Origin: Sphingobacterium sp. SGG-5
Lineage (GTDB): Bacteria; Bacteroidota; Bacteroidia; Sphingobacteriales; Sphingobacteriaceae
Direction: 5' to 3'
NCBI RefSeq assembly: GCF_011043525.1
Contig: NZ_JAAKGO010000001.1
Span: forward strand, 1-64,000
Length of the DNA stretch: 64,000 nt
Part shown: one piece after another, positions 1-64,000 of the stretch
Numbering within the stretch: position 1 is the stretch's first letter
How the letters are laid out: every line of letters starts with the position of its first letter
Position numbers and translations under genes: made by a program
Notes under the pieces: generated by a model
The model's input: the letters and a program-made list of their open reading frames with translations, nothing else
Told to the model about the DNA's origin: nothing
The model's database searches: none

Positions 1-80
1 GGCTCATACTTGCTGTAATCTACCTCTTCCTGTGCAAAACCTTCCATATTGTCGGATAGGTTGATACTTAATTTATTCAT
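1..80 (-). CDS. Unknown protein, N-terminal fragment only
   Basis: An ATG on the minus strand at 78-80 opens a frame that runs off the left edge of the window. About 26 residues are visible, beginning MNKLSINLSDNMEGFAQ and rich in acidic and polar residues. There is no signal peptide or recognisable motif. It is transcribed away from the LuxR-type regulator at 433 and shares a 352-base divergent intergenic region with it. Repeats lie in that region, so the two genes may be regulated together. I do not recognise the family. The start codon is plausible, but no clear ribosome binding site is seen. Confidence 0.5.
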   Translation of the reverse strand, partial: MNKLSINLSDNMEGFAQEEVDYSKYE

Positions 81-120
81 TTTACTTGACTTTTTATGTC
101 AAGGCATTTCAGTATAAGAC

Positions 121-238
121 AAAACTCCAAACCTAATTAGGGATAACAGTTTCCCAACCGGAGATACAGTTTCTCCAACAAGGAAAACTCCAAACCTAAT
201 TAGGGATAACAGTTTCCTAACAAGGAAAAACTCCAGAC
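121..238. repeat. 34-bp direct repeats with palindromic core, plus decayed copies
   Basis: Two identical 34-base copies lie at 121-154 and 184-217, a 63-base offset. Each is centred on the 10-base palindrome CCTAATTAGG and flanked by the imperfect dyad AAACT...AGTTT. Decayed pieces follow: an altered copy of the right half at about 164-183 and a left-end piece at about 227-238. The array lies between two divergent genes, one encoding a LuxR-type regulator. A paired operator is the simplest reading, but no protein is known to bind here. Confidence 0.75.
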
Positions 239-333
239 CGACATTGTATCGGGGTATCCTGTGAGGTGTGTAAGTCGATCACAAAAAAGAGCCGAATCGG
301 AATAAATCACCAAAAAGCACTACTTTAGTGAAT

Positions 334-357
334 GCAAGAATAACAAAAACCTCTTGC
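334..357. other. Small inverted repeat in divergent intergenic region
   Basis: GCAAGA at 334-339 and TCTTGC at 352-357 form a 6-bp inverted repeat with a 12-base loop. A second small hairpin, CACTA-CTT-TAGTG, lies just before it at about 319-331. Neither has a following T-run, so neither looks like a terminator. The rest of 239-393 shows nothing recognisable. Confidence 0.3.
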
Positions 358-393
358 AACGTTACCAGACTTTCATTAATTTAGGTCAATTTT

Positions 394-425
394 TTACCAA
401 TCCGAAATAAAAGACATTTTGGTAA
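394..425. promoter_or_regulatory. 7-bp inverted repeat just upstream of the LuxR-type gene
   Basis: TTACCAA at 394-400 is mirrored by TTGGTAA at 419-425, seven bases before the ATG at 433. The dyad centres are about two helical turns apart, which could suit a dimeric LuxR-type HTH protein acting on its own gene. The same sequence could instead form an RNA hairpin next to the start codon. Function is inferred from position only. Confidence 0.35.
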
Positions 426-432
426 TCTAATT

Positions 433-1137
433 ATGGACCTACTGGAAACACAGTTGCATGGTATATCCAAAAGATTAAGGACAGGAAGTCTCAGCATTCC
501 CGATATCGGTGATATTTTGCCTGCCTCACTGATGTTACATGACCTAGATGGATTGCAGCCTATAGGTTGCAACTATATGAACAATTGGGGCTGTGAACAT
601 CTGGGCACCTCAGTAGATGAAGTCAATGAGCTGGGCAAAGCCTACTACGAACGATACTTTGTCCCTGAAGAATCCCTTGCTATATTCGAAGGAATGAACA
701 ATTACCTCGTTATAGGTGACTTCGATAAACAATACAATTTCTTTCAGCGGGTCAAACTACATAACGATATAGATTATACATGGTTTTATACCGTCTGTAA
801 GGTAGTCCAAGTCAAAGCCGCCGTCGGTACAGAAAACAAGATTATACTGCTTTCTTCACCAGTTCTTGGTCTTGACAACCTAATTGCCCGCGTAACCAAG
901 ACCTTAGACCAAGACTGCTATATCCGTGCCAACTACCGTCGGTTCGCCGAACTGACGAAGCGGGAAAAAGAAATTATTACCCTATTGGCCAACGGCAAGT
1001 CAACACGGGAAATTGCCGAACAACTGTTCATATCCGACCATACGGTGTCCACCCACCGGAAAAATATCATCCGCAAAATAGACTGCAAATCCTTTGCAGC
1101 ATTATTGAAGTTTGCACTAGCATTTGATTTGATTTAG
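433..1137 (+). CDS. LuxR-type HTH transcriptional regulator with PAS-like sensor region
   Basis: The 234-residue protein ends in a LuxR/GerE DNA-binding domain at about residues 174-232. It carries the typical string LTKREKEIITLLANGKSTRE followed by IAEQLFISDHTVSTHRKNI. The first ~170 residues have no receiver-domain signature (no clear phospho-Asp pocket). They have the mixed alpha/beta, aromatic-rich character of the PAS-like region seen in many Bacteroidota stand-alone LuxR proteins. It is soluble, with no signal peptide or membrane segment. It is divergent from the truncated gene at the left edge and has inverted and direct repeats upstream, so autoregulation is plausible. The target genes are unknown. 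Confidence 0.85.
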   Translation: MDLLETQLHGISKRLRTGSLSIPDIGDILPASLMLHDLDGLQPIGCNYMNNWGCEHLGTSVDEVNELGKAYYERYFVPEESLAIFEGMNNYLVIGDFDKQYNFFQRVKLHNDIDYTWFYTVCKVVQVKAAVGTENKIILLSSPVLGLDNLIARVTKTLDQDCYIRANYRRFAELTKREKEIITLLANGKSTREIAEQLFISDHTVSTHRKNIIRKIDCKSFAALLKFALAFDLI

Positions 1138-1138
1138 A

Positions 1139-1350
1139 TTTCGCGTCTAGGCACGAAGTTTTTTGCCCTTCCGGACGGGGTTGTTCTCTTGCCGGACAGG
1201 CAGGCACTTGGTATCGGCCAAGTGCCCAAGCCTCGTCGCTGTGCCCAGATGCTACTAAGCTAATGCTTCCTCTTACAAACCGCATCTGACCAAAGGCGAC
1301 ATTTTTAGCCCTTGTACGGGTTCTGCTTGTCTCTCGCTGTATTTCTTTCT
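1139..1350. other. GC-rich, stem-loop-rich intergenic block (possible structured RNA or dispersed repeat)
   Basis: This stretch is clearly more GC-rich than the AT-rich sequence on either side and is full of paired segments. There is a perfect 9-bp hairpin at 1203-1226. A 7-bp stem CAGATGC/GCATCTG (1246-1252 with 1282-1288) encloses the small hairpin AAGC-TAAT-GCTT (1257-1268). CCGGAC occurs twice (about 1172 and 1192). A minus-strand reading frame (1067-1378) crosses it without stops, but its composition (Arg/Pro/Cys/Gln-rich middle) is unlike a normal protein of this genome. It could be a repeat-family copy, a non-coding RNA or a decayed mobile element. I cannot choose among these. Confidence 0.5.
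1203..1226. other. Perfect 9-bp stem, 6-base loop hairpin
   Basis: GGCACTTGG (1203-1211) pairs perfectly with CCAAGTGCC (1218-1226) around the loop TATCGG. It lies 66 bases after the stop of the LuxR-type gene. No T-run follows on either strand, so it is not a standard intrinsic terminator. It is the strongest structural element of the GC-rich block around it. Confidence 0.6.
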
Positions 1351-1360
1351 TTTCTAATTT

Positions 1361-1480
1361 TCTTATCTCATATCTCAATACTCAAATCTAATGTCTAACA
1401 TCTCAAATTCCTTAACTTCATAACCTCGCGACTTTATAACCTTGTAAAAGCTATGTAACCTCGTAACCCTGTAAACCTAC
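1361..1480. repeat. Low-complexity degenerate repeats (TCTCA-type and TAACCT-type)
   Basis: The first half is built from variants of ATCTCA/ATCTAA (about 1365-1410). The second is built from variants of TAACCTNGTAA (about 1420-1480, for example TAACCTCG, TAACCTTGTAA, TAACCTCGTAACCCTGTAA). A short stretch of the second type also occurs at 39868-39902, upstream of bshA. They code for nothing. The following 1481-1630 is AT-rich leader of gltB, in which I see no promoter matching the Bacteroidota consensus. Confidence 0.55.
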
Positions 1481-1630
1481 AAAAAACCAAAATACAAATT
1501 CCTCAATATTATTTAGAATAATTACCAATAACATAAGTAAACTATATTTTTTTTGATTTTTTTACAAATTTTATGATGAATAATTTCTATATTAGCAAAC
1601 TGTTTTGATAAGAATAAAAGATTTAATAAA

Positions 1631-4600
1631 ATGCAGCAAGAAGGACTTTATAACCCGGAATTTGAACATGATGCGTGTGGAGTAGGGTTTGTCGCCCACA
1701 TCAAAGGGCAAAAATCACATACGCAGGTGAAGGATGCATTGACGATGTTGGAAAACATGGAACACCGTGGTGCATGTGGATGTGATCCCGAAAGTGGGGA
1801 TGGTGCAGGAATAATGATACAGTTACCTCATGAGTTTTTGTGGGAAGAATGTATCCACTTGGGCATACAGCTGCAGGAGCCAGGCTATTACGGTGTGGGC
1901 ATGGTTTTCCTACCCAAAGAGCCAGAACTTAACGCGATATGCAGAACGGTTATCCAAGATGCCGCCGCCGATCGAAAGATGGATTTCCTTGGCTTCCGAG
2001 CCGTACCTGTCAACCGTGAAGGTATAGGTCCTACCGCCTTGAGTGCCGAACCGGAAATTGTCCAGTTCTTCGTTGCACGGCCCGACGGGATAACAGACAC
2101 CGAGGATTTTGAACGAAGGTTGTTCGTCTTACGAAGACTCATCATCCAGAAAATCAAATCCCACCAAGAATATCCCCTCCCACTTTATATCGCTTCTCTT
2201 TCCTGCAAAACAATCATATACAAAGGCCAGCTGACTACCTATCAGGTCGGAACATACTTCAAAGATTTACGGGATCCACGCGTTGTATCGGCATTCGGTT
2301 TAGTACACTCCCGTTTTTCGACTAATACCTTTCCGTCCTGGTCGTTGGCGCAGCCTTTCCGCATGATGGCACACAACGGAGAAATAAACACCCTCACAGG
2401 AAACCTCAACTGGTTTTATGCGGGCGTACGTTCGCTCTCTTCGCCTTATTTTACGGACGAAGAAATGGAAATTCTCCTTCCTGTGGTCGACAAAGGGCAG
2501 TCGGATTCAGCCTGTTTGGACAATGTGGTCGAGCTGTTGCTGCATAGCGGCCGTAGCTTACCGCATGTTATGCTTATGCTCGTCCCCGAAGCATGGGATG
2601 GCAACACGCAGATGGATCCCTTGAAAAAAGCTTTTTACGAATATCACGCCACATTGATGGAACCGTGGGATGGGCCGGCGGCTTTATGTTTTACCGATGG
2701 AAAAATCATTGGAGCCACTTTGGATCGCAATGGTCTGCGCCCCTTACGCTTTGCCGTTACTTCCGACGATCGTGTCGTAGTTGCTTCCGAAGCGGGAGCA
2801 TTGCCGATCGATGAAGCGACCATCATCCGAAAAGGACGCCAACAACCGGGAAAAATATTTGTCGTCGACATGGAAGCCGGCCATATCCGCACCGATGAGG
2901 AAGTCAAAGGTGAGCTTATTCGTCAGCAACCTTATGGCGATTGGATCAACACGTATAAAATCAAACTGGAGGAATTGGCGCAACCGCGTGTCACGTACAC
3001 CTATCTGTCCAAGGAATCCGTTTTTAAATACCAACAGTCATTCGGCTACTCGCGGGAGGATCTCGAAACCATCCTGACACCGATGGCACTGACCGGATAC
3101 GAGCCCATCGGGTCGATGGGTACAGATGTGCCTTTAGCCGTATTATCGGATCAACCGCAACATCTATCCAGCTATTTCAAACAGTTTTTTGCGCAGGTCA
3201 CCAACCCGCCTATCGATCCGATACGCGAGCGGTTGGTCATGAGTCTGGCTACTTTTATAGGTAATGCGGGAAATATCCTTATCGAGGATAAAAAATCCTG
3301 TCACTGTGTTACGTTGGAACACCCTATTCTGACTTCAAGTGAGTTGGAGAAACTGCGGTCTATCGACACGGGGGTATTCCAAGCGAAAACATTGCAATCG
3401 TATTTCCGTGCCGACGGGAAACCGGGCGCCTTAGAGACGGGCATCGCACGCCTGTGTCGCTATGCTGACGACGCTGTCCGCGATGGCTTCGAAGTCATTA
3501 TTCTCTCCGATCGGGCTATCGACTCCCAACACGCAGCCATACCCTCCATCCTGGCTGTGTCTGCTGTTCATCACCATTTGATCAAGACAGGTAACCGCGG
3601 TGCAGTAGGTCTGGTAGTTGAAGCGGGAGATGCCTGGGAAGTCCATCATTTTGCTTGTCTACTGGCATTTGGTGCAACAGCGATCAATCCTTATATGGCA
3701 TTGGCCAGCATCCGTACTTTGAAAGAGCAAGGGCAATTGGATACCGAACTGACTTGGGAAGATCTGAAGAAAAATTATGTGAAGGCGGTATGTAGTGGCC
3801 TCCTGAAGATTTTTTCGAAAATGGGTATTTCCACGCTACAGTCGTATCATGGTGCCCAAATTTTTGAAGTACTGGGTATCGATAAGGCGGTCGTAGATAC
3901 ATATTTCTGTGGAGCGGTATCCCGTATCGGCGGACTGGATCTGGACGATATCGCACGTGAAGCGTTGGCAAAACACCATAGAGGTTTTGAAAACAGCCGT
4001 ACCATACGCAATCTACTTCCTGAAGGCGGTATTTATCAATGGAAAAGACGTGGCGAAGGTCACCTCTGGAATCCGCAAACGGTACACCTGCTCCAACAGG
4101 CCTGTCGGACGGATGACTTTGACAGCTTTAAGAAATATTCGGCACTGATCAATAACCAAAAGGAACATATGTTCACTTTACGGGGATTATTGGAGTTTGC
4201 CAAACACCGCACACCAATTTCCATCGACGAAGTGGAGCCGGCAAGTGAAATCATGAAACGCTTTGCCACCGGCGCCATGTCCTTTGGTTCGATTTCGCAC
4301 GAAGCACATAGTACCTTGGCGATCGCCATGAACCGTATCGGCGGTAAATCCAATACCGGGGAAGGTGGAGAAGATGAAATCCGCTATCAAAAACTGGAAA
4401 ACGGTGACTCTATGCGCTCAGCTATCAAACAGGTGGCATCCGGGCGTTTTGGTGTGACCTCCAATTATCTGACACAAGCGGATGAATTGCAGATCAAAAT
4501 GGCACAGGGCGCTAAGCCGGGAGAAGGCGGTCAGCTCCCGGGACATAAAGTAGACGACTGGATCGCACGGGTCCGCCATTCTACACCGGGTGTGGGTTTG

Positions 4601-6127
4601 ATTTCCCCGCCTCCACATCACGATATTTATTCCATCGAAGATTTGGCTCAGCTGATATTCGATCTGAAAAATGCCAATAGAGCAGCACGCATCAACGTCA
4701 AACTCGTATCTAAAGCCGGTGTCGGTACCATCGCCGCCGGGGTAGCAAAAGCGCATGCGGATGTTATCCTGATAGCGGGTTATGACGGTGGTACAGGTGC
4801 TTCGCCTATCAGTTCGATCAAACATGCCGGGCTACCTTGGGAGCTCGGTCTCGCAGAAGCCCATCAGACTTTAGTGCAGAACAAACTGCGCAGCCGCGTC
4901 GTCCTTCAAGCGGATGGACAGATGAAAACAGGACGTGACTTGGTCATCGCTACACTCCTCGGTGCGGAGGAATGGGGCGTCGCAACGGCCGCTCTGGTAG
5001 CGGGAGGTTGTATCATGATGCGTAAATGTCACCTGAATACCTGCCCCGTAGGTGTGGCCACGCAAGATCCTGAATTACGTAAACTGTTCTCCGGAAAACC
5101 GGAAGACATCGTCAACTTATTCCGCTTCCTGGCGGAAGAGATGCGGGAGATTATGGCCGAACTGGGTTTCCGTACCATTAATGAGATGGTCGGAAGGGCG
5201 CAGTTCTTGAAAAAAAGTGAACATGTCGGCCATTGGAAGTCGAAAAAAGTAGATTTTACGGGCATATTGCATGTCGCTACCGATCGAGAAGCGTCGCTGT
5301 ACAATACGGAAGAACAAGACCATGGTATGGCGATGATCTTGGACTGGGGTTTATTGAAACAAGCTAAAACAGCACTGGAAAGCAGAACACCGGTATTCGG
5401 CACGTTCCAGGTAAAAAACACCGACCGTACGATCGGAACATTACTTTCCAACGAAATATCCAAACTCTACGGTGCAGAGGGTTTACCGGATAATACGATC
5501 AACTTCAAGTTTGAAGGTTCAGCAGGTCAGTCTTTCGGTGCTTTCAATACGAAGGGTATTTCGTTTGAACTGGAAGGCGAAGCGAACGATTATGTCGGCA
5601 AAGGGCTATCCGGCGCGCAACTGGCCATTTACCCGGCCAAGGAAAGTACACTGGTGCCACATGAAAATATCATTATCGGCAATGTGGCGCTGTATGGTGC
5701 CACCTCGGGCCATCTCTTTATCAACGGCATGGCTGGCGAGCGATTTGCAGTGCGGAACTCTGGTGCAACAGCCGTTGTGGAAGGTATAGGTGATCATGGT
5801 TGTGAATATATGACGGGTGGACGAGCACTGATCCTCGGTGAGACGGGCCGTAATTTTGCGGCAGGGATGAGTGGCGGTATAGCCTGGGTTTACGATATAC
5901 AGGGCACATTCCGTGACAACTGTAACCAAGAGATGGTAGACCTCGATCCGCTGGACACGGAAGATGAAACCATCATCATACAATTGCTGAAACGGCATAG
6001 CCATCTGACGAACAGTGAAAGGGCAGCTTATATACTAAACAACTGGGCATCAGAAAAACACAAATTCATCAAAGTATTCCCACGGGAATACAAAAATGTA
6101 TTAAAAAAGAAATTAGTTGTAGCTTAA
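1631..6127 (+). CDS. gltB: Glutamate synthase (NADPH) large subunit
   Basis: The protein turns 2-oxoglutarate and glutamine-derived ammonia into glutamate. At 1498 residues it matches the usual length. The class-II glutaminase domain begins at Cys16 in HDACGVGFVA. A short propeptide of 15 residues precedes it, which in this family is removed to free the catalytic Cys. The central and FMN-binding synthase domains follow (about 480-1220, with GTGASPISSIKHAG near 1052). The 3Fe-4S cysteines are Cys1127, Cys1133 and Cys1138 (Cx5Cx4C). The GXGXG beta-helix domain lies at about 1290-1430. It is followed 17 bases later by gltD, so the two form an operon. A long leader with structured and repeated DNA precedes it. 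Confidence 0.97.
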   Translation: MQQEGLYNPEFEHDACGVGFVAHIKGQKSHTQVKDALTMLENMEHRGACGCDPESGDGAGIMIQLPHEFLWEECIHLGIQLQEPGYYGVGMVFLPKEPELNAICRTVIQDAAADRKMDFLGFRAVPVNREGIGPTALSAEPEIVQFFVARPDGITDTEDFERRLFVLRRLIIQKIKSHQEYPLPLYIASLSCKTIIYKGQLTTYQVGTYFKDLRDPRVVSAFGLVHSRFSTNTFPSWSLAQPFRMMAHNGEINTLTGNLNWFYAGVRSLSSPYFTDEEMEILLPVVDKGQSDSACLDNVVELLLHSGRSLPHVMLMLVPEAWDGNTQMDPLKKAFYEYHATLMEPWDGPAALCFTDGKIIGATLDRNGLRPLRFAVTSDDRVVVASEAGALPIDEATIIRKGRQQPGKIFVVDMEAGHIRTDEEVKGELIRQQPYGDWINTYKIKLEELAQPRVTYTYLSKESVFKYQQSFGYSREDLETILTPMALTGYEPIGSMGTDVPLAVLSDQPQHLSSYFKQFFAQVTNPPIDPIRERLVMSLATFIGNAGNILIEDKKSCHCVTLEHPILTSSELEKLRSIDTGVFQAKTLQSYFRADGKPGALETGIARLCRYADDAVRDGFEVIILSDRAIDSQHAAIPSILAVSAVHHHLIKTGNRGAVGLVVEAGDAWEVHHFACLLAFGATAINPYMALASIRTLKEQGQLDTELTWEDLKKNYVKAVCSGLLKIFSKMGISTLQSYHGAQIFEVLGIDKAVVDTYFCGAVSRIGGLDLDDIAREALAKHHRGFENSRTIRNLLPEGGIYQWKRRGEGHLWNPQTVHLLQQACRTDDFDSFKKYSALINNQKEHMFTLRGLLEFAKHRTPISIDEVEPASEIMKRFATGAMSFGSISHEAHSTLAIAMNRIGGKSNTGEGGEDEIRYQKLENGDSMRSAIKQVASGRFGVTSNYLTQADELQIKMAQGAKPGEGGQLPGHKVDDWIARVRHSTPGVGLISPPPHHDIYSIEDLAQLIFDLKNANRAARINVKLVSKAGVGTIAAGVAKAHADVILIAGYDGGTGASPISSIKHAGLPWELGLAEAHQTLVQNKLRSRVVLQADGQMKTGRDLVIATLLGAEEWGVATAALVAGGCIMMRKCHLNTCPVGVATQDPELRKLFSGKPEDIVNLFRFLAEEMREIMAELGFRTINEMVGRAQFLKKSEHVGHWKSKKVDFTGILHVATDREASLYNTEEQDHGMAMILDWGLLKQAKTALESRTPVFGTFQVKNTDRTIGTLLSNEISKLYGAEGLPDNTINFKFEGSAGQSFGAFNTKGISFELEGEANDYVGKGLSGAQLAIYPAKESTLVPHENIIIGNVALYGATSGHLFINGMAGERFAVRNSGATAVVEGIGDHGCEYMTGGRALILGETGRNFAAGMSGGIAWVYDIQGTFRDNCNQEMVDLDPLDTEDETIIIQLLKRHSHLTNSERAAYILNNWASEKHKFIKVFPREYKNVLKKKLVVA

Positions 6128-6144
6128 ATAAGAGGAGAATAATC

Positions 6145-7611
6145 ATGGGAAAAGCAACAGGATTTTTAGAATTTGATAGATTACTTCCTCAGAAAGATTC
6201 TGTGGAAAACAGAAAACAGAACTATCAGGAGTTTGTACATTTCTTTACCGAAGACCAGCTCAACGGTCAGGCTGCCCGGTGTATGAATTGTGGGATACCA
6301 TTTTGTCACTCCGGCTGCCCGCTGGGCAATGTGATACCGGAATTCAACGACGCGGTATACGATGGCAAGTGGGAAGAAGCCTATAATATTTTGGTATCGA
6401 CCAACAACTTTCCCGAGTTCACCGGACGTATCTGTCCGGCACCTTGTGAATCGGCCTGTGTATTGGGTATCAACAAAAACCCAGTCGCTATCGAAGAAAT
6501 CGAGAAACATATCATCGAAATTGCTTATAAGAAGGGGTACGTAAAACCGAACAAGAGTTATATCAAAACCGGCAAAAAGGTTGCCGTTGTCGGCTCCGGT
6601 CCTGCAGGACTTGCTGCGGCTGCACAATTGAATAAAGCCGGACACGATGTAGTGGTGTACGAACGCGACGATAAAGTCGGCGGACTGCTTCGCTATGGTA
6701 TTCCCGATTTCAAGCTGGACAAGTCGGTCATTGACCGTCGCGTAGAGATCATGCAGCAGTCGGGGGTAGAATTCCGCACGAATGCCGAGGTAGGAAAGAA
6801 TGTACCAGCTTCCGAACTGGGCCAGTACGACGCTGTCGTTTTATCGGGTGGTTCAACAATACCCCGCAACTTGAATATCCCGGGGCGGGAACTGAAAGGC
6901 GTGCATTTCGCGATGGACTTTCTGAAGCAACAGAACAAACGAGTAGGCAACTCACCTATTGAAGTCGAAGAAATTCATGCCGGAGGAAAGAACGTCCTGG
7001 TAATCGGTGGTGGAGACACCGGTTCAGACTGTGTGGGCACATCCAATAGGCACGGTGCCAAATCGGTTACACAATTTGAGCTGATGCCGCAACCACCACA
7101 ATCGCGTACAGAAGCGATGCCTTGGCCAACCTATCCGATGCTATTGAAAACGACAACTTCACATGAGGAAGGTTGCGATAGATACTGGGCGATCAGTACA
7201 AAAGAATTTCTCGGCGATGAAAACGGCAACCTACGGGCAGCACTTATTGTCGACCTGGAATGGGAAAAAGATACACTGGGCAGACCAGTGAAATTTAAAG
7301 AGGTCGAAGGTTCGCAACGTGAACTACCTTGTGAACTGGTCACGTTAGCAATGGGTTTCCAGCATCCGCAGCATGAAGGGCTCCTCGCGCAACTGGGGGT
7401 AGCTTTGGACGAACGTGGAAATATCAAAGCCAAAGAAGGAGAATACAAAACGAGCGTAGATAAGATCTTTACCGCAGGTGATATGCGTCGGGGCCAGTCT
7501 TTGGTGGTATGGGCTATTTCAGAAGGTCGGGAATGTGCGCGCAAAGTCGATGAATACCTCATGGGAAGTACGGTGTTGGAAAGCAAAGAGGCGGTGTATG
7601 ATTATGTGTAA
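6145..7611 (+). CDS. gltD: Glutamate synthase (NADPH) small subunit
   Basis: The 488-residue FAD-dependent subunit passes electrons from NADPH to GltB. Near the N-terminus are the two cysteine clusters that bind 4Fe-4S centres (CMNCGIPFCHSGCP at about 46-59 and CPAPCESAC near 98). Next come an FAD-binding VVGSGPAGLAAAAQL at about 147 and a second Rossmann motif VIGGGDTGSDCVG at about 286 for NADPH. The ATG at 6145 has a good Shine-Dalgarno-like AGAGGAGA 7-14 bases upstream, uncommon in this phylum. The stop at 7609-7611 lies one base from the stop of the convergent PorP/SprF gene, so there is no room for a separate terminator. Confidence 0.97.
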   Translation: MGKATGFLEFDRLLPQKDSVENRKQNYQEFVHFFTEDQLNGQAARCMNCGIPFCHSGCPLGNVIPEFNDAVYDGKWEEAYNILVSTNNFPEFTGRICPAPCESACVLGINKNPVAIEEIEKHIIEIAYKKGYVKPNKSYIKTGKKVAVVGSGPAGLAAAAQLNKAGHDVVVYERDDKVGGLLRYGIPDFKLDKSVIDRRVEIMQQSGVEFRTNAEVGKNVPASELGQYDAVVLSGGSTIPRNLNIPGRELKGVHFAMDFLKQQNKRVGNSPIEVEEIHAGGKNVLVIGGGDTGSDCVGTSNRHGAKSVTQFELMPQPPQSRTEAMPWPTYPMLLKTTTSHEEGCDRYWAISTKEFLGDENGNLRAALIVDLEWEKDTLGRPVKFKEVEGSQRELPCELVTLAMGFQHPQHEGLLAQLGVALDERGNIKAKEGEYKTSVDKIFTAGDMRRGQSLVVWAISEGRECARKVDEYLMGSTVLESKEAVYDYV

Positions 7612-7612
7612 G

Positions 7613-8620
7613 CTAAAAATACCTCGGACTCAATATTTGCTTGTCAGCAGCACGGTTGAAAGTTACACCTAATGTAATCTCATGTGTCCCTTGCTCCACC
7701 CCCGAAAAACTGTTGAGCATATAGTCATAGGAATACCCTACACGGAGCTTTGGGGTGACATAGAACTGCATAATACCGCTAAATGAGTTTAACGAACTTA
7801 ACTTCGCTGCGGAGTAATCGGCATAATCCCGGTTAAAGATGCGGCTACGCATACGGTAACCTCCTCCAATCCAAAAGCGTCCATTAAAGATAACCATCGC
7901 ATTGAGGTCGAGCGATGTCGGTCCGCGAAAATCGTCTTTGACCAATACACTTGGACGCAACAGTAACCCAGGTTCCAACTCGAATACAGCTCCACCGATC
8001 AGATAGCCATGTATGTTCCTGTAAAGACTTTCGAGGGCATTCTGATTCAGCACAAAATCTTCCCCGCTATCTGTACCTGCAAAAAGATCGTGCGCCGATA
8101 CACCAAAGTACCACCTTGGATTACTGTAATAAATCCCCAGACGGATATCCGGCTTCCAAGTGGAGATCATGCCTTCCGATATTTTCGAATCCTGTGCATC
8201 ATGATAGGACAGTTTTCGCCCGTTCAGACCATATTGCGTGACCCCACCTGCAATCCCTAAGCTAAGACGATGATCACCGAGGTGGTTCAATGGGAGCCGC
8301 AGTGCATAATTACCGTAAATAGCCGTTGCCGACTGCACCCCGAGAGCATCCATGGCAAGATGAAGCCCCACACCATGTCGCGCCATCACATCGTCCAACA
8401 CCCCATCCACAGACAAGCTCCCCGTTTTCGGTGCCCCCTCTAATCCTGTCCATTGACTGCGGAGCCCCAGCTGGCCAAACCACTCTTCCTTGTACCCTGC
8501 ATAAGCCGGATTGATACTCAGCGAATTAAATATATATTGGGTAAACTGAATATTCTGCTGCCCAAGAGCATGAAAGATGCCCATCACAAAAAAACCATAT
8601 AGGAAAAGATACTTTTTCAT
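7613..8620 (-). CDS. PorP/SprF family type IX secretion outer-membrane protein
   Basis: The 335-residue protein has a signal peptide (about 1-20) followed by FTQYIFNSLSINPAYAG, the hallmark start of the PorP/SprF family. The rest shows alternating aromatic and glycine-rich beta strands of an outer-membrane barrel, ending in a short post-barrel tail. Members are usually encoded right after a large gliding/T9SS type-B cargo protein and are thought to help anchor or export that partner. Here it lies 8 bases downstream of the type-B cargo gene (8629-10173) and is the last gene of the surface operon. It is probably a cargo-specific accessory rather than the core SprF. Confidence 0.9.
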   Translation of the reverse strand: MKKYLFLYGFFVMGIFHALGQQNIQFTQYIFNSLSINPAYAGYKEEWFGQLGLRSQWTGLEGAPKTGSLSVDGVLDDVMARHGVGLHLAMDALGVQSATAIYGNYALRLPLNHLGDHRLSLGIAGGVTQYGLNGRKLSYHDAQDSKISEGMISTWKPDIRLGIYYSNPRWYFGVSAHDLFAGTDSGEDFVLNQNALESLYRNIHGYLIGGAVFELEPGLLLRPSVLVKDDFRGPTSLDLNAMVIFNGRFWIGGGYRMRSRIFNRDYADYSAAKLSSLNSFSGIMQFYVTPKLRVGYSYDYMLNSFSGVEQGTHEITLGVTFNRAADKQILSPRYF

Positions 8621-8628
8621 AGCTACCT

Positions 8629-10173
8629 TTAATTTCGCTTAATCATCACATACCCCTTAAACAAGCGGATGTCCGTTCCTTTATGTCCACGGATAATATA
8701 ATAGTAGGTACCTTCATTCAAGCCTTCACCAGCCCAAGTATCCTTATAATCCATGTTCTTATACACTTCATTTCCCCACCTATTGACGATAAGAAGCTCG
8801 ACCCGATCATATGCCTCTGCGCCAAAAATCACAAACCTATCGTTATCTCCATCATCATTTGGCGTAATGATATTCGGAATTTTCAGTTCGCGCGGCATGA
8901 CCGTTATCCGCACCCGAGCTTTGGAAATCAAGCCATTTTCATCCGTAATTTCATATTCCAGTTCGTCTTCTCCCACAAATCCCGGATTCGGCGTATAGAC
9001 GATGCTTCCATCCACGACCGTGTATGTACCATGTATAGGCGGGAGAGTCACCCGGACGCTATTGACACGGATCGCCGACGATCCGGGAATTTCATTTTGG
9101 AGTACATGGATTGTCACGTCATTTCCAAATTCGATCGTAACCACATCATCCACAGCTGCGGGAGGTATCAGCGAAAACTTTGTAAACCACGTTCCCGACA
9201 GTGTAAACGAAGACTTTGTTTCTATATCCTTTCGTGTATGTATACCGGCTCCGTCCAGTCGTGTCACATCCCCCACCCAGTTGCTACCATCGGCATTCTG
9301 AACAACCTGAGCATCCGCATCCACGTACATAATCCCGTTGCTGGACATATTGTGTATCAGCGTATAGTCCATCTGCATCGCTCTATCTGCATAGATATTC
9401 CACACCCGATCCATACCGATCGTCTCATCCTGAAAAGTCAATCCCGACGCTAAGTAATCTGTTACCGAAACGTATACCTTGCTGTTCATTTGCGAAGGTG
9501 CAAGACGTGCCGGCGTATAGTCACCAACCTCCTTACCTACCGGGAATAGCCAATTGCTTATACCCACGAAATTCTTTATCAAGTGTCCTTGAACGGAGTT
9601 ATCCGTCACCACCATGCGCTTATAGCTGGGATTAAGGATTTCTGCCTGCGTATCCATCTCAAGGTCATGACCATTTAGAAAGATATTGGCACCATCCACA
9701 CGCAAGTCGATCGACTTGGATAGACGTAAGGCCGCCTTCTTTGCGAGTTGTGGATAATGTCGGGCGCTTATTTCTACGTCTGTAAGGTTAGTCAACTGCA
9801 AGCCCTTCGGATTAGTCAGTACAATATTGATATCAATCGCATTGTCACCGTTGTTTCCATCTATCTTCGTCACCTCATCCGTCCAGCTCTCGTAAAAAGG
9901 ATTGTCGCCCGGACTGTGAATATATATTTTACCCGATCCCGAAATTTTGGCTGTAGGCGAAATCCAGATCTGCCGACTATAGATATGCACCTCGCCATCA
10001 ATATGCCAATCTGCCTGTGACCCCAGATAAAGACTCTCCGAGAATACCAGTTTGTAGGTATTCGGCAAAACTACTTCCAAACCGTTGCTGGACTCAAAGC
10101 TCCCTGCCCCTTCCTGTGCTTTCCCAACGAAAGCACAGCATATTAAACCGATGAGTATCCACGTCCTGTTCAT
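8629..10173 (-). CDS. Exported protein with type-B T9SS (gliding-type) C-terminal sorting domain
   Basis: The 514-residue protein starts with a signal peptide (MNRTWILIGLICCAFVGKAQ). The middle is beta-rich and includes a cadherin/Ig-like repeat at about 340-425 (motif VYTPNPGFVGEDELEYEI). The last ~88 residues are a type-B sorting domain of the CHU_C/gliding type. Its motifs are IPNIITPNDDGDNDRF near residue 427, then NRWGNEVYK, and a GTYYYIIRG strand before the lysine/arginine end. This directs export across the outer membrane by T9SS. It follows the giant adhesin gene by 6 bases and precedes the PorP/SprF gene by 8, so it is probably the direct partner of that barrel. The role of the ~300-residue N-terminal part is unknown. 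Confidence 0.9.
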   Translation of the reverse strand: MNRTWILIGLICCAFVGKAQEGAGSFESSNGLEVVLPNTYKLVFSESLYLGSQADWHIDGEVHIYSRQIWISPTAKISGSGKIYIHSPGDNPFYESWTDEVTKIDGNNGDNAIDINIVLTNPKGLQLTNLTDVEISARHYPQLAKKAALRLSKSIDLRVDGANIFLNGHDLEMDTQAEILNPSYKRMVVTDNSVQGHLIKNFVGISNWLFPVGKEVGDYTPARLAPSQMNSKVYVSVTDYLASGLTFQDETIGMDRVWNIYADRAMQMDYTLIHNMSSNGIMYVDADAQVVQNADGSNWVGDVTRLDGAGIHTRKDIETKSSFTLSGTWFTKFSLIPPAAVDDVVTIEFGNDVTIHVLQNEIPGSSAIRVNSVRVTLPPIHGTYTVVDGSIVYTPNPGFVGEDELEYEITDENGLISKARVRITVMPRELKIPNIITPNDDGDNDRFVIFGAEAYDRVELLIVNRWGNEVYKNMDYKDTWAGEGLNEGTYYYIIRGHKGTDIRLFKGYVMIKRN

Positions 10174-10179
10174 CCTTCA

Positions 10180-13100
10180 TCAATTTCTTTTTACCCTATT
10201 GCGCAGCATCGGGTTGGAGATGACTTTTCGGGTTGATACCGGCGCGCAGGACTGCACGGCGACTTCCATTGTAACCATCTCAGAACAAGTCGCTTCAGTC
10301 ACGGTATAACTAATAGTGGTTGTACCTGGTGCTACAGGAGTCACAACGCCATTAAGAATGGTGGCGACAGCTTCATCGCTGCTTGACCAAACACCTCCGG
10401 CCAACCCATTGGAAAGTGTCAGCGTTTGATCCAGACAAACGGGATTAACACCTGCATCAATGGCAATTGACGGAAGATCTATGGAAATAAATCTAATCGT
10501 GATTTTTGTACGGTCGCTGGGATGGATAGGCGGTATTCCATTCCACTCATTGGAAATCCGATACTCTGCCTCTACTACACCTGAAGTAAATGAGGGCAAG
10601 GGAACGAATGTAATTATACCCGTAGAAGTATTCGCCGTAAATGTCCCTTTTCCTGGAATTTCCAAGATAGTGGAATTGTTAGTCTCATTCTCCGAATCAT
10701 TATAATCAAATAACCTGATCGTATTGTACAAAACTGTAAACGATTCTTCCTCTACATCCTCATGCGGTTCGACTAATTCTGCTAATGAAATCAAGACGTT
10801 ACCCGGTTCACATAATATTGTATCAAAAGGCAAGGTGGTGGGAGGATAACCGGCTACGGTAGGTGGTATCGTATCACAATTGAATGAGATCGTATCCATT
10901 GGAGCCATAAACGAGGGGCGAAAAGTATTGACCGGAGGATTGTTTGGAACGTAAACATCAAAAATTTGGTTTCCCGTTTGTGACGTATCATAGAAAAGTA
11001 TCGGATTATTTACATCGCTACCTACCATAGTTCCTGCACTTTGGAAATTAGTCGTACCCGTGAAATAAAAACTGCCATAACCACTTATATCTCCCGAGTT
11101 TCTGAAGTCTGTCCCCCTGATGAAGCCGGACAATGCATTTACAATAATGGAGGCTGTTCCTTCAACCTTAAACTCCCCTGTCACCCATATTAATCCATTG
11201 TTTTCTGATGTTCCGTTCCCCACAAAATAACTACCAGCAACGATGCTACAATTATTAACCACCTTCGAACCCGCAATATTATGTGATACTACATCGGACA
11301 CGATAACGACACCATTATTCACCATCTGGCTTATAGAAGAATTTAGGGATAGACTACCTGCAGTGACTCTCAGCCTACTATTATTCTGCAACATAGGCCC
11401 TTGAAATTCCACCGAACCTATATTTATAAATTCCAATAAGTTATCATTAGTTAAATATGTCGCAGAACCTAAAATGACATTGTCATAAATTTTCATTGTC
11501 CCGTAGTTATTCACTACTGTAGAAATTCCTTGTCCTGCGTTGGCATCTCGTATCTCCATGAAACCCGAGTTATCGAGTGGCCCTCTAATTTCAGTATTTC
11601 CATTAGTCATATTTAACGATGCGGTAGCAGAAGCTTTGTTTTCAAACGATCCTCCATTTAATAGATAGAAATTGTTGTTAACTACAAAACTACCGGAATT
11701 GATAAAATTGGTATTGTTAGTTTGAACATTGTTCAGAGTCATGGTTGCGTAATTGTTGATATTCGCTCCCGACGAGAACATTGCATTCCCACTTGTCATC
11801 TGTACCGTACCATAATTATTTAATGTACCGTTATAATTTTGGAGATTGGTCGAATTAAAAACACCATGATTTTCAAAAGTGATATTATGCGGCCCGTTAG
11901 CATTTAAGTTGAACGTCATGGTACCGTGATTGATCACTGTACCGTTCAGGTTTCCGGTAATTGACCCGGTAGTAAAACTTGCTCCTGATGCTATACAGAT
12001 TGTCCCCCCATTCATTGTAACCTGTCCAGTCCAGGATCCGGATGACAAACAATACGTTTCTCCGGTATTAACTATAATCGAGCCTCCACTGACGGTATGC
12101 GTACAGGTCGAACAACCCAATTGCAGGTTTGCATTAGCTGTATTATTGCCCGACACAGGATCAATACCGTCATGTGTTACAGTGGCAATATTATTGTAAA
12201 CCCCGGTTGCTTTCCGCTGTGCGGTGATGGTCAGCGTCGCCGAGGCAGTGACCGCAAGATTGCCAATCACCCACTTACCGGTACTTGCATTATAGGCAGC
12301 CGTTCCGGAAGAATGTGTACTGCTGATATAGATAAAACCTGAAGGTAGTTTATCGGTGACAGTAACGCCAGTAGTTGCATTGTCACCTAAATTCTGTACT
12401 GTGATCGTATACGTTACATTCCCACCTATAGGCGGATTAGCATCGTCTATTATTTTACTAATACTCAAATTAGCAGATGGAATATAAGGTGTCACATTAA
12501 CTGTTACCGAATTATTTCCCGATACCGGATCAGATTCTTGCCCTGCTATCGTAGCCGTATTATTATACGTTCCCGTAGCTAACACCTTTGCCGTAATATC
12601 CAGGTTCACTGCTCCCGCATTATTCAGGTTTCCGATTGTCCATTTACCAGATGTGGAATTATACGATCCTTGTGATGCACTACTGCTGACATAAGAATAA
12701 CCGTTGGGCAAAACATCTGTCACGATTATTCCTGTAGCATCTGCCGGACCAAGATTTTCTGCAGTAATCGTAAATACAACATTGCTACCTGCATTTGGAG
12801 TAGCATTGTCTACTATTTTAGAAATCTGTAGATCAGGGAAAACGGGAGTTATCGATGCCGAATCAGTATTATTTGTCGTATTTGGATCACCCTGATTGCT
12901 GTATATACTCGCCTTATTCATACGATTTCCGGCAGCCAATACCTTGGCGGTAATCGTTAAAGTAGAAGTAGCATTGTTTGCCAGATTGCCGATAGACCAT
13001 TGACCATTTGCAGGATTATAAGACCCCGAAGAGCTACTGACATATTGATAACCATTTGGCAGGATATCTGTCACCACTACACCGGTAGCATTATCCGGCC

Positions 13101-14847
13101 CATTATTTTTTGCCTCTAAAGTGAATATCACGCTACTGTTGACATTCGGTGTCGGCTTATCTACCGTTTTGGTCATCTGCAAATTTGCCATAGCTATCTG
13201 GCTGACAGCCCCTGTAATAGTAGGACCTGTTGAACCTCCCCAACTATGCCTGATCCGAAGGGAATTATATGTATTATATACGTATAATCTTATATATAGA
13301 GTTTCTCCAGGCAGAATAGGACTTACACTGGTCAAACTCCCTGATTTAGTAGCCCAACTGCCACTTATCGTTCCATTAAAAGAAGAATAGCTCTGTGAAA
13401 AATCTTTGGAATAACGTACTTCAAAATTAGCACTACCGCCATCCATTTGTACCTCGAAATTAAACTGTTCCAGGTCTATTTTATAATTTCCGACGGGTGA
13501 GAGTGTAAACTGCACATACCTTGACTCATTTAGGTATCCTCCATTTTGGGAAGGATTAGGCCAATTTCCTGTTAGAAAATGTTGATTATGTTGTCCACCA
13601 TTGGTTAAAGTACCTCCTCCATGATTGGTGATGTTAGATGCGGCGATATTAGATTCTAAAATGGCGGGATCGAAACCGGAGTTTGCACCATCCCATCGAA
13701 CCAAACCTACGTGATTTATATCAATATTTACCGTGACAGTATTGGACGTCATATTGTGCACATTCGTCACATTATACTGGAAGCTGTCAGTACCTGAATA
13801 ATTGTTGTTCGGAGTATAAGAGACTGTATTGTCAGGATTGACGACAGCTATACCGTTTGCAGGATTGGCAACTATCGTCACATTGTCAAAAGCCCCGCTT
13901 CCCGGCGTGTCATTAGCTAAAACGTTGATGTTCTTCGTTTCATTTACCATCATTGAGACCGCATCAGCCACAGCCGTAGGCTGGGTTGGAGGGCTTATGG
14001 CAATGTTTACGGTTGCTTCATTGGACGTACCATTTTCATCCGTGATGGTGTATTTAAAACTATCTGTTCCTGTATAATTTGTGTTTGGCGTGTAAGTCAC
14101 ATTTGTCAATCCGTTTACAGTAATATTCTGTCCGTTTGCCGGTTGTTGGGTGATCGTAATAGCACTTAGGGTGCTGTATGTGTCATTATCCAAGATATCG
14201 ATATCAACCGGAAAATTTTGTGCTGTTATCGCGTTGTCATTGAACGCATTTGTTAACAAAGCAAGGGAAACTGTTCCTGTAATGGTGGGTGGATAATTAA
14301 CACCGCCTGAGCGCAGAATATGAAAATTTTGATTGGTATTATAAGCATAAATTCTGACCCTTACGGTTTCTCCGGGCATAACGGGATTTACAGAAGAAAA
14401 ACTATTAGAAGCACCTGTCCAACCGGTAGGAACACTGGTGTTTCCAATCATAGTATAATATGTTGCAAAATTATCTTTGGAATAACGAACTTGAAAATTT
14501 TGACCGTTCGATTGTGCTCTGTAGTAAAAATTGAACTTATCCAAATCTATTTTATAACCCGCATCAGGAGAAATGGTAAATTCAACATATTTCGATGTAT
14601 TAATACCTCCTCCATTTTGTTGAGGAGTTGGCCAGCCTACTGTTTGGAAAAAATTTTCACCCCAAGCTTCGTGACTTAAAGTAATACCAGTTCCTGTAAT
14701 ATTAGAAGCTGTAATATTCCCTGCCACCACGGTCGGAGTATAGTTGGTATTGTTCCACCTCACCAAACCCGTCTGCCCTTTTACAATTGACCCAAAGGAG
14801 AGTACAAAAAGCAGTAGAAATAATTTATAAAACAGGTCCTTCTTCAT
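10180..14847 (-). CDS. Giant modular adhesin-like surface protein with Ig-like and DUF11 repeats
   Basis: The true start is probably the ATG at 14845-14847 (MKKDLFYKLFLLLFVLSFGS, a good signal peptide), giving 1555 residues. An upstream TTG in frame is less likely. A ~150-residue module opening GLVRW occurs twice (from about 29 and about 385). Between the copies are two cadherin-like repeats (NYTGTDSFKYTITDENG type). Three DUF11 repeats follow (TKTVDKPTPNVNSSVIFTLE type, about 560-920). Next is a long Asn/Gly-rich, beta-helix-like stretch (about 930-1300), then a Big_2-like Ig domain (PGTTTISYTVTEATCSE). The end (RNRVKRN) has no type-B or type-A sorting signature I can recognise. It is part of the T9SS surface operon and is probably a cell-surface adhesin or matrix protein. 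Confidence 0.85.
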   Translation of the reverse strand: MKKDLFYKLFLLLFVLSFGSIVKGQTGLVRWNNTNYTPTVVAGNITASNITGTGITLSHEAWGENFFQTVGWPTPQQNGGGINTSKYVEFTISPDAGYKIDLDKFNFYYRAQSNGQNFQVRYSKDNFATYYTMIGNTSVPTGWTGASNSFSSVNPVMPGETVRVRIYAYNTNQNFHILRSGGVNYPPTITGTVSLALLTNAFNDNAITAQNFPVDIDILDNDTYSTLSAITITQQPANGQNITVNGLTNVTYTPNTNYTGTDSFKYTITDENGTSNEATVNIAISPPTQPTAVADAVSMMVNETKNINVLANDTPGSGAFDNVTIVANPANGIAVVNPDNTVSYTPNNNYSGTDSFQYNVTNVHNMTSNTVTVNIDINHVGLVRWDGANSGFDPAILESNIAASNITNHGGGTLTNGGQHNQHFLTGNWPNPSQNGGYLNESRYVQFTLSPVGNYKIDLEQFNFEVQMDGGSANFEVRYSKDFSQSYSSFNGTISGSWATKSGSLTSVSPILPGETLYIRLYVYNTYNSLRIRHSWGGSTGPTITGAVSQIAMANLQMTKTVDKPTPNVNSSVIFTLEAKNNGPDNATGVVVTDILPNGYQYVSSSSGSYNPANGQWSIGNLANNATSTLTITAKVLAAGNRMNKASIYSNQGDPNTTNNTDSASITPVFPDLQISKIVDNATPNAGSNVVFTITAENLGPADATGIIVTDVLPNGYSYVSSSASQGSYNSTSGKWTIGNLNNAGAVNLDITAKVLATGTYNNTATIAGQESDPVSGNNSVTVNVTPYIPSANLSISKIIDDANPPIGGNVTYTITVQNLGDNATTGVTVTDKLPSGFIYISSTHSSGTAAYNASTGKWVIGNLAVTASATLTITAQRKATGVYNNIATVTHDGIDPVSGNNTANANLQLGCSTCTHTVSGGSIIVNTGETYCLSSGSWTGQVTMNGGTICIASGASFTTGSITGNLNGTVINHGTMTFNLNANGPHNITFENHGVFNSTNLQNYNGTLNNYGTVQMTSGNAMFSSGANINNYATMTLNNVQTNNTNFINSGSFVVNNNFYLLNGGSFENKASATASLNMTNGNTEIRGPLDNSGFMEIRDANAGQGISTVVNNYGTMKIYDNVILGSATYLTNDNLLEFINIGSVEFQGPMLQNNSRLRVTAGSLSLNSSISQMVNNGVVIVSDVVSHNIAGSKVVNNCSIVAGSYFVGNGTSENNGLIWVTGEFKVEGTASIIVNALSGFIRGTDFRNSGDISGYGSFYFTGTTNFQSAGTMVGSDVNNPILFYDTSQTGNQIFDVYVPNNPPVNTFRPSFMAPMDTISFNCDTIPPTVAGYPPTTLPFDTILCEPGNVLISLAELVEPHEDVEEESFTVLYNTIRLFDYNDSENETNNSTILEIPGKGTFTANTSTGIITFVPLPSFTSGVVEAEYRISNEWNGIPPIHPSDRTKITIRFISIDLPSIAIDAGVNPVCLDQTLTLSNGLAGGVWSSSDEAVATILNGVVTPVAPGTTTISYTVTEATCSEMVTMEVAVQSCAPVSTRKVISNPMLRNRVKRN

Positions 14848-14858
14848 ACCACACAAAA

Positions 14859-15608
14859 TTATGGCGAAGACGGTGTGTCTCTGACCTTAAAAACAATATT
14901 CATAAAGGAACCTTCGTCGGCGGTAGTTGCCGACACGTGGTAGGTCAATATCCCTGCATTGGTGACTTGTACGTTATCAAACAAGGTATTGTCATACCAA
15001 GTGATATAATAATCAAGCTCATTGGCGGGAATAACAGGTAACGTGTCTGTACCTGCACCAGGACTTTTAATAGAAGACCCCGATATACCATTAAATTGGG
15101 CACTGTAGATAGCATGTAGGTCTATTGTCCCTATTTTCGTGCCATTGTCAAATGACATAGCACTATTGAATTCAGAAGGAATGTGGGCTACTTCCGTCGG
15201 GATAATAATCGAAGGCATATAGAAAAACCTCGGCAAGGCGGCTTTGAATGCATCGTTATCTGTCAAGAGTCTGTTCCACCGACCGGAGGTCAGGATAGTT
15301 CCACTCGTCCAGTAATAATAACCGGGTGTGACGTCTTCATTTGTACCCATGGTCGTCGTGGCCGTATTATAGACCAACAAGGAGTTAACTTTCGCTTCAT
15401 TCGTAGGCAATTCACCTTGTATCGGACTAAAACTATTTAATCCCGTCAAGGCTACCCGCGGGATTAATAGTCCTTTAGAAGGAGAAAGCATTTCGACAAC
15501 AGCAGCTTTACTGGGGTCACTGGTGCCATGACCAATCTGTCCGTGAACGGACGAATTCGTGATGATTAGAAATATACCCGTGACAAAACCCCAAAAACAC
15601 CTCTTCAT
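14859..15608 (-). CDS. Exported protein of the 'KGLLIPRV' surface family
   Basis: The 249-residue protein has a signal peptide (about 1-24). It then carries the stretch SKAAVVEMLSPSKGLLIPRV and a WTSGTILTSGRWNRL element, both shared with its two upstream neighbours. In Bacteroidota such N-termini are typical of secreted, often repeat-bearing surface proteins whose function is not known. The C-terminal half lacks the GALPFQGW-type end of the neighbours and is instead a small beta-rich domain. It lies 11 bases before the giant adhesin gene, so co-transcription is nearly certain. Confidence 0.7.
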   Translation of the reverse strand: MKRCFWGFVTGIFLIITNSSVHGQIGHGTSDPSKAAVVEMLSPSKGLLIPRVALTGLNSFSPIQGELPTNEAKVNSLLVYNTATTTMGTNEDVTPGYYYWTSGTILTSGRWNRLLTDNDAFKAALPRFFYMPSIIIPTEVAHIPSEFNSAMSFDNGTKIGTIDLHAIYSAQFNGISGSSIKSPGAGTDTLPVIPANELDYYITWYDNTLFDNVQVTNAGILTYHVSATTADEGSFMNIVFKVRDTPSSP

Positions 15609-15640
15609 GTCTAAATGCTACCTCCAGAAAATTACACGGA

Positions 15641-16888
15641 CTAGTTACGTCCTACGATCAACCAGCTTGTACCGTTAGATTTTAGAACCCAACCTTGGAA
15701 AGGTAATGCGCCGTATGTAAGCGTACCTGTATTATCAATAATATTTAAATAACCGCTATGGTTATCATCCTCGTTCATAATCTTGACATTGATTACCTGA
15801 CCAGTATTAGCGGCTACAGCATCAGGTAAAGTAAGCGTCCAATCTGTGCCTCCTAACGTAGTCGTCAAATTAACCTCCTGCACATAAGAATTATAACCTG
15901 CAACATCAGTGGCTAAAGCTGTATTTGCTGCAATCGTTCCGGATATAGATCTTACTACCGTTTGCAATACGCCACCGGCATCAGCAGCAACTACAATTTT
16001 GTTGGCCTCGTTGGTGGCTTCCAATCCTGTAATAGCCAATGTGTTTGTTCCATCAGTTCCAATAGCTGTAACTTCATTCAAAGTACCACCCAATATAACT
16101 TTCCCCTCATTGGCAGTCGCATCAGCACCAATTTTCAAACCGTTATCAGCTTGAACCAGTGACGACAAATCAGCAGCCTGCAAAACACCACCGGCACCTA
16201 AAACCATCACTTTTTCATAGGTGGTGACATCTTCCAAACCTGTGATAGCAAGGGTATTAGTTGCACCAGTCGTAGCGATTGTCGTAGTTGCTTCTGTCAA
16301 TGTGCCACCTAACGTGATCTTACCTGTGACATCATCATAGCTCACACCATTTTCTGCACTGATAAAATCATTAATCAATTCGGAATAATCTACCCATTCC
16401 GATGTAGTTCCATCAGTATTATCCGTACCATTTACATACTTGGTCACCAATACTTTCTTATCTGATGTTGCATGTCCTGCAACACCTACTACATACGTTG
16501 TCTTACCGTCCACTGTTGTAGAATCTATTTTGACATTTTTCCCTTCATCTACTACAGTCTGTTTTTCGTTATTTCCAGAAACAAAACGCACCCATTTTGT
16601 ACCGTCCCAGTAGTAGAAACCAGGTTCCGTCGTAGCTCCGCCAGTCGGCTCATTATACACCAACAATGAGGTCGCGGGTGATGTCACAGGAGCTGCCTGA
16701 CTCAAATCAGGAATACTAATTCGTGGTATCAAAAGACCACGTTTTGTAGAAAATATCTCCACCGCTGCGGACTTATCGGGCGTATTCGTCCCGAAACCTT
16801 GTTGGGCATAAACGGCTTGTCCTGCCCACGCTGTAACTAAGAATACAGCGACTAATATTACATTTTTCATTTTTTGATTTGTTTGCAT
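15641..16888 (-). CDS. Exported repeat protein of the 'KGLLIPRI' surface family
   Basis: The 415-residue protein has a signal peptide. A second ATG at residue 7 (16868-16870) gives a tidier one and may be the real start. After KSAAVEIFSTKRGLLIPRI and the FYYWDGTKWVRF element come two copies of a ~70-residue Thr/Gly/Ala-rich repeat (about 179-237 and 248-309). These share LGGTL, NTLAITGLE and GGVLQ in the same order. The C-terminus (GALPFQGWVLKSNGTSWLIV) resembles that of the next gene upstream. The repeats recall the beta-fibre stalks of phage tail fibres and adhesins. No sorting domain is recognised. A surface fibre subunit is an inference. Confidence 0.7.
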   Translation of the reverse strand: MQTNQKMKNVILVAVFLVTAWAGQAVYAQQGFGTNTPDKSAAVEIFSTKRGLLIPRISIPDLSQAAPVTSPATSLLVYNEPTGGATTEPGFYYWDGTKWVRFVSGNNEKQTVVDEGKNVKIDSTTVDGKTTYVVGVAGHATSDKKVLVTKYVNGTDNTDGTTSEWVDYSELINDFISAENGVSYDDVTGKITLGGTLTEATTTIATTGATNTLAITGLEDVTTYEKVMVLGAGGVLQAADLSSLVQADNGLKIGADATANEGKVILGGTLNEVTAIGTDGTNTLAITGLEATNEANKIVVAADAGGVLQTVVRSISGTIAANTALATDVAGYNSYVQEVNLTTTLGGTDWTLTLPDAVAANTGQVINVKIMNEDDNHSGYLNIIDNTGTLTYGALPFQGWVLKSNGTSWLIVGRN

Positions 16889-16929
16889 TTTAATTGATTC
16901 AGTTAATTATTTGATTTTCTTATATGTAT

Positions 16930-17631
16930 TTAAAACTTATTGATAATTCGCCACCTCGCACCATCTGACACCAGATCCCATCCCGAATACGGTAGAGCTG
17001 TATAGAGATTACCCGCAGGTACACCAATGATATTTCCGATCACGTTCACATACCCATCTTCATTGGTATCTTCTTTCTTGATGGTATACTTTTTCCCTTT
17101 ATTACCTGTTGCCGGTGGCAGTGTAATAGTCACATGACCACTGCTTGCATCACCCAATATCACCGCATCATTCATCTTTGCAGTATAATCCACACCTGTC
17201 TCCACGATATTGGTTTTCTCTACATCTAGCTTACTCCATAGTTCATCTATAGCTTCCTGTACACTGTTTGATTGAAGTCCAGATGCCTCATTGTCGTAAT
17301 CCACCTGACTGGCATTGGCGTCCGCACTTCCGGAAGCCAATACCCATTTGCTACCGTCATTATAATATATACCGACAACAACATCATTCTTGGGGGTTGT
17401 GTTAAACACCATCATACCTGCAACATGCGTGGAAAGTGGCGCTGGAAGATCTGTACGCTCTAATGCTACCCGTGCGTGAAGTAGCCCCTTGGATTTGCTC
17501 GCCAACTCCAAAATAGCATTCGTATTGGCGACGAATTCTCCTCCTTCACTTCCATCGGACAGCTTCTGCTGCGCATGAGCCATATTTATATATATGGAAA
17601 ATAAAACGATAAGCAACCCAATAAGTCTCAT
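16930..17631 (-). CDS. Exported protein of the 'KGLLHARV' surface family, first gene of operon
   Basis: The 233-residue protein has a signal peptide (about 1-20, ending MAHAQQ). It carries NAILELASKSKGLLHARV, then YYNDGSKWVLASG, a short coiled segment (about 108-135) and a C-terminal beta domain ending YTALPYSGWDLVSDGARWRI. Both ends match its downstream neighbour at 15641, so the genes are paralogues that differ mainly in the repeat insert. It heads the six-gene minus-strand operon. A putative promoter lies about 215 bases upstream, which implies a leader of about 200 bases. Confidence 0.7.
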   Translation of the reverse strand: MRLIGLLIVLFSIYINMAHAQQKLSDGSEGGEFVANTNAILELASKSKGLLHARVALERTDLPAPLSTHVAGMMVFNTTPKNDVVVGIYYNDGSKWVLASGSADANASQVDYDNEASGLQSNSVQEAIDELWSKLDVEKTNIVETGVDYTAKMNDAVILGDASSGHVTITLPPATGNKGKKYTIKKEDTNEDGYVNVIGNIIGVPAGNLYTALPYSGWDLVSDGARWRIINKF

Positions 17632-17845
17632 AAAACTATCGTTTATATCCTATTTTTAATGTTAAAAAATTAAAACGTAATATCATTTCATATTATATCA
17701 CACAATAAGGCTAAAAACACGGTATCTGGTAGTAACGGAAGGATATCTTAAGGGGCATAACACCACTAATCTTAAAGGCACTCTACACCTCGGGTTAATA
17801 TTGAATCATATCGCGCTAAAACATTGCCTCATTATTTAAACCCTA

Positions 17846-17876
17846 CAAAGTTAGAGCTTCGCTTCACGCAATACAA
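17846..17876 (-). promoter_or_regulatory. Putative Bacteroidota promoter of the surface operon
   Basis: Read on the minus strand, TTG (17876-17874), a 20-base spacer and TAACTTTG (17853-17846) match the TTG-N19/20-TAnnTTTG consensus. It predicts a start site near 17839 and a ~208-base leader before the ATG at 17631. The remaining leader (17632-17838) is AT-rich and I see no strong hairpin or known riboswitch in it. Confidence 0.5.
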
Positions 17877-17931
17877 TAAAGAAAGAATACTATATTATTT
17901 TTTGTAGCGAAAACACTACATGGGAAATGTA

Positions 17932-19524
17932 TTAAAATTTACTCTTCTTATCAAACTCGCTTTTTGCAAAATGAATGAACACCGAGGGAGGTAGTCCGGT
18001 AACCGTTTTAAAAATAGAAGAGAATTTGCTGTGGCTCGAAAAACCAGCCATATCGGCAAGATAGGACAATTTATAATCTAATAGATCTTTATCTGACCGG
18101 ATTCTGTTGATGATATAATGTATACGGCTATGTTGGATATAATTATTAAAATCTTTACCCCGATGTTTTTTTATAATATAAGAGATATAACGGGGATTGG
18201 TGTCAAACTGTGTGGCCAATTTTGTCAACGACACTTCTTTGTCTAAAAAGAACATTTCTTCCTCCAGCTTAACCAATGTTTCCAATAGACGCTCTTCCGT
18301 ATCTCCAGAAATCAGTTGTTCTTTCGGATCTTCGAGATCTGTCATCTCACCATTAGATTGCTCCTTCAAGATATTAAAATCAATATTCCCCGCCTTTAGA
18401 CGCTCCACCAATCCCAGATAATATTGCTTCTCCAGCTTTCGTTTACGGGTGAGATAAAGCAAAACCATCATCAATGTTGAAATCAAAAGAAAAATAAAAA
18501 AGCCAGCAAAAAGCATATTATCTTCACTTTTCCGTCGCTCTAATTCCAACTTATTTACGAGTTCGTCGGCAATATTTTTTGCGGATCGTGACCGTGCCTC
18601 TTTTACACTCGCAAACATATCCTGGTATCGGATGGCTTGTGCCTGATCACCAAATTGCCGATGATATCGGGAAAAGGTATCGTACAACAGCATTTTAAGC
18701 TCCTCTCTTTCTGATGACGCCAAATAAGGTTCTGCCATCTTCAGATAATGCAGGCTTGAATCAGCCTGCCCTCTGCTGATTGCCACTTCTGCTTGCGCCC
18801 GATAGATATATGGCTTTAGATTATTTTCTTCACCCTCGATTTTTGACAAGGCTGTACGGAGCAATGAATCCGCCGGATCGAGCTTTCCCAATTTAAGATA
18901 AGAAACTGCGAGAAGCTGGTCGTTGGTACCTCTTATAAGGTGCATCCTCGCATCTTGCTGATCCATGGATTTCAATATGTCCCGGGCTTCTGTCAACGGT
19001 TTAAGTGCTTCTTCATACCGCTCATCTTCCTGGGCATGAAGGGCTCTCTCATGGGCAATATTGATTTTCGTCAATAAATAACCAGGGGCATCTTTTTGAC
19101 CTTCATTCGCTTTTTCGGCCAGACCAAGGTGTTTCTGCGATTCATACATCAGCCCTACATGCCGAAAAGAAGTTGCCAAAAAACCTGAAATGCGGGCCTG
19201 CCACGCTATAAGAGAAGCATCTCTCGCTAGTTTCTGCGCTTTCAGTGCTTCTTCAAATTCCTGAACGCGATTACCCAAGCTATGATGAATGCCGGCTAAT
19301 AGCATATGCGACTTGACACGCTGTTCCCTATCTTTCGAAATGGTCAGCAATGAATCGGCCAGTTGTAATGCCTTCGGACCGTCTAAAGCCGAGATGCGGA
19401 CATATATTTCGTTGTATTTTTTATCGAAATCATCTTGTTGTGCATGTAGTTCTCCGATAGGAAACAGAACACCACAACATATCCATACAAGTAAGCTACT
19501 GCTAAAAATAAAAAATCTACACAT
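17932..19524 (-). CDS. Membrane-anchored TPR-sensor AraC-type transcriptional regulator
   Basis: The 530-residue protein has an N-terminal signal/anchor (about 1-28) and a helical, TPR-like region to about 320. One membrane segment lies at about 335-356 (FIFLLISTLMMVLLYL), followed by a cytoplasmic linker and a C-terminal AraC DNA-binding domain (about 425-525, with LSYLADMAGFSSHSKFSSIF). The layout places TPRs in the periplasm and the HTH in the cytoplasm, a one-component sensor common in Sphingobacteriaceae and Flavobacteriia. It lies immediately upstream of, and on the same strand as, the surface operon, separated by 300 bases containing that operon's putative promoter. Control of that operon is the natural but unproven guess. 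Confidence 0.85.
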   Translation of the reverse strand: MCRFFIFSSSLLVWICCGVLFPIGELHAQQDDFDKKYNEIYVRISALDGPKALQLADSLLTISKDREQRVKSHMLLAGIHHSLGNRVQEFEEALKAQKLARDASLIAWQARISGFLATSFRHVGLMYESQKHLGLAEKANEGQKDAPGYLLTKINIAHERALHAQEDERYEEALKPLTEARDILKSMDQQDARMHLIRGTNDQLLAVSYLKLGKLDPADSLLRTALSKIEGEENNLKPYIYRAQAEVAISRGQADSSLHYLKMAEPYLASSEREELKMLLYDTFSRYHRQFGDQAQAIRYQDMFASVKEARSRSAKNIADELVNKLELERRKSEDNMLFAGFFIFLLISTLMMVLLYLTRKRKLEKQYYLGLVERLKAGNIDFNILKEQSNGEMTDLEDPKEQLISGDTEERLLETLVKLEEEMFFLDKEVSLTKLATQFDTNPRYISYIIKKHRGKDFNNYIQHSRIHYIINRIRSDKDLLDYKLSYLADMAGFSSHSKFSSIFKTVTGLPPSVFIHFAKSEFDKKSKF

Positions 19525-19562
19525 GGTTTAGGATACGATAAAAATGACCTACATTGCTCAAA

Positions 19563-19594
19563 CAAACATAATGGTATTCCTTCAAAGAAACAAA
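19563..19594 (-). promoter_or_regulatory. Promoter of the TPR-AraC regulator gene
   Basis: On the minus strand, TTTG (19594-19591), 20 bases and TATGTTTG (19570-19563) match the Bacteroidota consensus closely. The predicted start site near 19556 gives a leader of about 32 bases to the ATG at 19524. Confidence 0.6.
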
Positions 19595-19643
19595 ATTTCT
19601 CTTTTCTTGCAATATGGGAAGTATCGTTTTTTACCGGATTACC

Positions 19644-20822
19644 CTACCAATCTATATTATCTGTTATAAACGCAATCAAACTATTCGCCATCTCCTGATG
19701 TTCGGCCACATTAGGATGCCGCGGTGTATTTTTATAGCTAAAGAAATGTGTATATATTTTTTCATCGAAGAGTCCCGCAACTGCATCGCTGATAATCTGA
19801 GTATAACGTCCTCCCTGAAACACAACTGCATTCATACTTCCCAATGTACATACAATATGTGCATCCGGATATTTCGTCCTTATCTCAGCAAGAAACTTCT
19901 GGTATTTCACGACCAGCTGCTGATCGGTAGGTTGTACGCCTCCATAGCGTTTTTGAAATTCGCTTGGATTATATGAAGGTGTATTTAGTACAGAAGCGTC
20001 ATTTTGAAAGAGGTTGACCACTACGATATCAGGAATATATTGCGTAAAATCCCATTTTTTGATTTCATCAAATGGATTTATCCGATCATACAGTTCGGGC
20101 ATGATGATATTGGTATAACCTATAGAAAGCCCTATACCACTCATGGCTATACAGTGGTACTGCGCATTAAAATGCCGAGCTGTAATGGCCCCATACGCTA
20201 GATAGTTATTTTCATATATACTCGCAGGACTATCCGTATCTGTATCATCTTCATTAGATCGTCCACAGGTAATGGAGTTACCATAAAATTCAATCTTCCG
20301 TTGTTTGAGTGGAGATGGATCCAAGATTTTTCCTTCACCGATGAGCTTAAAACCGAATAACTTCGTATAACTTCTACCATAACCTGCATTCATATGATTA
20401 ATCTTAAACAGCTCGACACGATGCGTTCCCTCATTCAGATTCTCAGCCAGTGTGTAAAATCTCCGTACCCTATCTACTTTTATCTTACCTTGTACCTGTC
20501 CATCGACGATGACATAAAAGTAGTTTTCGTTATTCGGACTAAAATCCTGCAACGAGACTCTAACGCCTTTCCCCTGAAAATTTAACCGCACGGCGGTGCC
20601 CGACCAATACAGATATGCTCCATCTTTTCCTTCGATCTCGACACGGCCTTCGTATTGAATTTTTGGATCGTCAAAAGAGACCACAACTTCTTGAGGACTG
20701 CCTGTGTCTTGGTCGCCATCTTTCTCTTCTACGACTATAGGGTCTTTCTTAGGATCGGAAGGGATAGTTTTACCGCATGCAAAAAACAATACGATAAGAA
20801 CCAGATTTATGCTATATTTCAT
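19644..20822 (-). CDS. SGNH/GDSL-type esterase lipoprotein (carbohydrate esterase family 2-like)
   Basis: The 392-residue protein begins with a lipoprotein signal (LFFACGKT, Cys16). An N-terminal jelly-roll region (about 50-165) is followed by an SGNH hydrolase domain. The catalytic Ser lies in FYGNSITCGRS (near 182), the glycine/Asn blocks in AMSGIGLS and VVNLFQNDAS, and the Asp-x-x-His-like end in RHPNVAEHQEMA. The jelly-roll plus SGNH order is that of CE2 acetyl-xylan-type esterases, which remove acetyl groups from sugars. It is the last gene of the SusCD locus, 8 bases after the DUF5689 gene. The acyl donor is unknown. Confidence 0.8.
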   Translation of the reverse strand: MKYSINLVLIVLFFACGKTIPSDPKKDPIVVEEKDGDQDTGSPQEVVVSFDDPKIQYEGRVEIEGKDGAYLYWSGTAVRLNFQGKGVRVSLQDFSPNNENYFYVIVDGQVQGKIKVDRVRRFYTLAENLNEGTHRVELFKINHMNAGYGRSYTKLFGFKLIGEGKILDPSPLKQRKIEFYGNSITCGRSNEDDTDTDSPASIYENNYLAYGAITARHFNAQYHCIAMSGIGLSIGYTNIIMPELYDRINPFDEIKKWDFTQYIPDIVVVNLFQNDASVLNTPSYNPSEFQKRYGGVQPTDQQLVVKYQKFLAEIRTKYPDAHIVCTLGSMNAVVFQGGRYTQIISDAVAGLFDEKIYTHFFSYKNTPRHPNVAEHQEMANSLIAFITDNIDW

Positions 20823-20830
20823 TTTTTCCT

Positions 20831-22987
20831 TTATTTATTATACCGTATAGCCACATATCCCAATGCCGAGTTGGCATTCCCGCCTATCATTTCTGTTGCA
20901 TAGGTATTTCCATTGCTAGATAGGTTTTTATCAACAATAAGCCGTATATACACTTTGGGTTTGCTTAACACGGCCAATGGCAATGCAACATTGACATTCT
21001 TGAATCCCGGCAATTGATGCAAAAGCGTATTTGACCAGTTGACAATATCTGGCACGGTGTATTTAGCTATCGGCGCCCATATACCATCCATATCGCCATG
21101 TTCTGACCATTCTACTGCCCAATATCGTGGACTTCCGGGGACAGTCCAATTCGCAGCCGTAAACTGTAGCGAAAGCTGTGAGGTGGCAACACCTAATGTT
21201 GATACTTCAATGATCCAGGCTTCCCCCCTATTCTTCTCATAATTCCACCATAATCTGTTTGCTGCAATACTGCTAGATACGGCCCCACCTTTTCCGTCTT
21301 TGTTTGTATCAGAGGATGTATTCTGCTTTGTACCGTTAAGCAACACTCCGGTACCCCATTGGTTATTGTTACCGAGATAATCTTTCCCCACCGGCCCCAA
21401 ATAGGTGTAATCACTACTTGCTGTCACATTGACATTATTGGATGCATACAGACGCCCATTGTCTCCGTTGGTCGGGAACGCGATACCCGAAGAGAGATTA
21501 GGGTATTGATACTCCGCGAGCAAAGCTGAAAACCCATTATCGACATTACTGGCAATCGCAATATCTTCCTTCGCCAGATGGCGAATCTGATAGCGGCCTA
21601 TATTGCCATAATCGTCCGGATTAGATGCATCTTCATATTCAAATCGGGTAAACGTCTCATGTACAATAACACCTGATACCGAGCCGGACCCTTGCGGAAG
21701 GATAGAACCATCTCTGCGATAAGGTACACGGGTATTGGTGAGCAAAAACATACTACTGCCTTGGATATCACGCATAAGTAATGGGTATTTAGATATCCTA
21801 TGAGCATTAAACAAAGTGGTATATCCTTCATTCACAGGTGTAAGTGAGCCTTTCCGTATCGGGAGCTCACAGTCTTTCAATGTCACAAATGTAAAAATAT
21901 CATTGTCCGTCAGTTCAGATATGTATTTCTCCTTTTTAACGAGATTGACCGCAGTACCTTGTTCCTGACTCATGACCATAGCGGATGTAACATCTCTGAT
22001 CGTATAGAAGCTCGGATTATTCTCTATTTCTATAGTCGCACCTTTCAACAATAACTGGACTTTGCTGTACCTTTTGAACACATTGTCTGCTATAGTTGCT
22101 GTTTCTATACGAAACCCGTACTGCCCATCCAGACTTTGTATATACACCGTACGATCATTTTGTTCATAATTTATAGTTGTCGGTGTCGTTTGCTGATTTT
22201 CACCTACGTTCTGATTCCCTGCGTCACTCACGACATACCCTTGGATAAACAAGTCGCTCGTAATACGCTCACCCGCCCACGTTCGTACTTCCGGATATGT
22301 TGCTTCTGTACCGAAAAGATTCTGTGCGTTGGCTTGGAGAAGGTACAACGTAGAGACCAGCTGCTCGCCCCAGCCGTCGGTATATGATAAGCGGATCTGG
22401 GCACTACGCAGGTTGTCCATATGCGGATTAGCCTTGACCGAAAAAGTCAACTTCTCATTAGCCGCATCGTATGCAAAATCATCACTCACCCACTCGTCTG
22501 TATTTTCTATCGGATAAACAACTTGTATAGCCACATCCTCCATAGGAATATTGGTTTGTAGCTCGCTAATTATCGTACCACCGTCTCCTAACACAGTAGT
22601 GTTAAGCATTGGAAAGAGCAATTCTGGGATTTTGGCACCCTGCTGTTTCACTACAATAGTGTCGTATCTCGAACTAGCTTTCGCATAGAGCATCACCAAT
22701 CCCTTTCGTGGAAAATCCAAATTTTCCTCATAATGGACGGTAAAATCGGCATCTCCATGTAGATCACTAGCCGCCGTAGACATCCAGGAGGCATCATCGG
22801 ATATCGTTATGTCAAAATCCGCATTGGACAAAACGTGAATGTCAACTTCTCCCGCTGCCGCAGGGACAATATATTCGGACGTTTCAGCACCTAACTCAGA
22901 TAGCTTAGAAAATTCGGCATCGTCTTTTTTACACCCATACAATCCGACAAAGAGCAATGCTAGTATTAATATTTTAAATCTTTCCAT
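20831..22987 (-). CDS. BACON and DUF5689 domain lipoprotein (downstream paralogue)
   Basis: The start is taken at the ATG at 22985-22987 (MERFKILILALLFVGLYGCK), which gives a clean lipobox and a 10-base gap to the previous gene. An ATG at 23026 would overlap that gene. The ~718-residue lipoprotein has a BACON-like Ig domain (about 35-115), a further beta domain, a DUF5689 region (about 240-490; YIQSLDGQYGFRIE, later LPQGSGSVSGVIVHE) and a C-terminal jelly-roll-like domain (RYWAVEWSEHGD). The whole architecture repeats that of the next gene upstream. BACON domains often mediate surface binding, and DUF5689 proteins are often seen near extracellular nucleases. Its role here is inferred to be binding a substrate at the cell surface. 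Confidence 0.75.
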   Translation of the reverse strand: MERFKILILALLFVGLYGCKKDDAEFSKLSELGAETSEYIVPAAAGEVDIHVLSNADFDITISDDASWMSTAASDLHGDADFTVHYEENLDFPRKGLVMLYAKASSRYDTIVVKQQGAKIPELLFPMLNTTVLGDGGTIISELQTNIPMEDVAIQVVYPIENTDEWVSDDFAYDAANEKLTFSVKANPHMDNLRSAQIRLSYTDGWGEQLVSTLYLLQANAQNLFGTEATYPEVRTWAGERITSDLFIQGYVVSDAGNQNVGENQQTTPTTINYEQNDRTVYIQSLDGQYGFRIETATIADNVFKRYSKVQLLLKGATIEIENNPSFYTIRDVTSAMVMSQEQGTAVNLVKKEKYISELTDNDIFTFVTLKDCELPIRKGSLTPVNEGYTTLFNAHRISKYPLLMRDIQGSSMFLLTNTRVPYRRDGSILPQGSGSVSGVIVHETFTRFEYEDASNPDDYGNIGRYQIRHLAKEDIAIASNVDNGFSALLAEYQYPNLSSGIAFPTNGDNGRLYASNNVNVTASSDYTYLGPVGKDYLGNNNQWGTGVLLNGTKQNTSSDTNKDGKGGAVSSSIAANRLWWNYEKNRGEAWIIEVSTLGVATSQLSLQFTAANWTVPGSPRYWAVEWSEHGDMDGIWAPIAKYTVPDIVNWSNTLLHQLPGFKNVNVALPLAVLSKPKVYIRLIVDKNLSSNGNTYATEMIGGNANSALGYVAIRYNK

Positions 22988-22997
22988 GATTGATATC

Positions 22998-25418
22998 TTA
23001 TTGAATATATTTAACAGATACGACACCTAAACGCATAGAAGTCCCCGTCATAGTCGATGTGATCACACCGTTCTCCGCTCCTGTTGCCGTTGCACATATA
23101 CTACTCTTAGCTTTCATCTTCACATACACATTCGACTTATTCAATAAGGAAGTAGGAAGCTCAAAAGTAAAAGGCATCAGCCCCGGTGTCAAAAATGGAC
23201 GATTAAGTCCCCAACCTACTAGCGGCCGTACGGCATACGTCGAATTGGGCAGCACAGTATAGGTTATTCCGTCCAATGAATATTCGATTTCCCAGTAAGT
23301 AGGGATATGGTTTGATCCATCACCACCAGAACCTCCTCCCATCGTAAAGTTCAATATCAATGACTGTGCACTTACGCCGGACGTTGAGAACTGTAAAACA
23401 AACCCCTCGCCTTTGTTTTCTGTAGCGTTCCACCATTTTACGCCTGTGTATTGAAAGCCATTATTATAAATCGTCTTTGAATCGGGATTCGAGTAGCAGA
23501 CCGGATGAAAACCTGTACCTGAAGACGCCTCATTGACTGTACAGCTCAACGTAGCCGATGTTCCGATAAGAGGCAATATTTTACCACTTCCATCTTTATT
23601 AATCTGTCCTATAGCACAGGCGTTGGTACCGTTTACCATCCAGTTCCATTCCACCAATGTCTTGGCTATTGCCGAGCCATCGAGCTGTATATCGTTCGGA
23701 TCCAGGGGTCTTATAGTGTAGCGGCCTACATTACCCTCTCCTCCACCATAACGAAGGAGTTTGGAATGCGTCAAGACGCCGGCAATTGTACCTGATCCTT
23801 GGGGCAGCGTATTACGTCCCCACGCTGCAGTAGCATTAACCAGCATATTAATATCCGAACCCTGCCTATCGTATACGTTTGTCGGAATCGCATCTGTATA
23901 AGGCCCAGTCGTGCCTTGTGTATTCCAAGCTGTCTTCATTACGTACCCCCTATTTACATTCATGTAGGTACCATACGGAACAGCAATAGAAACATCCCGT
24001 AATGTGACATATGTGTACATATCGACATCCGTCAGCTCTGCGATATACTTCAATTTACTCACGACATTGCTGGCTGTTCCGGCCTCATTTTTCACAATAG
24101 CACTGCTGGTCAGTCCTTTTATCGTATAACGTGTCGGATTCGCTTCCTTCTCTAGGGTCAAACCATCCAGCGAAATATTTACCTTACTATATCTCTTCAG
24201 TGTATTCTCATTTTTATCCGTAAATTTTAAGCGGAACCCATATTTGCCATCAACCGACTGTATATATGCCGTACGATAAGTTTCATCGAGATCTATGGCA
24301 TTGAACTTCGTATTCGGGTTAGTCTCTATATTGGCATTACCTTCATCACTAACAACGATTGCCTGCAACACCTTCAAGGGCGCTACAATGGTCGTCGTAC
24401 CCGATGGCATAGCGATAAGTGTTGTCAAATCTTCAGCTTTATAGTAATCATAATCTTCGGCCGATTGATAAACGTGATGGGTAAGCTGCACCAAATTCAT
24501 GCCTTTGATAGCAAGACGGATATCTACATCTGCATTTCGCTCCAAACCAGACGTATTTTCACGCACGGCCAGAATCAAAAGGCTGTCGTTCGTCAGCGTG
24601 ACTTCCTCTATCCAATCCGCTCCTTGATAGTAGGTAATATTCGTCTCCATTAATGGGAAGTGTACCCCCACATTGCTCTTCAATACAACCGTATCTAGTT
24701 TGGCACTCCTTGTTAAATAAGAGGTAGAGCCGTATTGATGAGCTAACATTGCATTATCCAATGATTGGTCAACATCGGTGAATGACGTCATTTCATTACC
24801 GAAGCCGTCGACAACCGTCATATAAATACGTACTGAGCGTTTACGTCCGGCAGTATTCTCCAACGCGTCGAAGATAAAACCATCTTCCGTCAACCGGGCA
24901 TTGCTAACCCATTGTTCCGATGTCTCGTCATCATACAAATACTCGAAATCTACCTGATCGAAATCATACTTTAGATTGCTCAGAATTGGCAGTATTGTAG
25001 GCAGTCCGTTTTTTGGTACCACAAACTTGGTTTTACCAAAACGAACGGCGACGTCCAATCCTTTCTGAATAATGCGTATTTCCTGTCTTTCATTGCCTTT
25101 GCTTAAGATCAATGTTACACTTCGCGCTACACCGAAGTTTTGTGAGTAGGCAAATGTTATATCGGAATTTCCGTTTCCCTGTAGCTTATTGACAGATATC
25201 CAATCTACATCTTCTGCAAATGTCACATTCCAAGCGCCGTCGGCATATACCATTATATGGGTTTTGCCCTCTATAGCCTCAAGATGTAGTTCGTTGGAAT
25301 TGACCGCCAAAGATAGATCCATATCTGTTTTCTTTTGACACTGCATGAAGAACGGAAGGATGAACAGAATCCCTGCCGCAATCTGTTTCAGGGTATATTT
25401 TGCTTTAAGTATTTTCAT
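22998..25418 (-). CDS. BACON and DUF5689 domain lipoprotein (upstream paralogue)
   Basis: The 806-residue lipoprotein (Cys27 in FFMQCQKKTD) has two BACON-like repeats near the N-terminus. A third beta domain follows, then a DUF5689 region at about 350-590 (YIQSVDGKYGFRLKF, later LPQGSGTIAGVLTHS and GNVGRYTIRPLDPNDI). A C-terminal jelly-roll-like domain contains PTYWEIEYSLDGITYTVLP. It shares this order with the neighbour at 20831, so the pair arose by duplication and then diverged. It follows the EEP phosphatase gene by 23 bases. The catalytic function, if any, is unknown, and a binding role is inferred. Confidence 0.75.
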   Translation of the reverse strand: MKILKAKYTLKQIAAGILFILPFFMQCQKKTDMDLSLAVNSNELHLEAIEGKTHIMVYADGAWNVTFAEDVDWISVNKLQGNGNSDITFAYSQNFGVARSVTLILSKGNERQEIRIIQKGLDVAVRFGKTKFVVPKNGLPTILPILSNLKYDFDQVDFEYLYDDETSEQWVSNARLTEDGFIFDALENTAGRKRSVRIYMTVVDGFGNEMTSFTDVDQSLDNAMLAHQYGSTSYLTRSAKLDTVVLKSNVGVHFPLMETNITYYQGADWIEEVTLTNDSLLILAVRENTSGLERNADVDIRLAIKGMNLVQLTHHVYQSAEDYDYYKAEDLTTLIAMPSGTTTIVAPLKVLQAIVVSDEGNANIETNPNTKFNAIDLDETYRTAYIQSVDGKYGFRLKFTDKNENTLKRYSKVNISLDGLTLEKEANPTRYTIKGLTSSAIVKNEAGTASNVVSKLKYIAELTDVDMYTYVTLRDVSIAVPYGTYMNVNRGYVMKTAWNTQGTTGPYTDAIPTNVYDRQGSDINMLVNATAAWGRNTLPQGSGTIAGVLTHSKLLRYGGGEGNVGRYTIRPLDPNDIQLDGSAIAKTLVEWNWMVNGTNACAIGQINKDGSGKILPLIGTSATLSCTVNEASSGTGFHPVCYSNPDSKTIYNNGFQYTGVKWWNATENKGEGFVLQFSTSGVSAQSLILNFTMGGGSGGDGSNHIPTYWEIEYSLDGITYTVLPNSTYAVRPLVGWGLNRPFLTPGLMPFTFELPTSLLNKSNVYVKMKAKSSICATATGAENGVITSTMTGTSMRLGVVSVKYIQ

Positions 25419-25441
25419 TTTTTTCCTTTGAATAACGCCAA

Positions 25442-26338
25442 CTATTTTAATGAAACCTCCATATACATCGCCGGATGATCGGAATATTTACTGGTGAAAT
25501 CATCGTAAATCGGATATGCTTTTCGAAGTTTCTGCAAAACCGGATCGGTAGTAAAGATGAAATCGATACGACTACCTGGATAGGTGAAATCATAATCTGC
25601 CGATCCATCTGCCCGAATACCGTGCAGATAGTGAATAGCATCCGTAAAGCCATCTTCATCAATCTGATCTGTTACCCAATAATTATGCGTAGCTTGATCA
25701 GGCATATAATCCTTTCGTGACCGGGAATTGAAGTCTCCTACCAATATCCAGTCGGACTCCTGCGGAAACTTACGAATAGTGCTGTCCAAAACAATATTGA
25801 TTTCGTGCAATCGGTAATCGTTTCCTAAGCCGTCACCTTTCTCGTGCCAATAGGATTGCGGCCAAAGGTGGGTAACAACGATATTGAAATTGGTATCTTT
25901 CAATCGGGCAAAAATAGCTCCGTGAGACGTGTATAATGTAACTTTTCTCCGCGATTCTAAAGGGTACTTCGAAGTCAGTGCTACGGGATAATTATCGGTG
26001 GCCTTCACATTGGTAATTACGTAAGGGTGTCCCCATCGCGCAGCCAACTTCTCCAGGTCCCGTTGCCGAAAACCGTTGGCTTCCTGTATTGCAAATATAT
26101 CCGGGTCGTAAGACTTTACCCATTCTACAAAATTATCATAATCGTTGGGTCTATCCGTTTTCATCCCTTCGAGGATATTAAAACTGACAATCTTGAGGTA
26201 ATCGGGCAATACGATCTCTTCTGGCTTTTCCTCCTTAAGCGGTGGCGGATCTTTCTCCGTACAGCCTACAAATCCCGTAATAAGGCTAAATAACGCCCAT
26301 ATATATATACCAAAACGTATTATTTTAACAATCTTCAT
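25442..26338 (-). CDS. Endonuclease/exonuclease/phosphatase (EEP) family lipoprotein
   Basis: The 298-residue protein has a lipobox (TGFVGCTE, Cys26) and a full EEP fold. Conserved residues appear in order: Asn in SFNILEGM, Glu in FAIQEANG, His in VVTHLWPQ, Asp-Asn in LVGDFNSRS, Asp in SRIDFIFT and the final Ser-Asp-His in KYSDHPAMYM. The superfamily cleaves phosphodiesters or phosphomonoesters in DNA, sphingomyelin, inositol phosphates and others, and sequence alone does not settle which. Being a lipoprotein in a SusCD operon, it probably works at the cell surface or in the periplasm on the substrate taken up by this locus. Confidence 0.88.
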   Translation of the reverse strand: MKIVKIIRFGIYIWALFSLITGFVGCTEKDPPPLKEEKPEEIVLPDYLKIVSFNILEGMKTDRPNDYDNFVEWVKSYDPDIFAIQEANGFRQRDLEKLAARWGHPYVITNVKATDNYPVALTSKYPLESRRKVTLYTSHGAIFARLKDTNFNIVVTHLWPQSYWHEKGDGLGNDYRLHEINIVLDSTIRKFPQESDWILVGDFNSRSRKDYMPDQATHNYWVTDQIDEDGFTDAIHYLHGIRADGSADYDFTYPGSRIDFIFTTDPVLQKLRKAYPIYDDFTSKYSDHPAMYMEVSLK

Positions 26339-26358
26339 ATCAAATATTTTAAAATCTT

Positions 26359-27837
26359 TTAATTCCTGCCATAATATTCATAGGCCTTATTGTCCAGATT
26401 ATACTCCGATTTTACCACTTCGACATCTGGTATCGGATAGTATTCATGACAAGGGAGAATATTATTTTTCACCGAAATGTAATCGGTATAATCATACGTC
26501 ATTTGATACCATATTCCCCACCGCACTAAATCATATTTGCGTTGGTATTCGCCTAACAATTCACGTGCTCTTTCTTTTTGGATTTCTTCGCGCAGCAAAT
26601 CCCAGTTCCGGAATTCATAATCCATTGTACCCGCCCGGCTTCTAACCATATTGAGGTAACGGATAGACTCATTTTGGTCTTTAAGTTCCATGTAATTCTC
26701 CGCTTGCATCAATAATGCATCCGCATATCGAAACACCTTCTGGTTATTACCGTCAGCTGTATTGAACATCTCGAAAGACCAGAATTTCGGCCCTAACCAA
26801 GGTACTGTACCTGTACTGCTAAATGCCGCACCGTTGTATTCCCAAACCATATTCAGAGGTAAGCGCAGGTCTTCACTATCCCGACGCTGAACAGCTTGGA
26901 AGAAGTAATTATTAGGGCGTAAGGCTGTCCATGTTGTCGCCCTTGATCCCAGTTCGGGAATGTTAACCCCATCGTACTTACTGTCCGAATTTCGTATCGG
27001 CATACAGATCGCCGCCGCATTCGTCACCACCTGTAAACCCGTTTCAGAATACGTAAATTGCACTTCAAAAATCGATTCAGATGTATTTTTATTTTTGAAC
27101 ATAATATCCTCCAACGGATATTGGCTGAGATCTCCATAAATCACTTCCAACTCGTCCATAGCATCCCGCGCTACACCCCATTCCTTGTTCCATTGCGCAA
27201 GTTTTCCGATCAGCATCCATCCCATGGCTGCACCTGAGCGATTTCCGGCAATATCGTTGGTCCGTATTTGCGGCAGATAAGGCACATATTCCTGCAATTC
27301 TTCGATCAGATAATTTCGGGTATCCACAGCAGGCATCCTTCCAAGCTTCGAAATCCTATCCAGAACTGCCGCATCCGACACATCTTCTGTATAAAAAGGT
27401 ACATCACCAAAAGTGGAGGTCAGAAACCAATAATAATAGGCACGCATGACAACTCCTTCGGCCAACAGGCGATTCTTCACTTCGTCCTCTAATGGTGATC
27501 GCTTAATTGCAGCAATAATTGAATTACAGTACATCACCCCCCTATATCCTTGTTGCCACATCGTGCTCCCAAAGCGTGGATTAGAGGGTGATATATCGAG
27601 CTGTGCATCTAGGGTGCCTGAAAAAATACGCATCAAATCTGTTACCCCTTCCATCGCTATAAGATATGTATAGTTGTAAATAGACCGTAAAGGAATATAG
27701 GTAGCATTGAGCCCGGAAATACATTGTGATTCCGTTAAGTAATAATTGTCTGAATTAACGAAGGACGACGGCTGCTCTTCAATAGAACAGCTCGAAACGA
27801 ACCCAAACAAAAGAAATATAATTAGCAAACGTTTCAT
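26359..27837 (-). CDS. SusD/RagB family outer-membrane nutrient-binding lipoprotein
   Basis: The start is set at the ATG at 27835-27837 (MKRLLIIFLLFGFVSSCSIE); the frame also has a TTG 6 bases upstream. The ~492-residue lipoprotein (Cys17) has the SusD pattern: an N-terminal TPR-like helical region (FVNSDNYYLTESQCISGLNA) and the C-terminal motifs RYADALLMQAENYMEL and LLGEYQRKYDLVRWG. SusD caps the SusC channel and binds ligand outside the cell. It lies 33 bases downstream of susC and is followed by the EEP lipoprotein gene. Confidence 0.95.
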   Translation of the reverse strand: MKRLLIIFLLFGFVSSCSIEEQPSSFVNSDNYYLTESQCISGLNATYIPLRSIYNYTYLIAMEGVTDLMRIFSGTLDAQLDISPSNPRFGSTMWQQGYRGVMYCNSIIAAIKRSPLEDEVKNRLLAEGVVMRAYYYWFLTSTFGDVPFYTEDVSDAAVLDRISKLGRMPAVDTRNYLIEELQEYVPYLPQIRTNDIAGNRSGAAMGWMLIGKLAQWNKEWGVARDAMDELEVIYGDLSQYPLEDIMFKNKNTSESIFEVQFTYSETGLQVVTNAAAICMPIRNSDSKYDGVNIPELGSRATTWTALRPNNYFFQAVQRRDSEDLRLPLNMVWEYNGAAFSSTGTVPWLGPKFWSFEMFNTADGNNQKVFRYADALLMQAENYMELKDQNESIRYLNMVRSRAGTMDYEFRNWDLLREEIQKERARELLGEYQRKYDLVRWGIWYQMTYDYTDYISVKNNILPCHEYYPIPDVEVVKSEYNLDNKAYEYYGRN

Positions 27838-27870
27838 TTTCAAAAGCTTTTAAACACTATTACAATCGTA

Positions 27871-30800
27871 TTAATATCTAATCTGTATCCCCCCAACAAT
27901 CGTCCGAGGCTTCGGATAAGCCCCTATATCGACCCTTCGCAAAGTAGATGTGCTACTCTGTGACGACACATCCGGATCAAAGCCATTATATTTTTTCCAT
28001 AAAAACAAGTTTTCGCCCGCCAAAGTCAACTGTATGTCGCGAAGTTTGTTGTTCGTCAGCTTACTAATGTCCCAGGTGTATCCCAACGCGATAGTTTTAA
28101 GCCGTACATAAGAAGCATCATAGACCATCCTATCCGACGTGATATTATCTACAGCTCCGGCACGAGGCAAGTCAGATGTTGGGTTACGGACCGGATGCCA
28201 TGCATTGAGCATATAGGTATATTGATTAGTCATCACACCATTAGCCATCCACTGCTCCGAAATGTTATAAATTTTTCCACCAATAGAATAATTGAAAAAT
28301 ACGCCCAGAGTCAGGTTTTTGTACCGGAAGCTGTTCTGAAGACCTCCATATACAAAAGGATCCGAATTCCCTAAGTAAATTAGGTCATTTTCATTGAGTA
28401 CACCATCATGGTCCTGATCTAGGTAGCGGGGTGCGCCTGGTGTATACATCGACGGAGCGGATGATACGTAACCATTGGTTATTTTATTCCTATCAACTTC
28501 ATCCAGAGACTTCCACGTACCTCCATATTGAAACCCCCATAATGCATTAAGTGGATAGTCTTTCACGTAACCGTACATCATATAACTGTTATTGCCATTG
28601 GCATTATAGACGCCGACATAATCGAGGGTAGCTATATCTTCCACCATTTGCTTATTGTGAGAGATCGAAAATGTAGACGTCCATGAAAAATCTTGTTTAT
28701 TGAAATTTCTCGTTTCAACACTTAACTCCACGCCCTTATTGGAAGTCTTACCAATATTAGCAAAGCGTGTATTATATCCTGTATGCCGGGGTGTTTGTAC
28801 ATCTAAAAGCAAGTCACTGGTATACGACAGGTAGGCTTCGAAAGTAATATTGACCCGTCTGTTCAGTAAGGCAATATCCGTGGCCACATTATACATATCT
28901 GTTTTTTCCCAGGAAAGCTCTTCACTGGCCAATCGGGACGGGTAAAATGCCACTGGTTGCGAACCGTCAAAGAGGTATCCACTTGTAGTAGATGCCAAAG
29001 CTGCTAACGAACGGTAAGAAGAAATCCCGTCATTTCCTGTTCGTCCCGCACTGGTCCGGATAGATAATTCATTTATCCAGTTCACGTCTTTCATAAAATT
29101 CTCTTCGGCTATATTCCATTTTAAGGCTGCCGACGGAAAAAAAGCCCATTTTTTATGAGCGGCAAAATTGGACGCACCGTCTCTTCTTCCTGTCACCGTC
29201 AAATAATATTTACTTTTATAATTATAGTTTGCTCTTGCCAGAAAAGATATAGACGACCGGGCATTATTACCAGACCCAGCTACGTAATTCTCTTTATCAG
29301 GGATAGCGTTCATATTGTTCCAGAGAATAGCATCCGACTGATATCCCTCACCTTGCAAGGTGAGGTTATCACTGCTGACCTTTTGACCAATGACGCCTAA
29401 TGTAAAATCAAGGTGATGTGTATCTTCCCAATTCTTTAAATAATTCAGCGTTGTCTGACTCATGAGATTCGTTTCGTTAAATTCCCCTCTATAGGCCATA
29501 CCGCCCTCATTTTCTGATTTCGCGGGCAGATTTCCGGGATCATACCGAAAGGTATGTCGCCCATAGGAATAATAATTCAGTTGGGAATTTATCTTCATAT
29601 TCGGGAACGGTTCAATCTCGATATATCCTGTATTTGTGGAACTGACACGCTTCATATTCCGGATAACATCTAAGTCTAATATCGAGCGAGGCGAATTAAA
29701 TTTTTGCCCTGAATACCATAAATCGTTAAAGTCGTCGTGTATCTTAATCAGTGGATTCAGGAAGATTGCACCACTCCACCAGGTCGCGCCACCTATGGAC
29801 ACCAAATTTTGATCTTCATCTCTGTTTGAATAGCTGTATTTATAGCCGACTTTCATCCAGGGAAACAACTGGTAGTCAATATTCAACCTACCTGTAAACC
29901 TCCCCAAACCACTTTTTTCCACAATACCCTGGGTATTGTCGTATGCAGCTGAAGCATAATAATTGGTCTTATTACCCCCACCGGCAAGGGAAAGAATATG
30001 ATTATGGTAAGGCGCTATCCGTGTAATTTCCTCAACCCAGTCGGTTCCTTTACCAAGGGATAAGGGATCTGGGTAAGGGTAGGCCGATTGCGGTGTAGTT
30101 GGCCCTACTGAACCATAATCGTCGGATGTTGCAAAAAGAGCATAATCGTTTCTGTACTGGGCGAATTGGGAGGCATTCATAATATCCAACTTCCGCGGCA
30201 ACTGAGAAAGCCCCGCGGTACTTTTCCATGTGATATTATCTTTTCCTTTTCGTCCTTGCTTGGTGGTAATGATGATAACGCCGTTACTTCCTCTTGTACC
30301 GTAAATAGCCGTGGCTGAAGCATCTTTCAATACGCTTACCGATTCAATATCTGCCGTATTGATATCGGAAAGGCTACTGATTCCGTCAATGACACCGTCT
30401 ACCACGATGAGTGGCTCATTGGTGGCCGTGATCGAACGTGTGCCCCGGATACGGATCGATGTTGCCGCCCCAGGTTCGCCGGTAGAAGCCATAATGTCGG
30501 CTCCCGGAATACGTCCCTGTAACGCTATATCAACGGACAGTACGGGTGCATTCCGGATATCCGCCATCTTGACATTTACTACAGAGCCAGTGAGGTCTTT
30601 CTTTTTTACTTCACCATAGCCGATAACGACGACCTCATCTACATCGGTGACTTTCTCAGTCAGCGTCACCAGTACTGTTTTTTGCTCACGGACACTGATC
30701 TCCTGCGCTTCGTATCCAATAATAGAAAACGAAAGTACCGCCGGAAGCGTGCTGACTTTAATAGTGAATAAACCTGCATCATTCGTAACCGTCTGCTGGG

Positions 30801-31290
30801 TTCCGTTTCTATCTTTTACCGTCACATTCGCCACTGGTGCTCCCGTTGAGTTCTGTACAGCGCCTTGAACGGTTCTTTCTTGGATAGCATGGATCGTTAT
30901 TGCAGGTTTTCTGCTCCCTGTTTTCATTTCTTTCTGTACCAGCACTATACTTTTATCCATCATCTTGTAATCCAAACCAAATTGAGGTAATACTGCCTGT
31001 AAGATTTGAATCGCTTCGGTATTCTGGAAATCCACATCGACTTTTGCCTGTGGAGACACTAAGCCCTGTGCATAGAAAATATTAAGCCCACTCTTTCGCT
31101 GTACTTCTTTAAGTAAAGTAGCAAGCGCAACTTGCTTACCCTTAACCGATATTTTTTGGGCAAAAGAAGATGCACTAACCTGGAAAGTAGCAACAAGCAT
31201 AAGTATCCACGTCAACTTCATAAATAATGGAATTTTCAGTTTAGAATGGCAATAGGGATGGCATATCCCTAACCTTTTTTTTTCATACAT
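27871..31290 (-). CDS. SusC/RagA family TonB-dependent transporter with STN signalling domain
   Basis: This ~1139-residue outer-membrane transporter has its ATG at 31288-31290. The ATG at 31219-31221 (MKLTWILMLVATFQVSASSF) would start right at the signal peptide, and the choice is uncertain. Behind the signal peptide an STN domain (LATLLKEVQRKSGLNIFYAQ) is followed by a carboxypeptidase-like CNA domain (about 140-215). Next come the SusC plug (RIRGTRSITATNEPLIVVDG, with the TonB-box-like DVDEVVVIGYGEVKKKDLTG before it) and a 22-strand beta barrel ending GGIQIRY. The STN domain shows that it signals to the FecR/ECF sigma pair encoded upstream. Confidence 0.95.
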   Translation of the reverse strand: MYEKKRLGICHPYCHSKLKIPLFMKLTWILMLVATFQVSASSFAQKISVKGKQVALATLLKEVQRKSGLNIFYAQGLVSPQAKVDVDFQNTEAIQILQAVLPQFGLDYKMMDKSIVLVQKEMKTGSRKPAITIHAIQERTVQGAVQNSTGAPVANVTVKDRNGTQQTVTNDAGLFTIKVSTLPAVLSFSIIGYEAQEISVREQKTVLVTLTEKVTDVDEVVVIGYGEVKKKDLTGSVVNVKMADIRNAPVLSVDIALQGRIPGADIMASTGEPGAATSIRIRGTRSITATNEPLIVVDGVIDGISSLSDINTADIESVSVLKDASATAIYGTRGSNGVIIITTKQGRKGKDNITWKSTAGLSQLPRKLDIMNASQFAQYRNDYALFATSDDYGSVGPTTPQSAYPYPDPLSLGKGTDWVEEITRIAPYHNHILSLAGGGNKTNYYASAAYDNTQGIVEKSGLGRFTGRLNIDYQLFPWMKVGYKYSYSNRDEDQNLVSIGGATWWSGAIFLNPLIKIHDDFNDLWYSGQKFNSPRSILDLDVIRNMKRVSSTNTGYIEIEPFPNMKINSQLNYYSYGRHTFRYDPGNLPAKSENEGGMAYRGEFNETNLMSQTTLNYLKNWEDTHHLDFTLGVIGQKVSSDNLTLQGEGYQSDAILWNNMNAIPDKENYVAGSGNNARSSISFLARANYNYKSKYYLTVTGRRDGASNFAAHKKWAFFPSAALKWNIAEENFMKDVNWINELSIRTSAGRTGNDGISSYRSLAALASTTSGYLFDGSQPVAFYPSRLASEELSWEKTDMYNVATDIALLNRRVNITFEAYLSYTSDLLLDVQTPRHTGYNTRFANIGKTSNKGVELSVETRNFNKQDFSWTSTFSISHNKQMVEDIATLDYVGVYNANGNNSYMMYGYVKDYPLNALWGFQYGGTWKSLDEVDRNKITNGYVSSAPSMYTPGAPRYLDQDHDGVLNENDLIYLGNSDPFVYGGLQNSFRYKNLTLGVFFNYSIGGKIYNISEQWMANGVMTNQYTYMLNAWHPVRNPTSDLPRAGAVDNITSDRMVYDASYVRLKTIALGYTWDISKLTNNKLRDIQLTLAGENLFLWKKYNGFDPDVSSQSSTSTLRRVDIGAYPKPRTIVGGIQIRY

Positions 31291-31335
31291 TTGCAAATAG
31301 GTTGAGATTTGTTAACAGTTACATTTCAATCTTTC

Positions 31336-31382
31336 ATGTCGTTAAGACATTATCTTGGCAGGGGCGGCTTCAACGCTCCTGC
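31336..31382. other. Two hairpins in the fecR-susC gap
   Basis: ATGTC-GTTAA-GACAT (31336-31350) and a 9-bp stem with one G-T pair (31358-31366 with 31374-31382, loop GCTTCAA) lie in the 115-base gap between the FecR gene and susC. No T-run follows on the minus strand, so a terminator is unlikely. They may affect the relative expression of regulator and transporter by RNA processing or stability. Confidence 0.35.
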
Positions 31383-31411
31383 TTTTGAATCATGTCTTTT
31401 TACACCGCCAA

Positions 31412-32617
31412 TCATTTCATGACAATGACCCTCCTTCCATCGACTTTAAACGTTACTAAGTTGGTCCACTCTATTAATTGTAACAATTGTTTAAAATTTT
31501 CAAAACGTGATATTGTACCAGTATACTTTACGGTGGAGAAATCCCCTTCATATTGTACGTCGATATCATACCAGCGCGAAATGTCATCCATTACCTTATA
31601 GATCGATGCTCCTTCAAACGCAAATTTCCCCTCTTTCCAGGCCACCGAGTAGAACGGTTCTACCGTTCTAACCGATAATTCTTTCGTGGATTTGGAAAAA
31701 TTTGACTGTTGTGACGGCCGTAGATATTGCCGGCCCTCAAGGCCATTGTACTCCAGAGCAACCAACCCTTCCACCAAAGTCGTCGTAATATCGTTCTGAT
31801 AACTATTGATATTAAAGCTGGTGCCCAGTACTTTTAACCGTTGCTGTCCCGTTTTCACGATAAAAGGAAGCTTTTTACCATTTTTGTATACTTTTTCGAC
31901 CTCGAAGTAAGCTTCTCCCTCCAACTCGACTTCACGAACGTCCTTATCAAATGCTATTGGATACCGAAGCTTTGAATCAGCATTGACCCATACTTTTGTA
32001 CCGTCGGGCAAGGCAAGACTGTATTCTCCACCTTTCGGAGTAATAATGGTGTTATATAGACTATGTAATTCCTTTTCATTTCGAAATTCGTAGGCAATGC
32101 TACCATCCTCCTGGCGATAAATCCGAAGCCCCTGATCCTGGAATACAGTATCCTTTTCTATCGTTGCTAACTCTACAAAACTGCCATCGTCAAAAACAAT
32201 CCTCGCTTTGTTCGACCCTGGCTTAATGAGGTCATTATCGGTTAAGATCTTATCCTCACTCTGCCATTTGAGGAGAAAGACACCAGTTCCTACCAAAATA
32301 ACCATACTGATACATGCAACCATTGCCACCCTAAACTGCTTTGCAGACCGCAGCATCCCACCGGATGATTGCCTTCCTCTGTCTTCATCGAAAGCAGGCT
32401 TCAGCCTTTCATCTTTCAAAATACGCCTAAACATCGGTTCTGCATTTACTTTTTCCTCATCGACAGGTAACGCTACAAAGGAATCGTCCCACACTTCCGA
32501 AAGAAGCTTCGCTCCTTCTGCAGTCTGAATGAAATCCATTAGAATTCGTTTTTCTTCGTCGCTAAGCTGTGCGTTGCGCGACTTGACGAGTAAATAATAT
32601 AGCTGCTGTCTATCCAC
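31412..32617 (-). CDS. FecR-type anti-sigma factor
   Basis: The frame begins with a GTG at 32615-32617, since a stop lies a few codons upstream and no ATG gives a full N-terminus. The 401-residue protein has a cytoplasmic N-terminal sigma-binding region (about 1-90), one membrane segment (about 95-117, VAMVACISMVILVGTGVFLL), a periplasmic FecR domain (about 185-285) and a C-terminal DUF4974-like domain ending in a strand close to that of STN. It holds the upstream ECF sigma in check until the STN domain of SusC signals ligand. It lies 81 bases downstream of the sigma gene and 115 upstream of susC. Confidence 0.92.
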   Translation of the reverse strand: MDRQQLYYLLVKSRNAQLSDEEKRILMDFIQTAEGAKLLSEVWDDSFVALPVDEEKVNAEPMFRRILKDERLKPAFDEDRGRQSSGGMLRSAKQFRVAMVACISMVILVGTGVFLLKWQSEDKILTDNDLIKPGSNKARIVFDDGSFVELATIEKDTVFQDQGLRIYRQEDGSIAYEFRNEKELHSLYNTIITPKGGEYSLALPDGTKVWVNADSKLRYPIAFDKDVREVELEGEAYFEVEKVYKNGKKLPFIVKTGQQRLKVLGTSFNINSYQNDITTTLVEGLVALEYNGLEGRQYLRPSQQSNFSKSTKELSVRTVEPFYSVAWKEGKFAFEGASIYKVMDDISRWYDIDVQYEGDFSTVKYTGTISRFENFKQLLQLIEWTNLVTFKVDGRRVIVMK

Positions 32618-32698
32618 TGTTACCGCGGTTTATCAGGTTTTTTTATAGTTATAAACGAAAGCTAATCGAGAATGTACTAATAGGGAAGTAAATATTTT

Positions 32699-33265
32699 TT
32701 AAAAAAGGAAGAAATAGATTTTTTGTAGTTGCAGGCGTACCATTTTGGTTGCTAACAGAAGATGATTTTTCACAGTATGTCGTGATATATTCAACTGTTC
32801 TGCAATTTCCTGTTGAGCCAGATCCTCCATTTTACTCAAGCGATACACTTCCTGCTGCTGGGCAGGAAGTGTCGCCACAATTTGTTCGAGGATACGGTAC
32901 AATTCCGTAAAATCTATCTGTTCTTCCGTGACACAGGAAATAGAAGTCCATTCCAGTTGTGCAGCCGATAGTCTGGAAGAATTGCTTAGCTGCTGCCTAT
33001 AATGTGAAATACACAATCGCTTTGTAATAGTAAATAAATAGGGATAAAGATCACTTTCTGAGTGGATTTTATGTCTATTCAGATATAACTGTGTAAAGGC
33101 CTCTTGTGCTATTTCTTCAGCATCTTCCAAATGCTTACATTTAGAATAGGCATAACGTAACACAATCGGAAAAAAGTAATCAAACGCTTTCCGATAAGCT
33201 TTTTCATCTCCATCAACAAAACGCTGAAAATCTTCTTCGTGGAAAATATGCCTTGTTAATTTCAT
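32699..33265 (-). CDS. ECF RNA polymerase sigma factor (FecI/Bacteroidota SusCD type)
   Basis: This 188-residue sigma factor has region 2 at about 25-85 (HLEDAEEIAQEAFTQLYLNR) and region 4 at about 130-180 (LPAQQQEVYRLSKMEDLAQQ followed by EIAEQLNISRHTVKNHLLLA). It lacks a cytoplasmic sensory extension, so activity is controlled by FecR, encoded next to it. Its likely targets are the promoters of the SusC-D-EEP-DUF5689-SGNH genes. It lies 20 bases downstream of the lipoprotein gene at 33286, so that gene is co-transcribed with it. Confidence 0.92.
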   Translation of the reverse strand: MKLTRHIFHEEDFQRFVDGDEKAYRKAFDYFFPIVLRYAYSKCKHLEDAEEIAQEAFTQLYLNRHKIHSESDLYPYLFTITKRLCISHYRQQLSNSSRLSAAQLEWTSISCVTEEQIDFTELYRILEQIVATLPAQQQEVYRLSKMEDLAQQEIAEQLNISRHTVKNHLLLATKMVRLQLQKIYFFLF

Positions 33266-33285
33266 CCCTTTCTCTTTCTTTATAT

Positions 33286-34305
33286 TCAGTTTTTCTCCTC
33301 TTCAAATTCAGCAACAGAAAATAAAGAAACATTGTCCAAAAACACCCTGTTGTTGCTTATTCCAGCATTTGTATTGGTCACAAACTCTATTTGAAGCGTA
33401 GCTGATAAAGGATTATTCTTTGGTTTATGGATCACAAAACTATAGTTCGAATCTTCCCACATTTTTGTTGCCAACAATGCAGACTGATAGTCAAAATAAC
33501 CCAACTCAACCATCCGACTTGTGCTTCCATCTTCAAACTCACCGTTGGACAAATTGATAGTCAGCTTATTTTCATCCATTACTCCCTTACCTGAAATATA
33601 GGATACCGCATCAAAAGCCAACAGAAGTACACTGTCTCGTTCTAAAGACGAAACAATTGGCGTATATAAATCCGCCCCTATATCTGCTGAACCCAATTGA
33701 AGAAAGCCATTCTTTCCATATACAAATGCATGACTTTGATCTGGCAATATCGTGGATGTCCAACCAGATTGTTTTTGTGAAGTAGACCAATTACCTATCA
33801 GCATTCCGGCAGCAAGATCCAGCGGATTGGTATTGCCATACTTCAGCCAAGTGAAGTCTTCTGAAAACCGGGTTTCGTATCCCTGATATAGCCTTAGAAA
33901 GCTTCCTGTATATTTTTCCTGGTTGGTGATATTTAAAACACCCGAACGTATCGCAAAGCCCTCTATAAGAGGCAGCACTTCTAATATCACCCGTGTCGCA
34001 TTTATTTCACTCAGATATTCTTTCTTATAGATGGTAACCCATTCTTCCAGTTCGGCGGTTTGGAAAGACAAATTGATATCTGAAGAAGAAAACACATACA
34101 ATGTGTCCTTACCTCCTTCAATAGCCAGATCCAATTTAGTAATCGCATCGGCCTGATGCTCACTTATCGAAACGGTCAACGCACTTTGCATATTTTCTTC
34201 ATTATCCTTGCTGCAAGCGCAAAACAAAATTATAGATAGTCCAATAATCGATTTTAGGGCAACACCCTTCTGTTCGCGAATATTATTCACAATTTTTCTG
34301 TTCAT
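33286..34305 (-). CDS. BACON-like lipoprotein upstream of the sigma/anti-sigma pair
   Basis: The 339-residue lipoprotein has a long n-region (about 17 residues) and a lipobox at LFCACSKD (Cys31). An N-terminal Ig/BACON-like domain (about 40-135) is followed by a C-terminal jelly-roll or concanavalin-like domain (FSEDFTWLKYGNTNPLDLA at about 147 to RVFLDNVSLFSV). This resembles the non-catalytic binding modules of the two DUF5689 proteins at the other end of the locus. It is the first gene of the sigma-FecR transcript, an unusual place for a binding lipoprotein. The ligand is unknown. Confidence 0.65.
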   Translation of the reverse strand: MNRKIVNNIREQKGVALKSIIGLSIILFCACSKDNEENMQSALTVSISEHQADAITKLDLAIEGGKDTLYVFSSSDINLSFQTAELEEWVTIYKKEYLSEINATRVILEVLPLIEGFAIRSGVLNITNQEKYTGSFLRLYQGYETRFSEDFTWLKYGNTNPLDLAAGMLIGNWSTSQKQSGWTSTILPDQSHAFVYGKNGFLQLGSADIGADLYTPIVSSLERDSVLLLAFDAVSYISGKGVMDENKLTINLSNGEFEDGSTSRMVELGYFDYQSALLATKMWEDSNYSFVIHKPKNNPLSATLQIEFVTNTNAGISNNRVFLDNVSLFSVAEFEEEKN

Positions 34306-34357
34306 GATTCATTTAGTTTTCTACGAGTGGACCAAGACCCAGTAGAAAGCGACGCTG

Positions 34358-34365
34358 CAAATCTA
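34358..34365 (-). promoter_or_regulatory. Candidate -7 element of the sigma operon
   Basis: Read on the minus strand, TAGATTTG matches TAnnTTTG 53 bases before the ATG at 34305. No TTTG stands at the expected -33 position, so this is a weak call. The rest of the 34306-34509 gap shows no other convincing element. Confidence 0.3.
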
Positions 34366-34509
34366 TACAAACTAACCCAATTTTCCTGTTAAATAGCCTT
34401 TAAGCTTATATTAAGATTAAAGGAAAAGTGTGTTAATATGTCAAAATATAGCAGTGGTTAGCATGTCATCATACTAAGATACAACTTTGCATAATAAAAC
34501 CAAAAATAA

Positions 34510-34540
34510 TTTGCATATCCATTTATCTATTTTAATTTTG
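34510..34540 (+). promoter_or_regulatory. Strong Bacteroidota promoter of the lactonase-like gene
   Basis: TTTG (34510-34513), exactly 19 bases, and TAATTTTG (34533-34540) match the primary sigma factor consensus of this phylum without mismatch. The predicted start near 34547 gives a leader of about 36 bases before the ATG at 34583. A GGAGG at 34558-34562 lies 20 bases from that ATG, too far to be a normal ribosome binding site. Confidence 0.75.
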
Positions 34541-34582
34541 GCATCATTGTAGTAGTCGGAGGAACTTTATCCAAATTATCTC

Positions 34583-35638
34583 ATGGACAGCATTATCACT
34601 TTAATATTCGCCATAGGCACCTACACCGTCAATACACAGAGTGATGGAATTTATCTGGTCAAATTGAACCTTGCCGATAAAAGCGTCGAAATCGCACAAA
34701 CGATCCCGGCAACGAACCCTTCTTTTATACAATATGTGGGCGACAATGCCATGCTTTACTATGTAGAAGAAGTGGGCAACAAGGTGGGCACAGTCAACGC
34801 TGCCCGTGTAGATTTCGGGGATCTGTCGGTAGAGAAGCTGTCTACCTTCATGACGCAAGGAAGTGCACCTTGCCACGTCGCCATCAGTTCTGATCTGCAA
34901 ACGCTCATTGCTTCAAATTACAGCAGCGGGAATTTCACGACGTTCGGATTAAATAGCAACGGGGAGATCAATAGTGAATTGTCGCATTATACATTCAATG
35001 CCCATAGTTCACATCCCACAAGGCAGAAACAGTCACACATCCACTCGGCCTTTTACTCACCCGACGGCACAAATGTTTTTATACAAGACCTTGGTGGTGA
35101 TGGCATCTATCAGTTTAAGGCCAATGCCATCATAAAGAATGAGCAACCTTATGTGACACATCAAATGCCGAAAGGGTCAGGTCCCCGGCATCTCGTTTTC
35201 TCCTCCAGCAACGAGTTTGTATATATCATCAACGAATTAAACGGCACGATCGATGTCTATAGACTAGACGAGAAGGGGTTTATCAAAAACCATGTACAAA
35301 ATATTTCCACAGATGCAACCGAGGGGGACAACTTATGTGCCCATATCCGACTTTCTTCGGATGGACGTTTCTTATATGCCAGCAATCGGGGCACAAAAAA
35401 CAGCTTGACAGTATATGCGGTCGCCCAGGACGGTACGCTTTCCTTAGCTCAGACTATTCCCAGTGCAGGCGAAGGGCCTCGCCATTTTGAATTTACACCC
35501 GATGAAGATTTCATATTGGTTGCCAACCAATACACCGACAATGTGACTATTTTCAGAAGAGATAAACAGAATGGACAACTCACTAAAATGGATATAGAAA
35601 TTAAAATCCCTTCACCGGTTTGTATACAGTCTCTATAA
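34583..35638 (+). CDS. Lactonase-family seven-bladed beta-propeller protein
   Basis: The 351-residue protein belongs to the 6-phosphogluconolactonase (YkgB/Pgl, pfam10282) family. Successive blades each have a G-T/S-D-G pattern, and motifs typical of the family are present ([19 protein letters not shown] at the start, [18 protein letters not shown] and [15 protein letters not shown] further on). It has no lipoprotein or export signal, so it is probably cytoplasmic. Pgl-like members hydrolyse 6-phosphogluconolactone, but many relatives have other roles, so the substrate is uncertain. Its stop overlaps the stop of purE by 6 bases (35633-35638), a convergent overlap. Confidence 0.8.
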
Positions 35639-36136
35639 GCCTTTTTCTACTTCTTTAGCAGCCTCTTCGACTTTTTCTTTTAAATCTTTCTTAAAGGCCA
35701 ACAGATTATCGGCTACGGACGGATTACTTGTCCCGATAATCTGTGCAGCAAGGATTCCAGCATTTTTTGCGGCATTCAGGGCTACTGTAGCTACAGGAAT
35801 GCCATTAGGCATCTGCAAGATAGACAATATCGAATCCCATCCATCAATAGAGTTGGAAGATCGGACAGGCACACCGATTACCGGCAGGTGTGTAATGGAT
35901 GCCACCATACCCGGCAGATGGGCTGCACCACCCGCTCCAGCTATTATAACTCTCAATCCTCGACCCGCTGCTTTTTCAGCATATTCGAACATGCGATGCG
36001 GAGTACGGTGTGCCGAAACAACGGTTACTTCCAGACCTACTCCTAATTCTTTGAGAACATCTATGGCTTCTTGCATGACAGGAAGATCCGATTTGCTTCC
36101 CATAATGACGCCTACTTGCACGGCTTGTGAGTTCAT
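35633..36136 (-). CDS. purE: N5-carboxyaminoimidazole ribonucleotide mutase
   Basis: The 167-residue enzyme moves the carboxyl group from N5-CAIR to make CAIR in purine synthesis. The class-I signatures are present: [23 protein letters not shown] and [13 protein letters not shown]. The start is the ATG at 36134-36136 (MNSQAVQVG), 14 bases after the stop of purK. The longer frame to 36229 would add 31 residues inside purK that lack family similarity. It works with PurK, encoded next to it. Confidence 0.95.
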
Positions 36137-36150
36137 ATCTTTTTTGTGGA

Positions 36151-37293
36151 TTATGCTTTTACTTTTAGTAGTTCCTGCACCTTTCGCGCATTCGCAATTG
36201 CAGTCTCCCGCTCCTGATGGATCACGCACACATGTCCCATCTTACGGAATGGCTTCGTATATTTTTTTCCATACAAGTGTACATATACACCATCTATGGC
36301 AAGTACTTCTTCCACACCCTCGTATTTCGCCAGCCCTTCATATCCCTCCTCACCCAATAAGTTAATCATAATAGCATTGGATATGGCAGCCGTGTTGCCC
36401 AGCGGTAAATTAAAAATTGCCCGCAGGTGTTGCGCAAACTGGGAGGTATAATTTCCTTCTATAGTATGATGTCCCGAGTTATGTGGACGCGGAGCCAACT
36501 CATTCACTAATATTTCACCTTCTTTTGTCAAAAACATCTCCACGGCCAACAAACCCACAATCTGTAGATCGTTGGCAATTTTCTTGGCGATATCTTCCGC
36601 CTGTTGCTGGATTTCAAAACTATAGGTGGAAGGTGAGATCAGGAATTCCACCAGATTCGCCTGGGGGTTAAACTCCATTTCGACCATTGGAAAGGTGGAT
36701 ATGTCTCCCCGATCATTTCGGGCGACAATCACGGCAATTTCTTTCTCAAAGTCAACAATCTCTTCCACAATACTGGGTTCTTCAAAAGCAGTTTCTAAAT
36801 CCGTCGTGGTGTATATCATCTTCACACCTTTTCCATCGTAGCCATCCCGTCTCAATTTTTGAACATACGGCAGCTGCAAAGCCGTGTTGGCCAAGGCTTC
36901 GCTATTGGAAATCAGCTGAAAGGTGGAAGTCGGAATATCATTTTGTTTGAAAAACTGCTTTTGCATCCCTTTATCCTGAATGAGACGTATCACCCGTGAT
37001 TGGGGATAGACCACTACACCTTCATCCTCCAAACGTTCCAGCGCGTCTACATTGACTTTTTCAATTTCGATAGTTATCATATCCAACCCTTTACCGAAAT
37101 TGTATACCGTATCGTAGTCGTTTAATGCACCACATTCAAAATGATTACACAGTTTACGACAAGGGGCATTTTTGTCCGGATCCAGCACATGGATATTGAC
37201 ATTGTAATTAATCGCTTCCTGGATCAGCATACGGCCCAATTGCCCACCGCCAAGAATACCTAATTGCAATTCACCATAAAAATCTTTTGCCAT
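36151..37293 (-). CDS. purK: 5-(carboxyamino)imidazole ribonucleotide synthase
   Basis: The 380-residue ATP-grasp enzyme makes N5-CAIR from AIR, ATP and bicarbonate. It opens with the family motif [17 protein letters not shown], has the ATP-grasp domain (about 100-300, [11 protein letters not shown]), and carries [17 protein letters not shown] near 275, typical of PurK. It follows nuoB by 3 bases and precedes purE by 14, so purK-purE are at the end of a run that also contains ffh, nuoA and nuoB. Confidence 0.96.
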
Positions 37294-37296
37294 AGT

Positions 37297-37815
37297 TTAT
37301 TTCGTTCGTTCTTCTACCTCTTCCTCAAAATATTTTTGATGAAAGATGTGTTCTTTTTCTATTACTTTTTGTAGTTCTAAAAACGCACCAATCAAGGCTT
37401 CTGGACGTGGGGGACAGCCCTGAACGTACACATCGACAGGTATAATTTTGTCCACACCCTTGACCACATGGTAACCGTGCTGCCAATAGGGCCCTCCACA
37501 ATCGGCACAGGAACCCATGGATATCACATATCGTGGTTCGGGCATCTGCTCGTACAACCGTCTGATCCGATCTGCCATTTTGAATGTCACCGTACCGGCA
37601 ACAATCATTACATCCGACTGCCTAGGAGAAGGGCGCGGAAACACGCCTAACCGATCCAGATCATAAGTCGCTGCCATAGCACCCATCATTTCGATCGCAC
37701 AACAGGCTATACCAAAACTTATTGGCCACATAGACGACAATCTGGCCCAGTTCAAGAGATCGTCAATCTTCGCAACGACCACTCCATCCGACTTTAATTG
37801 TTGCTCGATGCTCAT
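37297..37815 (-). CDS. nuoB: NADH-quinone oxidoreductase subunit B
   Basis: The 172-residue subunit carries the N2 4Fe-4S cluster, which passes electrons to quinone in complex I. The ligand cysteines are the tandem Cys38-Cys39 in [11 protein letters not shown], Cys in [14 protein letters not shown] and Cys in [12 protein letters not shown]. Its ATG overlaps the stop of nuoA by 4 bases (translational coupling). No other nuo genes follow; purK comes next after 3 bases. Confidence 0.97.
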
Positions 37816-38408
37816 GTACCTGGTTTTTTAAATTTAGGTCTAAATCCTAATTTTGGCTTCGCTGCCGGCTCGGCTGAAGGGACAGGATTATTATCCGGTG
37901 CGTCGGCAATAGCCCGATAGTCCCGGATCGCATACGATCTTTTATTCAAGGCATCATATACCGAAGCTGGAATAGAAACATCGACTTGAGGGACGACATG
38001 TGTCGTCTTCACCCAATTCAAAAGCCCGCGCTTCCAGACATAGACTAAGCCCAAGATAAGGATACCGATAAAAATCGCCATTTCCACCAATGTTAACCAT
38101 CCCCATCGCGGGTCAGCAGCAATAAATTCCCGATTGCCGAATACCGTCGCCCATGGAAAAACAAAAATCAGTTCCACGTCAAACAACAGGAAGATAAGTG
38201 CAATAATATAAAAGCGGGGATTGAACTGTGTCCAGGAAGAACCGACGGTCTCCTCGCCACATTCGTAGGTACTCAGCTTGATTGGATTGGGCTTGCGCGG
38301 CGACACAAGTTTTGACAACAGTATCGTGACCGACACCAAGAGAATCCCTACAATTCCGATTAATAGAATGTATCCATAAGCTGACAACTGCGTGGGATGA
38401 TCGTCCAT
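37812..38408 (-). CDS. nuoA: NADH-quinone oxidoreductase subunit A with long C-terminal tail
   Basis: The 198-residue membrane subunit has three transmembrane helices (about 13-33, 65-88 and 105-125) and the quinone-site loop motif [18 protein letters not shown], followed by [18 protein letters not shown]. Typical NuoA is about 120-140 residues. Here ~65 extra C-terminal residues form a polar, Pro/Lys-rich tail with no helix-bundle look. The tail's function is unknown. It is 22 bases downstream of ffh. Confidence 0.93.
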
Positions 38409-38430
38409 AGCACAAAATTAACAATTATTT

Positions 38431-39777
38431 TTAAAAAGGTCTACCGCCCGGCATTTTCGGCATATTACGCATCATCTTTGCAGCCATAGCCGGATTCGAC
38501 ATCTGTTTCATGACTTTACGCATATCCATAAATTGCTTCAATAACTTATTGACCTCATTAATATCGGTGCCTGATCCTTTTGCAATACGCATTCTCCGCT
38601 TCTGATCAATTGAATCGGGATTTTCTCTTTCATAGGGCGTCATCGAATCGATAATGGCTTCGATCGGTTTGAAGGCATCATCTTCCATCTCCACATCTTT
38701 AAGTGCTTTTCCAGCGCCCGGAATCATACCGATCAGGTCCTTCATATTCCCCATCTTTTTAATTTGTTGAATTTGGGAACGGAAGTCGTTAAAGTCGAAT
38801 TTATTGCGGCGGATTTTTTTCTGTAATTCTGCCGCTTGTTTTTCATCAAACTGCTGTTGGGCACGCTCCACCAAAGACACCACATCGCCCATTCCTAAAA
38901 TACGGGAAGCCATACGGTCCGGATGGAAGACATCCAATGCATCCATCTTCTCGCCTGTTCCGATAAACTTGATCGGCTTATTCACCACAGATTTGATCGA
39001 TAATGCCGCACCACCACGTGTATCACCATCCAATTTGGTCAATACCACACCCGAGAAGTCCAGTCTATCGTTGAAAGCCTTAGCCGTATTTACCGCATCC
39101 TGCCCTGTCATCGCATCCACGACGAAAAGAATTTCATGGGGCTGAGCAACATTCTTAACTGCTGAAATTTCAGTCATGAGTGCTTCATCGATAGCCAAAC
39201 GTCCCGCAGTATCAATGATAATTACATTATTACCATTACGTTTACCCTCTTCTACTCCCGCTTTGGCAATGGCAATCGGATCGGTAGACTCCCTGTTCGC
39301 ATATACCGGTACTCCTACTTGCTCACCCAAAACCTCCAGTTGGTCGATTGCAGCAGGACGATAGACGTCGCCCGCTACCAGCAGCGGCTTTTTACCCTTT
39401 TTATCTTTCAAATAATTGGCAAGTTTTCCGGTGAAGGTGGTTTTACCGGCACCGTTAAGACCAGCGATCAGGATGACGGTAGGGTTATGTGAAAGATCCA
39501 GCTCCGTAACGGCGCCTCCCATTAATTCCGTCAGCTCATCGTTCATGATTTTCGTCAACAACTGGCCGGGAGAAAGACTGTGCAACACATTCTGTCCCAA
39601 TGCCTTTTGCTTAACGTCATCCGTAAAGGTCTTGGCAGTTTTATAATTCACATCGGCATCTAATAACGCTTTGCGAATTTCTTTCATCGTCTCTGCGACG
39701 TTGATCTCTGTAATATTTCCCTGCCCTTTTAATACTTTAAAGGCCCTGTCTAACTTGTCCTGAAGATTTGAAAACAT
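38431..39777 (-). CDS. ffh: Signal recognition particle protein (SRP54/Ffh)
   Basis: The 448-residue GTPase binds signal sequences of nascent membrane proteins together with SRP RNA. An N-terminal helical bundle (about 1-90) is followed by the G domain: P-loop GLNGAGKTTFTGKLA near 106, VAGDVYRPAAIDQLE, IIDTAGRLAIDE, VVLTKLDGDTRGG. The methionine-rich M domain lies at about 325-445, ending MSNPAMAAKMMRNMPKMPGG. It is 22 bases upstream of nuoA. Confidence 0.97.
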   Translation of the reverse strand: MFSNLQDKLDRAFKVLKGQGNITEINVAETMKEIRKALLDADVNYKTAKTFTDDVKQKALGQNVLHSLSPGQLLTKIMNDELTELMGGAVTELDLSHNPTVILIAGLNGAGKTTFTGKLANYLKDKKGKKPLLVAGDVYRPAAIDQLEVLGEQVGVPVYANRESTDPIAIAKAGVEEGKRNGNNVIIIDTAGRLAIDEALMTEISAVKNVAQPHEILFVVDAMTGQDAVNTAKAFNDRLDFSGVVLTKLDGDTRGGAALSIKSVVNKPIKFIGTGEKMDALDVFHPDRMASRILGMGDVVSLVERAQQQFDEKQAAELQKKIRRNKFDFNDFRSQIQQIKKMGNMKDLIGMIPGAGKALKDVEMEDDAFKPIEAIIDSMTPYERENPDSIDQKRRMRIAKGSGTDINEVNKLLKQFMDMRKVMKQMSNPAMAAKMMRNMPKMPGGRPF

Positions 39778-39809
39778 ATATCTATTCCTTAACCTTTGTT
39801 GTTAATCTG

Positions 39810-39817
39810 CAAAATTA
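39810..39817 (-). promoter_or_regulatory. Candidate -7 element upstream of ffh
   Basis: TAATTTTG on the minus strand fits TAnnTTTG, and a start site near 39803 would leave a 26-base leader before the ffh ATG. No -33 TTTG stands at the expected distance, so confidence is low. Confidence 0.35.
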
Positions 39818-39867
39818 GCTAAAATGCTTTGCATTCACGAACGCCTATCAAAAAAATCATCCATGAG

Positions 39868-39902
39868 TAATTAGACCGTGTAACCTTATAACTGTGTAAC
39901 CA
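39868..39902. repeat. Low-complexity TAACCT-type repeat upstream of bshA
   Basis: The words TGTAACCTTATAAC and TGTAACC recur, the same style as at about 1420-1480. It does not code for protein. The remaining 39903-40025 is leader of bshA, with no promoter that matches both consensus boxes. Confidence 0.45.
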
Positions 39903-40025
39903 AAAAAATTTTGCACAAATATGGCAAAGCAATTGTCCGCTGCACTAAAGAATATGTGTATTTTGCGCCCGATTTAAGTATATTCACTTTTTGCTGAATT
40001 AAAAAACAACAAGTATAGCACACAT

Positions 40026-41159
40026 ATGAAAATAGGCATAGTTTGTTATCCCACCTTTGGTGGCAGCGGAGTAGTCGCGACAGAGCTGGGTAAAGGACTG
40101 GCATCCAAAGGCCATCAGGTACATTTCATCACCTATAGTCAGCCGGCACGACTGGATTTTTTTTCGGAAAATTTATTCTATCATGAAGTTTCGGTCTCCC
40201 AATATCCACTTTTCGATTTCCCGCCTTACGAGTCAGCGCTGGCCAGCAAACTGGTGGATGTCGTACGATTTGAACAGCTGGAGGTCCTCCACGTACATTA
40301 TGCGATTCCACACGCATCAGCAGCCTACCTCGCTAAGCAGATCTTAAAGACCTACGGCATCAATATACCTGTCGTGACCACCTTACACGGCACAGACATC
40401 ACCTTAGTAGGTCGGGATAAAAGTTTTAAACCCGTGGTTACCTTTTCCATTAATGAGTCGGACGGGGTCACTACGGTTTCGGAAAGTCTCCGACAGGAAA
40501 CATCTACTTTTTTTGACATTACCCGCGAGATAAAAGTGATTCCCAATTTTGTCGACCTCCATCGCTTCGTCAACAAAAAGCGAGAGCATTTTAAGCGCGC
40601 TATCGCACCGGGCGATGAGCGGATATTGATACATACGTCCAACTTTCGGAAAGTGAAGAATGTCAGTGACGTCATCCGCATCTTTCACGAGGTGAACCAA
40701 AAAATTCCCAGCAAATTGCTGATGGTCGGGGATGGCCCCGAAAGAGGAAATGCCGAAGAGCTTTCCCGTCAGCTGGGGATTTCGAGCGAAATACGTTTTT
40801 TAGGCAAACAGGATGCTATCGAAGAAATACTATCGGTATCCGACCTGTTTTTAATGCCTTCCTCATCAGAAAGTTTTGGTCTTGCTGCACTAGAGGCTAT
40901 GGCCTGTAGTGTCCCCGTCATTTCGTCCAATACGGGTGGTTTGCCCGAACTCAATGTACAGGGTATAACAGGATTTCTAAGCGACATCGGCGATGTGAGC
41001 GCCATGGCAAAAAACGCCATATATATCCTGGAAGATTGTGACAGACTGGGGAAATTCAAAAAAGCAGCCTATGAAAGAGCTAAAGATTTTGAGCTGGCGC
41101 GCATACTACCGCTCTACGAAGCCTGCTATCAAGAAGCTATAGATCCTATAAAAAAATAA
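40026..41159 (+). CDS. bshA: N-acetyl-alpha-D-glucosaminyl L-malate synthase
   Basis: The 377-residue GT4 glycosyltransferase joins GlcNAc to L-malate, the first step of bacillithiol synthesis. The start [20 protein letters not shown] and the segments [31 protein letters not shown] and [17 protein letters not shown] are family hallmarks. The C-terminal half carries the nucleotide-sugar site [20 protein letters not shown]. It is soluble and cytoplasmic. Bacillithiol is also found in Bacteroidota, so the assignment is expected. It precedes pyrH by 55 bases. Confidence 0.95.
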
Positions 41160-41170
41160 AAACAAAATTA

Positions 41171-41178
41171 TATCTTTG
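41171..41178 (+). promoter_or_regulatory. -7 element that fixes the pyrH start
   Basis: TATCTTTG fits TAnnTTTG. A transcript starting near 41185 could not include the ATG at 41176 but would include the one at 41215, supporting the shorter pyrH. There is no clear -33 TTTG. Confidence 0.45.
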
Positions 41179-41214
41179 CCTTTTGGAAACACGCCAGAAA
41201 CACGCAATAAGCAG

Positions 41215-41919
41215 ATGAAATATAAACGTATCCTACTCAAACTTAGCGGTGAAGCCTTAATGGGCGATCAAAACTACGGTATCGACATCAACCGGGTTGC
41301 TCAGTATGCAAATGACATTAAAGAAATCCATGCACAGGGATTGGAAATTGCTATCGTCATCGGCGGGGGCAATATCTATCGCGGCTTAAGTGCTGAAAAA
41401 GCGGGTATGGACCGTGTACAGGCTGATTATATGGGTATGTTGGCAACAGTCATCAACAGTATGGCTTTGCAAGATGCGCTGGAGAAAGTAGGATTGAAAA
41501 CCCGTCTCTTGACAGCCATTAAAATGGAACAGATCTGCGAACCTTTTATTCGTCGAAGGGCGGTGCGCCATCTGGAGAAAGGCCGGATTGTTATCTTTGG
41601 TGCAGGTACCGGAAACCCTTATTTCACCACGGACACAGCAGCTTCCTTGCGTGCCATAGAAATTAATGCCGATGCGGTACTGAAAGGCACCCGCGTGGAT
41701 GGTATATACTCGGCAGATCCCGAGAAAAACCCCGATGCTACCCGTTATGACAACATTTCCTTTACCGAGGTGTATCAGAAAGGACTGAATGTGATGGATA
41801 TGACCGCTTTCACGTTATGTCAGGAGAACAATCTACCGATTATTGTATTTGACATGAATAAGCCGGGCAACTTGAAGAAATTGGCAAACGGAGAACATGT
41901 GGGCACAATAGTCAGCTAA
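41215..41919 (+). CDS. pyrH: UMP kinase
   Basis: The 234-residue amino-acid-kinase-family enzyme phosphorylates UMP to UDP. Motifs: [15 protein letters not shown] at the N-terminus, [11 protein letters not shown] for the phosphate-binding loop, [20 protein letters not shown] and [15 protein letters not shown]. The ATG at 41215 (MKYKRIL) is chosen over the one at 41176 because family members start here and a promoter box overlaps the earlier codon. It is followed by frr after 21 bases, the usual pyrH-frr pairing. Confidence 0.96.
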
Positions 41920-41940
41920 CGAACATAAACATATAGACAT

Positions 41941-42504
41941 ATGAACGAACTGATATCTTTAGAACTGGAAGATTGCAAAGAAAAAATGGTAAAGGCGGTA
42001 AGCCATACTGAATCTGAACTCACAAAAATACGGGCCGGCAAGGCTAATCCATCCATGCTGGACGGTATTCATGTGGATTATTACGGATCAGCGACCCCCT
42101 TATCGCAAGTGAGCAATATCAATACGACAGATGCACGTACGATTATTATCCAGCCTTGGGAAAAACCCCTTCTCGGTGCAATCGAAAAAGCCATCATCGA
42201 CTCCAATATCGGACTGAATCCACAAAATGATGGCTCTATTATACGCTTGGTTGTCCCCCCTCTAACAGAAGAGAGAAGACGTGACCTGGTAAAAAAGGCA
42301 AAAGAGGAAACCGAAAAAGGACGTGTAGCCATCCGCAACATCCGTAAGGACGTCAACGAGTCCATTAAAAAACTAAAAAATGACGGCGCTTCCGAGGATG
42401 AAATTAAAACAGGAGAAGGTGAAGTTCAAAAACTGACTGATCTATATATTGCCAAAGTAGATCAACTGGCCGAGTTGAAAGAAAAAGATATCATGACGGT
42501 ATAA
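41941..42504 (+). CDS. frr: Ribosome recycling factor
   Basis: The 187-residue protein releases ribosomes from mRNA after termination together with EF-G. It has the family's three-helix bundle and beta-alpha-beta domain, with KIRAGKANPSMLDGIHVDYY near residue 30, IQPWEKPLLGAIEKAI and LTEERRRDLVKKAKEETEKG. It pairs with pyrH upstream. Confidence 0.97.
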   Translation: MNELISLELEDCKEKMVKAVSHTESELTKIRAGKANPSMLDGIHVDYYGSATPLSQVSNINTTDARTIIIQPWEKPLLGAIEKAIIDSNIGLNPQNDGSIIRLVVPPLTEERRRDLVKKAKEETEKGRVAIRNIRKDVNESIKKLKNDGASEDEIKTGEGEVQKLTDLYIAKVDQLAELKEKDIMTV

Positions 42505-42544
42505 TTTTTTTTATATCTTTATTCCTTCAACAACGGATAAACCC

Positions 42545-43546
42545 ATGTATACATCAAGAAGGGATTTTCTTAAAAACGTAAGTTTAGGGCTCGCCGGCAC
42601 TTGGGTGGGCTCTTCTTTTTTGGCTTCCTGCCAAAATCTAACGAAATCTAAAGGCAACGGTCCTTTTGCAAATATCGGCCTCCAGCTCTATACCCTCAGA
42701 GATCTATTGCCGCAGGACACGAAATTGACACTGGAAACCGTAGCCAAAATCGGTTATAGTCATGTGGAGACATTTGGACTGGATCTTGCGACCGGAAAAT
42801 ATTGGGGAGCAGTAACTGTAGATGAACTCTACAAATTTCTCGAAGACAATGGATTGATATCCCACAGCGGTCATTACGATCTGTCAAAATATTTGAGTAA
42901 AAACCATGAGGACAAAGAAAGTATAGAGCAGTATATCGAAGCTGCGCACCGACTGGGGCAAAAGTATATCGTTGCACCTGTTCCTCCTATGTTCGATTTA
43001 AATAACCTGACGGTATCGGATTATCAATATGCTGCAGAACAGCTCAATAAGGCGGGCGAGATGGCAAAAAAAGCCGGTATTAAAATGGGCTATCATAATC
43101 ATTTTTGGGAGTTTCGGAATTTTCCAAACGGTACCAAGGGGCTGGATATTCTCTTAGCCTATACCGAGCCGGAGCTCGTCGCATTTGAACTGGATATCTA
43201 TTGGGCTGAGAAGTCGGGTATTAACCCGGTGTCTTACTTCAACAAGTTCCCAGGTCGCTTCCAACTGTGGCATGTCAAGGATATGGATCGTGCATATACA
43301 ACGCCGGTCATCGGCGCCCCTTATGATACCATGCCATTGGATAGTATCGAGGCCAAAGAAGTGAAATTTGCCGAAGTCGGCAGCGGATCGATTGACTATA
43401 TTCAATTGGTAAATAATGCCGAAAATGCCGGGCTTCAGTATGCTTTTGTCGAGCAGGATCAAATATACCTACCCAACAAGTTTGAAAGCATCAAGATAAG
43501 CTATGATTATGTGCAAAAGCATTTAGCGAAGCTTAGCATTTCATAG
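42545..43546 (+). CDS. Tat-exported sugar phosphate isomerase/epimerase-like lipoprotein
   Basis: The 333-residue TIM-barrel protein belongs to the xylose isomerase-like (AP endonuclease 2) family. The N-terminus SRRDFLKNVSLGLAG is a twin-arginine signal, and SFLASCQN adds a lipobox (Cys28), so it is likely a Tat-exported lipoprotein. The barrel has GLQLYTLRDLL, GYSHVETFG, GIKMGYHNHFWEF, VAFELDIYWAEKSG and LWHVKDMD, providing metal-binding Glu/His residues. Related proteins act on inositols or other sugars outside the cytoplasm. The exact substrate is unknown. Confidence 0.85.
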   Translation: MYTSRRDFLKNVSLGLAGTWVGSSFLASCQNLTKSKGNGPFANIGLQLYTLRDLLPQDTKLTLETVAKIGYSHVETFGLDLATGKYWGAVTVDELYKFLEDNGLISHSGHYDLSKYLSKNHEDKESIEQYIEAAHRLGQKYIVAPVPPMFDLNNLTVSDYQYAAEQLNKAGEMAKKAGIKMGYHNHFWEFRNFPNGTKGLDILLAYTEPELVAFELDIYWAEKSGINPVSYFNKFPGRFQLWHVKDMDRAYTTPVIGAPYDTMPLDSIEAKEVKFAEVGSGSIDYIQLVNNAENAGLQYAFVEQDQIYLPNKFESIKISYDYVQKHLAKLSIS

Positions 43547-43599
43547 GTTAAAATAAAACTATCCTGCTGCTATTTTGTTATATCCTAAACGATAACAAC

Positions 43600-43779
43600 A
43601 TGAACAGAGCAATACAAATACCCTTAATGGCGTTGATCCTTTTGCAACTGAGCAGCTGCTCCGTGATTGAAGGAATTTTCAAAGCAGGCGTTTGGTCCGG
43701 AATAATTTTAGTGGTCATCGTGGTCGCCATTGTCCTGTGGATACTGGTGAAGCTATTCGGCGGCGGACGACGCGGGTAA
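43600..43779 (+). CDS. Small (59-residue) membrane lipoprotein
   Basis: An ATG at 43600 opens a 59-codon frame ending TAA at 43779. It encodes a signal sequence with lipobox (LLQLSSCSVIEG, Cys22), a short linker and one transmembrane helix (GIILVVIVVAIVLWILV), then a Gly/Arg end. Short proteins of this shape (lipobox, IEGIFKAG-like linker, single helix) are common in Bacteroidota, with no known function. Its last 27 bases overlap the 3' end of the convergent mnmD gene. Codon use and the intact signal support a real gene. Confidence 0.75.
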   Translation: MNRAIQIPLMALILLQLSSCSVIEGIFKAGVWSGIILVVIVVAIVLWILVKLFGGGRRG

Positions 43780-44448
43780 ACCTGTAAATACAGCCCGGAG
43801 CATTTCCCGTTTCCCGGGTGCACCGGGTGCTTTCTCAATCGTAAAGCCCAATGCTTTCATGCTGCGTTTTAGGTTACCCGTAATGGCGTAGGTGACAAAC
43901 ACACCACCGGGTTTTAAATATTTCGTCACGTGGGCTAATGTCCTATCGTCCCACATTTCGGGTTGATGCACTGCTGCAAAAGCATCAAAATAAATCACAT
44001 CAAAGGTTTTTTCCACGGCAAAATTTAATACTTCCGTATAGGCAACTTGAAGATTAACGCGCGCCGTAAGCTGTACACGTTCCCGACACGCTTGCTCATA
44101 GTTTGCTATAAAACCATTCCAGACAGCACCGTCCACATAGCTTTCATATGCCATCTGCCGAATGGTTTCCACCGGAAGAGGGAAAGCTTCTATACCACAG
44201 TAGTCTAATTGTATGTGATGTTGCATACAATAATCTGCCGTAAGTACAAAATTGAGTCCCGTACCAAAACCTACTTCCAATACCGAAACGGCGTCCTGTT
44301 GCCTTTCCCGTTTCAGAAAAAATTGAAGTCCCGATTCTAAAAATACATGTTTGCTCTCCTGCAAGGCACCATGCCGGGAGTGATAATGTTCGCCAATGCC
44401 GGCGTGGTACAATGTTTTCGACCCATCTGCTGTCGTTACTAATTCCAT
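43753..44448 (-). CDS. mnmD: tRNA 5-methylaminomethyl-2-thiouridine methyltransferase-type enzyme
   Basis: The 231-residue protein matches the MnmD (DUF752) family, which methylates nm5U to mnm5U at the wobble base of some tRNAs. A SAM-binding motif VLEVGFGTGLNFVLTADYC, the catalytic DVIYFDAFAAVHQPEMWD and GGVFVTYAITGNLKRSM are present. The MnmC oxidase domain is absent, as is usual for stand-alone MnmD. Its 3' end overlaps the 59-residue lipoprotein gene. A TAGCTTTG -7 element (44465-44472, minus strand) lies just upstream. Confidence 0.9.
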   Translation of the reverse strand: MELVTTADGSKTLYHAGIGEHYHSRHGALQESKHVFLESGLQFFLKRERQQDAVSVLEVGFGTGLNFVLTADYCMQHHIQLDYCGIEAFPLPVETIRQMAYESYVDGAVWNGFIANYEQACRERVQLTARVNLQVAYTEVLNFAVEKTFDVIYFDAFAAVHQPEMWDDRTLAHVTKYLKPGGVFVTYAITGNLKRSMKALGFTIEKAPGAPGKREMLRAVFTGLPASSAAE

Positions 44449-44464
44449 ATACCTCGGTTTTTGC

Positions 44465-44472
44465 CAAAGCTA
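44465..44472 (-). promoter_or_regulatory. Candidate -7 element of mnmD
   Basis: TAGCTTTG on the minus strand fits TAnnTTTG. It implies a start near 44458 and a leader of only about 10 bases. There is no TTTG at the expected -33 position. Confidence 0.35.
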
Positions 44473-44555
44473 ACTAAAAATTCAAACCTTTATTTTAGAA
44501 CAATTCTAAATAAACCTGATAATTTGCTAAATTCCCCCATTCCATTCCCATTTCG

Positions 44556-44563
44556 TAAATTTG
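44556..44563 (+). promoter_or_regulatory. Candidate -7 element of ccmE
   Basis: TAAATTTG fits TAnnTTTG and sits 30 bases before the ccmE ATG, giving a leader of about 24 bases. The only TTTG upstream (44523-44526) is too far away at 29 bases. Confidence 0.4.
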
Positions 44564-44593
44564 TAACTGAATAATATAAAACGACTTATTCGC

Positions 44594-44998
44594 ATGAAGA
44601 AGAGTTCTATCATCCTGATTGTCATCATTGCCATTGCCATTGCGATGATTATGGTAATTTACACCGATTCCAGCACCTATTCGACGTTTACAGAAGCGAA
44701 AGAAAAAAACACAGAGCTGTATGTTGTCGGTGTGTTGAATAAGGAAAAGGCGCTTATTTACGATCCGGTAACCGATGCCAACCATTTTTCTTTTTACATG
44801 TATGACAACGACAGTACAGAGTGTAAGGTGGTATTCAACGGTTCAAAACCGCAGGACATCGAACGGTCGGAACAGATTGTATTGACCGGCAAGATGGAAG
44901 GCGACACCTTCCACGCAACGAAGATCTTAATGAAATGCCCATCCAAATACAATCAAGATCAGGTCGAGGTCGTAGAAACAACAGCTTCGACGTTTTAG
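44594..44998 (+). CDS. ccmE: Cytochrome c maturation heme chaperone CcmE, CxxxY type
   Basis: The 134-residue protein has an N-terminal membrane anchor (about 5-23) and a periplasmic OB-fold domain that takes heme for delivery to CcmF. The heme-binding loop is Cys115-Pro-Ser-Lys-Tyr119. The proteobacterial form has His in place of Cys (HxxxY). CxxxY is a known variant in other groups and is seen here with the rest of the fold intact (VGVLNKEKALIYDP, VVFNGSKP, GDTFHATKILMKCPSKY). It is followed by ccmF after 59 bases that contain a small hairpin. Confidence 0.88.
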   Translation: MKKSSIILIVIIAIAIAMIMVIYTDSSTYSTFTEAKEKNTELYVVGVLNKEKALIYDPVTDANHFSFYMYDNDSTECKVVFNGSKPQDIERSEQIVLTGKMEGDTFHATKILMKCPSKYNQDQVEVVETTASTF

Positions 44999-45014
44999 TT
45001 TTTAATTTTTAACA

Positions 45015-45030
45015 GAGCTTTAACAAGCTC
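45015..45030 (+). terminator. Small hairpin between ccmE and ccmF (weak terminator or attenuator)
   Basis: GAGCTT-TAAC-AAGCTC forms a perfect 6-bp stem followed by CTCTTT. The stem is short and the T-run weak, so readthrough into ccmF is likely. It may attenuate rather than stop transcription. Confidence 0.4.
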
Positions 45031-45057
45031 CTCTTTAAATAATTTTCACTTGATATA

Positions 45058-47544
45058 ATGGACGTAAACTACGTTGGCGAACATCTTCTTCCCGGAAAAA
45101 TAGGTCAGTTTTTTGTTATCCTGTCTTTTGCAGCGGCGTTATTATCCCTCATCAGTTATTTCTTTGCCGCCCATAAGCCAGCAGAAAAAGGATGGAAAAC
45201 ATTGGGCCGTATCGGATTCGCACTCAATGCCCTATCCATTGTATCCATCGGGTCGATCTTATTTTACCTGATCTACAACCATTATTTCGAATACCATTAC
45301 GTTTGGGCACATTCTGACCGTGCATTGCCCACCCACTATATTATTTCATCTTTCTGGGAAGGGCAGGAAGGTAGCTTTTGGTTATGGATGTTCTGGCAGG
45401 TTGTCCTCGGCACTGTTCTGGTCTTCCGGGCGAAGAGCTGGGAAAGTCCGGTCATGGTTTTTGTCATGCTCTGCCAAACCTTTTTAGCCAGCATGCTTAT
45501 CGGTGTAGAAATCTTTGGAAGCCGTATCGGCAGTTCGCCTTTCATCCTGCTCCGCGACGCTTTAGAGGCGCCCATATTCAGCAACCCCAACTATCTTTCT
45601 ATGCTCGTCGATGGTGATGGGCTCAACCCCTTGTTGCAGAACTACTGGATGGTCATCCACCCACCAACCCTATTTTTAGGTTTTGCGTCTATGATTGTCC
45701 CCTTCGCCTACGCTGCTGCGGGTCTTTGGCAACGGCGCTATAAAGAATGGATGATGCCTGGGCTACCCTGGGCACTATTCGCCGTTATGATATTGGGCAC
45801 AGGTATTATTATGGGTTCGTTTTGGGCCTACGAAGCCTTAAATTTCGGTGGCTTCTGGGCTTGGGATCCCGTGGAGAATGTATCTATTATCCCTTGGTTT
45901 ACCTTAATTGCTGCTGTACACGTTATTCTTGCCTTCAAACATTCGGGGCATGGTTTTTTTACAGCTACATTATTATCACTCGTTAGCTTTGTTTTGGTTA
46001 TCTATGCTTCCTACCTGACACGGAGCGGCATATTGGGCGAAACTTCTGTACACTCCTTCACCAGCTTAGGGATGTCGGGGCAGCTGATCCTGTTTAACCT
46101 GACTTTCCTTCTGATTATAGTCGCTCTCCTTATTTGGAGAAGAAAAGAATTGCCCAGCACCCAAAAAGAAGAAGACATCTACTCCCGGGAATTTTGGCTT
46201 TTCATCGGCGCATTGGTGTTGACAGTGGCCTGCATCCAAATGATAGCCACCACCTCTATCCCGGTATTCAATGCCTTATTCGGCACGAAGGTAGCCCCAC
46301 CTATAGATCCCATAGCACATTTCAACCAATTTCAAGGCGCATTTGCTGTCGTTATACTCTTAGTCACCGGATTTACCCAGTTTTTGAAATACAAAAAAAC
46401 GGAGCCTAAGCGCTTTTGGGCGGCGACCCTGGCAACATTTGTAGTAGCCCTGATCCTCGCTGCTGTGGTTGTATATACTACAAAATTATACAGTAACCTG
46501 ATGTATATCTTGATTACTTTTACAGGGATCTATTGCATACTGGTCAATCTCCGTATTTTAGGCGACGCGATCAAAGGAAAATGGCGCCTTACCGGTTCTG
46601 CCGTATCCCATATCGGCTTCGCCTTATTGGTATTAGGTGCACTGATTGCCGCAGCCACCAATGAAGTGATCTCCATCAACGAAAGCCGCTATATCGGTGT
46701 CAAGAACTTCGGTCAGGATGGCGACAAGTTTACCGACCCCGGTGAAAACCTCTTTCTTACGGAAGGTGAGCCCGTACAGATGGGGGCTTATAAAATCACT
46801 TACTTGGGCGATAGCATTGTGGCACCCAATGTATATTACCATATCAAATACGAAAAGCTCGACGAAGAGAGCGGCAAAGTGAAAGAGGAATTTGTGCTGA
46901 GCCCATTTGCGCAAAACAACCCACAGATGGGCGGGCTTATCGGTACCCCAGACACCAAGCACTATATCACACACGATATATATACCTTGATTACCGCAGC
47001 TTCAGTCGACGCCCATGCCGCCAGTCAAGGTGGAGATGCCGATCAAACGGGGTATGAGGAATATGACGAGCCGGCAACCTACGAGGTCAATATCGGCGAT
47101 ACCTTACGGTACCGCAACGGTATTTTTGTGATCGAAAAAATCAACAGAAACGCGAGCTTACATAATATTCCGTTGGCTCCCGAAGATATTATCGTAGGAC
47201 TGCAAATCAAGGTTATTTCCGCTGACCAGAAGGAGTTTCCGGTCGAACCGATCTATCTGTTAAAAAATGGAACGGTATATGATTTTAATAAAGATGTGGC
47301 CGAACAGGGACTACGCTTCCGGTTTACCAATATCTATCCCCAACGGGACAAACTGGAGATCATGGTCTACCAAAAGCCTCTGCCGGAGAAAAAATGGATT
47401 GTATTTAAAGCCATTAAATTCCCTTATATCAACTTCTTCTGGGCGGGAACCATTGTCATGACCATTGGATTTTTGATGGCTATCTACCGTCGCATTAAGG
47501 ACGGCAGGTCTTCAAAAAAAGAAAAGACGCCAAAAACAGCATGA
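45058..47544 (+). CDS. ccmF: Cytochrome c-type biogenesis heme lyase CcmF (CcsA/CcmF family)
   Basis: The 828-residue multi-pass membrane protein attaches heme to apocytochrome c. It has the tryptophan-rich WWD loop GGFWAWDPVENVSIIPWF near 265-282 and the SFWEGQEGSFWLWMFWQ segment. There are about 14 predicted helices and a long periplasmic stretch (about 540-795) before the final helix (FFWAGTIVMTIGFLMAIYRR). Length is greater than in proteobacteria (~650), owing to that periplasmic stretch. The stop overlaps the start of the next gene by 4 bases (ATGA), so the two are coupled. Confidence 0.93.
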   Translation: MDVNYVGEHLLPGKIGQFFVILSFAAALLSLISYFFAAHKPAEKGWKTLGRIGFALNALSIVSIGSILFYLIYNHYFEYHYVWAHSDRALPTHYIISSFWEGQEGSFWLWMFWQVVLGTVLVFRAKSWESPVMVFVMLCQTFLASMLIGVEIFGSRIGSSPFILLRDALEAPIFSNPNYLSMLVDGDGLNPLLQNYWMVIHPPTLFLGFASMIVPFAYAAAGLWQRRYKEWMMPGLPWALFAVMILGTGIIMGSFWAYEALNFGGFWAWDPVENVSIIPWFTLIAAVHVILAFKHSGHGFFTATLLSLVSFVLVIYASYLTRSGILGETSVHSFTSLGMSGQLILFNLTFLLIIVALLIWRRKELPSTQKEEDIYSREFWLFIGALVLTVACIQMIATTSIPVFNALFGTKVAPPIDPIAHFNQFQGAFAVVILLVTGFTQFLKYKKTEPKRFWAATLATFVVALILAAVVVYTTKLYSNLMYILITFTGIYCILVNLRILGDAIKGKWRLTGSAVSHIGFALLVLGALIAAATNEVISINESRYIGVKNFGQDGDKFTDPGENLFLTEGEPVQMGAYKITYLGDSIVAPNVYYHIKYEKLDEESGKVKEEFVLSPFAQNNPQMGGLIGTPDTKHYITHDIYTLITAASVDAHAASQGGDADQTGYEEYDEPATYEVNIGDTLRYRNGIFVIEKINRNASLHNIPLAPEDIIVGLQIKVISADQKEFPVEPIYLLKNGTVYDFNKDVAEQGLRFRFTNIYPQRDKLEIMVYQKPLPEKKWIVFKAIKFPYINFFWAGTIVMTIGFLMAIYRRIKDGRSSKKEKTPKTA

Positions 47545-48314
47545 CAGTCAGCTTTATCGGAAGTGGAAATGTAGCTACACACCTGGCGATGTTCTTTCAG
47601 ACACATGGACATGAAATAAAGCAGGTATACAACCGGACAGCCGATCACGGTCGTGCTTTGGCCGACACATTTTCCGCTGCGTATATTTCTACCTTAGAGG
47701 AACTCGACACAGAACGTATAGACCTCTTACTTATCGCCATCAGTGACGATAATATCCCGGAAGTTATCCGTGAAATTCCCGAAAAGACAAAAGCCATCGT
47801 CGTGCATACTGCTGGTGCTGCTCCTTTGTCCCTATTATCCCGTTTTGAACATTACGGAGTAATCTATCCCCCGCAGAGCATACATAAACATATCCCTATC
47901 GACCTGGCCAATGTTCCGTTCGCCGTCGAGGGTTCTTCTGAAAACGTGCAGACCACGTTATTGTCCATGATGCAGAAAATCGCACCGCGGTCGTTCGCCT
48001 GCACCACGGAACAACGCCTTGCTCTACATGTTTCTTCCGTATTCGCTAATAATTTCACGAATGCCCTTTACCGCATGTCCTACGACATCCTCCACGACGT
48101 AGGATTGCCTTTTGAACTTGTCCTCCCCCTCATCCGGGAGACTGCCGAAAAGGTACAAAACCGCCTTCCTAAGCAGGTCCAAACCGGCCCTGCCGTAAGA
48201 AATGACCTCAAAACCATAAATACCCATTTACAGTTCTTAAGCAATACCGAAGAGTTGGCAAAAATCTATCAACAATTGACGCAGTACATTAATAAAAGGC
48301 GGCCTAAAACCTAA
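47541..48314 (+). CDS. Rossmann-like and DUF2520 domain protein
   Basis: The 257-residue soluble protein has an N-terminal Rossmann-like fold (VSFIGSGNVATHLAMFF) related to the NADP-binding domain of dehydrogenases such as ProC. The C-terminal helical DUF2520 domain spans about 120-250 (SVFANNFTNALYRMSYDIL). It may be an oxidoreductase, but the substrate is unknown. It is translationally coupled to ccmF through an ATGA overlap; whether that reflects function is not known. Confidence 0.85.
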   Translation: MTVSFIGSGNVATHLAMFFQTHGHEIKQVYNRTADHGRALADTFSAAYISTLEELDTERIDLLLIAISDDNIPEVIREIPEKTKAIVVHTAGAAPLSLLSRFEHYGVIYPPQSIHKHIPIDLANVPFAVEGSSENVQTTLLSMMQKIAPRSFACTTEQRLALHVSSVFANNFTNALYRMSYDILHDVGLPFELVLPLIRETAEKVQNRLPKQVQTGPAVRNDLKTINTHLQFLSNTEELAKIYQQLTQYINKRRPKT

Positions 48315-48371
48315 TTTATTTGCAAATCAGGTAAAAATACGCGACGGCTGACAAAAGACTGAAATACTTAC

Positions 48372-48420
48372 TAATTTTGTTCTGACAAACAAACAAATAC
48401 GGTTTCCGACCGTTTGTTTA
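48372..48420 (+). promoter_or_regulatory. -7 element and leader hairpin upstream of the FMN glutamate-synthase-like gene
   Basis: TAATTTTG (48372-48379) fits TAnnTTTG, without a clear -33 box. Just downstream, AAACAAATACGGT (about 48388-48402) and ACCGTTTGTTT (about 48409-48419) form an imperfect stem with a 2-base bulge and loop TTCCG, inside the predicted leader. A Shine-Dalgarno-like AGGAGC follows 10 bases before the ATG at 48440. The hairpin could regulate translation, but this is only inferred. Confidence 0.4.
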
Positions 48421-48439
48421 AAAATAGGAGCACCTAATC

Positions 48440-49996
48440 ATGGCTGTTAGAAAATTAATTCTTATTTCGATCATTATTATAAACCTGATCATCATTTCCT
48501 TTGGCGTAATCTTTACCCCGCAATGGTTCTGGCTATTACTTGTCCCCTTTCCATTGCTGCTTTTGGCGATATACCACAGCATTCAGACACACCACGCTAT
48601 TCTCCGGAATTATCCCTTAGTCGGTTATTTTCGTTATGTCTTCGAGTCTATCCGGCCCGAACTGCGGCAGTATTTTTGGGAATCGGACACCGATGGGCGT
48701 CCTTTCAACAGAAGGCAGCGTTCTATTGTGTACCAACGGGCTAAAAATGAACTGGAAACCGTTGCTTTCGGTATGCAGTCCGACCCACAGACAGTGGGCA
48801 ACGAGTGGGCAGCACATTCTATTTTCCCGTGTCATATCGAAAATCACGATCTCCGCACGCTGGTAGGCAATAGTCAATGCCGACAGCCCTATAGCCTTAG
48901 CGTATTCAATATTTCAGCGATGAGCTATGGCGCACTGAGCAAGACCGCCATTACGGCGTTGAACAAAGGTGCAGCCTTGCAAAATTTCGCCCACAATACG
49001 GGTGAAGGGGGGATCAGTAGCTATCACATGAGCGGTGGAGATCTCATCTGGCAGATCGGTACCGGATACTTCGGCTGTCGTGATGAACACGGTAATTTCG
49101 ATGATGACCTCTTTGCCGAAAAAGCCAACCGCCCCGTCGTCAAAATGATCGAGTTGAAAATTTCCCAAGGTGCAAAACCCGGTCACGGTGGTATTCTACC
49201 CGCCTCGAAAAACACGCCTGAAGTTGCCGCCATACGGCACGTCGTGCCCGGCACAGATGTGATGTCTCCGCCTGCACACAGTGCTTTTGGTAATGCCATA
49301 GAGATGATGCAGTTCATTCAGCGTATGCGGGAGTTGGCGAGCTACAAGCCTGTTGGATTTAAGCTGTGTGTCGGTGACAAACAGGAATTTTTGGACATCT
49401 GCTATGCGATGCAGACGACACAGATCTTCCCCGATTTCATTTCTATTGACGGGTCAGAGGGCGGAACAGGAGCAGCCCCGTTGGAGTTTACGGACAATCT
49501 GGGCATGCCTCTTTATGACGCACTCTCTTTTGTGACGACAACGCTCATCAACTTTGGCCTAAAACAGCACATCAAACTCATTGTCTCCAGCCGTATCGTC
49601 ACCGGCTTTGATATCCTGAAAGTTGTGGCCTTGGGAGCAGATGCCTGCTACAGTGCGCGGGGAATGATGTTTGCCTTAGGCTGCATCCAAGCGTTAAAAT
49701 GCAACCAGGATGTATGCCCCGTGGGTGTAGCCACACAAAGACCACATCTGTACAAAGGACTGGATGTCGATGATAAGTATGTCCGTGTTGCCCAATATCA
49801 CCGAAACACCTTGCGGGCGACAGTCGAAATTATGGAGGCCTGTGGTTTTAAAACCTTGGACGATGTCAGCGCCGACAAGTTCTTCCGCAAAGTCGACAGC
49901 ACGCGGACACTCAGCTTCCAGGAGATTTATTTTAGCGACACCGGAAAGCTGAATAAGAAAGAAAATTCGTTTGCGAAAGATGAATTTTTGGAGTAG
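48440..49996 (+). CDS. Membrane-anchored FMN-binding glutamate synthase-like protein
   Basis: The 518-residue protein has two N-terminal membrane segments (about 5-24 and 28-48) and then the FMN/synthase domain of glutamate synthase without the glutaminase domain. The typical stretch SRIVTGFDILKVVALGADAC precedes the 3Fe-4S-type cysteines CIQALKCNQDVC (Cx5Cx4C, as in GltB), then PVGVATQRPHLYKG. The domain shares GAKPGHGGILPASK and SIDGSEGGTGAAPLEFTDN with GltB. Such stand-alone forms are common in bacteria, but their electron donor, substrate and role are not established. It is separate from gltBD, 42 kb away in this window. Confidence 0.9.
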   Translation: MAVRKLILISIIIINLIIISFGVIFTPQWFWLLLVPFPLLLLAIYHSIQTHHAILRNYPLVGYFRYVFESIRPELRQYFWESDTDGRPFNRRQRSIVYQRAKNELETVAFGMQSDPQTVGNEWAAHSIFPCHIENHDLRTLVGNSQCRQPYSLSVFNISAMSYGALSKTAITALNKGAALQNFAHNTGEGGISSYHMSGGDLIWQIGTGYFGCRDEHGNFDDDLFAEKANRPVVKMIELKISQGAKPGHGGILPASKNTPEVAAIRHVVPGTDVMSPPAHSAFGNAIEMMQFIQRMRELASYKPVGFKLCVGDKQEFLDICYAMQTTQIFPDFISIDGSEGGTGAAPLEFTDNLGMPLYDALSFVTTTLINFGLKQHIKLIVSSRIVTGFDILKVVALGADACYSARGMMFALGCIQALKCNQDVCPVGVATQRPHLYKGLDVDDKYVRVAQYHRNTLRATVEIMEACGFKTLDDVSADKFFRKVDSTRTLSFQEIYFSDTGKLNKKENSFAKDEFLE

Positions 49997-50001
49997 CAAT
50001 T

Positions 50002-51666
50002 TTAAAACAGTCCCAACAACTCCCGGGCATGCTGAAGGGCAGCTTCGCCGGGATGTGCGCCACTCAACATCTGGGCAATCTCTAACACACGTTGATCTTG
50101 ATTGAGCAACAGAATGTTCGAACGGGTTTTGTCTTCCTCATCCTCTTTATAAACTTTGAAATGCATGTTTCCTTGCGCAGCAATCTGCGGCAAATGGGAG
50201 ATGGCAATGACCTGCATATTGTGGGCCAGCTCATCCATGACCTCCCCCACCCGTAAGGCAACTTCCCCCGATATACCGGTATCAATCTCATCAAAGACGA
50301 TGGTCGGCAAGGCAGAGGATTGGGCAACCAAAGACTTCACAGCCAACATGACACGGGAGAGCTCGCCACCGGACGCGACTTTATGTATGGGTTGTAGCGC
50401 CTGCCCTTTATTGGCGGAGAATAGAAACTGCACGACATCAAGCCCATGCGGATTGATTTTTTGTACATCCACTTTTTGCAATGCAATTTGCAACTGTGCG
50501 TGTGGCATCCCGATTCGGGTTAAAGTCGCTTGCACTGTCTGCTCCACCTGGGGTATAGCCAACTGCCTATTGTCATGTATGGTATCCGCCAGGGCGAGCA
50601 CCTTATCCAGCTGTTGTTGGCAGGCCAATGCTGCTTTATCCAATAGCTCTTCCTGACGCAGAACGGTCTGCAATTTTTCTTCTAACTGATCTTTCAGGAC
50701 GATAAGTTCGTTCTCCGAATCGACGCGGTGCTTTTTCAACAACGTATAAAGTGTGCTTAAGCGATTGTTCACTTCGTCGAGCCTTCCTTCATCCAAAGCG
50801 ACCTGTCCTTCCAGGCGGCTGATTTCCTGCTCGACGTCTTTGATTTCTATATAAGCACTTTGTAATCGCTCGGCCAGATCGCCTACTTCGGTGAAGTACC
50901 GGCCGGCGCTGTTGACTTGCTGTATGGCCTCCTGTAATAGATTTTGGACATTGGCCTCTCCTTCCGACAGCACATGGACCGATGCCAGCAGGCCTCTTTT
51001 GATTTCTTCAGCATGTTCCAGCTGCTGCTGCTCGTCTTCCAGCGACTTGACCTCATCGGGCTGGGGATTTACTTTTTCCAGTTCGTCAAATAAAAACTGG
51101 TTATAGTCCTGCTCAGCATTGGCCCGATCGACCTCGTCCTGTATGTCATGGAGTTCCTTCTCTAACGCACGCCAGATCTTTAATTCTTGCCTGAACTGCG
51201 CTACATGCATCGCGTTATCACTCAGGCTATCCAGCACAAAAAGCTGAAACTCGGCCGTATTGATCTGTAAGGTAGCATGCTGGGAATGGATATCAATAAG
51301 CCGTTCGCCCAACGTTTTAAGCATAGCCAGCGTGACGGGAGAATCATTAATAAACGCCCTTGACTTTCCATCAACAGACAACTCCCTCCGGATAATCGTC
51401 TCTTTTTCGTAATCGAGGTCGTGCTCGGCAAAAAATGCCTCCAACTGATAGGCTTCTATATCAAAATAGCCTTCAATAACACACTTTTTATTTTCGTCAA
51501 AAAACTGCCTACCTTCTGCCCTATTTCCCAGAACAAGTCCTAATGCCCCCATCAAAATAGACTTTCCGGCACCTGTCTCACCGGTTATGATATTCAGCCC
51601 GCTGCCAAAAACAATATCCAGGTTGTCGATAAGTGCATAATTTTTAATGAGTAATCTTGAAAGCAT
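50002..51666 (-). CDS. recN: DNA repair protein RecN
   Basis: The 554-residue SMC-like ATPase acts in double-strand break repair and recombination. The Walker A is GLNIITGETGAGKSILMGA near 27. The ABC signature lies at KVASGGELSRVMLAVKSL near 425-445, with Walker B TIVFDEIDTGISGEVALRVG. Coiled coils lie between (about 150-370). It overlaps the stop of porD by one base (TAATG), so it is translationally coupled. The PorD-RecN gene order is common in Bacteroidota. Confidence 0.96.
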   Translation of the reverse strand: MLSRLLIKNYALIDNLDIVFGSGLNIITGETGAGKSILMGALGLVLGNRAEGRQFFDENKKCVIEGYFDIEAYQLEAFFAEHDLDYEKETIIRRELSVDGKSRAFINDSPVTLAMLKTLGERLIDIHSQHATLQINTAEFQLFVLDSLSDNAMHVAQFRQELKIWRALEKELHDIQDEVDRANAEQDYNQFLFDELEKVNPQPDEVKSLEDEQQQLEHAEEIKRGLLASVHVLSEGEANVQNLLQEAIQQVNSAGRYFTEVGDLAERLQSAYIEIKDVEQEISRLEGQVALDEGRLDEVNNRLSTLYTLLKKHRVDSENELIVLKDQLEEKLQTVLRQEELLDKAALACQQQLDKVLALADTIHDNRQLAIPQVEQTVQATLTRIGMPHAQLQIALQKVDVQKINPHGLDVVQFLFSANKGQALQPIHKVASGGELSRVMLAVKSLVAQSSALPTIVFDEIDTGISGEVALRVGEVMDELAHNMQVIAISHLPQIAAQGNMHFKVYKEDEEDKTRSNILLLNQDQRVLEIAQMLSGAHPGEAALQHARELLGLF

Positions 51667-52559
51667 TATTTTTTTAAATTTTCATATTTGGAAAGATGAG
51701 CAGGATCCAATTCGGCCAGCAGGTTGTATATCTTCATACTCTCGTTGCCCGGCATTTTGGAAAACAGGCCGGTAAATTCATTTGATTTGGCGGTATAAAG
51801 AGCAGAAGTCCACACATTCCCGGTATAGGACCGATCAACTTCTTTCAGTTTGAGTAAGAGGTCGCCCATTTTTTTTCGGGATTCAGTTTCATGCTCCATC
51901 ATATTGTCCAGCCCTTCGCGATGATAAAGGTAGGCAAACTCACGGTAGGGCATATATTTGCGATCGTTGAGGTTGTTAATCAGCCAATAACGGTTGTCCG
52001 TAGCTTCCATAGCACGCCAACCTTCATCTTGTCGGGACTGGGAATAACTAACGATCGTCCGTGCCTTCCCGAACATCGCCGTTCCGCCCATCTTGGTAAA
52101 CGTGTCCATATCCATGCCGACGATGGTGTAGGCATAAAAAGCCAGCAAGGATGACAGTGCACCTAAATTTTGCTCATCGTTAAAATCCAGCTGCTCGCCT
52201 TCGGTATAGGTAAAGTTGAAATATTTATCGCGAAAACTCAATATAGGGCTGTTGTAGTTGGTTCCGAAAACCGGTCTTACCGAATTGATCTGCGCAGTAG
52301 CGGTATACCGGTCCATACCGTCGTATTCCGACAGCACGATGTTAAAGCTGCAATCAATGCGTTCTTCCGGCCGCATAGCAGCGCCTGTCCATGATTTATT
52401 GTTCAAAAAATCAAATATGGCTTTTTTTAAGACTTCGATTGTTCGGGTATTCGCATTCAGCACCTGCGGGGCCGAGATTTCGACACGGGCATTCAGATCT
52501 TGTGCGGACAAGGTAACCGTGCTGCTATAGAGTAGAAAAAGCAATAAAAAATGTCTCAA
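51666..52559 (-). CDS. porD: Type IX secretion system protein PorD-like (DUF4835)
   Basis: The 297-residue exported protein has a signal peptide (about 1-20) and the DUF4835 pattern with DLNARVEISAPQVLNANTRT near the N-terminus, then YRYTATAQ-like beta segments and DMDTFTKMGGTAMF. DUF4835 has been linked to the T9SS (PorD). The start codon appears to be TTG (52557-52559): a stop lies six codons upstream and no ATG precedes the signal peptide. It overlaps recN by one base. The gene symbol rests on family knowledge. Confidence 0.85.
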   Translation of the reverse strand: MRHFLLLFLLYSSTVTLSAQDLNARVEISAPQVLNANTRTIEVLKKAIFDFLNNKSWTGAAMRPEERIDCSFNIVLSEYDGMDRYTATAQINSVRPVFGTNYNSPILSFRDKYFNFTYTEGEQLDFNDEQNLGALSSLLAFYAYTIVGMDMDTFTKMGGTAMFGKARTIVSYSQSRQDEGWRAMEATDNRYWLINNLNDRKYMPYREFAYLYHREGLDNMMEHETESRKKMGDLLLKLKEVDRSYTGNVWTSALYTAKSNEFTGLFSKMPGNESMKIYNLLAELDPAHLSKYENLKK

Positions 52560-52659
52560 AATAAATCGTCTAATTTTTCAATAAAGTTACCAAAAACCGA
52601 CAACAACACAAATTTACTTTAGGTCGCTAAAATCTTTCAATATCTCGCGTGAAAACAAT

Positions 52660-53310
52660 ATGTTTGTAGGTATGCCGGATTACAGCAGACAATTGAGTAA
52701 ATATATTCCTGCAAAAGCAGCGCCTATTATCTCCCAATGGATCAATGATACAGGCTGCCTTTTTAAAGTCACACGTAAACGTTTGACCAAGCTAGGGGAC
52801 TATAGGGCACCCTTCGGCCCCTCAAACCACCGCATTACAGTAAACCACGACCTCAATCCTTTTGCTTTCCTGATAACCACAATCCATGAGTTTGCACACC
52901 TCAAAACCTGGAATGACTATAAAAATCGTGTCAAACCCCATGGTGCTGAATGGAAGACCAATTTCAAGTCTTTGATGGTGCCGTTCATTAAGCTCGATAT
53001 ATTTCCGGAGGACATTGTACAGGCAGTATCGACATACATGGACAATCCGGCAGCGTCATCCTGCACCGACCTCCACCTTTACCGGACTTTAAAAAAATAT
53101 GACAGCACGCCTACGGGCGTACTACACGTGGAAAATCTGGACTGTAACAGTGTTTTTTATTTAAAAAACGGACGGGCCTTTCAAGTGTTGGAAAAAATGC
53201 GAAAAAGATATAAATGTATCGAACTCAGCAGCAAGAAGATGTTCCTTTTTCATCCCCTGGCAGAGGTGTTTGTCATCAAAGATGAAATACCGTGCACATC
53301 AGATATGTAA
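52660..53310 (+). CDS. SprT-like zinc metalloprotease-domain protein
   Basis: The 216-residue protein has the SprT-like metal motif HEFAH (His76-Glu-Phe-Ala-His80) and a downstream HGAEWKTNFKSLM, where a third ligand usually lies. The C-terminal part (about 130-216) contains two cysteines (Cys127-like region and Cys187) and a beta domain that may bind zinc. There is no signal peptide, so it is cytoplasmic. SprT/Spartan-like enzymes handle DNA-protein crosslinks in eukaryotes, but the bacterial role is unclear. A second ATG at 52672 is a possible start. It is divergent from porD. Confidence 0.85.
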   Translation: MFVGMPDYSRQLSKYIPAKAAPIISQWINDTGCLFKVTRKRLTKLGDYRAPFGPSNHRITVNHDLNPFAFLITTIHEFAHLKTWNDYKNRVKPHGAEWKTNFKSLMVPFIKLDIFPEDIVQAVSTYMDNPAASSCTDLHLYRTLKKYDSTPTGVLHVENLDCNSVFYLKNGRAFQVLEKMRKRYKCIELSSKKMFLFHPLAEVFVIKDEIPCTSDM

Positions 53311-53347
53311 TTTATTGTAATTTTAGTTTATGAATATCACCTTCTCC

Positions 53348-55009
53348 ATGACAAAATATGTAATACTAAGTACCATAGCCATTGTGCTATATGCCAGTTG
53401 TAATAATGGAAAACAGCAGCAGCATAACACCGACGGCTTGGATAGCGCTGCGCTGGCGGCTATCTCACTGAGCAGCTATCAAACGAATGTAGCCACACTG
53501 GCGTCGGACGAGTTTCTCGGCAGGAAGCCTTTCACTAAGGGGGATACCCTGGCCGTCAATTTTATTGCTGATAAATTTCAATCCTTAGGCCTGGCGCCGG
53601 GCAATGGATCTTCTTATTTTCAGGAAGTGCCAATGGTCGAAATCACATCAAAACCGGTAGACCCCACCCTCACATTTGAAGGAAAAAACAGTTCCATAAC
53701 AGTGCAGTATCTGGATGATTATGTCATCGGAACACGCCGACAGGAAGAAAATATAGTCGTAGAGGCTACTGATCTGGTATTTGTTGGCTTCGGCATTGTA
53801 GCGCCCGAATATAATTGGAACGATTACGAAGGCATCGATGTAAAAGGAAAGACTGTAGTGGCTATGGTCAGTGATCCAGGACGGTATGATGCGACCTTAT
53901 TTAAGGCTGACACGATGACGTATTACGGTCGGTGGACGTATAAGTTTGAAGAAGCTGGCCGACAGGGTGCCGCAGGTATTCTGCTGATCCATGATACCGG
54001 GGCGGCAAGCTACGGATGGGACGTGGTACGCACAGGATGGAGCGGTCCCCAACTTGATCTGGTCACAGACGACAAGGGGACGACAAGCCCGGCATTCGAG
54101 GGGTGGATCTCTGCTGAAACAGCACAAAAGCTTTTCCAGATCAGCGGTGTGGCGTCCAACATTATGGAGGCCGCCAAACAACCAAAATTTAAAGCTGTAC
54201 CACTAGAGGTGTCTACAAAGGTTGCTCTCCATAACACTTTCCGGCATGCTTCTTCCAACAATGTGATTGCTAAAATTGAAGGCACAGTACGTCCCGACGA
54301 AACAATCATCTATACAGCGCACTGGGACCATCTGGGTGTGGGCGAAGCGATAGCGGGAGACTCGATATATAATGGCGCCATCGACAATGCGGCTGGTGTC
54401 GCGGCGTTGTTTGAGCTGGCCAAAGCCTTCCGGGCAGCCCAGGTAAAACCGGAGCGAACAATCGTATTCATGGCGTTAACTGCGGAAGAGGAAGGTTTGT
54501 TAGGTTCGGCTTTCTATACCAACAACCCGCTCTACCCGTTGAATAAAACGGTGGCGAACCTCAATATGGATGCGTTCAGTGCACTTGGCGAGACAAAAGA
54601 TGTTTCGATTGTCGGAATCGGACAAACAGACATCGAGGATTATGTCGAGCGATCAGCCGCAAAATTCGGCCGCTCGGTCCGTGGTGAGAAGAATCCTTCA
54701 TCAGGCGGCTTTTATCGATCGGACCATTTCAATTTTGTAAAAAAAGGTATCCCTGGCTTATTTATGGGTAGTGGCTCAGAACTTCTTTCGACGGATACGA
54801 CACAGATAAATACCCGACAACAGGCGTTGGAGGGAAGATACCATACCGTTCACGACGAGGTGGATGAACACTGGGATTTTGAAGGTATATTAGCGGATAT
54901 ACGCCTTTTCTTTGACATCGGTTATACGATGAGCCTGGAAACGACATTTCCCCAATTTAAGGCAAAATCAGAATTCCGCGATTTAGGTGAAAAACGGCTG
55001 GCAAAATAG
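53348..55009 (+). CDS. M28 family metallopeptidase lipoprotein with PA domain
   Basis: The start is set at the ATG at 53348 (MTKYVILSTIAIVLYASCNN), which gives a clean lipobox at Cys18. The ATG at 53330 would add six residues. The ~553-residue protein has a PA-type insert (about 145-275), then the zinc aminopeptidase domain. Metal and catalytic residues are visible: His-Asp in HWDHLGVG, Asp in YNGAIDNAAGVAALFELA, Glu-Glu in LTAEEEGLLGS, Asp in NLNMDAFSALG and His in YRSDHFNFVKKGIPGLFMGS. It probably works in the periplasm or at the cell surface to remove N-terminal residues from peptides. Confidence 0.9.
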   Translation: MTKYVILSTIAIVLYASCNNGKQQQHNTDGLDSAALAAISLSSYQTNVATLASDEFLGRKPFTKGDTLAVNFIADKFQSLGLAPGNGSSYFQEVPMVEITSKPVDPTLTFEGKNSSITVQYLDDYVIGTRRQEENIVVEATDLVFVGFGIVAPEYNWNDYEGIDVKGKTVVAMVSDPGRYDATLFKADTMTYYGRWTYKFEEAGRQGAAGILLIHDTGAASYGWDVVRTGWSGPQLDLVTDDKGTTSPAFEGWISAETAQKLFQISGVASNIMEAAKQPKFKAVPLEVSTKVALHNTFRHASSNNVIAKIEGTVRPDETIIYTAHWDHLGVGEAIAGDSIYNGAIDNAAGVAALFELAKAFRAAQVKPERTIVFMALTAEEEGLLGSAFYTNNPLYPLNKTVANLNMDAFSALGETKDVSIVGIGQTDIEDYVERSAAKFGRSVRGEKNPSSGGFYRSDHFNFVKKGIPGLFMGSGSELLSTDTTQINTRQQALEGRYHTVHDEVDEHWDFEGILADIRLFFDIGYTMSLETTFPQFKAKSEFRDLGEKRLAK

Positions 55010-55017
55010 TACTTTTG
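55010..55017 (+). promoter_or_regulatory. -7 element for the small membrane protein gene
   Basis: TACTTTTG fits TAnnTTTG. A start near 55024 leaves a ~29-base leader before the ATG at 55053 and would exclude the upstream in-frame ATG at 54987, supporting the shorter protein. No -33 TTTG is seen at the expected place. Confidence 0.45.
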
Positions 55018-55052
55018 TAAATAGAAGAAAGAGAAATATAAATTTAAACAAC

Positions 55053-55481
55053 ATGTTAACAGGAATGAAACACTTACACTCTACACTCGCTATTATCTTA
55101 CTTTTAGCATTGGTAGTTACGATCATCATCACTTGGGTCAATTATGCAAGCAATAAGCCTTACAACAGAAAGATTGCGCTCTTAGGATTGATTAGTGCCC
55201 ACTTACAGCTGGTGATCGGATTGGTCCTTTATTTTATATCACCACTGGGCCTGAAAAGCTTTTCGGGTGAGAATATGGGTAACAGCTTATCCCGGCTTTA
55301 TTTTCTGGAGCACCCTTTGATGATGGTATTGGCTATTGTTTTGATTACGGTAGGTTATTCTAAGGCCAAAAAGCTTGAAGATTCCCAAAAAGCCAATCGG
55401 ACGGTTCTGATTTTCTATATTATCGGGCTGATCTTTGTGTTGTCGAGAATACCTTGGTCGACATGGTCAATATTGAATTAG
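55053..55481 (+). CDS. Small four-helix membrane protein (cytochrome-b-like, unknown function)
   Basis: The start is taken at the ATG at 55053 (MLTGMKHLHSTLAIILLLAL; a further ATG at 55065 is possible). This gives about 142 residues with four transmembrane segments (about 9-28, 43-63, 80-101 and 115-135) joined by short loops. It has several conserved-looking histidines (His7, His9, His49, His87). Bacteroidota proteins of this type are sometimes annotated as cytochrome B, but heme binding has not been shown here. It follows the M28 peptidase gene by 43 bases with its own promoter-like element. Confidence 0.65.
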   Translation: MLTGMKHLHSTLAIILLLALVVTIIITWVNYASNKPYNRKIALLGLISAHLQLVIGLVLYFISPLGLKSFSGENMGNSLSRLYFLEHPLMMVLAIVLITVGYSKAKKLEDSQKANRTVLIFYIIGLIFVLSRIPWSTWSILN

Positions 55482-55537
55482 AAACCCCATAAAATTCGTT
55501 AACTTTACGGCTTCAAAAACAGAATAAATCAATTAAA

Positions 55538-56386
55538 ATGAATGCAGATATAAACAAACTAGAACAAATTGCATCCCAGGTAAGGCGTGATATCGTCCGT
55601 ATGGTACATGCCTGTAAATCCGGCCACCCGGGGGGATCCTTAGGGTGTACCGATTACTTTGTCGCATTGTATTTCCATATGATGAAACACGACCCGGCTT
55701 TTAACATGGATGGTCAAGGCGAAGATTTATTCTTTTTGTCCAACGGGCATATTTCACCTGTCTTTTATAGTACATTGGCCCGGGCAGGATATTTTCCGGT
55801 AAGCGAATTGACAACGTTCCGTAAAATCAACTCCCGGCTACAGGGTCACCCTACTACGCATGAAAACCTACCTGGCATACGTGTAGCATCAGGTTCTTTA
55901 GGCCAAGGTCTTTCTGTAGCTATAGGAGCCGCACAAGCAAAAAAGCTAAACAAGGATGATAGCTTGGTCTACGTATTGATGGGTGATGGGGAACTTCAAG
56001 AGGGTCAGATATGGGAAGCTGCGTTATATGCTCCTCATAATAAAATAGATAATCTTATTGCCGCGGTAGATTACAACGGCGCACAAATCGACGGCCCGAC
56101 CAATACCGTTCTTTCTTTAGGCAATTTAAAAGCCAAATGGGAAGCTTTCGGGTGGACTGTGGTCGAAGTGACCAATGGAAACGACATGTCCACGGTAATT
56201 GCCGGACTGGAAGAAGCAAAGTCTCTTACTGGTAATGGACGGCCTGTTGTCATTTTATTGCACACCGAGATGGGAAATGGTGTCGACTTTATGATGGGCA
56301 CCCATAAATGGCACGGCGTAGCCCCTAATGATGAGCAGCTGGCTACAGCCTTGGATCAGTTGACAGAAACTTTGGGAGATTATTAA
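55538..56386 (+). CDS. Transketolase, N-terminal (thiamine diphosphate) subunit
   Basis: The 282-residue protein carries the N-terminal domain of transketolase. Motifs are CKSGHPGGSLGCTDYFVALY at the start, GSLGQGLSVAIGAAQA, and the ThDP-binding GDGELQEGQIWEAA followed by NLIAAVDYNGAQIDG. Transketolase moves two-carbon units in the pentose phosphate pathway. Split transketolase genes are normal in several lineages. The C-terminal subunit gene follows after 91 bases that contain short tandem repeats. Confidence 0.94.
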   Translation: MNADINKLEQIASQVRRDIVRMVHACKSGHPGGSLGCTDYFVALYFHMMKHDPAFNMDGQGEDLFFLSNGHISPVFYSTLARAGYFPVSELTTFRKINSRLQGHPTTHENLPGIRVASGSLGQGLSVAIGAAQAKKLNKDDSLVYVLMGDGELQEGQIWEAALYAPHNKIDNLIAAVDYNGAQIDGPTNTVLSLGNLKAKWEAFGWTVVEVTNGNDMSTVIAGLEEAKSLTGNGRPVVILLHTEMGNGVDFMMGTHKWHGVAPNDEQLATALDQLTETLGDY

Positions 56387-56477
56387 TGATTAGTATCGCG
56401 ATTGGCGAAGTGCGATATGCGATAAAAGAGATTCGCAAATACGCAATACGCAATACGTAATACGCAATACACATAAA
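56387..56477. repeat. Heptamer tandem repeat between the transketolase halves
   Basis: Four consecutive ACGCAAT-type units occupy 56441-56468, one of them ACGTAAT, and a partial unit follows. Before them are GCGATAT-type words (TGCGATATGCGATA at about 56411-56424). The spacer codes for nothing in frame. The last units lie 9 bases before the start codon of the C-terminal subunit, so copy-number changes could affect its leader. Confidence 0.7.
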
Positions 56478-57431
56478 ATGAAAAAATATACATATACAGA
56501 ATCTAAAGATACACGTTCAGGTTTTGGTGCCGGTCTGGCAGAAGCTGGTAAGATGAATGAGAATGTCGTGGCACTATGTGCCGACTTGATCGGCTCATTA
56601 AAAATGGAAGCTTTTATTAAAGAGTTTCCGGAGCGTTTTTTCCAGATCGGTATCGCGGAGGCTAATATGATGGGGATTGCTGCAGGGCTGACCATAGGTG
56701 GGAAAATTCCATTTACCGGGACTTTCGCCAACTTCTCAACAGGCCGCGTGTATGACCAGATCCGTCAGTCGATCGCCTACTCAGGCAAAAATGTAAAGAT
56801 CTGTGCCTCTCACGCCGGACTTACATTGGGAGAAGACGGTGCTACACACCAAATTTTGGAAGATATCGGTCTTATGAAGATGTTGCCGGGTATGACCGTA
56901 ATCAACACCTGTGATTTTAACCAGACCAAAGCGGCTACCATCGCTTTGGTGAATCATCAAGGTCCGGTATATCTTCGCTTCGGCCGTCCGGTAGTACCGA
57001 ATTTCACACCTGCAGACCAAACGTTTGAAATTGGCAAAGCGGTGATGCTTAACGAAGGTAAAGATGTCACGATTATCGCGACAGGTCATCTGGTTTGGGA
57101 AGCAATACAAGCCGGCGAAGCTTTGGAAAAATTAGGTATAGATGCAGAGATTATTAATATCCATACTATCAAACCACTGGATGAAGAGGCTATCCTGGCT
57201 TCCGTAAAGAAAACAGGATGTGTCGTTACAGCGGAAGAACACAACCGCCTGGGTGGCCTGGGGGATAGTGTAGCACAAGTGCTAGCACAGAAATTGCCGT
57301 CTCCACAGGAGTATGTGGCCGTAAATGACAGCTTTGGCGAGTCAGGCATTCCGGCACAATTGATGGAGAAATATGGCCTAAATGCAGACAATATCGTAGC
57401 TGCGGCGCGCAAAGCAATCAGCAGAAAATAA
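56478..57431 (+). CDS. Transketolase, C-terminal subunit
   Basis: The 317-residue protein has the pyrimidine-binding and C-terminal transketolase domains. Markers are SRFQIGIAEANMMGIAAGL-like sequence (FQIGIAEANMMGIAAGLTI near residue 54), SHAGLTLGEDGATHQILED, LRFGRPVVPNF and VTAEEHNRLGGLGDSVAQVL. The protein pairs with the 55538 gene product to form the active enzyme. The ECF sigma gene begins 6 bases after its stop, so it is in one transcript with the sigma operon. Confidence 0.94.
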   Translation: MKKYTYTESKDTRSGFGAGLAEAGKMNENVVALCADLIGSLKMEAFIKEFPERFFQIGIAEANMMGIAAGLTIGGKIPFTGTFANFSTGRVYDQIRQSIAYSGKNVKICASHAGLTLGEDGATHQILEDIGLMKMLPGMTVINTCDFNQTKAATIALVNHQGPVYLRFGRPVVPNFTPADQTFEIGKAVMLNEGKDVTIIATGHLVWEAIQAGEALEKLGIDAEIINIHTIKPLDEEAILASVKKTGCVVTAEEHNRLGGLGDSVAQVLAQKLPSPQEYVAVNDSFGESGIPAQLMEKYGLNADNIVAAARKAISRK

Positions 57432-57437
57432 AAACGA

Positions 57438-57983
57438 ATGGAAGACGCGCTAATCATATCCAAGTTTGCAGATGAGCGTACCCGGGAAGAAGCTTTTAGC
57501 CTTTTGCTGAAAAAATACCAACAGAAAATCTATTGGCATGTCCGACGTATGGTCATCGACCATGATGATGCGGATGATGTAACACAGGATATTTTTGTCA
57601 AAGTATGGCGCAACCTGGAGAAATTCAGGGAAGATTCCCAGCTCTACACCTGGCTATATCGGGTAGCAACAAATGAATGTATTACATTTTTGAACAAGAA
57701 AAAACAAAAACAAAATATTTCATTGGACAATGATAGCTCGTCTTATCTTTCGGAAACACTCGCTGATACGTCTTATTTTGATGGAGACAAGGCCCAGTTA
57801 AAATTACAGCAGGCTTTGTTAACATTGCCCGAGAAACAACGTCTTGTATTCAACATGAAGTATTTCGAAGATTTAAAATACGATGAAATATCGGACATAT
57901 TGGGAACAAGTGTAGGGGCGCTGAAAGCCTCCTATCATTTGGCCGTAAAAAAAATCGAGCAGTTTTTTAATACACATGATTAA
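57438..57983 (+). CDS. ECF RNA polymerase sigma factor
   Basis: The 181-residue sigma factor has region 2 (about 22-90, VIDHDDADDVTQDIFVKVWR) and region 4 (about 125-180, LTLPEKQRLVFNMKYFEDLK followed by YDEISDILGTSVGALKASYH). It does not sit with FecR or a SusCD pair. The next gene encodes a membrane protein that is probably its anti-sigma-like partner. It lies 6 bases after the transketolase gene. Confidence 0.92.
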   Translation: MEDALIISKFADERTREEAFSLLLKKYQQKIYWHVRRMVIDHDDADDVTQDIFVKVWRNLEKFREDSQLYTWLYRVATNECITFLNKKKQKQNISLDNDSSSYLSETLADTSYFDGDKAQLKLQQALLTLPEKQRLVFNMKYFEDLKYDEISDILGTSVGALKASYHLAVKKIEQFFNTHD

Positions 57984-58017
57984 ACCTTTAGGAACTTAAT
58001 ACATCTATAACTACACC

Positions 58018-58665
58018 ATGAAGGAAGAAAACACATATAATGAGCAAGGAGGCAGCAATCTACCTGATTATTTGCGTGTTAACTCTTTTAATGTTCCTGA
58101 AGGTTATTTCGACACATTAGAGGATCAGATACGGGGACGCCTAGCTGAACAACATCTTAAAAGTCTGGTTGCAGAGCCGGGATTTGACGTACCGCAGGGG
58201 TATTTTGAAGAAAGTGAATCTGCTATTCTCGGCCGTATCGCTGAACAAAAGCTGAAGGATAAGGTAACGACCGATGGTTACCAAATTCCGACAGGTTATT
58301 TTGATACACTTGCTGCCCGGATAATGGATAAAACTCCGGAGAAGCATACACCTATCCGGAAACTTCCCACAAGAAGCTGGCTCGGCTATGCTGCAGCAGC
58401 AGTGGCCATCTTTATAGCCCTCGGAGCATATTGGTATCTCAATTCGGCAGACAGCATTCCGACGGATGTACACGATACCCAAGCTTCTCTTCATCATATC
58501 AGTAAGGATGAACTTGTGCATTACCTTGTTCAGGTAACGGAGGGCGTGGAACTTATTGAGCTAGCCACTGATCTGAATAATGCCGAAGTGACGGATACAC
58601 CTTTTGAAATTGACGAACAACTGAAAGATAAAGAGATTGAAGAATATTTAAATTATATGTTATAA
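58018..58665 (+). CDS. Membrane protein with three exact 32-residue VPxGYF repeats (putative anti-sigma factor)
   Basis: The 215-residue protein has three N-terminal repeats of the form [FY]-x-[VI]-P-x-G-Y-F-[DE] at residues 24-32, 56-64 and 88-96, each exactly 32 residues apart. Each is followed by an Ile-x-x-[RK] helix (DQIRGRLAEQ, SAILGRIAEQ, ARIMDKT). One membrane helix lies at about 123-141 (LGYAAAAVAIFIALGAYWYL) and a polar C-terminal domain follows. The cytoplasmic repeats and single helix suggest an anti-sigma-type protein for the ECF sigma factor encoded just upstream. There is no zinc-binding anti-sigma (HxxxCxxC) motif. The next gene starts one base inside its stop (TAATG). Confidence 0.75.
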   Translation: MKEENTYNEQGGSNLPDYLRVNSFNVPEGYFDTLEDQIRGRLAEQHLKSLVAEPGFDVPQGYFEESESAILGRIAEQKLKDKVTTDGYQIPTGYFDTLAARIMDKTPEKHTPIRKLPTRSWLGYAAAAVAIFIALGAYWYLNSADSIPTDVHDTQASLHHISKDELVHYLVQVTEGVELIELATDLNNAEVTDTPFEIDEQLKDKEIEEYLNYML

Positions 58666-59099
58666 TGTTACAGTTGAGACATATTATACTGACTATCTGT
58701 TTTGTATTATTATGTGGTACTACTTTGTATGCACAGCGGGACAGGTTTAAAGCTATAGAAAGTGAAAAGGTAGCCTATATCACAAAGGAACTAAAACTTA
58801 CACCAGCTGAAGCCCAGAAATTTTTCCCGATATATAACAAGTATAATGACGAAATGTGGGCGCTGAAAAAGGCCAAGAGGGGTAGCACAGCAACGCCACG
58901 GGGCGTCAAGTCTTTCAACGGCGGCAAGCGCGATGTCATAGCTTTTGATGCCAAAGAAGTAGACATTAAGAAAAAATATAGAAATCAGTTCTCCGACGTC
59001 GTCGGACAATCCCGTGCTTCACAATTTTTTCAGGTTGTCGAAGATTTCAACGACCTTTTAAGGAACGAGTTGCAGAGTAGAAGAGGAAATAAGCGATAG
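58665..59099 (+). CDS. Small exported Spy/CpxP-like protein
   Basis: The 144-residue protein has a signal peptide (about 1-24) and a helix-rich mature part. LTPAEAQKFFPIYNKYNDEM is typical of small periplasmic Spy/CpxP-like or sensor proteins found next to ECF sigma factors in Bacteroidota. The middle is basic (KRGSTATPRGVKSFNGGKRD). It overlaps the membrane protein gene by one base, forming a three-gene unit of sigma, membrane partner and exported protein. It may act in envelope-stress sensing, by analogy only. Confidence 0.7.
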   Translation: MLQLRHIILTICFVLLCGTTLYAQRDRFKAIESEKVAYITKELKLTPAEAQKFFPIYNKYNDEMWALKKAKRGSTATPRGVKSFNGGKRDVIAFDAKEVDIKKKYRNQFSDVVGQSRASQFFQVVEDFNDLLRNELQSRRGNKR

Positions 59100-59110
59100 G
59101 AAAAAGTTAC

Positions 59111-59812
59111 TCAGTGCTTGATTAATTGCATTCCAATTTCCTCTCCCTGATTATCCGAGTCGACATATCCTGTCACCAAAAGTGTATAAATTCCTTGATC
59201 AACAGGCTGAAAATTCTGATCTAACTGTGGCATCTTGCTGGCACCGATTGGTTGAACCTGTAAAGAGACGTTTGAAGAAGACTTAATTTCGACAAACGAA
59301 GTGACATCTTTGTATTTAATATTTTGAAAAAGTCGTCTTCCTTCATTTTCATTTAGCGAAAGGGAAGCAGCATCCGGGCTCATGTGTGCTATCCGGATCT
59401 TCGCAAAACCACGCCTTGGCCTGATAACGTCATCTTCAACCAACTTTACGGTTAGCTTCTCCGCTTTGTTTACAAAAAGGCTATAGACCCTGCCTGCAGC
59501 TAAATCGACAGTTCCATCGTAGGTATCCTTTCCATTTTTATAAGAACTGACAATTTTGATTTTTGCTTTTCCAGAAAATATACTTTTATAGGGAAGGTAA
59601 TCTCCAAAGTGCAAGCTCTCATTGGCTGCCTTTACCTTCCTGTCATCGATGAAAACTTCCATATCAAGTGAATTCGGAACCGTATTGAATACCGCTAAAG
59701 CCGCCATCTTCGTAGATGGCGAATCGAGCAGTTTATCCAAATCATCGTATTTTGAACAGCTATTGAAGAAGAACAAACTTATTATCGATAAAAGGAAAAT
59801 AGTATATCTCAT
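59111..59812 (-). CDS. DUF4397 domain lipoprotein
   Basis: The 233-residue lipoprotein has a lipobox at LFFFNSCSKYDD (Cys19) and one or two DUF4397-type beta domains. LAVFNTVPNSLDMEVFIDD near 40 and IRIAHMSPDAASLSLNENE near 145 are typical. DUF4397 proteins are surface or periplasmic lipoproteins of unknown function. It converges with the Spy-like gene, whose stop is 11 bases away. Confidence 0.85.
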   Translation of the reverse strand: MRYTIFLLSIISLFFFNSCSKYDDLDKLLDSPSTKMAALAVFNTVPNSLDMEVFIDDRKVKAANESLHFGDYLPYKSIFSGKAKIKIVSSYKNGKDTYDGTVDLAAGRVYSLFVNKAEKLTVKLVEDDVIRPRRGFAKIRIAHMSPDAASLSLNENEGRRLFQNIKYKDVTSFVEIKSSSNVSLQVQPIGASKMPQLDQNFQPVDQGIYTLLVTGYVDSDNQGEEIGMQLIKH

Positions 59813-59919
59813 CGTATTTGGTTTTCCCTAATTTACTAAAATAAAACGTGGTTTTTGAAGCAATCGCTACACCGCGACATTATTACCTGACCAACCACCG
59901 CTTTATATGTTTATTTTTA

Positions 59920-59927
59920 TAAATTTG
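59920..59927 (+). promoter_or_regulatory. Candidate -7 element of ftsK
   Basis: TAAATTTG fits TAnnTTTG and predicts a start near 59934, about 23 bases before the ftsK ATG at 59957. The -33 region has no TTTG. Confidence 0.4.
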
Positions 59928-59956
59928 TACTAATAGTAGATAAAGTACCCCTATAC

Positions 59957-62560
59957 ATGGCAAGCAGAGGAAATACATTTAAAAACGGCAATTATGCTAA
60001 GCAAAGTAAGGATACGAAGACTCCAAAAGCTTCAGCTACCAAAAAGAAAGAATCTGTTTTTAAGTCATGGAACACAACAAGTTTTTCGGAAAAACAACGG
60101 AAAACCGTCAAGATTATTGGTCTCTTTTTAATTCTTGTTTCGTTTTTGCTTGCGGTGGCGTTTATCTCCTACCTCTTTACATGGAAGGAGGATCAAAGTT
60201 ATATTACCATCACCAATGGTGGCTGGAAAACGCTCCTCTACACAGGTGAAGAGCTTCAGAACCGTGCTATCGATTCGTCTCCTGTTGTAGAAAATAAATT
60301 AGGTAAACTGGGAGCACTGTTAGCCAATCAGTTTATTTTCGAATGGTTTGGCATAGCATCTTTCTTGTTTGTATTCTTATTTTTTATTCTGGGCTACAAA
60401 TGTCTCTATGGAAAGTCTTTATTGCCTATCGGTAAGACTATACTCTATTCGCTCGTCGGCATTATTTTTATGTCTGTTACACTGGGTTTTATCCAAGAGT
60501 ATATAGAGGACACACCACACATTCTCGAAGGGAAGTTTGGTTTTTGGACAAACCAGTTGTTGAATGGACAAATCGGCAAATATGGCGTCGGTGGGTTATT
60601 GATCTTTTCTTACCTCTCTGCGCTGATTTTGATTTATAATATTGACTTCCGCTTCTCCCCTTTATCCACAAAATCCGAATCACCGGAAACAGACGATCTT
60701 TCTGATACGGATGAAGTAGCCAACAGTTTGCGGGACGAAGAGGACGATATGGAGCGTATGGGCGATGTGGTTATTGATGTTGCCAACACACTACGGGTTC
60801 GGCAACCCGGACCGGATTCCGTTGCAGAAGATGTCGCGGTGGAGATGGCCGTAGCCAATAAGTATGATATGGATGAAACGCGGACAGCTGACGAGACATT
60901 GAATGGCAGTGCGATTGAGCTTTCTGTCAATAAACCTCTGGAGATAGAAACAACAGTAGAGGAAAAAGTAGAACCTATCTTATCCGTCGAAGAAGTCAAG
61001 GAAGAAAAAACCATCAAAGCCAATGATCTGGTGGCACAGTTTGGCGAATATGATCCGAAATTAGATCTTTCGGGCTACCAACACCCCACATTAGATTTAC
61101 TAAAAGATTACGGTTCGGGAAAGATTACTATTAATCAACAGGAGCTGGAGGCCAATAAAAACAGGATCGTCGATACATTGCGTAATTACAGTATCGAAAT
61201 CGAACATATCAAAGCGACGATCGGTCCGACCGTAACGTTGTACGAAATTATTCCCAAGCCCGGTGTACGCATATCGAAGATTAAGAATTTAGAGGATGAT
61301 ATTGCCTTAAGTCTGGCTGCGTTGGGTATACGTATTATTGCGCCTATGCCCGGAAAGGGAACCATCGGTATTGAGGTACCAAACAGCAACCCCGAAATGG
61401 TGTCTATGCGCTCCATCCTATCCACAGAAAAATTTCAGCGAACAGAGATGGATCTACCGATTGCGTTAGGAAAGACGATCTCTAACGAAGTATATATCGC
61501 TGATTTAGCGAAAATGCCCCACCTGTTGGTCGCCGGAGCAACCGGACAAGGTAAATCTGTCGGTATAAATGCCATTCTGACCTCGTTGCTTTACAAAAAA
61601 CATCCCTCGGAATTGAAATTTGTATTGGTGGACCCGAAAAAGGTGGAGTTATCTCTATTTAAAAAAATAGAACGTCATTTCCTGGCGAAGCTACCGGGTG
61701 AAGAAGAGGCTATTATTACGGATACGAAAAAAGTAATCAATACGTTAAACTCACTCTGTATAGAGATGGATCAACGGTATGATTTATTAAAAAATGCACA
61801 GGTCCGGAATTTAAAAGAATATAATTCAAAATTTGTCAATAGGCGATTAAACCCTGAGGAGGGTCATCGATTCTTACCTTTTATAGTTCTTATTGTCGAT
61901 GAATTCGCAGATTTAATGATGACGGCAGGTAAAGAAGTAGAAACACCGATTGCCCGTTTGGCGCAACTGGCCCGTGCTGTGGGTATTCACTTGGTTATTG
62001 CGACACAACGACCTTCTGTGAATATTATCACGGGTACCATCAAAGCCAACTTTCCGGCACGGCTGGCTTTCCGGGTACTATCTAAGGTCGACTCCCGCAC
62101 CATATTGGATTCGGGCGGAGCCGATCAATTGATCGGTAGAGGAGATATGCTATTGGCGACGGGAAGTGATTTAACCCGGATACAGTGTGCTTTTGTAGAC
62201 ACACCCGAGGTGGAACGGATATCTGATTTTATAGGTAATCAACGGGGATATCCTTCGGCTTTCTTACTTCCGGAATATGTGGATGAATCCGGCGAGGGAT
62301 CTGGCTCTGCAGATTTTGATCTGGACGATCGGGACCAGCTCTTTGAAGATGCTGCGCGTCTTATTGTGCTTCATCAGCAAGGCTCTACATCACTCATACA
62401 GCGCAAGCTAAAATTAGGGTATAATAGGGCGGGGCGTATCATCGACCAACTGGAGGCTGCGGGTATCGTCGGCCCGTTTGAAGGCTCGAAAGCCAGAGAG
62501 GTACTTTATCCGGATGAATATGCTTTGGAACAGTATTTAGAGACATTAAGAAAAGATTAA
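59957..62560 (+). CDS. ftsK: DNA translocase FtsK/SpoIIIE
   Basis: The 867-residue protein pumps DNA to the dif site during division. Four N-terminal membrane helices (about 50-73, 124-147, 157-178 and 208-228) are followed by an acidic linker (about 230-355). The RecA-like motor has Walker A at GATGQGKSVGINAIL (about 527-541) and Walker B at LIVDEFADLMM. A C-terminal gamma winged-helix domain (about 795-867, GSTSLIQRKLKLGYNRAGRI) reads the KOPS sites. It lies 13 bases upstream of the LolA-like gene. Confidence 0.96.
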   Translation: MASRGNTFKNGNYAKQSKDTKTPKASATKKKESVFKSWNTTSFSEKQRKTVKIIGLFLILVSFLLAVAFISYLFTWKEDQSYITITNGGWKTLLYTGEELQNRAIDSSPVVENKLGKLGALLANQFIFEWFGIASFLFVFLFFILGYKCLYGKSLLPIGKTILYSLVGIIFMSVTLGFIQEYIEDTPHILEGKFGFWTNQLLNGQIGKYGVGGLLIFSYLSALILIYNIDFRFSPLSTKSESPETDDLSDTDEVANSLRDEEDDMERMGDVVIDVANTLRVRQPGPDSVAEDVAVEMAVANKYDMDETRTADETLNGSAIELSVNKPLEIETTVEEKVEPILSVEEVKEEKTIKANDLVAQFGEYDPKLDLSGYQHPTLDLLKDYGSGKITINQQELEANKNRIVDTLRNYSIEIEHIKATIGPTVTLYEIIPKPGVRISKIKNLEDDIALSLAALGIRIIAPMPGKGTIGIEVPNSNPEMVSMRSILSTEKFQRTEMDLPIALGKTISNEVYIADLAKMPHLLVAGATGQGKSVGINAILTSLLYKKHPSELKFVLVDPKKVELSLFKKIERHFLAKLPGEEEAIITDTKKVINTLNSLCIEMDQRYDLLKNAQVRNLKEYNSKFVNRRLNPEEGHRFLPFIVLIVDEFADLMMTAGKEVETPIARLAQLARAVGIHLVIATQRPSVNIITGTIKANFPARLAFRVLSKVDSRTILDSGGADQLIGRGDMLLATGSDLTRIQCAFVDTPEVERISDFIGNQRGYPSAFLLPEYVDESGEGSGSADFDLDDRDQLFEDAARLIVLHQQGSTSLIQRKLKLGYNRAGRIIDQLEAAGIVGPFEGSKAREVLYPDEYALEQYLETLRKD

Positions 62561-62572
62561 AGGTTTGTTTGG

Positions 62573-63226
62573 ATGAAGAAGTTTTTATACACGGTGTTAT
62601 TAGGCCTTATGGTGACAGTGTTGTTGGGGCAAGAAGATCCTGCCGCAAAAGATGTATTAAATAAGGTCTCTCTGCGGTATGAAACCTACAAGACCATACG
62701 ATCCGACTTTACGCTTGTTGTCAGAGACGCCAATGGTGGTTCGTACAACAATAAGGGTACCATGCTGTTCAATAAGCCCCAAAATCAGTACCGTATCACA
62801 CTCCAGGATCAGGATATCATTTCGGATGGTAAATCGGTATGGTCCATTTCCAACGAACTAAAAGAAGTACAAGTCACCATAGCAGAAAACGACGCGAGCT
62901 CTATCGGCCCAAATAACCTGTTTTCGTTCTACAAGACAGGGTACAAATATGTCAGCATGCCGGACGAGAAGGTGACAAAAAACGGCAAATCCGAGACGGT
63001 AAAAGTAATCGAACTGTCGCCACTCAATACCAAAACGAATTATTTCAAGATCAAACTGAGAGTCAACAACAACACACATATCCACGATATCACCATTTTT
63101 GACAAATCGGGCAATCGTTATATATATACCATACATACCCTATACGTGAATCATCATATTGCAGGAAACAATTTCGAATTCAACAAGGCACAGTACAAAG
63201 ATTTTGAGATCGTGGATCTCAGGTAA
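62573..63226 (+). CDS. Outer-membrane lipoprotein carrier LolA-like protein
   Basis: The 217-residue protein has a signal peptide (about 1-20) and a LolA-type fold (about 28-215). The segments SRYETYKTIRSDFT-like near 40, KGTMLFNKPQNQYRITLQDQ and SDGKSVWSISNELKEV are typical of the family in Bacteroidota. LolA carries lipoproteins across the periplasm. It follows ftsK with a 13-base gap, a common order in Bacteroidota. It is listed as LolA-like because the LolCDE partners are not in view. Confidence 0.85.
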   Translation: MKKFLYTVLLGLMVTVLLGQEDPAAKDVLNKVSLRYETYKTIRSDFTLVVRDANGGSYNNKGTMLFNKPQNQYRITLQDQDIISDGKSVWSISNELKEVQVTIAENDASSIGPNNLFSFYKTGYKYVSMPDEKVTKNGKSETVKVIELSPLNTKTNYFKIKLRVNNNTHIHDITIFDKSGNRYIYTIHTLYVNHHIAGNNFEFNKAQYKDFEIVDLR

Positions 63227-63243
63227 AAAGGAGAATATATCTT

Positions 63244-64000
63244 ATGTCAAAAGTTACGTTAAAAGAGCTTGCGAGGGAACTGAATATGTCGGTTTCCACG
63301 GTATCCAAAGCGTTGAATGACAGTTATGAGATCAGTGAGGCTACGAAGCAACGCGTAAAGGAGCTTGCTTCAAAGTATAACTATAGGCCTAACGCATTGG
63401 CCAAGAACCTCAAATTGGGACGGACGAACAATATAGGTGTTATTATTTCAACAATTGGCAGTCCTTTTCAGGCTCAAATTATTGAAGCACTACATCGTGC
63501 ATCGGTGCGGTTTGATTTCAATCTGATTATGATGCAAAGTCAAGATTCGGAAGAGATTGAAAGAAAGGCATTAAACACCTTAATCAATCACGGGGTGGAA
63601 GGGTTATTAATATCGCCAGCGTTTGAAAACTCCAATATCGACTTACTTTCCCATCTTCATAAGACGACCTGTCCGATCGTTCTATTTGATCGAATCAACT
63701 ATAATATCGATACATTCAAGGTCGGCGTGAACAATGAAAAAAGCATCTATCGAGCAGCAGAAGAACTTTTCAAAATAGGTCGAAAGAAAATCGCCATACT
63801 TTGTGGCAAAAACATCGGTGTCACCAAAGATCGGTTAAAAGGTTATCGCAAGGCTTTGGAAGATTACCATATCGACTTCAATCCTTCCTACATTATCTAT
63901 TGTGATTATAACAATTCGCTCGAAGGTATCGATAGCGATATGGAAACGAAACTTACGCAATTGCTCCATTCTGAGCAGGCCCCGGATGCCGTACTTGGGA
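63244..64000 (+). CDS. LacI-family transcriptional regulator, truncated by the window edge
   Basis: The frame from the ATG at 63244 continues to the right edge (252 codons seen). The N-terminal HTH reads VTLKELARELNMSVSTVSKA followed by LNDSYEISEATKQRVKELA, the classic LacI/GalR pattern with a hinge helix. A periplasmic-binding-protein-like effector domain follows (GVIISTIGSPFQAQIIEALH, GVEGLLISPAFENSN, LFDRINYNIDTFKVGVNNEK). The ligand is probably a sugar. A good AAAGGAGA ribosome binding site lies 9-16 bases before the start. The regulated genes would lie to the right, outside the window. Confidence 0.9.
   Translation, partial: MSKVTLKELARELNMSVSTVSKALNDSYEISEATKQRVKELASKYNYRPNALAKNLKLGRTNNIGVIISTIGSPFQAQIIEALHRASVRFDFNLIMMQSQDSEEIERKALNTLINHGVEGLLISPAFENSNIDLLSHLHKTTCPIVLFDRINYNIDTFKVGVNNEKSIYRAAEELFKIGRKKIAILCGKNIGVTKDRLKGYRKALEDYHIDFNPSYIIYCDYNNSLEGIDSDMETKLTQLLHSEQAPDAVLG

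Follow-up and report, generated by a model that had tools for sequence, protein, structure and literature searches.

Closest described systems

SusCD systems are usually taken to be importers of sugars. Among described systems, the locus analysed here comes nearest to PUSI and PUSII from Flavobacterium johnsoniae. These are SusCD-like complexes that are induced when phosphate is depleted and that have phosphodiesterases or a phosphatase linked to them (PMC8115612). Extracellular nucleases of the ExeM/NucH/YhcR and SWAN types combine an OB-fold-like module with an EEP domain at the cell surface (PMC6085458, PMC4118848), and ExeM lost its activity when its OB-fold (YcgR-like) region was deleted (PMC6085458). 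In Riemerella, the DUF5689 protein RA0C_RS04920 and its partner RA0C_RS04915 are both essential for natural transformation (PMC8459023).

The locus is carried by a 64,000-nucleotide stretch of Sphingobacterium sp. SGG-5 DNA (the window) from a genome of 4.11 Mb. Like PUSI and PUSII, it joins a SusCD-like pair to phosphodiesterase or phosphatase genes instead of CAZy glycoside hydrolases and, like PUSI, it has an ECF sigma factor (PMC8115612). The enzymes of PUSI are calcineurin-type and PI-PLC-like and are said to be periplasmic, whereas an EEP lipoprotein adjoins SusD here; the paired BACON-DUF5689 proteins are a further difference, as the part of the report consulted mentions no DUF5689 protein for PUSI or PUSII. 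Regulation by Pi was shown for those two systems (PMC8115612); the window locus is likened to them by gene content. The structural feature of Pus loci, a SusCD pair linked to a phosphatase or phosphodiesterase, is present in the window, where the EEP gene directly follows susD, and in 25 further cassettes. The locus is best filed as a variant of the phosphate-utilisation (Pus) type of SusCD locus, with PUSI and PUSII as the nearest described examples.

Other resemblances are more partial. The two modules of the ExeM/NucH/YhcR and SWAN-type nucleases form one protein, whereas the DUF5689 and EEP proteins here are separate lipoproteins tied to SusCD. The Riemerella pair likewise consists of a DUF5689 surface protein and, encoded beside it, an outer-membrane protein whose regulatory domain is of the TonB-receptor type, but SusD and a phosphodiesterase are not reported there, and a choice-of-anchor J domain takes the place of BACON (PMC8459023). 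Glycan polysaccharide-utilisation loci (PULs) with CE2 esterases share SusCD, ECF/FecR and CE2 with the locus; unlike them, it showed no glycoside hydrolase (GH) or polysaccharide lyase (PL) among the window genes scanned, and its CE2 gene is not conserved in the cassette. The literature searched contained no described SusCD system for nucleic acid or teichoic-acid-like polymers, and within it the link between DUF5689 and phosphodiesterases appears to be new.

Gene organization of the locus

The genes lie on the - strand and are described from position 34305 downwards. The first encodes a surface-type lipoprotein (LP; 33286..34305) with the lipobox LFCAC-SKDNEE and no Pfam or NCBIfam match. 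It is followed by genes for an ECF sigma factor (32699..33265; TIGR02985, E-value: 2.7e-33; PF08281; PF04542), a FecR anti-sigma/signal-transfer protein (31412..32617; PF04773, 63 bits; PF16344, 59 bits) and a SusC TonB-dependent transporter with STN, carboxypeptidase-like and plug domains (27871..31296; TIGR04056, 784 bits; TIGR04057; PF07715; PF13715). The SusD surface lipoprotein (26359..27843; PF07980, 80 bits; PF14322, 38 bits) matches solved SusD homologues with E-values down to 1e-22, and its gene is 27 bases from that of SusC by ORF coordinates, the adjacency expected of a SusCD locus. The remaining genes encode an EEP-fold phosphodiesterase lipoprotein (25442..26338), BACON-DUF5689 lipoproteins a (806 aa; 22998..25418; PF13004, 48 bits) and b (731 aa; 20831..23026; PF13004, 29 bits) and a CE2-type carbohydrate esterase lipoprotein (19644..20822). 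From SusC to CE2, spacing runs from a 29-base overlap, that of DUF5689 genes a and b, to approximately 27 bases.

Pfam and NCBIfam searches recovered every gene named in an earlier note on this DNA, on one strand and with short gaps as that note had described. Its boundary at 34305 also takes in the LP gene, which is conserved with the system but was not named. Of the transporter that it called STN-SusC, the SusC part is clear, and the STN domain is recognisable at 20.0 bits, below the Pfam cut-off of 28.4.

Lipobox-type signal peptides are present in six proteins (LP, SusD, EEP, DUF5689 a, DUF5689 b and CE2). LP, SusD, EEP and DUF5689 b have acidic residues a few positions from the lipobox cysteine, the type of signal associated with surface export in Bacteroidota. 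The lipoproteins of the locus are predicted to be surface exposed.

The earlier statement that the locus has no glycoside hydrolase holds for the window ORFs scanned. From 8.6 to 39.8 kb these comprised all ORFs with a length of 150 aa or more other than a purE-like ORF at 35633-36229 and small ORFs nested in genes, and from 40.0 to 62.6 kb they comprised ten larger ORFs. Among these genes no linked GH or PL of the kind found in PUL-type loci was seen, and the sole CAZyme is the CE2 esterase. Because CE2 is a CAZy esterase family, the locus lacks glycoside hydrolases yet still encodes a carbohydrate-active enzyme. A TPR-AraC type regulator (17932..19524, -; PF12833) starts 119 bases past the CE2 gene; no counterpart was found among the ORFs of related loci, and it may not belong to the system.

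The EEP phosphodiesterase

The EEP lipoprotein belongs to PF03372, on which it scores 64.4 bits (curated cut-off 24.5). All catalytic residues expected of the superfamily (N, E, H, D-x-N, D, D-H) are present in this predicted phosphodiesterase, as N54, E86, H157, D202, N204, D259, D287 and H288, and they are invariant across 19 aligned orthologues with identities down to 26%. Its only NCBIfam matches are ExoIII models, and its score on the ExoIII (xth) model (40 bits, cut-off 99) identifies it as a relative rather than a member. When an EEP profile was compared with the PDB, the best 60 sequences were exclusively nucleases or unnamed EEP proteins, with ExoIII, APE1 and LINE-1 endonuclease ranked first (E-values as low as 4.5e-16). 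Structure prediction, which the earlier note had proposed for this active site, gave a model with a pLDDT of 61 that is closest in fold to LINE-1 endonuclease and TDP2.

These nuclease matches, in NCBIfam as well as in the profile and fold comparisons, are consistent with scavenging of nucleic acid, in which DNA or RNA would be captured at the surface, the EEP protein would act as a surface nuclease and oligonucleotides imported by SusC would supply P, N and C. Such a role is possible, though tentative, and several further lines of evidence touch on it below; a pLDDT of just 61 counts against the structural part of the argument.

The DUF5689 proteins and their relatives

DUF5689 a and b score 41.3 and 36.6 bits, respectively, on PF18942 (cut-off 28.6), have BACON domains above cut-off and are 45% identical over the DUF5689 domain. 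Single secreted proteins of other Bacteroidota fuse DUF5689 to an EEP domain (L126, L127, L128 and L129) or to PLD-like domains (L130 and L134). In the two PLD fusions, L130 and L134, the DUF5689 region aligns with the ExeM/NucH DNase model (E-values: 5.6e-7 and 3e-4), a match confined to the N-terminal part of the model and to fused relatives. Both this resemblance and the presence of DUF5689 in a Riemerella DNA-uptake protein agree with a nucleic acid substrate.

Evidence on the fold is sparser. A profile search of the PDB with a 38-member DUF5689 alignment gave nothing below an E-value of 0.5, and a Pfam scan of 68 DUF5689 proteins included no OB-fold family among the 25 families listed (BACON, F5/8-C, LTD and others). 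The fold prediction suggested in the earlier note covered the DUF5689 half of the protein, and the model (pLDDT 41, pTM 0.28) was too poor for use. Because of this poor model the OB-fold link rests on sequence, and the OB-fold nature of DUF5689 is a lead rather than a result.

In Flavobacteria locus L141, a DUF5689 gene adjoins one whose outer-membrane product has a carboxypeptidase regulatory domain, an arrangement that corresponds to RA0C_RS04920/RA0C_RS04915; no SusD or EEP gene was recognised beside it in this one locus. The Riemerella-type protein (DUF5689 plus choice-of-anchor J) matches the Pfam model with E-values of approximately 1e-50 to 1e-70, compared with 1e-9 to 1e-11 for the proteins studied here, and is a different subfamily. 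It is very improbable that the window locus is a natural transformation apparatus of the Riemerella kind. The requirement for a DUF5689 protein and a carboxypeptidase-regulatory-domain outer-membrane protein in Riemerella (PMC8459023) is in its favour, but the subfamily and the gene content of L141 differ from those of the window, and degrading enzymes under their own ECF switch fit nutrition better.

Two genomes of the same genus, G130 and G145 (L016 and L017), have a DUF5689 gene with an E-value of approximately 1e-66, similar to the single high-scoring gene of the sampled Flavobacteriia, which is of the Riemerella transformation type. The best DUF5689 match of the window genome is 2e-25, and none is as strong as the G130/G145 gene.

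Conservation of the cassette

A search for DUF5689 in the SGG-5 genome gave eight places, two of them in the window and the other six in five regions. L013 is a second copy of the module in this genome (ECF-FecR-SusC-SusD-EEP-DUF5689-CE2). Other SusCD operons of the genome encode a phosphocholine-specific phospholipase C (L009; TIGR03396, 779 bits), a glycerophosphodiester phosphodiesterase (GDPD) with a calcineurin-type enzyme and a GlpT-like MFS transporter (L010), two EEPs (L012) or a calcineurin-type enzyme (L014). Thus, every DUF5689 SusCD operon here adjoins a phosphoesterase gene, and several unrelated folds are represented. The L009 operon (L009:4592-14440), in which SusC, SusD and DUF5689 are followed by the phospholipase C, is a candidate locus for uptake of phosphatidylcholine headgroups.

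When 401 Sphingobacteriaceae genomes were searched with the DUF5689 a protein, relatives were found in 30, whereas a scan of genome contigs with DUF5689 a had given one relative only. Among named species, Sphingobacterium chuzhouense has the locus most closely related to that of the window, with 68% identity over DUF5689 a. Twenty-six cassettes were compared (the window, L013 and 24 loci of other genomes). Each of them has an EEP gene right after susD and then a gene for a BACON-DUF5689-type protein, some of the latter being recognised by the DUF5689 a protein search only and not by the local profile.

Two DUF5689 genes occur in the window and in L015, L072, L073 and L145-L151. LP is present in all of these 11 loci, before the ECF gene or at the operon end, and is absent from all loci with a single DUF5689 gene. 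In the ten relatives with two DUF5689 genes (10/10), a second EEP occupies the CE2 slot. This replacement, seen in 10 of the 11 two-DUF5689 loci, would suit a nuclease system; a profile of the second EEP had no hit in the PDB. On the other hand, none of the cassettes had a recognisable nucleotidase or nucleoside gene next to it, and the neighbours that could be identified were SGNH, GH20 and GH89 genes.

The CE2 esterase and the case for a glycan

The CE2 protein scores 75.8 bits on PF17996 (CE2_N; cut-off 27.9) and 27.9 bits on the SGNH domain (cut-off 32.9), and matches PDB entry 2wao over its full length (E-value: 5e-46). Ser183 and His369 of the CE2 motifs are kept, but the block-III Gly (FQND for GTND) and the Asp of D-x-H are replaced, and the enzyme may be impaired by the loss of these two conserved motif residues. 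CE2 occurs in just two of the 26 cassettes, those of the window and L013, both in this genome. As these CE2 proteins are 63% identical and the corresponding SusC proteins 26% identical, CE2 appears to be associated with the cassettes without having descended together with them, and the two loci probably came to share it after their divergence. CE2 is tied to the cassette in this lineage and is not part of the core. The CE2-like SGNH esterase listed in the first description of the system is not a conserved part of it: relatives carry a second EEP, another SGNH esterase or nothing at that point. The idea that CE2 defines the substrate was likewise weakened, CE2 being missing from all relatives outside this genome.

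The earlier note had named a glycoside hydrolase in the same regulon as evidence against its reading; none was found among the window genes scanned, and a GH20 gene lies downstream in five of the 26 relatives. This is close to background, because 4 of 39 control SusCD loci also have a downstream GH20, and the proposal that GH20 partners prove a HexNAc glycan was weakened by the same comparison. GH20 accompanies a GxDLY-type SGNH esterase in L154, L156 and L158 and stands alone in L075 and L159; GH89 follows DUF5689-EEP in L044 and L061.

A possible, though tentative, substrate is an acylated phosphodiester glycan, such as teichoic acid, phosphomannan, a GlcNAc-phosphodiester or an inositol-phosphate glycan. 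The EEP enzyme would cut backbone or side-chain phosphodiesters, and CE2 or another SGNH esterase would remove acyl groups. The presence of similar CE2 proteins in both EEP cassettes of the genome despite dissimilar SusCs is consistent with this, as are the SGNH-GH20 and GH89 genes of relatives; the near-background frequency of GH20, the restriction of CE2 to this genome and the altered CE2 motifs argue against it. Because GH20 lies downstream in some relatives and CE2 in the locus itself, a glycan substrate with an incidental phosphodiesterase is also possible. An ordinary PUL for an acetylated plant glycan, with the EEP enzyme incidental, is improbable: the CE2 family comprises acetylxylan and glucomannan deacetylases, and SusCD with ECF/FecR is usual in such loci, but the invariant gene is that of EEP and not CE2, and the window genes scanned in and near the locus yielded no GH or PL.

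Association of DUF5689 with phosphoesterases

Sixty regions around DUF5689 matches were taken from 91 Sphingobacteriaceae genomes, and 53 of them had a DUF5689-linked SusD. Enzymes were labelled by means of local profiles whose seed proteins had been verified with Pfam. Of the 53 DUF5689 loci, 39 had an EEP, GDPD or calcineurin-type gene no more than six genes downstream, compared with 4 of 39 SusCD loci from the same family that served as controls (Fisher p = 6e-10, before correction for relatedness); the controls came from a score-ordered SusD list that may introduce bias. This p-value overstates the evidence because a SusD tree of 118 sequences shows only 5 changes of DUF5689 state; an independent-pairs test on the tree was not significant (2:0 with 2 ties, too few events). 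The other 14 sampled DUF5689 loci are without a downstream phosphoesterase.

A common layout is SusC-SusD-DUF5689-calcineurin-type-GDPD-GlpT-like-GDSL. The fold of the enzyme beside the constant DUF5689 varies (EEP, GDPD, calcineurin-type or phosphocholine-specific phospholipase C), and therefore the shared factor is the phosphodiester bond. Phosphodiester substrates are the one thing common to the DUF5689 contexts. The occurrence of GDPD, GlpT-like transporters and phosphocholine-specific phospholipase C in these loci indicates that DUF5689 is not specific for nucleic acid, and so counts against nucleic acid scavenging.

GDSL-type hydrolase genes were found in 16 of the 53 DUF5689 loci, mostly with calcineurin-type (MPE) and GDPD genes, and in none of the 39 controls, which favours an acylated glycan. 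The GDPD and calcineurin-type enzymes of DUF5689 loci resemble the GlpQ and PhoD teichoicases and were counted on the same side. A GDSL/SGNH hydrolase of approximately 227 aa ends many DUF5689-MPE-GDPD operons (for example, L021:15430-16113), which suggests that deacylation precedes the cleavage of a glycerophosphodiester. Runs of two to three local EEP-profile matches, up to 1242 aa, occur in the DUF5689 operons L025 and L042. Between the ECF sigma factor and FecR genes lies a DUF5689 gene in L010 (16093-17766) and a calcineurin-type (MPE) gene in L026; this unusual placement could hint at a role in sensing.

Proposed model

The locus probably encodes an outer-membrane system that regulates itself and takes up a polymer containing phosphodiester bonds. 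The proposed model is as follows. The two DUF5689 lipoproteins and SusD would hold the substrate at the cell surface, where the EEP lipoprotein would cut its phosphodiester bonds. In this species, the CE2 esterase would strip acyl groups. Fragments would be imported by the TonB-dependent SusC, and the SusC signalling domain, FecR and the ECF sigma factor would turn the operon on when substrate is sensed. The sequences themselves show which genes are present, that the EEP active site is complete, that gene order is conserved and that DUF5689 is associated with phosphodiesterases; surface exposure, catalysis, the import step and the substrate are what we infer.

The earlier preference for a phosphodiester substrate over a plain glycan stands at the level of the class, given the EEP gene in all 26 cassettes, the several phosphoesterase folds and the EEP and PLD fusions. 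Within that class, rather less than half of the expectation falls on an acylated phosphodiester glycan (teichoic-acid-like or phosphoglycan), nearly as much on nucleic acid and a small remainder on lipid-derived or other phosphodiesters, which puts phosphoglycan slightly ahead of nucleic acid.

A broader suggestion, offered as speculation, is that DUF5689 might be a general phosphodiester-polymer-binding module of Bacteroidota surfaces and that SusC-SusD-EEP-DUF5689 loci might form a distinct class that degrades and imports extracellular nucleic acid or teichoic-acid-like polymers. If so, DUF5689, a domain also needed for DNA uptake in Riemerella, would gain a testable role in binding phosphodiester polymers, and there would be a conserved SusCD sub-class whose one invariant enzyme is a phosphodiesterase. 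Soil- and plant-associated Bacteroidota would also have a route to phosphorus from nucleic acids, teichoic acids or phospholipid headgroups.

Promoter motifs and flanking regions

A putative Bacteroidota-type promoter, TTTG-N19-TATCTTAG, lies upstream of the first gene (LP) at 34474..34504 (-); it is weak, with one mismatch, and a scan of the window gave 10 matches to the motif where 9.3 were expected by chance, so that only its placement is of note. Scans for sigma-70 promoters and terminators were at chance level. The region at 34306-34582 is a divergent intergenic region that faces a lactonase-type (PF10282) beta-propeller gene at 34583 (+). It also contains a perfect TTTG-N19-TANNTTTG match at 34510-34540 (+), for a motif that is at chance level across the window.

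On the other side of the locus, window positions 8629-17631 (-) hold a block of large secreted surface proteins. These include a CHU_C (type IX secretion) protein with an Ig-like domain and a 1558-aa DUF11/Ig-like protein. The block also encodes three proteins of 233-415 aa without Pfam hits, which have in common the motif KGLL(I/H)(P/A)R(V/I) near the N-terminus.
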